A program made the translations under genes and the position numbers. A stretch of DNA of 41,488 nt from a virus: IMG/VR virus record IMGVR_UViG_3300006810_000113, positions 1 to 41,488 of that record. The stretch is one strand, 5' to 3'. Shown piece after piece: positions 1-41,488 of this stretch. The notes beneath the pieces were generated by a model, which saw only the letters and a program-made list of their open reading frames with translations, had not been told where the DNA came from and searched no databases. Each line of letters opens with the position of its first letter. Position 1 is the stretch's first letter.

Positions 1-969
1 AAAAATTCCAGTATCAAATACAGCTTTCAGCCCGTGCCTCTTGGCGTTAATCGCATCTTTACCGCCAGCAGCGTCAATAAATTTCCATACTTGTTCTACT
101 TTGGGATCTTTATTCCACCACTTATACATACGTCCAGCAGTCCAACAACACGGCATAGCAAGTCCTTCTGCTGTAATAAACAAGCTGCCTTCATCTTTAA
201 CTTTACATATTATTTCGGTCTGATCATAGTAATTATCTATTGTACCATGCTTTTTTGCTACTTTGTCGTATTTTTTTAAAGCTGCATTTTGATACTGCTC
301 TTCTGGTTTTCTTAATTCAGCAGTCTTATTTCCTTTACGATCTACTGCTTGGTGTGTTTCTTTTTTTTCGCTTTTTGCACTTATAAATCTACCAGTTTTC
401 TTTGCAATAAATCTTTCAAAACCTATTTTTTCGCTAAGTGATTTAGCTTGATCTACTTGATGTTGATTATGTTCAAATATTAGAAAATCCCATCTACTAC
501 GGCCGCCTGCTTTTGTAAATGCTCGCATACTGCGTTCTACGTTATCCCATACTACCCCTTGACGGTATATATGATTAGTATCAGATAAACCGTCCACGCT
601 AAAAATAACAGCGCCCATACGACCAAAAGTTTTTGCAAGTTCCTGCCACCATGTTTCATCCCTTGCACCTGCATTTGTATTCATTGATAGCCACATTTTA
701 GAATTATGCTTTCTAAAATATTGAAATATTTCAAGTGTATCCCGTGCGACAATAGGGTCGCCCAAGTTACCACACATGTACATGGTGTTTAATTGTCGGA
801 TAAATTCTGGTTCAAAAATACGTTTGCAATCATCAAGTGTTAATTCGCTGAGATCAATATGTGGATTTATTGCGCCGCCGTTTTGGTTACGGTCACACAT
901 TGGGCAACTTGCTTGACAATTTTGTGTATTTTCTAAGTGTATGGTTCGTATATTTTCATACTTGTACAT
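1..969 (-). CDS. Radical SAM protein with SPASM-like C-terminus (3' end beyond window)
   Basis: The frame stays open from an ATG at 969 to the window edge, giving 323 residues without a stop. The N-terminus has the radical SAM cluster motif C-x3-C-x2-C at residues 18, 22 and 25 (CQASCPMC), the three cysteines that bind the 4Fe-4S cluster used to cleave S-adenosylmethionine. Near residues 265-275 is the segment LAMPCCW, which resembles the start of a SPASM/twitch auxiliary cluster domain. The length and this second Cys region argue against QueE, which is shorter. The start overlaps the stop of the upstream PP-loop gene by one base (TAATG), so the two are probably translated together. Family members modify peptides, sugars or nucleosides; the substrate here is unknown. 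The fold call is firm, the role open. Confidence 0.85.
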   Translation of the reverse strand, partial: MYKYENIRTIHLENTQNCQASCPMCDRNQNGGAINPHIDLSELTLDDCKRIFEPEFIRQLNTMYMCGNLGDPIVARDTLEIFQYFRKHNSKMWLSMNTNAGARDETWWQELAKTFGRMGAVIFSVDGLSDTNHIYRQGVVWDNVERSMRAFTKAGGRSRWDFLIFEHNQHQVDQAKSLSEKIGFERFIAKKTGRFISAKSEKKETHQAVDRKGNKTAELRKPEEQYQNAALKKYDKVAKKHGTIDNYYDQTEIICKVKDEGSLFITAEGLAMPCCWTAGRMYKWWNKDPKVEQVWKFIDAAGGKDAINAKRHGLKAVFDTGIF

Positions 970-1634
970 TAGTAGTGACCAAATCCCCAGTGTTTTTCTC
1001 TACATGACCAACAATCCTCACAAATCACTGACCAATCTTTTGTAAAAGTTTCGCAACTACGAGTTTCAGGTAGTAAACTATCTAATACACCTAAAGATTT
1101 ATACAAATCACGTACACCACGTTTATCAATATTGATTAAAGGTCTAAATGATCTGCCCCCGTAACGTTGTGGCTTTTTATGATGTTTTTTTCGCTTTCGA
1201 TCTTTATCGTAATTATGCTTGCCGTCATATAATTCAGGTGCTTTCTTTTTACTAGGATTTGCAGTTAATCCTACAAAATGAGCTTGTATTTTTCCTTGGT
1301 TATACAAATCAATTACTATGTCTCTCATATCTCCAATATAATTGTTTGCAGTGTCTGTTCTTATAGTGCCTATAAAATGCTCACCAAATTCAACACCTGT
1401 GAGTTCTGTAATTTTATTCATTACTCTTTTTGCATAAACTTCTTGAAATGGTTTATTTTCTGCTATGCAGCTTATCGGATGAATGACAGTATCAGGGCGT
1501 TCTTCTTTCACATAAATTGCAAGCATATAACAAACTATAGCACTATCAATACCGCCGCTAAGTTTAATACCTACTTTTTTAACAAATTTTGAAAATTCTA
1601 TATTAATAATATCTTGTTTATTATAAAATTCCAT
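969..1634 (-). CDS. PP-loop ATPase, QueC (ExsB)-like
   Basis: A 221-residue protein with the PP-loop ATP-pyrophosphatase signature SGGIDS at residues 26-31, the site that adenylates a carbonyl substrate. The C-terminus has four cysteines spaced C-x10-C-x2-C-x2-C (residues 194, 205, 208, 211). This matches the zinc site of QueC, which converts a carboxy-deazaguanine to the nitrile preQ0. A PLINIDK segment also resembles the QueC stretch before that zinc site. Differences are a basic insert near residues 140-160 (many K, R and H) and an end only ten residues after the last cysteine. Upstream is a 73-residue gene two bases away; downstream is a radical SAM gene overlapping by one base. No other queuosine genes are in view, so the substrate may differ from that of QueC. 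Confidence 0.75.
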   Translation of the reverse strand: MEFYNKQDIINIEFSKFVKKVGIKLSGGIDSAIVCYMLAIYVKEERPDTVIHPISCIAENKPFQEVYAKRVMNKITELTGVEFGEHFIGTIRTDTANNYIGDMRDIVIDLYNQGKIQAHFVGLTANPSKKKAPELYDGKHNYDKDRKRKKHHKKPQRYGGRSFRPLINIDKRGVRDLYKSLGVLDSLLPETRSCETFTKDWSVICEDCWSCREKHWGFGHY

Positions 1635-1636
1635 TT

Positions 1637-1858
1637 TTATTCCAAAATCAACTTAATATCTTTTCCTGGTCCAATTTTACTAGGAAGGTCTCCATATGTA
1701 TCTACATACCATTCAATAACTGCAATATACCAGTTATGACTATTGTGATGTGCTTTTTTATTAAACTTATGTATGTTATTATTAGTAGCTTGCATAGTGC
1801 TCAAAGCACGAGCACTTTCTTTTTGCAAATCTCTTACGCTTAGATTACTTATATCCAA
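1637..1858 (-). CDS. Small protein of unknown function
   Basis: A 73-residue reading frame fills the space between the large glycosyltransferase gene and the PP-loop gene. It overlaps the former by 14 bases and stops two bases before the latter. No ATG lies near the 5' end. The best start is TTG at 1858, with a weak AAGG about ten bases upstream. The next methionine is at residue 22, which would remove a helical-looking leader. The sequence is rich in Asn, His and Lys and has a W-Y motif in the middle (HNWYIAVIEWYVD). No family is recognised. Its position suggests a small accessory part of the modification cassette, which is inference from context only. Confidence 0.55.
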   Translation of the reverse strand: MDISNLSVRDLQKESARALSTMQATNNNIHKFNKKAHHNSHNWYIAVIEWYVDTYGDLPSKIGPGKDIKLILE

Positions 1859-4448
1859 TTCTCATAAACCTTGTATAACCTTCTAAATTTAATTCATCTG
1901 AAAACAGTACATCCGACATTGGCGTTTGTGATTCAAACTGTTGTAAATTACTCGATCTATTAATATGCTCATCTATTTTCAAATCATTACTTTGTAATAT
2001 TAACAACTTTCCTTGTGGCAATCTATCATACCATAAAGTAAAGTTTTCTATATGTTCACAGCTTGTATTAATAATTGTGTCCGGTCTTGCTTCTAAAGTT
2101 ACTTCTCTATCTTCTTGTGCTGTTAAAGTTTTAAATTCAAAAAAGGAATAATCAATGTTATGTATATCCATTGTCTGTGCTTTAAACTTCCAATCGCCTG
2201 CTACTATATCTTTATTAAACAGTTCTGCAATTTTCCAGCAAGTAGGATCACTATCAAAGCTGTACATTTTAGTAAAATCTACACCATGCTCTCGTAATAG
2301 CGGCACAACTGTTGCATACCATCCAGCACATAAAAATACTACACCTAAGTTTTCTATTGCGTCTAATGACGACACTGTATTTGCTAACCATTTTTTACTT
2401 AATATTTGTCCTCGAGAGAAGCAATCAAAATTAAAATTTTCATTACCTTTTAATTTTTTCAAAGGCTCTACAAATAAGCTACTTGTGTATTTTTCTAATA
2501 TACGCCATAACGCATGATAGTTGTTAGACAATAAACTAAATTCATCTTTTAAATCAGGCAATAACCTAGATAAACTGTATAAGTTATTCTCTAGTACAGC
2601 TTTCCGTAAGTCATCATTTTCTGTCAATTTAAAAATACTGGACAAATCATGATCGTTGTACATACGCCGTACATTTGAAATTTGTCCTTGATACAATATT
2701 TCAAATCTATCTAGTGTATCAATAATGTTCATAGACTTAGGTATAATTACACTGCTTTTAATTTGACTTTCTATACCTTCATCTAACGATACGACTGCTT
2801 CTTGCTCTGGGTATTCTATATTATCAAATGTATTGCTAGGAACAAACGCAACAGATTGAAACTTTGCGTGTAACCATTCAAAATCATTTATTTTCTTTAA
2901 CTTTTCGGGATCTGTTTTATTACTTTTTCCGTAATTTCTACCTTCATTAGCACCTTTTAAAATCCAATCTTTCAAAGGTCCTTCAGCATGCGTACACCAA
3001 GTTTTAAGTCTTTCTTCGGTTTCATTATCTTTTTGACGGTCGATTACTTTGCTTGCTAACTTAACACATTCTCTAAAAGCACTACGCCAAGCACTAAATT
3101 CATCTACTGCAAAATTTGTTAAATTACTTACAGTTGGCATAGGCTTAAATTTAGAACTTATGCTTGTAGTCATATCAGTTTTTGATATATCCATATGTTC
3201 TGTAAGTGCACGTGGCAACAGCTTTACACCACCGTAGCCATACTCTAGACCGTTAATTGGGTTTCGACTTCTCCATACTTTTACATAGTCTTTTTCGTTT
3301 TCAGGAGTAATATAATCAAAGTTAAAATCATCAACAATAGTTGCGTCGCCGTCTACTACCCAAAACATATCAGAATTAACTTGTTTTGCAGCTTCTATGT
3401 GTGCTTGATGAATACCTTCTATACCGTGTACTCTTTTTGCTCTAGGAAAACGTTTTAACAATTCGTCATAGTTTTTATCTGCTTCGGGTTCATCGTAGGT
3501 TATCATTACTATATCATAATGGCTTTTTTCTGTTTTCAAATACTTATGGCCGATACGAGGCGGGTTAACGTACATGCTCTTAAACATTTTGCTTTGATCT
3601 TCGTTATATACATCTAACGGTACATCCATGCCGAGCTCATTTACTAAGTGTTCTCCAAGGATTTCCATTTCGTATAAAAGATCTTCTTCGCCCATTTTAG
3701 AATATGTGTCAGTCCACATCTTATTAACATATTCAAAATCACGGACATTAACATAATCCCAATCAGTGCAATTTGTAAGATAAGTGCCAAGGCGGGCACC
3801 ATACATTGCCCATATACCATTATCTACATCTAATCCTACAGTTTGCCAAATACGTAATCTGTCCATGTTTTTCTTGTGTATTTTATGAAAATTAGCAAGA
3901 TCTACTTTTTCACCTTCTCTTAGAGTCATTTTTACGCCTTCTCTAAATCCAGCACGCCATGCTTGATGCGGAGTTGCATTGTTGTATACTGTACTACATA
4001 CTCTATCTATCTGGCAATATTCTACATCCCAGCAGAAGTCTACTTGAGCTTGGATATTATTTGGATCAGCTGACTCGTGTGTTTTCATATTTTCGATTAT
4101 ATGTTTTGGCCATGACTTGATGCCGCCGTTACCGTACACTAATCCATTAATTATATTTCGACCGCTCCAACTTACAACACTGTTTTCTAAGTCAACATGA
4201 TCTTGAAAAACAAGTTCTTGATTTATAAAGTCGCCGTTGATTACATTATCAGCATCTACAATAATTAATCTTTCTGTATCAGATAATTTTGCACATGCTT
4301 TATGTGCAGCATCAGAACCTTCAACACCGTGCACCCGTTTTGCCCATGGTATTTTTTTAATTAAATCATTGTAATTTTTTTCTGCATTAGGCTCATCATA
4401 ACTTAAAAAAATCACGTCATAATCAGCAGGTTTTAATATATTAGTCAT
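1845..4448 (-). CDS. Tandem glycosyltransferase-like protein with C-terminal methyltransferase-like domain
   Basis: About 867 residues from ATG 4448; a TTG at 4454 is in frame, but the ATG is preferred. Two similar N-terminal units occur, at roughly residues 10-290 and 310-545. Each opens with a YDEP-x-A-x-KNY segment, then AKRVHG-x-EG, then an acidic D-x-D motif (DAD at 65-67, DGD near 365), then INGL-x-YG-x-GG and AWR-x2-FRE. D-x-D in this setting fits a nucleotide-sugar-binding GT-A fold. The last 170 residues look like a Rossmann methyltransferase: a hydrophobic strand ending in LCAGWY, an acidic FDSD about 25 residues on, and a late P-x-GKLLILQSND strand. The gene overlaps its neighbours by a few bases on both sides. 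It may transfer sugar and methyl groups to one acceptor, which is not known. Confidence 0.65.
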   Translation of the reverse strand: MTNILKPADYDVIFLSYDEPNAEKNYNDLIKKIPWAKRVHGVEGSDAAHKACAKLSDTERLIIVDADNVINGDFINQELVFQDHVDLENSVVSWSGRNIINGLVYGNGGIKSWPKHIIENMKTHESADPNNIQAQVDFCWDVEYCQIDRVCSTVYNNATPHQAWRAGFREGVKMTLREGEKVDLANFHKIHKKNMDRLRIWQTVGLDVDNGIWAMYGARLGTYLTNCTDWDYVNVRDFEYVNKMWTDTYSKMGEEDLLYEMEILGEHLVNELGMDVPLDVYNEDQSKMFKSMYVNPPRIGHKYLKTEKSHYDIVMITYDEPEADKNYDELLKRFPRAKRVHGIEGIHQAHIEAAKQVNSDMFWVVDGDATIVDDFNFDYITPENEKDYVKVWRSRNPINGLEYGYGGVKLLPRALTEHMDISKTDMTTSISSKFKPMPTVSNLTNFAVDEFSAWRSAFRECVKLASKVIDRQKDNETEERLKTWCTHAEGPLKDWILKGANEGRNYGKSNKTDPEKLKKINDFEWLHAKFQSVAFVPSNTFDNIEYPEQEAVVSLDEGIESQIKSSVIIPKSMNIIDTLDRFEILYQGQISNVRRMYNDHDLSSIFKLTENDDLRKAVLENNLYSLSRLLPDLKDEFSLLSNNYHALWRILEKYTSSLFVEPLKKLKGNENFNFDCFSRGQILSKKWLANTVSSLDAIENLGVVFLCAGWYATVVPLLREHGVDFTKMYSFDSDPTCWKIAELFNKDIVAGDWKFKAQTMDIHNIDYSFFEFKTLTAQEDREVTLEARPDTIINTSCEHIENFTLWYDRLPQGKLLILQSNDLKIDEHINRSSNLQQFESQTPMSDVLFSDELNLEGYTRFMRIGYK

Positions 4449-4950
4449 TCTCAAAACTCATAGGTAAATTTTTCTTTGTATAGATACTTATTGGTACATT
4501 AATTTTATCTGAAATTTTTATTTCAATACAGCGCTTTTCAAGTAGCTCGTTTACGGACAAAGTTATAGTATCAAGTAAATTATGTGGTGAATTTTTTTCA
4601 GTTACATAAAAAACTATCCAACTGCTAGTAACAGATTCAATATCTGCTTGGTCCGTTAAAGTAATTTTTAAAATATTATCTACTTTTGTGATTATTATTG
4701 TACTATCTGCATTATTTTTTACATTCACAAAACTTTTATAGCTAACAGTAAAATTATCGATTGCTTTTTTTTCTACTAGGCAATATACATCATGTATTTT
4801 TTGAACTTGAAAACTGTGAAGATTAACTTTTCCTTCTACAAAATCTACATATTGCTGCTTACTTACTTCCAATAAATCTGAAGCGTTGTCATGAAAATTG
4901 ATACATCCTAAAATAGTTCCTGTATTTTTGTCAAATTTTAGATAAAACAT
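4441..4950 (-). CDS. Protein of unknown function, beta-rich
   Basis: A 169-residue protein starting at ATG 4950, which overlaps the TGA of the upstream glycosyltransferase by one base (TGATG). Its own stop overlaps the start of the large fusion protein by eight bases. The sequence alternates hydrophobic and polar residues in short runs (for example STIIITKVDNILKITLTD), suggesting mostly beta strands. No signal peptide, membrane helix or catalytic motif is visible. Its tight placement inside the glycosyltransferase run suggests a role in that pathway or in the structure it modifies. No family is recognised. Confidence 0.7.
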   Translation of the reverse strand: MFYLKFDKNTGTILGCINFHDNASDLLEVSKQQYVDFVEGKVNLHSFQVQKIHDVYCLVEKKAIDNFTVSYKSFVNVKNNADSTIIITKVDNILKITLTDQADIESVTSSWIVFYVTEKNSPHNLLDTITLSVNELLEKRCIEIKISDKINVPISIYTKKNLPMSFEND

Positions 4951-5756
4951 CAGTCATCTAGCCAATCTTTAATATCATCATTAATAAAATTATCTTCTAC
5001 ATAATGTAAAAATTGGTGTTGTTTATAATTATTAATAAAAATTCCATCAGCACTTGCATAGTACATCAAACTTTCAGTCCAACTTTGAATGTTTCGAACT
5101 CCTTGCAAAGGTGTTTTCATGTGAACTAGATTAAATTTATTTTTATCTAATTTAATATTGCATAATTTAACACACATTGCTGCGGCGACATCTATACTGC
5201 AAAATTCTTGTTTTTGCTTAGGAGTGAATATGTTAGCAAAATCATCAAAATTATCTACTATTAATTCTAAATTATCAAAAAAGTTATCATTTGTTTCATT
5301 TTTTTCAAAGTAAAAAAATGCACTGTAAATGTTAGGTAAATTATTTGCTAAAAATACTTTCCTATGCTTATAATCTTGGATGATCTTACGCCCTCTATGA
5401 TTTACAATTTCTGTACTAAAATATAATTTAGTATCTTGTAACTCATCCCATATATTAGATAAATTACACAACACTAACACATCAGTATCAAAAACCATAG
5501 TACGATCATACGGTGTTAACTTGTAAATAAGTTTCCTATTATTAATCCTCCACTCATTAATTTCGGTTAAATCATTTTCAATTGGAATAATTTTATCAAA
5601 CAAATGTATTTTTTCATCAGGCACTTTATCGTTAGTAATAATACTTATTTTTTCGTCTTTACTAAATTTTTTTATACTTTGGGCTAGATAGCAAGCTTGC
5701 AATACATAGTTAAATTTAGTATTATTTTGAGCTACTACACACACTCCTTTATTCAT
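4950..5756 (-). CDS. Glycosyltransferase-like protein (GT-A/GT8-type), paralogue 1
   Basis: A protein of 268 residues. The start is taken as ATG 5756 because AAGGA lies seven bases upstream; a longer frame would begin at TTG 5774 and would put this ribosome site inside the gene. Residues 1-30 (N-x4-NYV-x-QA-x-Y-x-A pattern) and the motif TPYDRTMVFDTD, with DTD at 90-92, fit a nucleotide-sugar-binding GT-A domain in which D-x-D binds the metal and sugar nucleotide. A later FCSIDVAAAM segment matches FRNDYAFSIA in the upstream paralogue. Its first eight bases overlap the end of that paralogue. Donor and acceptor cannot be read from the sequence. Confidence 0.7.
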   Translation of the reverse strand: MNKGVCVVAQNNTKFNYVLQACYLAQSIKKFSKDEKISIITNDKVPDEKIHLFDKIIPIENDLTEINEWRINNRKLIYKLTPYDRTMVFDTDVLVLCNLSNIWDELQDTKLYFSTEIVNHRGRKIIQDYKHRKVFLANNLPNIYSAFFYFEKNETNDNFFDNLELIVDNFDDFANIFTPKQKQEFCSIDVAAAMCVKLCNIKLDKNKFNLVHMKTPLQGVRNIQSWTESLMYYASADGIFINNYKQHQFLHYVEDNFINDDIKDWLDD

Positions 5757-6591
5757 TTGCAAAGTCCTTGTCAATAATTTTATCTAACTCAAACTTATTC
5801 ATTAAATGCACATTGGTATTTTTCATTACATGTAAATTATAATCACCTCTATTATTAGACAATACTTTAATAGTACTGTTGTCTATTGATAACGGTATGT
5901 CTACATCAAAGGAATTATACAGTGTATAAGGCAGGTCAACTACAGTTTTACTTTCAGTAAAACCATTTATAATATGTGCTGCAATACTAAATGCATAATC
6001 ATTTCTAAATTTTGTACTTGTAACATTAAACAACGACCGATAGTAGCTCCAATTATCTCTTACAAAGCCTACTAAATCAAAAATATTTTTTGCTAAGTTG
6101 CTTTTTTTGAAGTATACTACCGTTGCCCAGTATAAAGGAATACTAGCCTTAGATACTCTACCTTGTTTAACTTGAGGTACTGTGTCTGCAAAGTCTTTAT
6201 ATGCTTTACCAATACATATATCATTGTTACTTTGAAAAAGATTTAATAAATTAGAATTAGCAATAATAAAATCTGTGTCAATTAACAATGTTTTATCGTA
6301 AGGGGTCAGTGTATAAGCATCTACTCTATTAGAATTATGCCACAGATCTCTTATCTTAAGTGATCCTTGCGTAAATGTACGATAATTCTCAAAATCGGGA
6401 GTATTTGTAACTACAATATTATCTACATACTTAGAATAAAACGGATATTTTTCAAAATTATCTGTATCGTTTGTAACAACAGTTACAGGTAATTTTAAAT
6501 ATCGTTTTACACGCTTGGCACAGTATATTGCTTGTTTTACATAGTCAACTGTTTCATTATTAATTGCAAACAATAATACTCCGCTAGACAC
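5749..6591 (-). CDS. Glycosyltransferase-like protein (GT-A/GT8-type), paralogue 2
   Basis: A protein of 280 residues starting at GTG 6591, which is supported by AGGAA five bases upstream. It shares its layout with the next gene: an N-terminal AINNETVDYVKQAIYCAK segment, then LTPYDKTLLIDTD with the D-x-D at 105-107, then a conserved FRNDYAFSIAAH segment near residue 205. The two look like an old duplication, since the motifs agree while the rest has diverged. The start overlaps the stop of the upstream 112-residue gene by eight bases. It probably transfers a sugar from a nucleotide donor in the infected cell; the acceptor is unknown. Confidence 0.7.
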   Translation of the reverse strand: MSSGVLLFAINNETVDYVKQAIYCAKRVKRYLKLPVTVVTNDTDNFEKYPFYSKYVDNIVVTNTPDFENYRTFTQGSLKIRDLWHNSNRVDAYTLTPYDKTLLIDTDFIIANSNLLNLFQSNNDICIGKAYKDFADTVPQVKQGRVSKASIPLYWATVVYFKKSNLAKNIFDLVGFVRDNWSYYRSLFNVTSTKFRNDYAFSIAAHIINGFTESKTVVDLPYTLYNSFDVDIPLSIDNSTIKVLSNNRGDYNLHVMKNTNVHLMNKFELDKIIDKDFANE

Positions 6592-6922
6592 TTTTGTTCC
6601 TAATTAAATCGACAATATTATCATAATCAGCTTTGTACTGTTTTAAAGCAACATTATAGGTATTCCAAACTATATGATAAAAGTCATACAAGTTAGTAAC
6701 ACAGATTGGTATATTATCGTTGTCAAGAAAGACTGCGTCTTCTTCATCTTTAGACAAAAACAAGCCTATTTGTCGCACTAATTCAGCATCAGCTGTGAAG
6801 GCGCCGCCGTTATAATACACTTGTAATTTTTCTAAAAACTTATCGTATATGTAAGCTTTTTGTCTGTTGATTGATTCTAAATTTTTACTAGCTTCTAAAG
6901 CTTTAACTAATCTTTGATCCAT
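6584..6922 (-). CDS. Protein of unknown function, first gene of the modification cassette
   Basis: A 112-residue protein from ATG 6922 to TAG. It is acidic and looks mostly helical, with an N-terminal stretch rich in Ala, Leu, Glu and Lys and many Tyr and Asp residues in the second half (NLYDFYHIVWNTYNVALKQY). No catalytic motif, signal peptide or membrane segment is seen. It is the first gene after the promoter at 6929-6956 and overlaps the next gene by eight bases, so it belongs to the glycosyltransferase run. No family is recognised. Confidence 0.75.
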   Translation of the reverse strand: MDQRLVKALEASKNLESINRQKAYIYDKFLEKLQVYYNGGAFTADAELVRQIGLFLSKDEEDAVFLDNDNIPICVTNLYDFYHIVWNTYNVALKQYKADYDNIVDLIRNKSV

Positions 6923-6928
6923 GCTACT

Positions 6929-6956
6929 ATTATATAGTAAAAAATAACAAAGTCAA
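6929..6956 (-). promoter_or_regulatory. Host sigma-70-type promoter for the glycosyltransferase cassette
   Basis: On the minus strand, TTGACT (6956-6951) and TATAAT (6934-6929) are separated by 16 bases. The -10 box is a perfect match and the -35 box matches five of six positions. Only six bases lie between the -10 box and the ATG at 6922, so the transcript should start at or next to the start codon and carry almost no leader. No ribosome site could fit. Chance matches are more likely in AT-rich DNA, but this is the only sizeable gap before the cassette. Confidence 0.65.
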
Positions 6957-7012
6957 GAAATTAATAAAGTGCTAGAATAACTTGGAGTGAACCGCAAGCG
7001 TAAGGTTAGTAT

Positions 7013-8713
7013 CTATTCTGCATTTACAATGAAGAAATGCTGGGCCTGACGACCTGCATCAGTTGTGCTTATGGTTGTAGATACAAATGCATCGCCAGCA
7101 GACGCCAACTTGTAAGCATAATCCATTTGATTAGACGAGCTGAGGGGCGCACCATCCACATGTGTCCAACCAGTACTCGGTGAGAAGGTTGGTACAGGGT
7201 TTTGGATTAAGCCAAAATTAGGTCTGCCAGTCAAGAAGTACATATAGATTCTACCACCCGGAGCATTTGTATCAGTCACTGAGCTAATTGTATCAGACAG
7301 AGCTGATGGGCCATCAGACTCTTGGAATTGTTCAAAAGAAAGAGATGTAATTGACTTATCTGGTCTGAACGCTACCATAACACCTGCTGACCTATCGGTA
7401 TTGTTCCAGGTTACTGTCCACGAAGACGTAACACCATCCCAAACTCTGATCCATGTGACACCTTCGGGATACTCAATCCCACCCGTGCTTGCTCCTACTT
7501 TGGCCCATCCCGTTAAAGGATCGGAAATGGTATACTCACCTTCAGCAGCGCCGAGCTGCGAAGCGTCATTAGGAATGTTGTTATCTCCATCTATGAAACT
7601 AGTAGCAATCAGCAAATCGCCAGCCTGTGCACCTGCCGGAACAGTAAACGTTTTTGTCGTCGTGTCGGTCGTCGAGCGCTCATAGGAGGCAGCAACGTGA
7701 GTGAAGGATGTTACACTTGGTGTTACACTTGGCACCCCACTAGTTGCCGTAAATCCTACTGTGCTACCATTTGCACTAAATGTAGGCGTAGTTGCAGCAA
7801 AAGTACCCGTAGGTGTAATAACATCTACAGTAGTTGTAACTACTGTCTGTACATTTTCATCATTAAGAGGATCGCCTACATCCGCATCATAAAAATCTAA
7901 AAATATAGTATAGGTAGTATCATTAACTCGTCTAAATCTATATCTCACATAGTTTTCATTATAAACAGCATCGCCGCCATCTATATCGCTGGTAAACTTA
8001 TATATTTCTGTATCAGGAGTACCGTTAGGTTTACTATCTAAAAAATACCACCCTTCGTACGATGCTAATTTAGTTGATCCTGCATACGCACTATTTGTAT
8101 AGGTTATACTATCTGCAAATATATCAACCTGCTCTAAATTATTAACCATATTACGCCAGTCAATACTTTTTGCTTCTGAACCGGTATATGTAGCACTTGC
8201 AGTAATGCGCAAACTGCCACCTGTGTTAAAAAAAGCAAATTTATCATTTTCAGACGCAAAAACAATGTTAAAAACATGCTGATTATTACCATTCCAGCCA
8301 GCAGCTAGTGTACCGGTAGTAACTGTTGTTAAACTTGTATTTGTACTATCAACAGTAAATCTATCACCATAATTTGTATTATGAGCCGCGGCTATTGCAT
8401 TATATTTTGCTGCGGTTATTTTTTCAGTTGATGTTAGTGTTGGAAGACTGCCAACAGTGCCAGTTCTATGTCCTGTAACCAAGTTAACAATATTAGAAAC
8501 TGTGTTCCAATCATCAGCAGTAATTTTATCGACATTAGTTACAGTGCTACCTTGTGTTATAGATGAGCCATAACCTTGGATAGTTCCTTCTGTGCCATCA
8601 TTTACATATGATCCACTAGGTGTATCTATTATTGCATTTACTTCATTAACTAGATCGTTATATTTTGTTGCTGTAATACTATTTGTAGTTGCTACTGATG
8701 TTACTGTGCCCAT
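7013..8713 (-). CDS. Tail fibre/adhesin-like protein with a GC-rich C-terminal tip module
   Basis: A 566-residue protein from ATG 8713. About 310 N-terminal residues are similar to the next protein upstream: repeated ITA-x2-WN or ITA-x-KYN segments, a WNG-x2-QHVF-x-IVFASEN block, and a late NENYVRYRFRRV block. The last 220 residues are a separate module containing TVPAGAQAGDLLIA and GWTHVDG, a pattern seen in beta-sandwich domains at the ends of phage fibres. DNA for this module is much richer in GC than its surroundings, pointing to transfer from another source. Four bases separate it from the upstream gene, and it is the last gene of the structural run. A role in receptor contact is inferred from position and module type. 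Confidence 0.7.
   Translation of the reverse strand: MGTVTSVATTNSITATKYNDLVNEVNAIIDTPSGSYVNDGTEGTIQGYGSSITQGSTVTNVDKITADDWNTVSNIVNLVTGHRTGTVGSLPTLTSTEKITAAKYNAIAAAHNTNYGDRFTVDSTNTSLTTVTTGTLAAGWNGNNQHVFNIVFASENDKFAFFNTGGSLRITASATYTGSEAKSIDWRNMVNNLEQVDIFADSITYTNSAYAGSTKLASYEGWYFLDSKPNGTPDTEIYKFTSDIDGGDAVYNENYVRYRFRRVNDTTYTIFLDFYDADVGDPLNDENVQTVVTTTVDVITPTGTFAATTPTFSANGSTVGFTATSGVPSVTPSVTSFTHVAASYERSTTDTTTKTFTVPAGAQAGDLLIATSFIDGDNNIPNDASQLGAAEGEYTISDPLTGWAKVGASTGGIEYPEGVTWIRVWDGVTSSWTVTWNNTDRSAGVMVAFRPDKSITSLSFEQFQESDGPSALSDTISSVTDTNAPGGRIYMYFLTGRPNFGLIQNPVPTFSPSTGWTHVDGAPLSSSNQMDYAYKLASAGDAFVSTTISTTDAGRQAQHFFIVNAE
7710..7732. repeat. Short tandem direct repeat at the adhesin module junction
   Basis: The 11-base unit gttacacttgg occurs at 7710-7720 and again at 7722-7732, a 12-base period. 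It encodes a four-residue repeat (VTPS) and lies close to where GC content rises and the second module of the adhesin begins. Confidence 0.8.
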
Positions 8714-8716
8714 TTT

Positions 8717-9715
8717 TTATGCCAATACTAAAGTGTTACTGGGTCCTTCAGAAAATACAGGCACCGGCAAACTTATATAATCTCCGCTAGGGGTTTCCAC
8801 AAACACATTACTATTAATATTTGTTCTTACGTCTTCATCTACACCACTGCCGGGATTAGCTCCTGGGTCGCCAGTATCAGCATCATTAAAGGTCACTGTA
8901 AATCTATAACGTGTCTCAGAAATTTTTTCTACTTCAATTTCGTAATAGTTTTCGTCATAATTAGGGAAACCAGATACATCTCCAGCATTCAAAGTGTAGA
9001 GTTTTGTAAGTGTATTCAAAGGTAATGCATCTATTGCCCACCATCCAGCATAAGTAACACCGCTGCCATTAGTTTGTGCTATTTTAATAGTGCCTAATCC
9101 GCTACTTGTAATACTAAGATTTTTAATTTCAACTGTGCCTATACTTGCCACAATATTAGCCCAATCTGTATCTTTATCTTCGGGACTATTAGGAAGAGAT
9201 GCACTCCCGCTTAATCTAAGCACGCCGCCTGCGTTAAAAAAGCCTTTTTTGTGATTTTCACTTTCCCAAACCATATCAAACACATGTGTTTGAATTCCGT
9301 TCCACGGTGTCGGTATACTTCCAATACTAGCATTACTTAGGCTTTTCTGACTAGGATGACAGGTATTTCTATTGTTTGTATTTTGTAATTGAACTGCTTC
9401 CCAAGTATTATATATGTCCGCATCAACTGTATCATTATTAGACAATACAGGCATAGCTAGATCACCAGTTGGTTCATTACCATTGATATGCACATATGCT
9501 CTTATAATGTCCTGTCTTAATAGATTCCAGTCTGCTGCTGTTATTAATTCTTCAGCAACTACCGGTACTGCATTTAGCGGGTTAAAGTAACCCGCTGTAG
9601 TACCTATAGTATTAATACTCCAGGATCCTGTAGGAGTTCCGATAATTCTTACAACTTTTGCTCTAAGATCTTCAAACTCAGCTGCTCCAATAATATCACC
9701 GACTTCAACTGCCAC
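8717..9715 (-). CDS. Tail fibre-like structural protein, paralogue of the adhesin
   Basis: A 332-residue protein starting at GTG 9715, with AAGGAA five bases upstream. It matches the N-terminal 310 residues of the adjacent adhesin: a TPTGSW segment near residue 30, ITAADWN near residue 60, WNGIQTHVFDMVWESEN near residue 140, GWW-x-ID near residue 225 and NYDENYYEIEVEKI near residue 255. It lacks the extra tip and ends about 30 residues after the shared part. The fold is probably all beta. It lies ten bases after the fibre gene at 9725 and is transcribed in the same direction. A baseplate-attached or fibre-associated role is inferred from the neighbours. Confidence 0.7.
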   Translation of the reverse strand: MAVEVGDIIGAAEFEDLRAKVVRIIGTPTGSWSINTIGTTAGYFNPLNAVPVVAEELITAADWNLLRQDIIRAYVHINGNEPTGDLAMPVLSNNDTVDADIYNTWEAVQLQNTNNRNTCHPSQKSLSNASIGSIPTPWNGIQTHVFDMVWESENHKKGFFNAGGVLRLSGSASLPNSPEDKDTDWANIVASIGTVEIKNLSITSSGLGTIKIAQTNGSGVTYAGWWAIDALPLNTLTKLYTLNAGDVSGFPNYDENYYEIEVEKISETRYRFTVTFNDADTGDPGANPGSGVDEDVRTNINSNVFVETPSGDYISLPVPVFSEGPSNTLVLA

Positions 9716-9724
9716 AATAATTCC

Positions 9725-11239
9725 TTACACCATTAAAAAACATTCAACAAGCTTTTCGTCAGTATTTATATTTGTTTCTAACGCTATGCCTACAAGATGA
9801 AACTTTTGTTCTACACTTGCACAGCCATTATTGCAAGCCCAAACTCGATCACCCTTATTTACAGGCCCTTTGACTTTTACAGGCACACGGCCTTTAAGTG
9901 CAATTGCTTGTCCTTCAGCTTCGGCATTCATCAACAGTGCTGGTTTCTCAGAAATAACTCCTATAGCTGCAAAAGAATTTTCAGTATATTCTCTAGTTTC
10001 TGTATCTTCATACGTGCTCACCGTCATTACGGTCCCTACTGCATAATCTTTGTCTGTTGTATAAACTTCAGCTAAGTCAGCATATTTTGCTTTAGTAGCT
10101 GTGCCTTGGAATAGCACTGCATTTAAATTGCCGCCTGCATCACGTATAGCAACTGTATTTCCAGTACCAGTTGCTGCTGTATCAACGCTACCTGGATATA
10201 CTGTACCACCAACTCTTAATCCCAGTGCATCGCTAGCAGTACCAATAAAGTTACTTGCATACATATCAATATACGGACTTGCTGCACTACCTACATTAAC
10301 ACTTTGGCCTGTCCCCGGTAATAGTTCTCCAGCTTTTGCTTGTATAACATCAACATCTGCGCCACCACCGCTTTTCACACGCAACTTTGTTACTAAGCCT
10401 TGTTGATTTTGTATAACTGCTTCATTACCATTTTCTATGAAAATCTGTAAATCTTTACTAGCACCTATTGCTATACCACCGTCATTGTTAACATCAACTG
10501 CTTCTTGTAATTGAGTTGTAATTCCAGGAATTTCTTTAATGTGATATTGTGCTAATACGCCTCCTAGCATTTCTGCGTTACGTACTGTGCCCCAGAATAT
10601 ATGATCACTAGAAGTTACTCCTGGGCCGTAAGCATCGCCGGCAGGATCAGTAGTTGTAGTATTAATCTGAGTCATGCCTGGGAATACATTATCAAATCCC
10701 GGATAAGCATTTACAGCTTGATCAATTGTGTATTCGTTGTCGTTACTTACAATATACACTGTAACATCATTAATTACAGCAATAATTGCTTGGTGATTAA
10801 TTCCCAGTGTATCACGGATTAACACACTCTTCCAAAGAGTTTCACCTTCGCCTGCATCTTGTGGACCAATTAAAATAAATTCATTACCGGTGTACGCATA
10901 TAACTGCAAATCATCATTATCCCACCAAAGGTCACCTTCTAATAGCCCTACTGGCGGTTCTGGTGCAACTTCTGTACCACCGGTGTTTCTCCAGCGAACA
11001 CCGTTCCAATATTTTAAGCGTCCGGAACCAGCATCGTACCAAACTTGTCCAGTTAGTTTTCGTGGTGGTTGATTTGCGCCTGCAAAATTTTCAAGTAGAA
11101 ATACAAAGTTTTCATTTTGTATTTCACCGTAACCTGCATAGTTACGTCCTACTAGTTTGAGATCCGTAGTCTGATCAATAGTGCCGTCTTCGACAACTGT
11201 TAATACATCATTGTCATAGGTATTAATTGTATATGCCAT
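9725..11239 (-). CDS. Tail fibre protein with repeated N-terminal anchor and YADLAE-type C-terminal domain
   Basis: A 504-residue protein from ATG 11239, with GAGAGG about ten bases upstream. The first 85 residues are shared with the two fibre genes upstream: L-x-GRNYAGYGE, NENF-x3-LENFA, then GQVWYD-x9-YWNG. A second related unit follows (GDLWWDNDDLQLYAYTG). The middle resembles a fibre shaft, rich in Gly, Ala and Asn. The last 115 residues begin KYADLAEVYTTD and contain ALKGRVPVKVKGPV, a C-terminal domain widely seen on phage fibres that may help the trimer fold. A late promoter-like box lies 25 bases upstream of the start. It probably forms a trimeric fibre on the baseplate. Confidence 0.75.
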   Translation of the reverse strand: MAYTINTYDNDVLTVVEDGTIDQTTDLKLVGRNYAGYGEIQNENFVFLLENFAGANQPPRKLTGQVWYDAGSGRLKYWNGVRWRNTGGTEVAPEPPVGLLEGDLWWDNDDLQLYAYTGNEFILIGPQDAGEGETLWKSVLIRDTLGINHQAIIAVINDVTVYIVSNDNEYTIDQAVNAYPGFDNVFPGMTQINTTTTDPAGDAYGPGVTSSDHIFWGTVRNAEMLGGVLAQYHIKEIPGITTQLQEAVDVNNDGGIAIGASKDLQIFIENGNEAVIQNQQGLVTKLRVKSGGGADVDVIQAKAGELLPGTGQSVNVGSAASPYIDMYASNFIGTASDALGLRVGGTVYPGSVDTAATGTGNTVAIRDAGGNLNAVLFQGTATKAKYADLAEVYTTDKDYAVGTVMTVSTYEDTETREYTENSFAAIGVISEKPALLMNAEAEGQAIALKGRVPVKVKGPVNKGDRVWACNNGCASVEQKFHLVGIALETNINTDEKLVECFLMV

Positions 11240-11264
11240 GCTTGCTTAACCTCTCAGTTACAAG

Positions 11265-11271
11265 TATTTAG
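11265..11271 (-). promoter_or_regulatory. Candidate T4-late-like promoter box
   Basis: CTAAATA on the minus strand, ending 25 bases before the ATG at 11239, in a 48-base gap. A near match to TATAAATA (TATAAATT at 11282-11275) lies just upstream, so which one is used is uncertain. The gap also holds the ribosome site GAGAGG. Confidence 0.45.
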
Positions 11272-11287
11272 CCTAATTTATAAGATT

Positions 11288-12439
11288 TTACAATGCAGCA
11301 ATTCTAGCTTGGAAATCTGCAAAGTCGGTGCTTGCTGCAACTTCAGTTTGCAGCACAGATAAACTAATATATCCGGGAATTATTCCATTTACCGCATCTA
11401 CTAGTAATGTAGAATCGTCTGCAAATACGCTTCCTTTAAAATCACTTACTACTTCGGTAGCTGTAATAGTACCAATCACGTCTAATTCTGTAGACGGTGT
11501 GCTATTAAAAATACCAATTCTGCTTTCACTACTATCTATATATAAAGCATCAACTCGTGTTGTATCGTCGAGAACTCTTATTACAAAATCATTGTTTTGT
11601 CTTTCTATATCTAAAACAGTATTTGTTGTGGAAGTGTCAACTTTTAATGTGCCATACTTTGAATCTTGATATCCAATAGATAACCCGCTTGTACCTTTTA
11701 CAAATAATCCTGATTCTATGTTTTGATCAACTAAGACATTTTCGCTATCTCTTTGATTATTTCTAACAAAATTACTTGGAGAATAATTGTTACCATCTGC
11801 ACCAACAAGTGTGTCTGTTGAAAGTGCTGTTCCCCTAAATTTATAATTATCAACATCTGTAGGATTAAAACCAACCTTGATTGGTGTACTTGCTGGATAT
11901 AATGATATACCAACAGTGTTAATTGGTGTAAACTCTTCTCTACTAGATATACCTACTAAAAAGCCATTTACATAATGAGCTTGAACTGTTTTTGGTACAC
12001 CAACTGTATCAGTTAATGTTATTGCTTCAGTACCAGTTTTTCCTTGTGCTTTGGTATAGCTAGGTCCTACAGTAATATATTCGTCACCGTTATAAAATTT
12101 CAATTGATCTACGCTAGTATCAATAAAAATATCACCAATATCAGCGTTACTTGCTACAGGTCCTATTATATTGCCGTTTGCAGTAACAAAATTTTCACCA
12201 TTATATACAAGTAATCTACCTTGTGCAATATCAAACCATATTTGACCTAATAATGCATTCTCAGGTGCAGTAGTAGAAGCAAAATTTTCTAGTAGTTTAA
12301 CAAAATTTTCGTTTAGTGCTTCGCCAAAGTTGGTGTAATTTTGCCCTATTAGTGCTAGATCAGTTGATGTAGTATCTAATACACCATCTATTAGATCTGT
12401 TAATATATCGCCGTTAGTTTTATTAATCCTATAACTCAT
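11288..12439 (-). CDS. Tail fibre protein, second member of the anchor-domain family
   Basis: A 383-residue protein from ATG 12439, overlapping the upstream stop by one base (TAATG). The N-terminal anchor matches its neighbours: ALIGQNYTNFGEALNENF, LLENFA, GQIWFD-x9-YNG, followed by the second unit IFIDTSVDQLKFYNGDEY. The central part looks like a beta-rich shaft. The end (LQTEVAASTDFADFQARIAAL) looks like a short coiled coil or helix, with no tip domain like those of the flanking genes. It may pair with another fibre protein as an inner segment, or be a shortened paralogue. Confidence 0.75.
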   Translation of the reverse strand: MSYRINKTNGDILTDLIDGVLDTTSTDLALIGQNYTNFGEALNENFVKLLENFASTTAPENALLGQIWFDIAQGRLLVYNGENFVTANGNIIGPVASNADIGDIFIDTSVDQLKFYNGDEYITVGPSYTKAQGKTGTEAITLTDTVGVPKTVQAHYVNGFLVGISSREEFTPINTVGISLYPASTPIKVGFNPTDVDNYKFRGTALSTDTLVGADGNNYSPSNFVRNNQRDSENVLVDQNIESGLFVKGTSGLSIGYQDSKYGTLKVDTSTTNTVLDIERQNNDFVIRVLDDTTRVDALYIDSSESRIGIFNSTPSTELDVIGTITATEVVSDFKGSVFADDSTLLVDAVNGIIPGYISLSVLQTEVAASTDFADFQARIAAL

Positions 12440-14547
12440 TAATTAACTCCTGTATAGATGATGTAGCTCATTGTTAAATGCGGATTCGTAACATCTAATG
12501 GTTGTCCTGTTGTAGGATTAAGCACGCCGCCACTAGATGCAATTCTCTCGCTTGTATCACTTAAGGCAACTTCAAACGATCCACTTGACACTCCACTAGG
12601 TGTTGGCGTTTCTTGTATTTCCCTATAGGCATAGAACTGCTGTCCGGTGCTGGACTTTAAATCATGTTCGTGTTCGGGTAAATTTTCCACATCGATAGTA
12701 ACTTCTTCATTACCACCTACTGCTGCTATTGTCTGCGCACTAGCTCCTGTTACTCTATTGGTATCTGCAGATGGTGTTGTACTGCCCATATTATACGCAC
12801 CTAAAGGCAATCTACCTCGTAAATCTGGTAAAACAAAAGTTCCTTCAGTTGATGTTGGATTTCCAAGACCATCAACTGGTGTATAAGTATATCCTATAAC
12901 ATTAAACAGCAGTGAATATATGTTAATATCTAATTCTGCTCCATTACACCAAGCCCATCCTAAAGGCACTGCACTTGTAGGCCATATCATCATTCCGCCT
13001 ACTGGAACAACGCCGGGAATATTACTTAAAAAAGTTTGTCTTGTAATTCTTTTAAGACCAGTGTTTAATCCGTCTAGTCTTTCTACAAGAATTTGATCAG
13101 AATTAAATGTTTCTGTTGTTAAGTCTTTGGTATTAATTACTGTAGGTGCAATGGTCAAATTAAATGTTTTTGTAGTACCTGTGCTACCATCAAAATCATT
13201 AGAAACTGTTTCTACGTCTCCAGTAAACTGAAATACTGTGCTATTTGTTAATCTCGATGCAGTGCCTGCATTACCACTTACTGATCCAAAAACATTCCCT
13301 TGCACATTACCTACAAAACTAGAAGCATAAATGTTTTTGAATTTTAAATCTGCTCTACCTATGTTGCGGGCACTGTCTAAGTCTGGTATAATTAAATCAT
13401 TTCTTGCATCATTTTCTGGAATGTCTAGATTACCAATTACTAAGCCTTCTTTAAATGTTGCGCCGCCACCTACATTTAAATTTCCTGATATACCTGCACC
13501 GCCGGTGATTACAAGTGACCCAGTTTGAAAATCGTTTGATTCAACACCGCCTGCACCTTTTATATTACCTGTAGCAGTAATATTTCCATCTACGTCTAGT
13601 GCTTCTTCAGGTGCTTGATTATTGATGCCTACTTTTTGATCACTTGCTAAACTTAGTACAGTTTTTGTTTGTCCAGATTGTCTAAGTCTAAAATCAATAT
13701 TACCGTTTTGAACACTGTTACTAATAACTCCATTAATATTATCAATTGAGAACGATATTTCATTATTTACACCTAATTTTAAAGCATCTGCATTACGTAT
13801 ACGCAAGGGGTATTGTGTTGTACTTTCAACATCGCTTCTTAAAAAATTGCCTGCGCTTACTACTTTGTCGCCTACAATTAAATTTTCTGCTTTTTCTGCT
13901 ACGCCATGATATTTTACTAAGTTTTCATATTGATCAGGATTTACTAGTGCATCTGGTTGAGTCACTGCAAGGTTTATGCCTGGCTTTATTTCTTTTCCTA
14001 TAAATCCAGGTATAGTTTGTTTTGGAGTAAATGTTTGGTTAGATACAATTGCAATAGCATTTTGCTCTACTTCTAAAACAACTACATTATATTCATTATT
14101 ATCTGTTGCTACAATTTGCTTTACAGTAGCTCCTGTAGTTAATCCATCACTAAATTCAGGACCTACTAAAATCCAATTGTTACCATTAAACAAATACAAT
14201 TGTTGTGAGCTTTGATCAACCCACAAATCGCCGTCGACACTATCAGCAACTTCTGGCCTTGTTAAGCTTTTTTGCAATCCGCCTGCACTTGAAAATTTCG
14301 TTCCGTCATAAACTTTAAGTTGCTCTGCATTATTATCGTACCATACTTGACCTTCTATTGGATTTATAGGTTCTACAGGACTAGCAAAATTTTCAAGTAA
14401 TCTAATTAAATTTTCTGCAATAACTTGCCCGTATCCAAGAGAATTTTTACCAGGTAGTTTTAAACTGGTTTCTGTATTGATAGTATTATCTTCTATCTCT
14501 ATTGGATTTTTAGTTGTATTGTCTGAGAACTCTATAGTGTAGGCCAT
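12439..14547 (-). CDS. Short tail fibre-like protein with phage tail-collar domain
   Basis: A 702-residue protein from ATG 14547. It has the shared anchor (LPGKNSLGYGQVIAENL, LLENFA, GQVWYD) and a second unit (GDLWVDQSSQQLYLFNG). The middle has shaft-like repeats such as GNLNVGGGATF and KNIYASSFVGNVQGNVFG. From about residue 512 to 590 is a clear phage tail-collar domain: VPVGGMMIW, then PLGWAWCNG, YSLLFNVIGYTY and FVLPDLRGRLPLG. The collar domain occurs in T4 gp12-type short tail fibres, which bind the cell surface. Three bases separate it from the upstream gene. It is the largest of the three fibres and the best candidate for the gp12 role. Confidence 0.85.
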   Translation of the reverse strand: MAYTIEFSDNTTKNPIEIEDNTINTETSLKLPGKNSLGYGQVIAENLIRLLENFASPVEPINPIEGQVWYDNNAEQLKVYDGTKFSSAGGLQKSLTRPEVADSVDGDLWVDQSSQQLYLFNGNNWILVGPEFSDGLTTGATVKQIVATDNNEYNVVVLEVEQNAIAIVSNQTFTPKQTIPGFIGKEIKPGINLAVTQPDALVNPDQYENLVKYHGVAEKAENLIVGDKVVSAGNFLRSDVESTTQYPLRIRNADALKLGVNNEISFSIDNINGVISNSVQNGNIDFRLRQSGQTKTVLSLASDQKVGINNQAPEEALDVDGNITATGNIKGAGGVESNDFQTGSLVITGGAGISGNLNVGGGATFKEGLVIGNLDIPENDARNDLIIPDLDSARNIGRADLKFKNIYASSFVGNVQGNVFGSVSGNAGTASRLTNSTVFQFTGDVETVSNDFDGSTGTTKTFNLTIAPTVINTKDLTTETFNSDQILVERLDGLNTGLKRITRQTFLSNIPGVVPVGGMMIWPTSAVPLGWAWCNGAELDINIYSLLFNVIGYTYTPVDGLGNPTSTEGTFVLPDLRGRLPLGAYNMGSTTPSADTNRVTGASAQTIAAVGGNEEVTIDVENLPEHEHDLKSSTGQQFYAYREIQETPTPSGVSSGSFEVALSDTSERIASSGGVLNPTTGQPLDVTNPHLTMSYIIYTGVN

Positions 14548-14549
14548 TT

Positions 14550-15164
14550 TTATTCCTCATTAAACCCAGTTAGACTTTGAATTCTAACTGTGTAATCTAT
14601 TTGAATTAATCTATTAAGACTCTTTTGCACTGGATGAAAAATTACATGAGTAAGCAATCTACCTTCACCGTTTGGATCATACGCTACTAATCCAAGCTCG
14701 TCAAATATAAATATTCCGTCTGTAGTTTGTGAATTATCAAAGGCATCTTGACCTTCTGGTTCACTGTAATCTAAAAGACATGACACAAACACATCAGTAT
14801 AGTTAGTACCGCTTACGTGTCTAGTTTCAATTTTATTTCTAAACGGATCTACGTTTTCAACACTGTTATCGTCGACAATTTTGCTGTAAGTTTGATTATA
14901 CAAACTTGCATTAGTGCCAGTGCTGTTAGGAGTCAAGTAAGTAATAATGCCTGTTGGGTCAACACTTGTTCCACCATTACCAAATGCCATTTGATATATA
15001 AAACCGCTGCTTGAATTACCTATACTTTCTGCTAAACTTATACTCATGTTTTCATAATGTATAGCATTGCGTTTATTAATTAATACTTCGCCAGAGTCAG
15101 GATCATGTATTTTTATATGACCTTCAATATGCACTCCGTTATAATCTTTCATTGCGTCGTTCAT
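14550..15164 (-). CDS. Small virion structural protein, baseplate-region
   Basis: A 204-residue protein from ATG 15164, with AGGAT about eight bases upstream. It begins with an HIKIHDPDSGEVL segment and has SLAESIGNSSSGFIYQMAFG near residue 45, and FDELGLVAYD near residue 150, then LTHVIFHPV. The pattern is beta-rich and looks like a structural protein; no enzyme motif is seen. A clear late promoter-like box (GATAAATA) lies just upstream, between this gene and the giant structural gene. Its place between the baseplate and fibre genes suggests that it joins fibres to the baseplate, which is inference. Confidence 0.65.
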   Translation of the reverse strand: MNDAMKDYNGVHIEGHIKIHDPDSGEVLINKRNAIHYENMSISLAESIGNSSSGFIYQMAFGNGGTSVDPTGIITYLTPNSTGTNASLYNQTYSKIVDDNSVENVDPFRNKIETRHVSGTNYTDVFVSCLLDYSEPEGQDAFDNSQTTDGIFIFDELGLVAYDPNGEGRLLTHVIFHPVQKSLNRLIQIDYTVRIQSLTGFNEE

Positions 15165-15183
15165 TTTTATATCCTAATAATTA

Positions 15184-15191
15184 TATTTATC
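15184..15191 (-). promoter_or_regulatory. T4-late-like promoter box (GATAAATA)
   Basis: GATAAATA on the minus strand in the 34-base gap after the giant gene, 19 bases before the ATG at 15164. It matches seven of eight positions of the T4 late consensus TATAAATA. A start about seven bases downstream would give a short leader that includes the AGGAT ribosome site. Confidence 0.6.
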
Positions 15192-15198
15192 TGACCTT

Positions 15199-18100
15199 TT
15201 AGGCAGATACATTTTGTAAAAACACTGCTGCCGGCGTAGCACTATCTTTTAAACTTTTACCTGATTCATACCAAGACATTCCCTTCTTGCGAATTACTAG
15301 AATTTTAACATTTTCAGGTGGTGTATTTTTTAACACTAATTTAGTATCATCTACTATAGTAAAATCAGGCTCTAAAGTTATGTCGCCTTCTGGTGAATCT
15401 TGATCAATAGGTTGTATTACATTTCCTTGGTCATCTGTATATTCGAATCTATAACTAGCAATAGAATTTTTACGTAATCTAGACCCTGCTACAAAAACTT
15501 CAAACTCTGACTCACTTGTTGGCGTAAAGTCTAATTCATACTCGCTAGATGTTCCGTCAGCAGTAAAGATTGTAGTGTACGTTTCGTCTTTATAAGGAAT
15601 TTTATGCTCATCATTTATATATAAAACCTCTGTAGATTTTTCATGCATCATAGGAGCGCCGGTTCCTAATGTTCCTCTTCTTAACTGAGATATCACATTA
15701 CCATCTCTTACATAATATTCAATTCTTTCTCCGTTTATCCATATTATTCCCGGCTTATCATTTACGCCCGGTGATGGAAGATTATCTGCATTTTTTAGAG
15801 TAAGCTTTTTATCATACCAATATAAATCGTCAGCTAAAGTATATTCTTGATTATTAGTAATTGCGTAGAATCGTGTCCTATTTAAAATATCTTTAAACTG
15901 TATCCACGAAAGTTCACTTTGTACAGGGCCAGCCGCAAAGTGTATAACTAAAAATTCATCGCCTAAATCTACATCGGTAATAATTTCTATTACTTTTTTG
16001 CTAGAGTCTATTACATAATCAACATTTGGCGTCAGTAATTGCTTATTTCTCGATAGCCAAACATACTGTGCGTCAACAGTTTCTGTTGTAAGATTAATTT
16101 TTTTGTTTATTATGTTGGAAATTTTTCTCCATTCTTTTGTATTTTCTTGTAACCCAGACAATGATTTAACTGTGATTCTATCTCTAATCAAACCTTGATG
16201 CGTAGCATTGTTAAATCTATAAATTTTAATTTTTGCATTCTCAGCATATATTGTGTAAAATGTAATAGTATTATTATCTACTATAAATTCTTCATTTACA
16301 AAATTACCAAACTGATATTCTGCATTATGTCTTACATATACCTTTAAATCCTGCCCTGCATTAAAACTTACAACATTGTTGTCTAAAATTACAGCAGCTC
16401 TGTCTGAATCCCAATCATAGTCTTGCAAGTATTGTAATTTTGTGTCATCTATATATACCTCAACTGTATAACCAGGTATATTGCCTAAATCAACTTGCTC
16501 TTTATTTAAAGAATATTCAAAAACATTTGCTGTCAAATTAAAGGTTTCGTAATATCCTGGATCTAAGACTTGATCGTTTACAGTGACTACTACTTGCCAT
16601 TCGTTTAGAGATCCAGTTTGACCTTCTTGAACTTCATACTGTGTAGAACTACCATCTGCTGTTAAGTTTTCTATAGACAACTGACTGTAGTTTATATGAT
16701 CACTAGTATTGTATATGTTATACTGTATTTCAGCATTTTCTTGTATCGAATCTGCAAATTCAACAACCGTGTTACCTGCGTCGTCGTTTACAAGCTGATG
16801 TTCTTTTTCTATGCCATCTACTGATACAATACTTTGTAAATTTTCTTTGTAAGGCACACTTGTTATTATACTTAGTGTACTACCGTCACTTATTAATGAT
16901 TCCGAAGCTAAAATATCGTTGCCGCCTACAGAGAAATTACTTATAGATATAATATCTCCATTTGCAGGTGCAGTGTTAAATTCTATGCTTGAATTATTAA
17001 AATCTACAGTAAACTCTGCTGTGTCAACTATATCTCCGTTTAATCTTGCAATAATCTGATTATTTAAAAATACATCTGCATTTACTTTGTAAATTTTTGT
17101 ACTTCCGTCGCCGTAATAAGTGTCTGACGATATTACGCTAGAACCGCCTTGAGCTTTTTGTGTTACCTTGATGTTTAAGGTGTCTAGTACTTGTCCAGGT
17201 ACATGTTCTTCTACTCTTCCGCTTGTATTAGGAGTTACAAAATTATCTCCGTCTATTGTAATATCATTTGCTAATAAACCCTGAGCATTACCATATGTTA
17301 AATTACCGCCAGATAAGTTTGTATCAATACTGTCAGGCATAGGAGCAAATGTACCGTCACTCGAAGTTTTTCTAATTACAAGCACATCGCCTTGTACTAC
17401 TTTTATTTCTGCATAATTAGCAGATCCTGGCATTCTAAACTCATCTAGATATAATGTTTGTGTTAAGCCATCGCCAATTAACGATTCCATAATAGCATTA
17501 GGGTTATCTACAATAGTAGACCCGTCGTATGCTGGATCATCTAATCTTGTGTTGTTCAAGTATACGTTATAGACTGTATTTGCTTCTAATGGTGAACTTA
17601 ATGTAATCTGTGTGGTAGAACCATCAAAAGTAAATATTTCATCTTCGTTTGTATCTACATAAGAATCCCAAGTACTGTTAAACCATACATCATTGTCCCA
17701 GCCCTTAATGTTATCAAACTCTAAACCTTTAACTTCAACACCGCCGTAGTCTACACCAGACATAAGTTGTGATAGTTCTTTTCCTAGTCCCTCTGTTTGA
17801 GGTAGGTACAGTTTACCTATTCTATCAGCAGCATTTAATAGTTCTATAGATTTAGAGTACTCAATTCTTACTTCCGAGCCTTGACTTAATGCATTGTTTG
17901 TAGTAATTCTTCCTAAATATCTCAGATAGCTTTTTGTTTTATCTTCGATATTTTCGTATGTATAGTCACCAAGTAATAATTCTATATCATTTACATACAC
18001 TTTAATTTTGTCAGTGCGTGTGTCTAATGGCCATTTTAAGGTGTATTGAGTTGAAGTTCCGCTAGCAACAAAAGATTCAGTAGACTCTAAAACACTTACA

Positions 18101-21100
18101 ACAAAATTATTTGTTATTCTATCAAATTTCATTTTATTTGTAAGAGATCTTGTCTTACTATTTCCTATTTCGACACTTATTCTTGCAGGTGTGCCAGTAT
18201 CGGTTATATTAGAAATAATCTCAACTTCGGGTACTGAAAAATACCCTTTGCCTGGATTTATTATTTCACATTTTTTTAACTTGCCATTTGTTCCAATGTA
18301 CGTTTTAATTTCTGCACCAGTGCCTGACTCACTTGTTAAATTTATAATAGGCGGCGTTCTATAACCACTGCCCGGATCTATAATATTAACTGCTGTTATT
18401 TCAAAACTTGCATTGTCTAACCAAATTTTATTAGGATAATCTTCGACAAATCTAGACTCTACTTCTATTTGATCGTTAATGAATTTTGTTTTAGGAACAA
18501 CAATTCTATTCAACTCATCATCATAGATTACTCTTAAATCAAAGTCTGTAGTAAGAGCTCTTGCTGGTTCTACTCTATCATAGATACTTAAATATTCTCT
18601 TATTTTAGTCTTATAAGGCTTTACTTCTTCTATATAATTTTCATAGCTAGGCAAATTATCATTATTGAAAGTAAGATCTTTTCTTAATTTTCCAACATTA
18701 TGCTTTGCTTTTATAAAACTTGTTTTAAATAACCAGTCTGCATTATTTTGCTCTGACAGCAGATATCTAATACTAGCAAAAAATAGTTTATTATATTCAT
18801 TTAACAAGTCATTTACAAACAAGTTATTCTTAATTGCATAAAGAATTATTCTAAGTTCAAAAATTGGTAAGAAATCATATAGCTTAATATCAAAACTATT
18901 ACTATCGTAACCAAACGGTAAAGGTTTGTAAAGCCTTTCTGAAAATTCTATAGTTCCATTTTGTCTACCAATAGTTTCGTAATCTATTGTGTAATCTAAA
19001 TTATTAGTTGTGTTTACTCTGCGTAGGAGTAACCAGCCGCCTGTTCCAACATTTTTAATTTTTACTGTTTGATCAAAATTAATATTAGCTGTATAAATGT
19101 CATGTGTTGTTTCAACAATATGGTTTATTTCTGTATTTTGATTATAACCTTCGGCGTACCAATCTATATAATTCCAGTACAATGTAGTATCAAACTTTTG
19201 AGTAATTGCTCTAGTCCATACTTGGAACACAGTGTCTCTTTCGTAAATGGCCCATTTAGTATTGATATTAGAGTCAGAGTTTACTAATACTCTATAACTA
19301 CGAACAGTAGCAATAGTATCTTGATCATAATTCTGTCCTGCGTTCTCTATCACTACAGAACTTAATTTACCTATACTATCAATAGTAGTAGAAATTACAG
19401 CACCCGAGCCTTGCCCTATTACTTCTACCGAAGGTGCTACTTTGTATCCGCGCCCTTTTGATACTATATCTACTCTAGAAACTTTTCCGTTTTCAATAAC
19501 TAAAGAAAGTTTTGCTTGTGTAAACTTTTCTACATTGATGTCTGTTAAATCATCATACGTATCTACAACTTCGTCGTAAGCTTGTTGTTCGCTTGTAGGT
19601 GACGGATCTGCATCAAATAAAGGCGTTAAATCTTTATCATCTACAATGAGATTTTGTTTTAGCACATAATTTGTACGCTCAACAACTTGTTTCAAAGCTT
19701 CAATTCTGTTTTCAAACCAAGTTTGTCTAGGTGTGAAAAGGTTTCCGTATCTGTACTTAATAGGAACCCTTGGGTCCGGTACTGGTCTTTGGAAATCATC
19801 GTAACCAATTAAACTATCGTACCATTTTAAGATAATATCATCATTAGGTTGACTTGATCCTAAATTTTCTGTTGTGATTTGATATTGCAAGTGTGAATTG
19901 TTATCTTCATTTCCAACCTTAAAAGTTTGCACACTTAATACTATATTATCATCGGTCAAATATTGCTTTACATTGTTCAGTAAGAATGAATTACCGTTTA
20001 AGAAAGAAACAAATTCTATGCCTGCGTTTACAGGGTTACTAATAATAGAAGCTATTTGAGAAATACTGATATTTCTACCCTCAACATTAGGTACAGTATT
20101 TTTGTTTTTTACCCAAAAGTAATATCTTGGTACAAATTGTTCTGACACAACATCATATTTTTGTTTCACAACATATGCTCTATTACCATATAAGCTAAAT
20201 CCGCCTGATATTAATCCTTCTTGAACTACAGAATCATATTCAGACGGAGTTAATCTACTTTCTACCCATTCGTAAACATCAATACTGCTATTGTCAACTA
20301 ATGTGTTTTGAGTTTGAGAGTTATATATTACATCATTTTGATATGTATTTAAAAATGAAGCATTATTAATATTCCACCATACTTTGCCTACATACTCTTC
20401 TGCCCAGGGCGAGCCACTATCAAAAATTACATCTTCACCTTCGTCAGAGCTACTACTAGTTGATACTATATTGTAACTAGCTGGATCATCTGGTGTTTTA
20501 AAGGATATTTCTTGCTCTGCAACTCCGGCTATTTTTCCTTGAATAATATCAATGTAGTCTAAATTTCTAATAACTTCATCTGTTTTTCTATTATACAAAA
20601 ATACTTTTTTAATCTTACTAAGGTCAACTGTTTCTTCAAGAGTTCTTACGTTTAACCACATTGTATTAGTTGTAGTATCTGTAAGTTTAAAATTATAGAT
20701 TTGTCCTATACTATCATTTCTAAATATCGAAGTTGCATATATGTTATTGTTTTTTAGAACAATTTTAGAACCAAAATTTTCAATGTCATTATCTGGAGCA
20801 CTTAAGATTTGCGCTAATAGGAATTCATCATCTATATTATCATAAATGTAAACTTTTCCTTGATTTGCATTTGTATATGCAAATCGTGTAAAGCCGTAAT
20901 CAAACGTTGTGTTATTATTGTCATATGTTGTATCAATAATTGATTCGCTATTTTTTGCGCTAATTAGTAATTTTTCACCGTCGAAATCAATTTCTGTGCC
21001 AAATTGTTCATTTTTGTCATAATTTTGATTCTCAAGAACAGACAGTAATTCAAAAGAGCCGTTAATTTGCTTATAAATTACAACTCGACCTTCATTTTTT

Positions 21101-24100
21101 CTAACTGTATCTTTTAAGGGTTCGTTAATAGCAATGTATAAGCCAGAACCACTAATTGCTACCCGTGTACCTAAACCGGAAGTTGTGCTATCTAACTGAT
21201 TAGTACTATCGTCACCAGTTATTATAGTTTGACTTAACTGATATAGCCCGTTGATATTTCTGTAGACTACAATTTTAGACGGTTTATCTAAATATGTTGC
21301 TCTTGCTACAAGTACATCTCCATTTTTCGATACGTCAAATGTAGATCCGAATGTCTCTAGTAGTTCTTGATCTAAAATAGTAGAGTAATCTACTGAATCA
21401 TTTATAACTACAGTTCCTGTATTGTTAGGTATATGTCCTACATAGTCTATGTATTCAGATTTCTCTGTCCAATTAGCAATATTAAATACACCAGGCACTA
21501 GATTTGTTTTTGCTTCATACAAAGTGCCATCAGGGTCATCAAGATAAATTATATCACCTGTTCTATAATTAAGTGTTTCGTCAAAAGCACCTTTGTATTT
21601 CTTAAATTTAGCTAGGTCCCAAGAATAATCAACTCCGTCTATAGTACCATTATTAACAAAATATATTTTACCAGGTAATACAATGCTCTCGTCACCTTTC
21701 GCTGCAACAAATGCTTTTTGATTACTACCATCTATTCGTAAAGTTACCTGAGATCCTAAATGTCTATTACTTTGTCTATCCGGTGTTGTAAAGTTACCTA
21801 TCAGTTCGTGGCCCTGCCCTAAACTCTTATATACAGAATACATTCCTTCATTTGTAAAATTACTTGCTTCTCCGTTTACATCAGCTGGAATGTTAAATAT
21901 CTCTTTCCAATTGTTGTTAATAATACTAGGTGGTTCATTTGTAATAGGTGCACCTAAAATTTGTCTATTTGTATACAACCAATATTCTGCATCTATTAAT
22001 TCGTTTTGACCTGTATACTGTATCTCCAAACTATTGTCAAGTTCTATGCTTACTGTATTTTTAAAAACTAATAAGTCGCCTATTCCTTGAGCTGAATTCC
22101 CTAAACTTACAGCATTTATATTTCCTATTTCTCTATCTATTTGATAAATCGAGCTAGGGTCGCTAGGTATTGCTAAAAATTCTATAGCTGCTAAGTCACC
22201 ATAATCAAATCCTTTGCTCCAAGTGCCTGTTGTATTTTTTACAAATATTTTTACATTTATGCCATTACGTTCTATGAATGCAACTTCTGCTGTTGCTCCA
22301 GTAGTTTTATCTCTTACTGTTTGGCCAATTTTAGGTTGATAAGGTTCGCCGTTAGTCTGGAATTTTGTAAATTCAAAACTAATGTACCCATTCCAAATGT
22401 CAACAATATTGTGTTCTCTATTAATTTGTCCCAGAGTTAATCCAATATTAGTAATAGGGTTTGGTACCCCTAACGTGTAATTAGGAATTTGATTTACATA
22501 TATGTAAACGTCATCGCCTATAGATAAAGTGTCTGAAAATGCAGACGGTGCTCTAACAGCAAATTTTGTATTTAAAATTTCTCCATTTACATTATCAGCA
22601 TTAGGAAAACCTTCATAGCTAAAAGTTTTAATGTAAGAATTTACATTATTTTCACTGTCTATTATTGTAGTATTAGTATCATATATGTTGTGATAATCAT
22701 TAATGTAAGTAGAATCTTCACTTATGTCAAGGTATATTAATCCTCGACCTTCGTCTGTCAATGTAGAACCATTTGTAACTGTATATGTTGGTGTTTCGAT
22801 AAACCAAAAACCGCCGTACACAATTCTATCTGCGTCTAGTTGTTTTACAAAATCTCCTACAAATTCACCAGTATTAAGTAAAAACAAAGATGCAGTAGTA
22901 TTAAATGTACCAACAGTATCTTTTAGATATACTATATATTTGTCTTCGTCGTTCTTGTGAACATACGCAACTGTACCTGCGCCAGTTGAAGACTGCACTG
23001 CATCGCCTACTTGTGGAATAGTGATAATACTTGCAAAATATAATGTTGTATCAATTGCTTCCCTAATTATATGTTGAGATTCAAAAAATGCTTCGTCTAT
23101 TCCATTATATTCTAAATTAAATGGATTTGTTGGCACTAGCGTTTCTTGATCTTGATAGGTTTTTGTAAGTGTGTTCCATGCAAATTTTGCTTGATATGAA
23201 TCAGCATTACGAGTATTATCGTATAAAGTTTTAGGCACTCTTACAAGTATATGATTTACATCTCCTGTAAATGCAGGTATACTAGTACCAGTACGCAGTG
23301 CATAATTTCCTACATTCAGTATAGAATAAGTTTCTGTTCTGTTTTCTTGATTTGAATCAATAATACCTTGAGTAACACTGCTAAAAGTATTAAACAAATT
23401 TCCGTCGAGCGCTGGAATTAGATCAAATTTTGATTCCCATAATCTATCTTTATATTTTACAATATCGCCCTCGGAGTATGATACCGACGTTGAAAACGCA
23501 TCTTTGTATTTGGTTTTTACATTAGATGCTGTAGGCGAACCTACAATTATATGAGGTCCTTTTATATCTACACTAGAACCAAATTTTAAATTATTACCAA
23601 TGCCAGTATCTGGCTCTAATACATCATTTAAAGTCCAAGACGAAGAAGCAGATTTTCTACTGTAAACCCAAACTTTTCCTTGTTCATTTTCAGGATCACC
23701 TATTACTAAAATATTATTATTATCGTTTACTGCAATACTATCACCAAATGTTCCACTAAATGTTGTTTCGGTATCACTAGGTCCGTTTACTTTTTCTAAC
23801 AAATCAAATTGATTACTATTTTTGAGTACTCGCCAATTATCAGATTCGGCAAAATTATCAATCCAAATACGCATATTGTCATCAAAAGATTTCTGTAATG
23901 TTTGATTAGCCTCGCTCACATCTGTAAATCTTACCTTCTCTAACTTTGTAATATTTGCTGTTACATTAGAACCCGAAGGAAGTTGTTTTGTAAATTTTAC
24001 ATATAATGTGTCATTTTCTTTTCTTGTAACCTGTCCGAAATAATTAACTGATGAATTATATACTGACTCATTTAAAGTAACTGAACTGTCCGCAAGATTT

Positions 24101-27100
24101 CCGCCTTGATCAGTATTAGGTGCATAAAAATTGTTTATACCTATAATATCATTTACTTGTATATCGCCAACTGGTTGTTTAAATTGTATTTCTGCAACAT
24201 AAAAAGTAAGTGCTTTAGATTCTGTAAAAGCGCCTAAATCGCCAAATAATGATTCAGCTATTGCTTGATCCGATAATCTATTTGCTTGTTGTATTTTTGC
24301 TTGAGTGTCGAGATATTGTTGATAAAGAAAATCAGACTGTTCTCGATCAATAATGTTAACTATTTCTTCTAATGTTAAAGTTTCAGTAGACACATTTATA
24401 ATTTCATAGTCGTTGATAGCTTTGACTTGTAAATCTGTTTTTACATGTCTGTATACATTCCAATCTTCAGTTTTATCACCAAATATCCAAAGATATTCAT
24501 TATTTCCTAAAACATTTGTTCCTACTCCTATTATGTCAGACAGATTTGATAAACCTGCTTTTACATCTTCTTTGTGAACATACCCAGCTGTGTTCACATA
24601 GCTAGTAAATTGTTTTTTAGTAGGAAACGGATTATTAATGTTTTCTGAAGGAACATATACATCATAAGTTGGAATGTTATACGTTGTGTCACCGTTCGTA
24701 TTTTCATCAGCAATTTGTATTAATTGCGGATTAACAATAAACTTTGCTTCGTCTAGTTTAACTTCAAATTCATCAAAAGTTGCCGAAGCACCGTATACAC
24801 CATCTCTAATTGCCCATTCTTCATAAAATTCCAAACTGTCTTTATCTTCACTTGCTAACGCATCAAACAATTTAGAAAAAGCATTTTGAGTTCCTTTTTC
24901 GAGAATCATGCCTTGATAAAACTTATATTGACTTACATCGTCAGCTATAATATTTTCAAGGTAATCTCTTTTTTGATATCCTATTAGATGTTGAGCAAAT
25001 TTTTGCTGCTCGGTATCAAAATTATCACTATCTAGATCATAAAAATCACCAAATTGATTAACTTTATATTCAAAATTAGGTAACAATCCTTGTTTTGGTT
25101 TTTCGTTTAGCGCAATCCAATTAGAAGCATTAAAAAATTCTGTACCAAGAATTTTTTTATCCGCAACATAAAATTTTTGTTCATATTGAATAAGGTCGCC
25201 TACATCATATGATTTATTTGATTCCCACTGTTCGTAATCTGCATCTTGGAAAACAAAACCTGGAATGTTAGCACTACCGTTCCACTCATCAGTACTATAG
25301 CCTAATATTTTTATTCTCTCTTGTCTATAACCAGGTATGAGATCAAAAATTACGTCACTAAACACAGTTTTATTATTCAATAAAATTACATGCTCTTTTT
25401 GAATTAAAGGTAATTCTACATGATAAATTCCTTCTCCTGTGTCTTCGTCGTTTACATATAATGTATATTCTGAATCACTTCTGCCTACTGAAGATAAATT
25501 TATTTCAAGTATATTTCCATTAGCATTATACAATGTATTTCCATTAGGGCCGTTATAAATATCGCCAACTACAGCATAAGGATTTTGGAATTGTAAATAA
25601 TTAGATCCCGGACTTAAAGAGATTAAGCTGCCTTCGTCTAGTTCAAATAACGTCCAGAACAAAAATTCCTTAGCTGAATGCAGCCAATTATACACAACAT
25701 TTTCATTTGATTTATAATATTCAAATACAAAACCTTTTTGTTGTAGATATTCGCCATAGCTAATTAAAAAGTCAACTACTTCTTGTTCTGTAGTTAACAA
25801 AGTGCCATATGGAATTTCTTTTATTTTTGTTTGAAATTGTGTACGTACTTCAACTGTTTTCCCACCTATTGTAGGCAAGCTATCTAGTTTTGCAAAAAAA
25901 TCTAGATTAAATTCTGTTTCTCTATTTGTTGCGGTACATCTATAAAATGTATTATTATTACGCACAATCGTACCAGTGGTATATAAGTTGCCGCTTTGCC
26001 ATTCAACATATGATTCACTTATACCACCTACGTTTATAGGATAATCACTACTACTAGCAATATGAGGAAAAATAGAAAAATATCCTTTTGCTTTGTTATA
26101 TCCTTTTAATAAAAATCCTTCTTCAGTTCGTTGAATAATTACACCGCTATAGGAACATATATCAACAGGAGTGCTCTCATTGTAAACAATTTCGTAATCT
26201 TCTTCAGGTACAAAAACATTTCCTTTGTTTAGTGGTGTTCTGCTGTCAAGGATTAACTTTAATTTGCTTTTTTCTGTGTAACCTGCAAATTTAAATCCCA
26301 TTTGATTAGTAATATTTTGCAAGTCATTTTTATAAAGATCGAAATTTTTCTTAATCATTTTTGAATAATTTGCAATATAATTTATTATACCACTAGTTGC
26401 AACATAATCATCGTCGATATTATTAGGAGGATACACTATGTCTTCTAACTGTAGTCTATTATTAGACGGTTTGTAAATTATATTTCCGCTTATATCTCTT
26501 ATTTGATTATATCTATCAAATGCGGTTGCAAAAAATTCATTAGGTTTATTTAAACCATATGCTATAAGTAATGCAAACGGGTACTCGCTAGATCTACGCC
26601 AGGCTGCTTCAACTGGAGCACCATCTCCAAATACAAAAGGCTTTTCTATGTTATTAAAATTATAAGCACCTATCAAACCAATTTCTAATGGTTTTATTAA
26701 GTCGCCGTGCTCGTCAACAGGAAGTATATCAAATAAATTAGGCCTACTATATTTAGAATCGTAAATAGGTCTTTGATCAGGAACACGTATAATACCCTTT
26801 TGAATGTCTTCCCATAGTAAAAAATTATCTTTTGTGTAAGGCGCTGAACCGTAGGTATCTTTCCACCAAGTAGGCTCAATAGAAAATCCTAGCATTTCCC
26901 ACGGAGCAATGTGAGGACGATCAGTATCGTAAAAGTATTTGAAAATTTCACGCCAAAAACCTGGTAATTTATTATATTCTATATCTGTACTATCACTATA
27001 ATTGTAAGTAAAACTATTATCTCGTTCAAAAAAATCATGACTGTGATAGTCTTTGTTTATTAAATTTGTCCAAGCAATAAATTCAGGAGTAAGTGCTTTA

Positions 27101-30100
27101 TTAACTAATTCAGAACTTAGAGAATCATTTCTGTAAAAGCTAGATTTAACTCTAGATATATCAAATAATTCAGCGTTATAAGTTACTTTTATATTATTAA
27201 AAATTCTTTTTTCTAATTCTATTAGTAGATCATCTCTATAATCATCATATGCTTTGGTTATAGATCCGTCGTGGCCTTGTATAACATTTACTGGTGTTTG
27301 TAATGTAGTATCTAAATAAATTTTTGGTTCAAAAAGAGGGTACAAACCTAATTTAGTAGGAGTGGGCGGAATATAATTACCATTTGTACTTTCATATTCG
27401 TAAATTGAAATTACATCTTGTGGTTGTTTACTAGCTGTAACTACTGCGTAGCCTTCGTTATTAAATGTATAATCAATTCCGTGCAATAATTGTACATCAT
27501 TCAAATAAACTTGAACAGCTCTTGTTGAAGCATCTGCTAGTGTAAAGTTTTCAGCTAAAGGAAAATAAATTTCATCGCTATCTTCAATTTCGTGATCGGT
27601 TTTTATATTGCCACTGTATGGTACCATATCACTAAAATAGAAGTTATCATTTGAATTTTTATTACGAGAAAATTCTTCTAAAATTTTATCAACATGAGTT
27701 TTTGCATCACCGCTAATTCCTAAATTTTCGCTCAAGCTTAAAAATTCACGTTTGAATTTACTATACTCATTTTTAGCATAGCGTATAGCATCAACAAAAT
27801 TAGCATTTTCATTTACAATGTGATACAGTGATAAATTTAAAGGAGCGCTATGTTGTAAAAAACGTCTACCATTTCTACCAATATCTGATATATCTCTTAG
27901 ATTACTTGAACCGGGATATTGACCTATAAATTCTTCTGTATTTTCTACAATACTAGATACATGATCATTTACTTCTCCTAAAGTAAAAGTATCTAAATTT
28001 TGATTTTTAGGATTTCGTTCTAAGGAATACGGAAATTCATATTTTCCATTTTGATTTTTCTGTAAATCTGAGGTAGTTTTTATAACTATATTGTCGCCAT
28101 ACTCTAGCGCAGCAACAAAATTAATTCTTGCATATTCAGTTACGTCCGGCTCTACAGTATAGTCGGTACCTTTAATTAGAAGTTGATTATTTTTGAAAAC
28201 ATTAATATGTATATTTTCAATATTATTTGAACTATCATCATATACATCTATATAAACATTATTGAAAGATTCGTCATATACATATTGTCTAATAACAGGT
28301 TGTTTATATCCAGTAACTTTTTGCCATTGTGAAACATTCTTAAAATCTGTTCTATTTTTATATTTTCGTAAATAACCTTTGTTTACTTCGACAATTTGTT
28401 CGTTTTCATTTTCTATGTAGGTAAAAGTGCTCTGGCCATAATCGGACTCAAACACAATATCTCCTACATTATTAATATTTTGATATGTTAACGCAAAGCC
28501 TAATTCTAAATCTACTGTACTATTTCCTACCTTATATCCTATAATTCTATTACCCTTAAAGGTGGTAGATTCATAGTAATTGATATCTCCGAAGCTGTAG
28601 TTATTGCTATCGAACATATCAAACAACGGTGCTTGATTTCTTTGAATTTTTCTTTGACTAACAGTCCAAACATCGTTTGCAAAAGATAAAACTTTGCCTT
28701 TATATTCATTACCCCTTAACACTGCAACTGTCTCGTTTTCCAAGGCTTCAGTATCGTCAGTTTCAACTAAGGTAATTTGTCTTCTATTCGACACAATGGC
28801 ATCATCTTCAATTGTACCATCATATGTAATAAATTTTACTGTATAAATTTTATTTTTTACAAATGGATCTGGGTCTGCAAGAAACAATATTCGCATTCCG
28901 TCTGCTAGATCTACACTATCTACGTTATATCCAATGCTTCCTTCAATAACAGAAAATACATCAACAGTAAAATCATCAACTAAATCGATATTTTGTTTTG
29001 CTTTTGTACCATGATTATATAATTTAATATTAGGGTCAAATTCAATAATCGGTCTGCTAGCCCTAAAATTTTGATCTAGCTCAACTATAGAATTATTTAG
29101 ATCTGCCGATTGTTGAATAATATCTTTATGGAACCATCTATTATGCCTTGACCATATATTACCGTCTATAGATGATCTATTAATGGTTAAATAATCTTTT
29201 TGCGACGGATATCCAATCGCTGTATCAAACGGTTTAGAATCAAATTGTATACTGTCAAAGTTGACTTCTATATCAGGTGTATATTCTGAAGGTATATTAA
29301 GCGAATTTTCTTCTATAAGAGTAATGCTGTCACCAACTCCTTCGACATAGAATGTTTTATCTTTATAATATGTAGGTTCTACTTCACCTATAAATTTAAT
29401 TTTCATTCCATTAGAAAATTCAACGCCGTTGCCTGATTTATAGTATTTCTTTTGTAAAATTTCTGCTTCTACGTCAACAAAAGCAGCTTCTTCAATATCT
29501 TTAATTTCAATACGTCCATTGATATTAATATCTTCTGTTGACACATACCATAAATCGTCTGGCGCATACTGACTAAGCTGTAAGGTTACTGTACCTTTTT
29601 CTAAGCCTTGTATATCTACGCCTTCGTATATTATAATAGATGAACTATCTAAGTCAAAATCTGACTGATCAGTTAATTTACTACGGAATACAATAGGAAA
29701 ATTTGGTATATCAACATCAAATTTATATGTCATGCCTCTATATAATGTTAGAGTAGGATTGTTTGTTAATCCATCTGGTGTAAAAATATAAGAGTACGAA
29801 TCTAAATTATCACCAAGTCTTACTTTTATAGTACTGTCAACTTCTACCGAGTTTCCGGCAATACTAATTGCTTGAGGCCCGCTAGGTAGCCAATAGTATT
29901 CTCTAAAATTAGCAAATTTATCCCAATTGATATTAGGGTTCCATGCATAAAATTCTTGCTGGGTTAATAAACCATAATCTTTGTTAGCAGAATTATAATT
30001 TGCAAATGCATTAGTATAATCATTAAAATCTTTATAGAATCTTGTATTGCCTAAATTATCTTTTATAATCGACGCAGGCTCAAACTTATAATCATTTCTC

Positions 30101-30339
30101 TTTTTAGAAACATCATCGAAGTATGTGTCATCTATATTATATGCTTTAGAATCTTTTCTCCCTACAAATCCATTAACTCTGTTAATTAAACCAGGAGATA
30201 TAAACCTATCTAATGTTGCATTTAAAAATTTACTATTCTGTGGAGTTCTAAAAATTTTAGGTAAATGATCTCTACTACGTCTTTTAGAAGATCCGTTAAC
30301 TGGCAAGTTAGGTTCATTTTGAAAATTATCGTAAGCCAT
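15199..30339 (-). CDS. Giant (5,046-residue) baseplate/tail structural protein
   Basis: One uninterrupted frame from ATG 30339, two bases after the gp6 stop. T4 gp7 (1,032 residues) follows gp6 in T4, so this may hold the gp7 place, but homology is not proven. Visible parts: an N-terminal domain with FNDYTNAFANYN and FREYYWLPSGP near residues 100-160; four short modules of the W-x5-Y-x2-GD-x-V-x-Y type near 1445, 1710, 2285 and 2925, like small carbohydrate-binding modules; seven FG-x-x-V...G-x-V-x-IY blades between about 2190 and 3215; two GSGY or GRGY repeat units near 3630 and 3990; and repeated beta-sandwich units of the type DGSS-x-Q-Y-x-V from about 4090 to the end. No signal peptide is seen. 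It is probably a virion component that contacts surface glycans. Confidence 0.8.
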   Translation of the reverse strand: MAYDNFQNEPNLPVNGSSKRRSRDHLPKIFRTPQNSKFLNATLDRFISPGLINRVNGFVGRKDSKAYNIDDTYFDDVSKKRNDYKFEPASIIKDNLGNTRFYKDFNDYTNAFANYNSANKDYGLLTQQEFYAWNPNINWDKFANFREYYWLPSGPQAISIAGNSVEVDSTIKVRLGDNLDSYSYIFTPDGLTNNPTLTLYRGMTYKFDVDIPNFPIVFRSKLTDQSDFDLDSSSIIIYEGVDIQGLEKGTVTLQLSQYAPDDLWYVSTEDININGRIEIKDIEEAAFVDVEAEILQKKYYKSGNGVEFSNGMKIKFIGEVEPTYYKDKTFYVEGVGDSITLIEENSLNIPSEYTPDIEVNFDSIQFDSKPFDTAIGYPSQKDYLTINRSSIDGNIWSRHNRWFHKDIIQQSADLNNSIVELDQNFRASRPIIEFDPNIKLYNHGTKAKQNIDLVDDFTVDVFSVIEGSIGYNVDSVDLADGMRILFLADPDPFVKNKIYTVKFITYDGTIEDDAIVSNRRQITLVETDDTEALENETVAVLRGNEYKGKVLSFANDVWTVSQRKIQRNQAPLFDMFDSNNYSFGDINYYESTTFKGNRIIGYKVGNSTVDLELGFALTYQNINNVGDIVFESDYGQSTFTYIENENEQIVEVNKGYLRKYKNRTDFKNVSQWQKVTGYKQPVIRQYVYDESFNNVYIDVYDDSSNNIENIHINVFKNNQLLIKGTDYTVEPDVTEYARINFVAALEYGDNIVIKTTSDLQKNQNGKYEFPYSLERNPKNQNLDTFTLGEVNDHVSSIVENTEEFIGQYPGSSNLRDISDIGRNGRRFLQHSAPLNLSLYHIVNENANFVDAIRYAKNEYSKFKREFLSLSENLGISGDAKTHVDKILEEFSRNKNSNDNFYFSDMVPYSGNIKTDHEIEDSDEIYFPLAENFTLADASTRAVQVYLNDVQLLHGIDYTFNNEGYAVVTASKQPQDVISIYEYESTNGNYIPPTPTKLGLYPLFEPKIYLDTTLQTPVNVIQGHDGSITKAYDDYRDDLLIELEKRIFNNIKVTYNAELFDISRVKSSFYRNDSLSSELVNKALTPEFIAWTNLINKDYHSHDFFERDNSFTYNYSDSTDIEYNKLPGFWREIFKYFYDTDRPHIAPWEMLGFSIEPTWWKDTYGSAPYTKDNFLLWEDIQKGIIRVPDQRPIYDSKYSRPNLFDILPVDEHGDLIKPLEIGLIGAYNFNNIEKPFVFGDGAPVEAAWRRSSEYPFALLIAYGLNKPNEFFATAFDRYNQIRDISGNIIYKPSNNRLQLEDIVYPPNNIDDDYVATSGIINYIANYSKMIKKNFDLYKNDLQNITNQMGFKFAGYTEKSKLKLILDSRTPLNKGNVFVPEEDYEIVYNESTPVDICSYSGVIIQRTEEGFLLKGYNKAKGYFSIFPHIASSSDYPINVGGISESYVEWQSGNLYTTGTIVRNNNTFYRCTATNRETEFNLDFFAKLDSLPTIGGKTVEVRTQFQTKIKEIPYGTLLTTEQEVVDFLISYGEYLQQKGFVFEYYKSNENVVYNWLHSAKEFLFWTLFELDEGSLISLSPGSNYLQFQNPYAVVGDIYNGPNGNTLYNANGNILEINLSSVGRSDSEYTLYVNDEDTGEGIYHVELPLIQKEHVILLNNKTVFSDVIFDLIPGYRQERIKILGYSTDEWNGSANIPGFVFQDADYEQWESNKSYDVGDLIQYEQKFYVADKKILGTEFFNASNWIALNEKPKQGLLPNFEYKVNQFGDFYDLDSDNFDTEQQKFAQHLIGYQKRDYLENIIADDVSQYKFYQGMILEKGTQNAFSKLFDALASEDKDSLEFYEEWAIRDGVYGASATFDEFEVKLDEAKFIVNPQLIQIADENTNGDTTYNIPTYDVYVPSENINNPFPTKKQFTSYVNTAGYVHKEDVKAGLSNLSDIIGVGTNVLGNNEYLWIFGDKTEDWNVYRHVKTDLQVKAINDYEIINVSTETLTLEEIVNIIDREQSDFLYQQYLDTQAKIQQANRLSDQAIAESLFGDLGAFTESKALTFYVAEIQFKQPVGDIQVNDIIGINNFYAPNTDQGGNLADSSVTLNESVYNSSVNYFGQVTRKENDTLYVKFTKQLPSGSNVTANITKLEKVRFTDVSEANQTLQKSFDDNMRIWIDNFAESDNWRVLKNSNQFDLLEKVNGPSDTETTFSGTFGDSIAVNDNNNILVIGDPENEQGKVWVYSRKSASSSWTLNDVLEPDTGIGNNLKFGSSVDIKGPHIIVGSPTASNVKTKYKDAFSTSVSYSEGDIVKYKDRLWESKFDLIPALDGNLFNTFSSVTQGIIDSNQENRTETYSILNVGNYALRTGTSIPAFTGDVNHILVRVPKTLYDNTRNADSYQAKFAWNTLTKTYQDQETLVPTNPFNLEYNGIDEAFFESQHIIREAIDTTLYFASIITIPQVGDAVQSSTGAGTVAYVHKNDEDKYIVYLKDTVGTFNTTASLFLLNTGEFVGDFVKQLDADRIVYGGFWFIETPTYTVTNGSTLTDEGRGLIYLDISEDSTYINDYHNIYDTNTTIIDSENNVNSYIKTFSYEGFPNADNVNGEILNTKFAVRAPSAFSDTLSIGDDVYIYVNQIPNYTLGVPNPITNIGLTLGQINREHNIVDIWNGYISFEFTKFQTNGEPYQPKIGQTVRDKTTGATAEVAFIERNGINVKIFVKNTTGTWSKGFDYGDLAAIEFLAIPSDPSSIYQIDREIGNINAVSLGNSAQGIGDLLVFKNTVSIELDNSLEIQYTGQNELIDAEYWLYTNRQILGAPITNEPPSIINNNWKEIFNIPADVNGEASNFTNEGMYSVYKSLGQGHELIGNFTTPDRQSNRHLGSQVTLRIDGSNQKAFVAAKGDESIVLPGKIYFVNNGTIDGVDYSWDLAKFKKYKGAFDETLNYRTGDIIYLDDPDGTLYEAKTNLVPGVFNIANWTEKSEYIDYVGHIPNNTGTVVINDSVDYSTILDQELLETFGSTFDVSKNGDVLVARATYLDKPSKIVVYRNINGLYQLSQTIITGDDSTNQLDSTTSGLGTRVAISGSGLYIAINEPLKDTVRKNEGRVVIYKQINGSFELLSVLENQNYDKNEQFGTEIDFDGEKLLISAKNSESIIDTTYDNNNTTFDYGFTRFAYTNANQGKVYIYDNIDDEFLLAQILSAPDNDIENFGSKIVLKNNNIYATSIFRNDSIGQIYNFKLTDTTTNTMWLNVRTLEETVDLSKIKKVFLYNRKTDEVIRNLDYIDIIQGKIAGVAEQEISFKTPDDPASYNIVSTSSSSDEGEDVIFDSGSPWAEEYVGKVWWNINNASFLNTYQNDVIYNSQTQNTLVDNSSIDVYEWVESRLTPSEYDSVVQEGLISGGFSLYGNRAYVVKQKYDVVSEQFVPRYYFWVKNKNTVPNVEGRNISISQIASIISNPVNAGIEFVSFLNGNSFLLNNVKQYLTDDNIVLSVQTFKVGNEDNNSHLQYQITTENLGSSQPNDDIILKWYDSLIGYDDFQRPVPDPRVPIKYRYGNLFTPRQTWFENRIEALKQVVERTNYVLKQNLIVDDKDLTPLFDADPSPTSEQQAYDEVVDTYDDLTDINVEKFTQAKLSLVIENGKVSRVDIVSKGRGYKVAPSVEVIGQGSGAVISTTIDSIGKLSSVVIENAGQNYDQDTIATVRSYRVLVNSDSNINTKWAIYERDTVFQVWTRAITQKFDTTLYWNYIDWYAEGYNQNTEINHIVETTHDIYTANINFDQTVKIKNVGTGGWLLLRRVNTTNNLDYTIDYETIGRQNGTIEFSERLYKPLPFGYDSNSFDIKLYDFLPIFELRIILYAIKNNLFVNDLLNEYNKLFFASIRYLLSEQNNADWLFKTSFIKAKHNVGKLRKDLTFNNDNLPSYENYIEEVKPYKTKIREYLSIYDRVEPARALTTDFDLRVIYDDELNRIVVPKTKFINDQIEVESRFVEDYPNKIWLDNASFEITAVNIIDPGSGYRTPPIINLTSESGTGAEIKTYIGTNGKLKKCEIINPGKGYFSVPEVEIISNITDTGTPARISVEIGNSKTRSLTNKMKFDRITNNFVVSVLESTESFVASGTSTQYTLKWPLDTRTDKIKVYVNDIELLLGDYTYENIEDKTKSYLRYLGRITTNNALSQGSEVRIEYSKSIELLNAADRIGKLYLPQTEGLGKELSQLMSGVDYGGVEVKGLEFDNIKGWDNDVWFNSTWDSYVDTNEDEIFTFDGSTTQITLSSPLEANTVYNVYLNNTRLDDPAYDGSTIVDNPNAIMESLIGDGLTQTLYLDEFRMPGSANYAEIKVVQGDVLVIRKTSSDGTFAPMPDSIDTNLSGGNLTYGNAQGLLANDITIDGDNFVTPNTSGRVEEHVPGQVLDTLNIKVTQKAQGGSSVISSDTYYGDGSTKIYKVNADVFLNNQIIARLNGDIVDTAEFTVDFNNSSIEFNTAPANGDIISISNFSVGGNDILASESLISDGSTLSIITSVPYKENLQSIVSVDGIEKEHQLVNDDAGNTVVEFADSIQENAEIQYNIYNTSDHINYSQLSIENLTADGSSTQYEVQEGQTGSLNEWQVVVTVNDQVLDPGYYETFNLTANVFEYSLNKEQVDLGNIPGYTVEVYIDDTKLQYLQDYDWDSDRAAVILDNNVVSFNAGQDLKVYVRHNAEYQFGNFVNEEFIVDNNTITFYTIYAENAKIKIYRFNNATHQGLIRDRITVKSLSGLQENTKEWRKISNIINKKINLTTETVDAQYVWLSRNKQLLTPNVDYVIDSSKKVIEIITDVDLGDEFLVIHFAAGPVQSELSWIQFKDILNRTRFYAITNNQEYTLADDLYWYDKKLTLKNADNLPSPGVNDKPGIIWINGERIEYYVRDGNVISQLRRGTLGTGAPMMHEKSTEVLYINDEHKIPYKDETYTTIFTADGTSSEYELDFTPTSESEFEVFVAGSRLRKNSIASYRFEYTDDQGNVIQPIDQDSPEGDITLEPDFTIVDDTKLVLKNTPPENVKILVIRKKGMSWYESGKSLKDSATPAAVFLQNVSA

Positions 30340-30341
30340 TA

Positions 30342-33300
30342 TTAGTATGAGCCTCCTGAATTATTGTTACTTGAACTAGATGAAGTATAATTTGTTGTTG
30401 AAGTTACATTTAAGGCAGTGCTTTGTACACCTACATTTACATCAGTAGTTGACGTAGTAATTAATCCGCTAGCTTGGATTTTAGTCGCTGTGATTTCATC
30501 TATAACTTCTAAATCTGTAATCTTTGCACCACTTACAAATATTTCATCTGATTCTGATTTTACTTCAAATAAGCTACCAAAAACTCTATTTGCATCGCTA
30601 GGAACGACAATAAATGTAACTATGTCAGGACTAAGTTGTTTCATTACATACGCACTCAATTCACTAAAATAGAATGTATCACCAAAATTCCAATTTTCTA
30701 ATGCAAAAAATTCTTCAATTGCACTTAAACACTGTGATTTTATATCATTATCGTTGATTACAGATTCTGGATTTTTAACAATTTTAAATGTTGCTTGCAA
30801 GTCACTATCTGCTTTTGCACCAAAAATTATTTTGTACTTTACAGGATTATAAATTATTTCATCACTTACTGATTTGATAGAAGCAAGATTTGCATTGTAA
30901 GAAAGATATAGCTGATCAGTACTAGGAGGCAGGGGTTTTTCTGCTTCGTCTCTTAGATATCTTCTAAAACTTGTGTCATAAGATTGAGTAAGCACATATA
31001 CATCTATTATGTTGCTTACACTCGGATCTAATCTTTTATCTTTATCTGCAGAATGCACATAATGGAATTTTAAATTATCTCTGCCAGAAACAGCTCGGTA
31101 GTCTGCTGTAACCTTTAGTGAATTTGATTCTTTGTTTAGAACTTCAAAATAATCCTCGTCTAGATAATAGAATATTTGTCCATCATCATACAAGCTAGTC
31201 GTTTGCACTGATGCCTTAGTTGGAAACGAAATAATTTCGTTGTTTGAATTAGGAAAATACAAATATTGTTCGCTTCCGTCAGCGTTCTGCTGTCTTTGTC
31301 TATATACAATTTTATTTTCACTGTTTACCTCGTCAGCAACAATTACTTCAAAAAGATCAGGATCATCAACTATTCCATCTTCGTCGCTATCAAAAAAAGT
31401 AATTTCCATTTTGCTACTATCAACATAACCATCTGTATCTCTATAACTTGCTAATACAGACCAATCATAATCAACAGTAAAAGCATCTGTAGAATCAGGT
31501 TTTGGATTGATACTCAAAACAGAAATTTTATCTTTTAATGTTTTGCCACTTGTTTTATTAAAAACTTTATCTGATGAATCAAAATAAAATCTAATTTCAT
31601 TAGGACTTTCGAACAAGTACCTACATGCTCTATATGTTACTGTATAAGTATTGCCTTCTGGCTCAAACAATAACAGCCAACTACTATCTAATTGCCTGCT
31701 TGAATTATTCCCTGCTTGCTTCAAACTGAAGTCATTAAAAATATCCAAATTGTCAAGAGTAATTACTTCCCATTTTAAATTATTTGTATCATATCTTAAG
31801 CCAAAAGTTTGTCTTGCAAATGCTTGATTAACTATCTGTGTCTGTGTAGTAGTAAATAATTCATTAGACATTTTTGGAATGATTTGATCTAATATTGCAC
31901 CTGTAGGAATTATATCAGATAATTTTACTGGTCCATTTCCGTTGTCTGTTAATTCTGTACCATTACCTTGGATACTGTATACTTTTGTCCAAAGATAAGT
32001 AACTGAATCTTTATGATCCGCTTCGCCGTCCATTAAAGCATTATTATTGCTTTTCATAAAATGCTTGCCTTCTGGTGCAACAAATTTTAACAAAGTATTA
32101 GGCTTAATAAGCTTTAATGTACTTGTAGTAAAATCTCCTAGCAATTGTAATTGGCCGCCAAGGTCATTAAAATAACCTGTATTTTGATTCGTACTACTAG
32201 ATACACTTGTCCAAAAATTGTTAAAGTCATTTACTTTTATTTTTGTATATTCGCTGTAGTAAAAGTTTTGTAAATTTTTATTTGCTAGCACAGGCTGCAC
32301 AACATTTATTATCGCACCGGCAATATCAGTTCTTGTTTGCCAGGAGAATTTTTCTTTAAATTGAAGTAATTCTTTTGTTAGAATACCATCATTACCGTAT
32401 AAATTTGTTTTACTGTATTTTCCTGTACTGTCTAATAGATCAAAATATCTACTAATACCACTACTTATTCTGTTTACACTTTTAACTTTTACAATGTCCG
32501 GGTTCCTTGTAATAGGTGCTAACTGATAATCTTCAGCTGTAATCATTCTATTTTGTGTATAGTAATTTGCCGGAGCGTTAGTTTTTATACTTTCATTAGA
32601 CTCAGAACTAGAACCATTGTTTATAGTATTAGGCAATTGGCATTGAATGTTAAGTGTCTCTTCTTTACCAAACTTACTTATGTACGGAATATTTAAACTA
32701 ATAGCCGAAAGTTCTTCTGGATCTAAAGAGCCTACATCTGGACTAGATACTCTAAAATACGCTCTAAATTTTCCTAATGGAATATTACCAAAAGTTCCGT
32801 CTCCGAAAACCAAGCTAATTCTGTCTTCTAATCTAGTCAACACACTGAAAACATTTTTATCATTTTTATTTAAGTTATTATATATTACATTATTTCCTTC
32901 AGTAGAAACAACTTTTGTCCATTCTTCGTCTTCATTGTTTTGTGCATCTAACGAGTACAGCCAAACGTCTGATTCATTAACATTTGTATCGTTAATAGCT
33001 ACTACTTGATTACTGTTACCTTCATTAAGTGTAAAATCTCCATTTATGAGTGTTCCTTGCCTAAAGTGCATAAAGTAACCTGTATTTTCACTTTGATTTC
33101 CTCTACCATCTGATCGATATAGAATTGCCAATTTGTTTCCGTTAAACGGAGCTTCTTCTACTATAGAACCATTTTCTATTCCAGTACTTACAATTTCGAA
33201 GGGTCTGTTTATGCCATTTATCGGACGGGTAAAAGGAAAAATAGGTAAACCTACATTTGCACTATTAAATCTATATTGTTGGGTTAAGATACCATTAATT

Positions 33301-33833
33301 GTTTCTTCTTGTAATGGATTACCTATACCAGCTTCATACGGAAGTGCTGCATTTAATATTCTTGTAAATTTACTTTTCCAGCCGACATCTTGGGAATCAT
33401 TAAATCTAATATTTGTTCCGGATATATTTAAATTATTTTCATCTCTAACGTCTTCAGAAGTTGTTACTGAAATAATTTTTAATAGCCCGTTTACAGGTAT
33501 TACACGTTTAGGTTGATAACTAAGAAGCCTAGCCAACCGTAGCACGCTTTCACGTCTTTCTGCTGTTTCAAGAAAGTTTTCTCGAGCGTTTAAATCTGTT
33601 CTAAACGAGAAATTCTGTCCTAAGAATGCTATTAAATCAATTAAAGCAATATATTCACTAGACTCAATATAATCATTAAAATCTTCAGGATAATTACGTC
33701 GCAAGTACGTAATCATTGTTCTTCGTAAATTATCAAAATCATAGGAAAGAAATTCAGCATTTCTAAAGCTTTGGTAGATGCGCTTCCAATCTTCGGCTAC
33801 TAATAGCCTATTTTGCCGATCAGTATTAGACAT
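30342..33833 (-). CDS. 6: Baseplate wedge protein gp6
   Basis: A 1,163-residue protein from ATG 33833, with GAAGG nine bases upstream. The N-terminus has the gp6 pattern: AEFLSYDFDNLRRTMITYL, SEYIALIDLIAFLGQNFSFR, then ARENFLETAERRESVLRLA. Gp6 forms the ring that holds the six wedges of the baseplate together. The C-terminal part (AIEEFFALENWNFGDTFYFS near residue 1050) also fits the wedge fold. It ends in a low-complexity Ser/Asn tail. T4 gp6 is 660 residues, so this one carries an extra central portion. It follows gp25, as in many marine T4-like phages, and has its own late promoter-like box. Confidence 0.9.
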   Translation of the reverse strand: MSNTDRQNRLLVAEDWKRIYQSFRNAEFLSYDFDNLRRTMITYLRRNYPEDFNDYIESSEYIALIDLIAFLGQNFSFRTDLNARENFLETAERRESVLRLARLLSYQPKRVIPVNGLLKIISVTTSEDVRDENNLNISGTNIRFNDSQDVGWKSKFTRILNAALPYEAGIGNPLQEETINGILTQQYRFNSANVGLPIFPFTRPINGINRPFEIVSTGIENGSIVEEAPFNGNKLAILYRSDGRGNQSENTGYFMHFRQGTLINGDFTLNEGNSNQVVAINDTNVNESDVWLYSLDAQNNEDEEWTKVVSTEGNNVIYNNLNKNDKNVFSVLTRLEDRISLVFGDGTFGNIPLGKFRAYFRVSSPDVGSLDPEELSAISLNIPYISKFGKEETLNIQCQLPNTINNGSSSESNESIKTNAPANYYTQNRMITAEDYQLAPITRNPDIVKVKSVNRISSGISRYFDLLDSTGKYSKTNLYGNDGILTKELLQFKEKFSWQTRTDIAGAIINVVQPVLANKNLQNFYYSEYTKIKVNDFNNFWTSVSSSTNQNTGYFNDLGGQLQLLGDFTTSTLKLIKPNTLLKFVAPEGKHFMKSNNNALMDGEADHKDSVTYLWTKVYSIQGNGTELTDNGNGPVKLSDIIPTGAILDQIIPKMSNELFTTTQTQIVNQAFARQTFGLRYDTNNLKWEVITLDNLDIFNDFSLKQAGNNSSRQLDSSWLLLFEPEGNTYTVTYRACRYLFESPNEIRFYFDSSDKVFNKTSGKTLKDKISVLSINPKPDSTDAFTVDYDWSVLASYRDTDGYVDSSKMEITFFDSDEDGIVDDPDLFEVIVADEVNSENKIVYRQRQQNADGSEQYLYFPNSNNEIISFPTKASVQTTSLYDDGQIFYYLDEDYFEVLNKESNSLKVTADYRAVSGRDNLKFHYVHSADKDKRLDPSVSNIIDVYVLTQSYDTSFRRYLRDEAEKPLPPSTDQLYLSYNANLASIKSVSDEIIYNPVKYKIIFGAKADSDLQATFKIVKNPESVINDNDIKSQCLSAIEEFFALENWNFGDTFYFSELSAYVMKQLSPDIVTFIVVPSDANRVFGSLFEVKSESDEIFVSGAKITDLEVIDEITATKIQASGLITTSTTDVNVGVQSTALNVTSTTNYTSSSSSNNNSGGSY

Positions 33834-33859
33834 GTATAAAAACCTTCAAATATATAAGG

Positions 33860-33867
33860 TATTTATG
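33860..33867 (-). promoter_or_regulatory. T4-late-like promoter box (CATAAATA)
   Basis: CATAAATA on the minus strand in the 59-base gap between gp25 and gp6, 26 bases before the gp6 ATG. It matches seven of eight consensus positions. GAAGG follows at 33847-33843, the ribosome site of gp6. Confidence 0.6.
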
Positions 33868-33892
33868 CTAATATAAAATGCGTACTAAACTT

Positions 33893-34375
33893 TTAATATG
33901 ATCTTTGTTCTGAATAATCGTTTGTTGTAGGTATTAAATAACCAGCTCTATTATCAAATCTAAGCTGCAAATATTCTGATACATCGTAAGGAACATAGGT
34001 AATGTTACAGGTAATTTGAATGCCATGTTCGTAAGAATCTACAATTATTTTGTCAGCATTTACTCTAGGATCATAGTTTATAATTTCTGTAACATCTTCC
34101 GCAATAGCTTCTTTTAATCTATCTGTTAGTGGGTCAAACAACACATCCCATATAATTGTACCAAACTCAGGATCTGACAACTTTTCGCCCTGCCTTATAT
34201 GAAAGTGATTAATAATATCTTGTCTAATGCATTCTAAATCAAAAACTTTAGTTGATCTTTTAGAAGGACTTGTAGTTGAAAAACCCTTATAACTTTGGGC
34301 AGGCAAACCATAACTTTGCTTCTTTGAAGTAGGTATAATAACTTCTTTGTATATCTTTTTTTCTATACGAGACAT
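33893..34375 (-). CDS. 25: Baseplate wedge protein gp25
   Basis: A 160-residue protein from ATG 34375, overlapping the gp5 stop by one base (TAATG). The core DLECIRQDIINHFHIRQGEK, then DPEFGTIIWDVLFDP and TEIINYDPRV, is typical of gp25, the small wedge protein related to a component of type VI secretion and of contractile tails. T4 gp25 is 132 residues; this one has about 30 extra N-terminal residues rich in Lys and Ser. In contractile tails it helps start sheath assembly next to gp53 and gp6. The neighbours agree with this call. Confidence 0.9.
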   Translation of the reverse strand: MSRIEKKIYKEVIIPTSKKQSYGLPAQSYKGFSTTSPSKRSTKVFDLECIRQDIINHFHIRQGEKLSDPEFGTIIWDVLFDPLTDRLKEAIAEDVTEIINYDPRVNADKIIVDSYEHGIQITCNITYVPYDVSEYLQLRFDNRAGYLIPTTNDYSEQRSY

Positions 34376-36618
34376 TATATAATTTTCCTATCTTTAATAA
34401 TATATTCTCTACAGTCTATATGATCTGCTGACTGATAGCCTTCAGGTGGAATACTGAAGTTACTAGTTGTAACTTCTAATCCCGAATACCATAAATCGTG
34501 ATCTTGTTGTTTTCCCCATGTAGTCAACGGAGGATGGAACAAATGATTATTCATTGACTCTTCATGTCGCCACGGATGCCCTGCAGGCATTCTTCCTAAA
34601 TTTGTTTTTATTACAGTAAATGTAGGATCTTTGTAATATCCTTCGGGCCAATTTTCTGATTTTTCATATTTTTTAACTGGTTTTGTATTCCAACTACCAC
34701 GACCACCTTGTTCGCCTTCACCCTTTTTGTTAGGTGTGTGCGAAACTAACGGCCATGTTTGATAGAATTCGTGCGGTCCTGTTGTACCTAATCGCGCTCT
34801 ATTAATAACTGCTCCGACTTCGTCAGAGCCTGGTCCATCTTGTGGGCCGCCTGGAGCTTCGTCAGTGCACTCCTTTGCGCCTGTGCCTAGCTCCTTTTGT
34901 AACTTAGTTCCTATTAATTCAAGATACGGGCCTCTAAATTCATCTGTGCTCCATTTCTTAAGTTTTTCTACTATTCTACCGTTTTCGTCTGTTGTAATTT
35001 CGTTTTCGCCAGCCAGGTCATAATAAGATTTAGATCTGTTGTGGCCGCCTACATCATCAAAATCAGGTCCTTCAGGATGACAATATGCATCTATAGTTGA
35101 GGTTTTTCCTTCTAAATCTGGTTCAGTTTCTCCTAAGTTAGTTGGTTGGAACGGAAAACATTTTATAATAAAATTATCTTTTCTATTTTCCATATGAAAC
35201 TGTAGATTTCCTTGATATAAATTATCTGCCCTAACTAAACTTGATCCTTTAAATGTTGAAATTCCAAAACCGTTAGTTGTTAGAATTTCCATTCTACCAT
35301 CTTTAACTTCGAGAGCAAATTGGCGTTGACCTGCTCCTCTGTGCTTACCGTCAGAACCAAAACCTAAATCTTTTCTTTGTTCCATATAAAGCTTACGATG
35401 CGCAGAAAAGTTAATATCTTGTGCTTCTACATTTACTTGACATGCATGTAAATTAATTTGCGCTTGACCGTCTTCCTCAGGAGAACCTTCTTGGCTTTGG
35501 CTTGCCATGTGTATTCCATCTTTTGCAAACACATCTATTTTTCCATTAGGTGACATGTGAATCCAAGACATACCACTGCCGTGCATTATATGAATAAAGT
35601 CTTCTGAATTGTGCATGATAATTCTGTGACCCGTTCGTGTTGTAATACGAAATTGTTCATGTAGATAAGTGTCTTTTAAGTTAGAGTGATCTCCGTCCCA
35701 TTGACTCTCTGCTTTTGAATTATAATCTGTAATATCAGGCTTTGTGCCTTTATAATCCCTATGTCCATCCCACGGATACCTTGAGCTAGTAAATCCTAAC
35801 ATCCCATCGTCCATAACAATGTTAGTTCCGCCCATACGCATTTTAGGTACAGGATTTACATCTTCCCCTACTTTTTGGTTAAAAACCTTGTTAGATCTAG
35901 GAGCATTATCCATTACAGCTGGCGGGCCTGGTGAACTCCACCCGTACACATTAGACGGAGTGTCTCTTCTAGCGCCGCTTGTTATTGCCGATGAAAACTC
36001 AAAATGGTCCATTGTACCTGCAAAAATTTCTCTATCTTCTCTAGTTTGCATTCCCCAAAGAGTTTTTATCTCATTATTTTTACCTCGCTTTTTACGATCA
36101 ACAGCAGCATCCCACTCAGCAATAGCAGCAGCATCATCAGGACCCGAAAATGCTCGTGATGGTCCTACGTCTTTTTTGTTAAAATTAGACTCAAGGTTGT
36201 TAAACAAATTTTGATTCATATATTCGTCATGCATGTAGCCAACTATGAATCCTTCGCCGTCACCGCCTTCAGCAACTACAACCACGCACAATACACCTAC
36301 GTCAGGCGGTACTGCCCAAAATCCATATGATGTTTGTGATTCTGCATAGGTACTTTGCTTTCCGCTAGCGGTATAATTAGTTTGGCCTGCAAAAGGTGAA
36401 GTATATCTTGCAATAATAGTTTGAGTGTCGTCGCCTGCTGTTGTACCTTGCTTACTGTTAGGTAAAATTTCTACTTCGCAATAACCCATTCTCTGCGGAT
36501 CGATATTATTTGCAACTCGACCAATATATATACCCGTACTTGTTCCAGCGCCGCCGGCCATAGAAGTACGTGTATTGCGGGTTACACCTGATGTTCCTTG
36601 ATTTAATTCTGGTCTCAT
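34375..36618 (-). CDS. 5: Baseplate hub/tail spike protein gp5-like, without a visible lysozyme domain
   Basis: A 747-residue protein from ATG 36618, six bases after the upstream stop. Residues 25-140 look like the OB-fold of gp5 and VgrG proteins: GIYIGRVANNIDPQRMGYCE, then YGFWAVPPDVGVLCVVVVAEG. Residues near 320-470 show short repeats typical of a needle-like beta-helix, for example TGHRIIMHNSEDFIHI, MSWIHMSPNGKIDVFAKDG and FALEVKDGRMEILTTNG. T4 gp5 has a lysozyme domain between these parts; here that stretch has no recognisable lysozyme active site. The final 200 residues are of unknown type, rich in Gly, Pro and Trp. It is probably the central spike that pierces the outer membrane. Confidence 0.8.
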   Translation of the reverse strand: MRPELNQGTSGVTRNTRTSMAGGAGTSTGIYIGRVANNIDPQRMGYCEVEILPNSKQGTTAGDDTQTIIARYTSPFAGQTNYTASGKQSTYAESQTSYGFWAVPPDVGVLCVVVVAEGGDGEGFIVGYMHDEYMNQNLFNNLESNFNKKDVGPSRAFSGPDDAAAIAEWDAAVDRKKRGKNNEIKTLWGMQTREDREIFAGTMDHFEFSSAITSGARRDTPSNVYGWSSPGPPAVMDNAPRSNKVFNQKVGEDVNPVPKMRMGGTNIVMDDGMLGFTSSRYPWDGHRDYKGTKPDITDYNSKAESQWDGDHSNLKDTYLHEQFRITTRTGHRIIMHNSEDFIHIMHGSGMSWIHMSPNGKIDVFAKDGIHMASQSQEGSPEEDGQAQINLHACQVNVEAQDINFSAHRKLYMEQRKDLGFGSDGKHRGAGQRQFALEVKDGRMEILTTNGFGISTFKGSSLVRADNLYQGNLQFHMENRKDNFIIKCFPFQPTNLGETEPDLEGKTSTIDAYCHPEGPDFDDVGGHNRSKSYYDLAGENEITTDENGRIVEKLKKWSTDEFRGPYLELIGTKLQKELGTGAKECTDEAPGGPQDGPGSDEVGAVINRARLGTTGPHEFYQTWPLVSHTPNKKGEGEQGGRGSWNTKPVKKYEKSENWPEGYYKDPTFTVIKTNLGRMPAGHPWRHEESMNNHLFHPPLTTWGKQQDHDLWYSGLEVTTSNFSIPPEGYQSADHIDCREYIIKDRKII

Positions 36619-36624
36619 TTACTG

Positions 36625-37689
36625 TTATTCCCTGTATTCTTTTACATCTGATATTAATTCGCCGCCTGGTTCATACATTGGAGTACTGGTGCCTTCGCCT
36701 TGCTGTCTGTAACGAATACAGCTAAGTGTTTGTTTAAATCCTTCTGATTTTGTAAATGTACTCTGCACTTTTACTACCTGATAGAATCCTGTAAATCTGT
36801 ACTGTCCGGGTGTTGTCCACGGAACACCTAAATCATAAGGTGTTTCAAAGTTTATTTGAATATCCGCTTCGCTGTTTATATATTCAAGATCTCCGTCTTT
36901 TGTTAAATTTCCGTCGCTGCCAGCAATATAATTGCCGCATCCGTTTGACTGCAAATAAACTGGATCGCCGTGTATATCCATTTCTATGTTTAGCAAATCA
37001 ATATCTGAATTCATTAATATGTTGTGCCAGTCTCTGTTAGCTATAGATTCTGTATGTTTAGGTGTACCTATAGTCATTTTAGATCTTTGCGGAAGACTTT
37101 GAGTTTGCGTTATTTCGTCTGGAGAGCTAGGTGGCGAGCCTATTACTGATTTCATTAATACATCTGCACCTTTAGGGTGTTGCAATCCTGGTGTACCTAA
37201 TGCGGCTGTTGCTTCGTTGTGTCCCATATCTGACGTAATCGGCGCAAAGAATGAATAGTTAAAATCTAAATCTAATTTAAGAACATCATTATTTAAGCCA
37301 GTGTAAATATAATTATAAATCCTAGCAGGAGATCCTCCCCCTTTGCCTATACTTCCGGGCGCTGCAAATCTGTTTAATGCTGCTTTGTGTTCAATAACCC
37401 TATAGATATATGTTTTAGCAGTACGCCCGCTTTCAGGTTCTTTAGCACTGCTTTCTGCTAACACAAAGCACTGTATTTTATACCAATTAACTTTGTTATT
37501 TTCATCAGGTTTGCCGTTGACTCCTTCGTTTCGACCGTATTCACTGGCTAAAATTAGTTCTTCTAATATATCAATAATTCTATTACCTGTTTCGCACTTA
37601 ATACTGAAAGAATCATGATCTAATAAATTAAATCTATTTTGAAAAATGTCGTAATTTTCATCAGTTCGTGTATTGCGAACAGGTCCCAT
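36625..37689 (-). CDS. Baseplate hub-like protein, C-terminal part (start uncertain)
   Basis: A 354-residue frame if it starts at ATG 37689, but that ATG has no ribosome site and the same frame continues open for 114 codons upstream until a TAA at 38034-38032. The protein begins VRNTRTDENYDIFQNRF, then has a SIKCETGNRIIDILEELILA segment and NKVNWYKIQCFVLAE, and ends near RFTGFYQVVKVQSTF and QTLSCIRYRQQG. Immediately before gp5 one expects the hub partner; in T4 gp27 binds gp5. That identity is inference from position, as no gp27 motif was recognised. The gene in front (38032-38889) lies in the same frame, so both may be parts of one protein of about 750 residues. Confidence 0.7.
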   Translation of the reverse strand: MGPVRNTRTDENYDIFQNRFNLLDHDSFSIKCETGNRIIDILEELILASEYGRNEGVNGKPDENNKVNWYKIQCFVLAESSAKEPESGRTAKTYIYRVIEHKAALNRFAAPGSIGKGGGSPARIYNYIYTGLNNDVLKLDLDFNYSFFAPITSDMGHNEATAALGTPGLQHPKGADVLMKSVIGSPPSSPDEITQTQSLPQRSKMTIGTPKHTESIANRDWHNILMNSDIDLLNIEMDIHGDPVYLQSNGCGNYIAGSDGNLTKDGDLEYINSEADIQINFETPYDLGVPWTTPGQYRFTGFYQVVKVQSTFTKSEGFKQTLSCIRYRQQGEGTSTPMYEPGGELISDVKEYRE

Positions 37690-38034
37690 TTTATTGATTT
37701 TTCTATCAAAAGGTGTTTTGCTTAATGTCGACTCACCTATCTTATTGCAGTTATCTTTATAAAAACTATAAATTACAGGACCTCTTGAATTAGTACCTTT
37801 GTTACCGCTGAGATTGTATTGTTTATTTTGTGCTACCCAATCATCAAACGCTTTATAAGCTTGTGCATCTCCTGTTGAATTTTCAGCAGCGCTTAAACTT
37901 CCAATACCTCTTTCTTTATCCCAATCTTCTAACCAATTTACTGCAAATTCAGCCGCGCCCGGCGACGAAAGTGCTGTTAATACTGCTGATTCTTCAGCAC
38001 TCGTTTTTGTATCAGGAAATACTATGTAATATTA
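37690..38034 (-). other. Open 114-codon extension and in-frame TAA joining two hub-like genes
   Basis: This stretch between the two hub-like genes lacks an ATG, GTG or TTG in the coding frame, yet has no stop apart from the TAA at 38034-38032. It encodes a plausible soluble sequence (YYIVFPDTKT, FAVNWLEDWDKERGIG, AFDDWVAQNKQ) that runs straight into the downstream frame. The TAA ends the upstream gene in the same frame. A single base change would restore one continuous gene. Readthrough, initiation at a rare codon such as ATA 38025, a recent mutation or a sequence error are all possible. Confidence 0.75.
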
Positions 38035-38889
38035 ATCGCCTTCAGCAATCAAACCTTTTTCTTGTTTTTTCAATTCTTGGGAATTTAGCAAAGCAGTTAA
38101 ACTATTTTGTCCATAAAAACAGATATCTTTAAGTTTGTCTCCAACAAGTGTACCATTGGTCTTAAGAGTAGCGTTTTCATCATTCCATGCTTGATCATTC
38201 CATGCTATTGCTTGACACTGATACATTGTGCCGCCCTCGGTATATTTAAATTTTGCGTTAATTAATTTTACAACAAAATTAAATGGTCCTACAGTGCCCG
38301 GGCGACCTTGATCGTCCCAGCCGTCGAACTTCAATCCTAGCATCCAGCCAGCATCTGAATAATTAGCCCAACCTTGCGCCCTTGCTGCTTTGTCTAAATC
38401 TTCAATGAAATTACCTAAACTATATGGTTCAAATATGTCAAAATCAAAACTTATAGAATGAGTGTTTCTTATGTGTGCATTTGGCGCAGCAAGCCCTTGA
38501 ATTCGCATAGAATCAAAGTGATAATCACTCGCTCCCATGTCAACAGCTACTGGTATACCTGCTTTAAATTGCCCTTTTATCGAATCAGGAAAATTTGTCT
38601 GTCCTTTAGACAAACAACATAAAGACCACATCCAAGAATAAGAAGCAAATTTATGTAATGGATTTTTTCCGCCAGCAGTTGCACCTGTGCCGCCGCCATT
38701 TGGTGTTGGATTTTTATTTCCGCCGGCGCCTGCTGCTCTATTGGGCTCACGAAGATAAAAGAAATCATCAGGAGATAAAGGATTATCTACCCATGTACGC
38801 CAGCTAGTATCGCTTACCGGAGTATCTGTGTTTTCTCTTGTGCTTTCTCCGCCGTTAGCAAGTGTTGCATCAGTATTAAAAGTAGGCAT
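38032..38889 (-). CDS. Baseplate hub-like structural protein, N-terminal part
   Basis: A 285-residue protein from ATG 38889, overlapping the gp53 stop by one base (TAATG). It has a Gly-rich low-complexity stretch near residues 50-75, then SYSWMWSLCCLSKGQ, ISFDFDIFEPYSLGNFIEDL, and FNFVVKLINAKFKYTEGG followed by MYQCQAIAWNDQAWND. The pattern F-x-F-x-V-x-L-x2-A-x-F-x-Y near residue 220 suggests a beta-barrel hub or tube-like fold. It stops at a TAA, after which the frame stays open into the next gene. It is probably part of the central hub of the baseplate next to gp5, which is inference from gene order. Confidence 0.75.
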   Translation of the reverse strand: MPTFNTDATLANGGESTRENTDTPVSDTSWRTWVDNPLSPDDFFYLREPNRAAGAGGNKNPTPNGGGTGATAGGKNPLHKFASYSWMWSLCCLSKGQTNFPDSIKGQFKAGIPVAVDMGASDYHFDSMRIQGLAAPNAHIRNTHSISFDFDIFEPYSLGNFIEDLDKAARAQGWANYSDAGWMLGLKFDGWDDQGRPGTVGPFNFVVKLINAKFKYTEGGTMYQCQAIAWNDQAWNDENATLKTNGTLVGDKLKDICFYGQNSLTALLNSQELKKQEKGLIAEGD

Positions 38890-39203
38890 TACAGCAGTTC
38901 CTTTAAATATTTTGCTTGAGGCAAATATATTTCTACACCAGCTTCGAGATCATAAACAGGGTCTCTAATAACATTTAGATTTCTTTGTGCAAAAACCCAC
39001 CATAAAGCTCGTTCTTTATACAAATCATATGCTAACAAATCCGGCCTATGTGTATATTGAGGTTCTATTTTGTAAAGCACATCGTTTGCTCTTGCTGGTA
39101 CTGGCCTAATTTTTAAAATATCTAAATACAAATCATTTTTTATATCGGTTTTAAAATAAGGACTAGCTCTGCTATAGTCCGGTGAGTCATATTTTGTAGT
39201 CAT
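38889..39203 (-). CDS. 53: Baseplate wedge protein gp53
   Basis: A 104-residue protein from ATG 39203, overlapping the gp48 stop by one base. The sequence follows the gp53 pattern: an N-terminal SPYFKTDIKNDLYLDIL, then YTHRPDLLAYDLYKERALWW, and a C-terminal LEAGVEIYLPQAKYL that resembles the small LysM-like end of gp53. T4 gp53 is 196 residues, so this is a short version. In T4 it joins neighbouring wedges in the last step of baseplate dome assembly. Its position between gp48 and the hub gene agrees. Confidence 0.8.
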   Translation of the reverse strand: MTTKYDSPDYSRASPYFKTDIKNDLYLDILKIRPVPARANDVLYKIEPQYTHRPDLLAYDLYKERALWWVFAQRNLNVIRDPVYDLEAGVEIYLPQAKYLKELL

Positions 39204-40024
39204 TATAAGAATCCATCTAATGCGCCAGCAGCAAAACCTTGTAGACTAAATGTTTGAGACTTGCCTCTACTAATAGCAATCTGCATATTAGCTGTTATTT
39301 CACATTTTGTAGGAGCGTAAGCGCCTACACTAGATTGTATGTAATCAACATCTGCAGGCAAACTTATGTTCCATTGCTTTACTACAACTGGCACATTAGG
39401 AAGCACATGTCTTCCATAACCAGTTAAAGTTACAACCGGAGGAGGCGAACCTTGGAATGCACTGTTTGCATATGCACTTTTAGTTACTGTTTTGAGGTAT
39501 TGTTGTGCAGCAATTATGTAATCTGCTTCTCTTTCTGTTTGACAAGTAAACGTTCCTGAAATACTAATATCACTTACACCGCTGTTTTGGTAAACAACGT
39601 ATGGGTATAATGCATGTGTAGGTGTTTGTTCTGAGTAAGCAGCAAATGTACCTAATGAAACTGTAGGAGTATACGGCCAAATTAACCCATTTGTACGAGC
39701 AATACTACGATGCAACGGTCCAAAACTTATTCCTGGTGGTATACTTAATCTCACTCGCCAATCCTGAGCACCGGTTGCTTTCCAACTAGCAGTTTGAAGC
39801 GTTATTGGTGTTGGATTTGCTCCTTCGGGAATATTTCTTGACCGTAATTGACTGTTGAAAAATTTTCTTTCGTACGTTTCATTGTCAACAAATTCGTCAA
39901 GTCTATTCGTATTATCACCAGTTATCGTAGAACTACCTAAAACTGCATCATTTGTTGCCGTAGGATCAAATGAACTTCTACTTTGACTATCTTGTGTTGG
40001 ATTTTCTACAAATGGTAATGCCAT
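39203..40024 (-). CDS. 48: Baseplate tail-tube cap protein gp48-like
   Basis: A 273-residue protein from ATG 40024, with AGGAAG five bases upstream. It is the first gene of the leftward structural run. The central part (WRVRLSIPPGISFGPLHRS, then GLIWPYTPTVSLGTFAAYSE) and a following YPYVVYQNSGVSDISISGTF resemble the tube-like fold of gp48/gp54, which cap the baseplate and start the tail tube. The N-terminal 60 residues are polar and probably flexible. T4 gp48 is 364 residues. It could instead stand for gp54, as only one such gene is in view, but the gp48 place next to gp53 is the better fit. Confidence 0.7.
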   Translation of the reverse strand: MALPFVENPTQDSQSRSSFDPTATNDAVLGSSTITGDNTNRLDEFVDNETYERKFFNSQLRSRNIPEGANPTPITLQTASWKATGAQDWRVRLSIPPGISFGPLHRSIARTNGLIWPYTPTVSLGTFAAYSEQTPTHALYPYVVYQNSGVSDISISGTFTCQTEREADYIIAAQQYLKTVTKSAYANSAFQGSPPPVVTLTGYGRHVLPNVPVVVKQWNISLPADVDYIQSSVGAYAPTKCEITANMQIAISRGKSQTFSLQGFAAGALDGFL

Positions 40025-40033
40025 ATTTGCTTC

Positions 40034-40060
40034 CTAAATAAAATTTTATACATTATTTAG
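40034..40060. repeat. 8-base inverted repeat in the divergent gap
   Basis: The arms ctaaataa (40034-40041) and ttatttag (40053-40060) are exact inverse complements separated by 11 bases. The outer arm on the minus strand is the candidate late box of the gp48 run. Confidence 0.6.
40054..40060 (-). promoter_or_regulatory. Candidate T4-late-like promoter box for the structural run
   Basis: CTAAATA on the minus strand, ending 29 bases before the gp48 ATG. The same heptamer lies 25 bases before the fibre gene at 11239. It is one base off the usual late box and is part of the inverted repeat. Confidence 0.45.
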
Positions 40061-40089
40061 TTGACAAAATTGTGCGTACATTATATTAT
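40061..40089 (+). promoter_or_regulatory. Host sigma-70-type promoter for gp55
   Basis: TTGACA (40061-40066), a perfect -35 box, and TATTAT (40084-40089), five of six for -10, are separated by 17 bases, the preferred spacing. The expected start is near 40096, leaving a leader of about 17 bases that includes GGAA at 40104-40107. Host polymerase could thus make gp55 early. Confidence 0.65.
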
Positions 40090-40094
40090 AAATA
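40087..40094 (+). promoter_or_regulatory. T4-late promoter box (perfect TATAAATA) for gp55
   Basis: TATAAATA matches the T4 late consensus at all eight positions and lies 18 bases before the gp55 ATG. It shares three bases with the host-type -10 box, so the two forms of polymerase would compete for one site. Confidence 0.65.
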
Positions 40095-40112
40095 TTATTT
40101 TATGGAATTTTA

Positions 40113-40943
40113 ATGAAAAGATATAATTACCTAAACAACAAAGATATTTTACTAGAAATACACAAATCAAAAAATACATTTTGCAGTTATGTTGACGATG
40201 ATTATCATCAATATGATATTATTATACCAATGCCTACACCGTATTCTACTCTAGACGAAACTTTGCAAAAAATAAACATTAGAACTGTAGCAGAAGCTAA
40301 ACGTAATAAAGCAAAAAGATTACAACATCAAGATTACGACCGGCGAAAAGCAGCAGGCGAAAAGATAAAACTAGCCGAATGCGAAGTTAATTATAAAAAG
40401 ATTGATAAAAAAGATCTTATTTTTAGAGTTATGACTTTTGATCATATCCCAGAAGAAATTGGCAGAAAGAAAACTCCTAAGTCTCTAGCTGACACAAAAA
40501 CTAAACTAAATTTTCCTGCTTTTCAACATTTTAAATTTAACGAAAATGACGAATTAGAATGTATAGGCAAAAGTCATTGGCAAGGCGGCATGGAAAATGG
40601 TTATTTTGACAAGCAAAGCGGCAAAGTTACCAATAAACTTGCTCATATGTGGATGAAATTGTGCGAAAGATATTCTACTAGAGGTAACGTTAGGGGATAT
40701 ACTTATAACGACGAAATGAAAGGGCAAGCTATATTACAGCTTACCCAAATAGGACTACAGTTTGATGAATCTAAGAGTCAAAATCCATTTGCATATTACA
40801 CAGCAGCAGTTACAAATAGTTTTGTACGGGTTATAAATTTAGAAAAACGTAATCAAAATATTAGAGACGACATTTTAGAAATGAATAATATGAATCCTAG
40901 TTATACAAGACAAAGTCAACGTGACTGGGATGCTTCAAATTAA
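40113..40943 (+). CDS. 55: Late-transcription sigma factor gp55
   Basis: A 276-residue protein from ATG 40113, with GGAA at 40104-40107 as the ribosome site. Residues 165-265 resemble sigma-70 region 2 as found in gp55 proteins: KLAHMWMKLCERYSTRGN, then YNDEMKGQAILQLTQIGLQF, SQNPFAYYTAAVTNSFVRV and LEKRNQNIRDDIL. Gp55 directs host RNA polymerase to late promoters with a TATAAATA-type -10 box, several of which are in this window. T4 gp55 is 185 residues; the extra N-terminal 110 residues here are basic and typical of marine members. It is followed by gp47 on the same strand after 17 bases, a gene pairing also known in T4-like phages. Confidence 0.9.
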   Translation: MKRYNYLNNKDILLEIHKSKNTFCSYVDDDYHQYDIIIPMPTPYSTLDETLQKINIRTVAEAKRNKAKRLQHQDYDRRKAAGEKIKLAECEVNYKKIDKKDLIFRVMTFDHIPEEIGRKKTPKSLADTKTKLNFPAFQHFKFNENDELECIGKSHWQGGMENGYFDKQSGKVTNKLAHMWMKLCERYSTRGNVRGYTYNDEMKGQAILQLTQIGLQFDESKSQNPFAYYTAAVTNSFVRVINLEKRNQNIRDDILEMNNMNPSYTRQSQRDWDASN

Positions 40944-40960
40944 TAACATACGAGGAAAAA

Positions 40961-41488
40961 TTGTTTAAAAAAGCAGCAATCTTCACAGATATTCACCTTG
41001 GCTTAAAAAGCAACAGTAAAATACATAATACCGACTGCGAAGAATTTGTAGATTGGTTTATAGAACAAGCAAAAGAAAATAATTGCGAAACTGCAATATT
41101 TTGTGGCGACTGGCATCATAATCGTAGCAGCGTTAATATCGGTACACTCGATTATACTGTACGTTGTTTAGAAAAATTAGGCAAAAGTTTTGAAAATTTC
41201 TACATGTTTGTAGGTAATCACGACTTATATTACAAAGATAGACGTGATGTGAGTTCAACTAACTTTGCTAGGCATATTCCAGGCGTTACAGTTATTGATG
41301 AATTTACTGAAATTGAAGATGTTGCATTTGTACCTTGGCTAGTTGATAACGAATGGAAAAAAATTGAACAATCAAAGTCTAAATATATGTTTGGTCACTT
41401 TGAATTGCCGACATTTTTAATGAATGCTCATGTTCAAATGCCAGAACATGGTGATCTAAGAGCATCTCATTTTGTTAATCAGAAGTAT
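40961..41488 (+). CDS. 47: Recombination endonuclease subunit gp47, SbcD/Mre11-like (3' end beyond window)
   Basis: The frame opens at TTG 40961, preceded by GAGGA at 40952-40956, and stays open for 176 residues to the window edge. No ATG is nearby and coding similarity begins at once. Metal-binding motifs of the calcineurin-like nuclease fold are present in order: D-x-H at residues 10-12 (TDIHLG), GDWHHN with Asp 50, GNHD at 85-88, and GHFELP near residue 147. In T4, gp47 forms a complex with gp46 that resects DNA ends for recombination-dependent replication. Gene 46 would be expected downstream, outside the window. Confidence 0.9.
   Translation, partial: MFKKAAIFTDIHLGLKSNSKIHNTDCEEFVDWFIEQAKENNCETAIFCGDWHHNRSSVNIGTLDYTVRCLEKLGKSFENFYMFVGNHDLYYKDRRDVSSTNFARHIPGVTVIDEFTEIEDVAFVPWLVDNEWKKIEQSKSKYMFGHFELPTFLMNAHVQMPEHGDLRASHFVNQKY

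Follow-up and report, generated by a model that had tools for sequence, protein, structure and literature searches.

The window analysed here is the whole stretch of 41,488 nucleotides at positions 1 to 41,488 of the IMG/VR virus record IMGVR_UViG_3300006810_000113. On the minus strand, positions 38889-36625 form one frame of 755 codons, which on translation was broken internally only at codon 286 and closed with a terminal stop. The internal stop is a TAA (38034-38032, minus strand) in a frame that is otherwise open over 754 codons; its coordinates and the description of a single split frame were as reported in the initial annotation. Upstream of the TAA, the 285 N-terminal residues of the gene product are encoded (38035-38889, minus strand). 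The remainder of the gene at 36625-37689 (minus strand) has the status of an ORF solely because the first ATG beyond the stop falls within it. Between these two parts are 114 codons (38031-37690, minus strand), which include three Trp codons and lack ATG, GTG, TTG and CTG. The weak-start triplets in this stretch are, in full, ATA at 38025, ATT at 37905, ATT at 37773, ATA at 37740 and ATC at 37698. The sequence upstream of the first ATG (37689), TTGATAGAAAAATCAATAAA, contains no clear ribosome-binding site, as had been stated. The 114 codons aligned to close intact relatives at 98-100% protein identity and also fell inside a match of ~66% to two more distant contigs (L009 and L010). Judged from these alignments, the coding character of the stretch, already described as protein-like, is not a matter of chance.

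TAA terminates 17 of the 20 genes in the window (with genes counted as split) and is therefore the normal stop here, which upholds the earlier view that this codon is not reassigned. The least probable of all the explanations considered, to the point of being dismissible, is that this phage reads TAA as an amino acid: the internal TAA itself speaks for it and nothing else does, whereas the terminating TAA codons include those at overlapping junctions and no other internal TAA was seen relative to intact relatives.

The interrupted gene is situated among genes for baseplate components on the minus strand. It sits between a baseplate wedge subunit gene (38889-39203; PHROG 7145, E 2.7e-24) and a baseplate hub subunit/tail lysozyme-like (gp5-like) gene (34375-36618; PHROG 13211, E 1.6e-15), an arrangement also found in Agrobacterium phage Atu_ph07, and a gp25-like baseplate wedge protein is encoded at 33893-34375 (PF04965, E 2.1e-9). 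An intact copy of the protein from a close relative (L001) matched PHROG 11190, 'virion structural protein', with an E value of 5.9e-22, and the two pieces of the interrupted gene each matched the same family (E 1.3e-9 and 1.4e-11). Searches of Pfam and PDB gave no sequence match for this protein, and two AlphaFold models had a mean pLDDT of ~30 and were unusable. The label 'hub-like' given to the gene initially was supported only indirectly, by its position beside the gp5-like hub/lysozyme gene; its best profile is an unspecific one. By analogy of gene position, a hub-related role (T4-type, gp27-like) is plausible for the protein; a term search of a study of jumbo phage MIJ3 (PMC6892783) gave no hub evidence.

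Viral contigs were scanned with the part of the gene after the stop as query, yielding 11 loci. All eight closely related contigs that cover the site (L001-L007 and L011; 92-100% DNA identity) carry CAA (Gln) at the position of the TAA, and in each of them one frame passes uninterrupted through the site. A pattern scan in which the first base of the codon was left free detected no further TAA carriers; seven contigs matched, all of which were by contig name already among the 11 loci, in a collection that may omit the window's own record. As far as these contigs tell, the TAA is private to the contig studied here. The gene is likewise open in more distant relatives. Three contigs at 66-75% protein identity have TCT (Ser) at the site and are open through it: in L009 and L010 (~66% protein identity) the gene is continuous, and in L048 the frame is cut by the contig end soon after. 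Eight additional contigs (L060-L067), ~50% identical in protein, emerged when the C-terminal part of L009 served as query, and all eight have CAA at the aligned position. The whole gene is open in seven of them (749-750 codons), the other (L065) running off the contig end. No relatives were found by a scan of bacterial and archaeal genomes. Alignment of related genes, proposed earlier as a check for fusion, found a single gene in the relatives and none split in two; a single open frame in all of the intact relatives also corroborates the suggested single protein of about 750 residues.

These comparisons bear on two further explanations. Programmed readthrough of the TAA would produce short (285 aa) and long (754 aa) structural proteins, and the frame 3' of the TAA is indeed open, coding and devoid of a start codon. 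A programmed signal should, however, be conserved among phages that are 92-99.99% identical, and it is not; every relative, near or far, has a sense codon at the site, and the window, which covers the genome only in part, contains no tRNA genes. Readthrough is accordingly a very remote prospect. Equally improbable is an arrangement of two separate genes, the second of which is translated from a rare codon (ATA 38025) or from ATG 37689. An ATG is present in the second ORF at 37689, but a start there would drop 114 conserved codons and would have no clear ribosome-binding site, and in the relatives this place lies inside the coding sequence of a single protein. Conserved readthrough, a rare start and a reassigned stop are all disfavoured: signs of each would be expected in phages with 92-99.99% identity, and there are none. 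Of the four mechanisms put forward in the initial annotation, a fresh nonsense mutation and an assembly error therefore survive, whilst readthrough and a rare start are not sustained as conserved devices, since no relative has a stop at the site. For the same reason, the idea of a conserved short and long hub pair found no comparative support. On comparative grounds, there is no new two-protein device here, whether a conserved readthrough, a rare start or a split gene.

The best explanation, to which we assign a probability of about 0.96, is that the ancestral gene (36625-38889, minus strand) is one continuous gene for a virion protein of ~754 residues from the baseplate region, as seen in L001, L003, L007, L009 and others, and that a change of one base, confined to this contig, converted Gln-286 to TAA, either as an isolated mutation or as a sequencing error. 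The interval is one interrupted gene and should be annotated as such; automatic annotation would wrongly give two genes at 36625-38889.

The origin of the base change was assessed by comparison with a near-identical neighbour, contig IMGVR_UViG_3300025853_000484 (i.e. L001, also G001), which aligns without gaps to the 28,924 bp at positions 12455-41378 of the window, with 99.99% identity. The two sequences differ at three positions only (16257, 17215 and 38034), and the neighbour has a sense codon where the window has TAA. At all three positions, every compared relative covering the place has the neighbour's base, indicating that the base in the window is derived and that all three differences are private to it. 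Each private change converts a G:C pair to A:T or T:A, and each is nonsynonymous: the change at 38034 creates the stop, and those at 16257 and 17215, which between them produce Asp to Tyr and Ser to Arg, lie in a single 5046-aa ORF (15199-30339), the largest gene in the window. Between the window and a diverged relative (G004) there are 1,267 codon differences, 288 of them (23%) nonsynonymous. Three nonsynonymous changes out of three would have a probability of ~0.012 at the G004 rate as compared to ~0.49 without selection, a weak test given only three differences. No codon difference other than the one at 38034 affects a stop in any of the genes compared. The pattern of private differences, as read from the alignments, fits unselected errors or very young mutations. 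The neighbour may originate from the same sample as the window or from one nearby, and the population may be mixed.

Within the reading of one gene with an isolated base change, the likelier option would be an erroneous base that entered the consensus through sequencing, amplification or a low-depth minority variant. The other, less probable but still substantial, would be a genuine nonsense mutation, very recent and probably defective. We infer a split of ~60:40 that leans towards error, given both the conservation of the virion protein that the gene specifies and the two other private protein-changing differences in the same contig. If the molecule were real, the 285-residue fragment would be translated and the rest would depend on infrequent nonsense suppression or would not be made. 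Such a fresh nonsense allele would probably cripple the phage, assuming that the phage is not viable without this virion protein. It is highly unlikely that a real TAA-bearing lineage is kept by a suppressor tRNA, either the host's or one from another part of the phage genome, with the full protein made at a reduced level. If real, the mutation would be an ordinary nonsense allele; as a caution, one private base in a metagenomic consensus can mimic a split or recoded gene.

A separate difference was observed elsewhere in the window. Positions 6968-7741 (774 bp), encoding the last ~240 codons of a gene at 7013-8713 (minus strand), are absent from G004 and a second relative (G002). Both relatives are contiguous across the junction, and in G004 the gene simply ends there. 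It looks as though a putative tail or appendage protein had gained or lost a C-terminal domain; the protein encoded at 7013-8713 had no PHROG match.

The baseplate genes (30342-40024) relate the window, at the level of protein sequence, to jumbo myoviruses. The wedge protein encoded at 30342-33833 is ~33-36% identical to those of Atu_ph07, Sinorhizobium phage Phosso and Pseudomonas phage PA5oct, a likeness from which it follows that the genome is probably much larger than this 41-kb contig, which would be a fragment of it. For the interrupted gene, the intact protein gave weak matches only against named phages, and tblastn of the downstream piece against the same phages gave no match at 1e-5. 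Homology to the Atu_ph07 and PA5oct orthologues was supported over the N-terminal third by profile comparison, and in a multiple alignment conserved residues were present on either side of the site despite identities of 19-24%. In Atu_ph07, the orthologue is gp698 (YP_009612363.1), a member of PHROG 11190, the family that matches the window gene on both sides of the stop. The gene order is the same as in the window (i.e. structural protein, baseplate wedge, gp698 orthologue, hub/lysozyme), but gp698 is annotated as a single CDS of 663 aa without a stop and is ~24% identical. The PA5oct orthologue, gp349 (YP_010678865.1), differs in being a single annotated CDS of 674 aa without a stop and with ~19% identity, whilst occupying the same place before the hub/lysozyme gene in a record that carries an ESI-MS/MS note.
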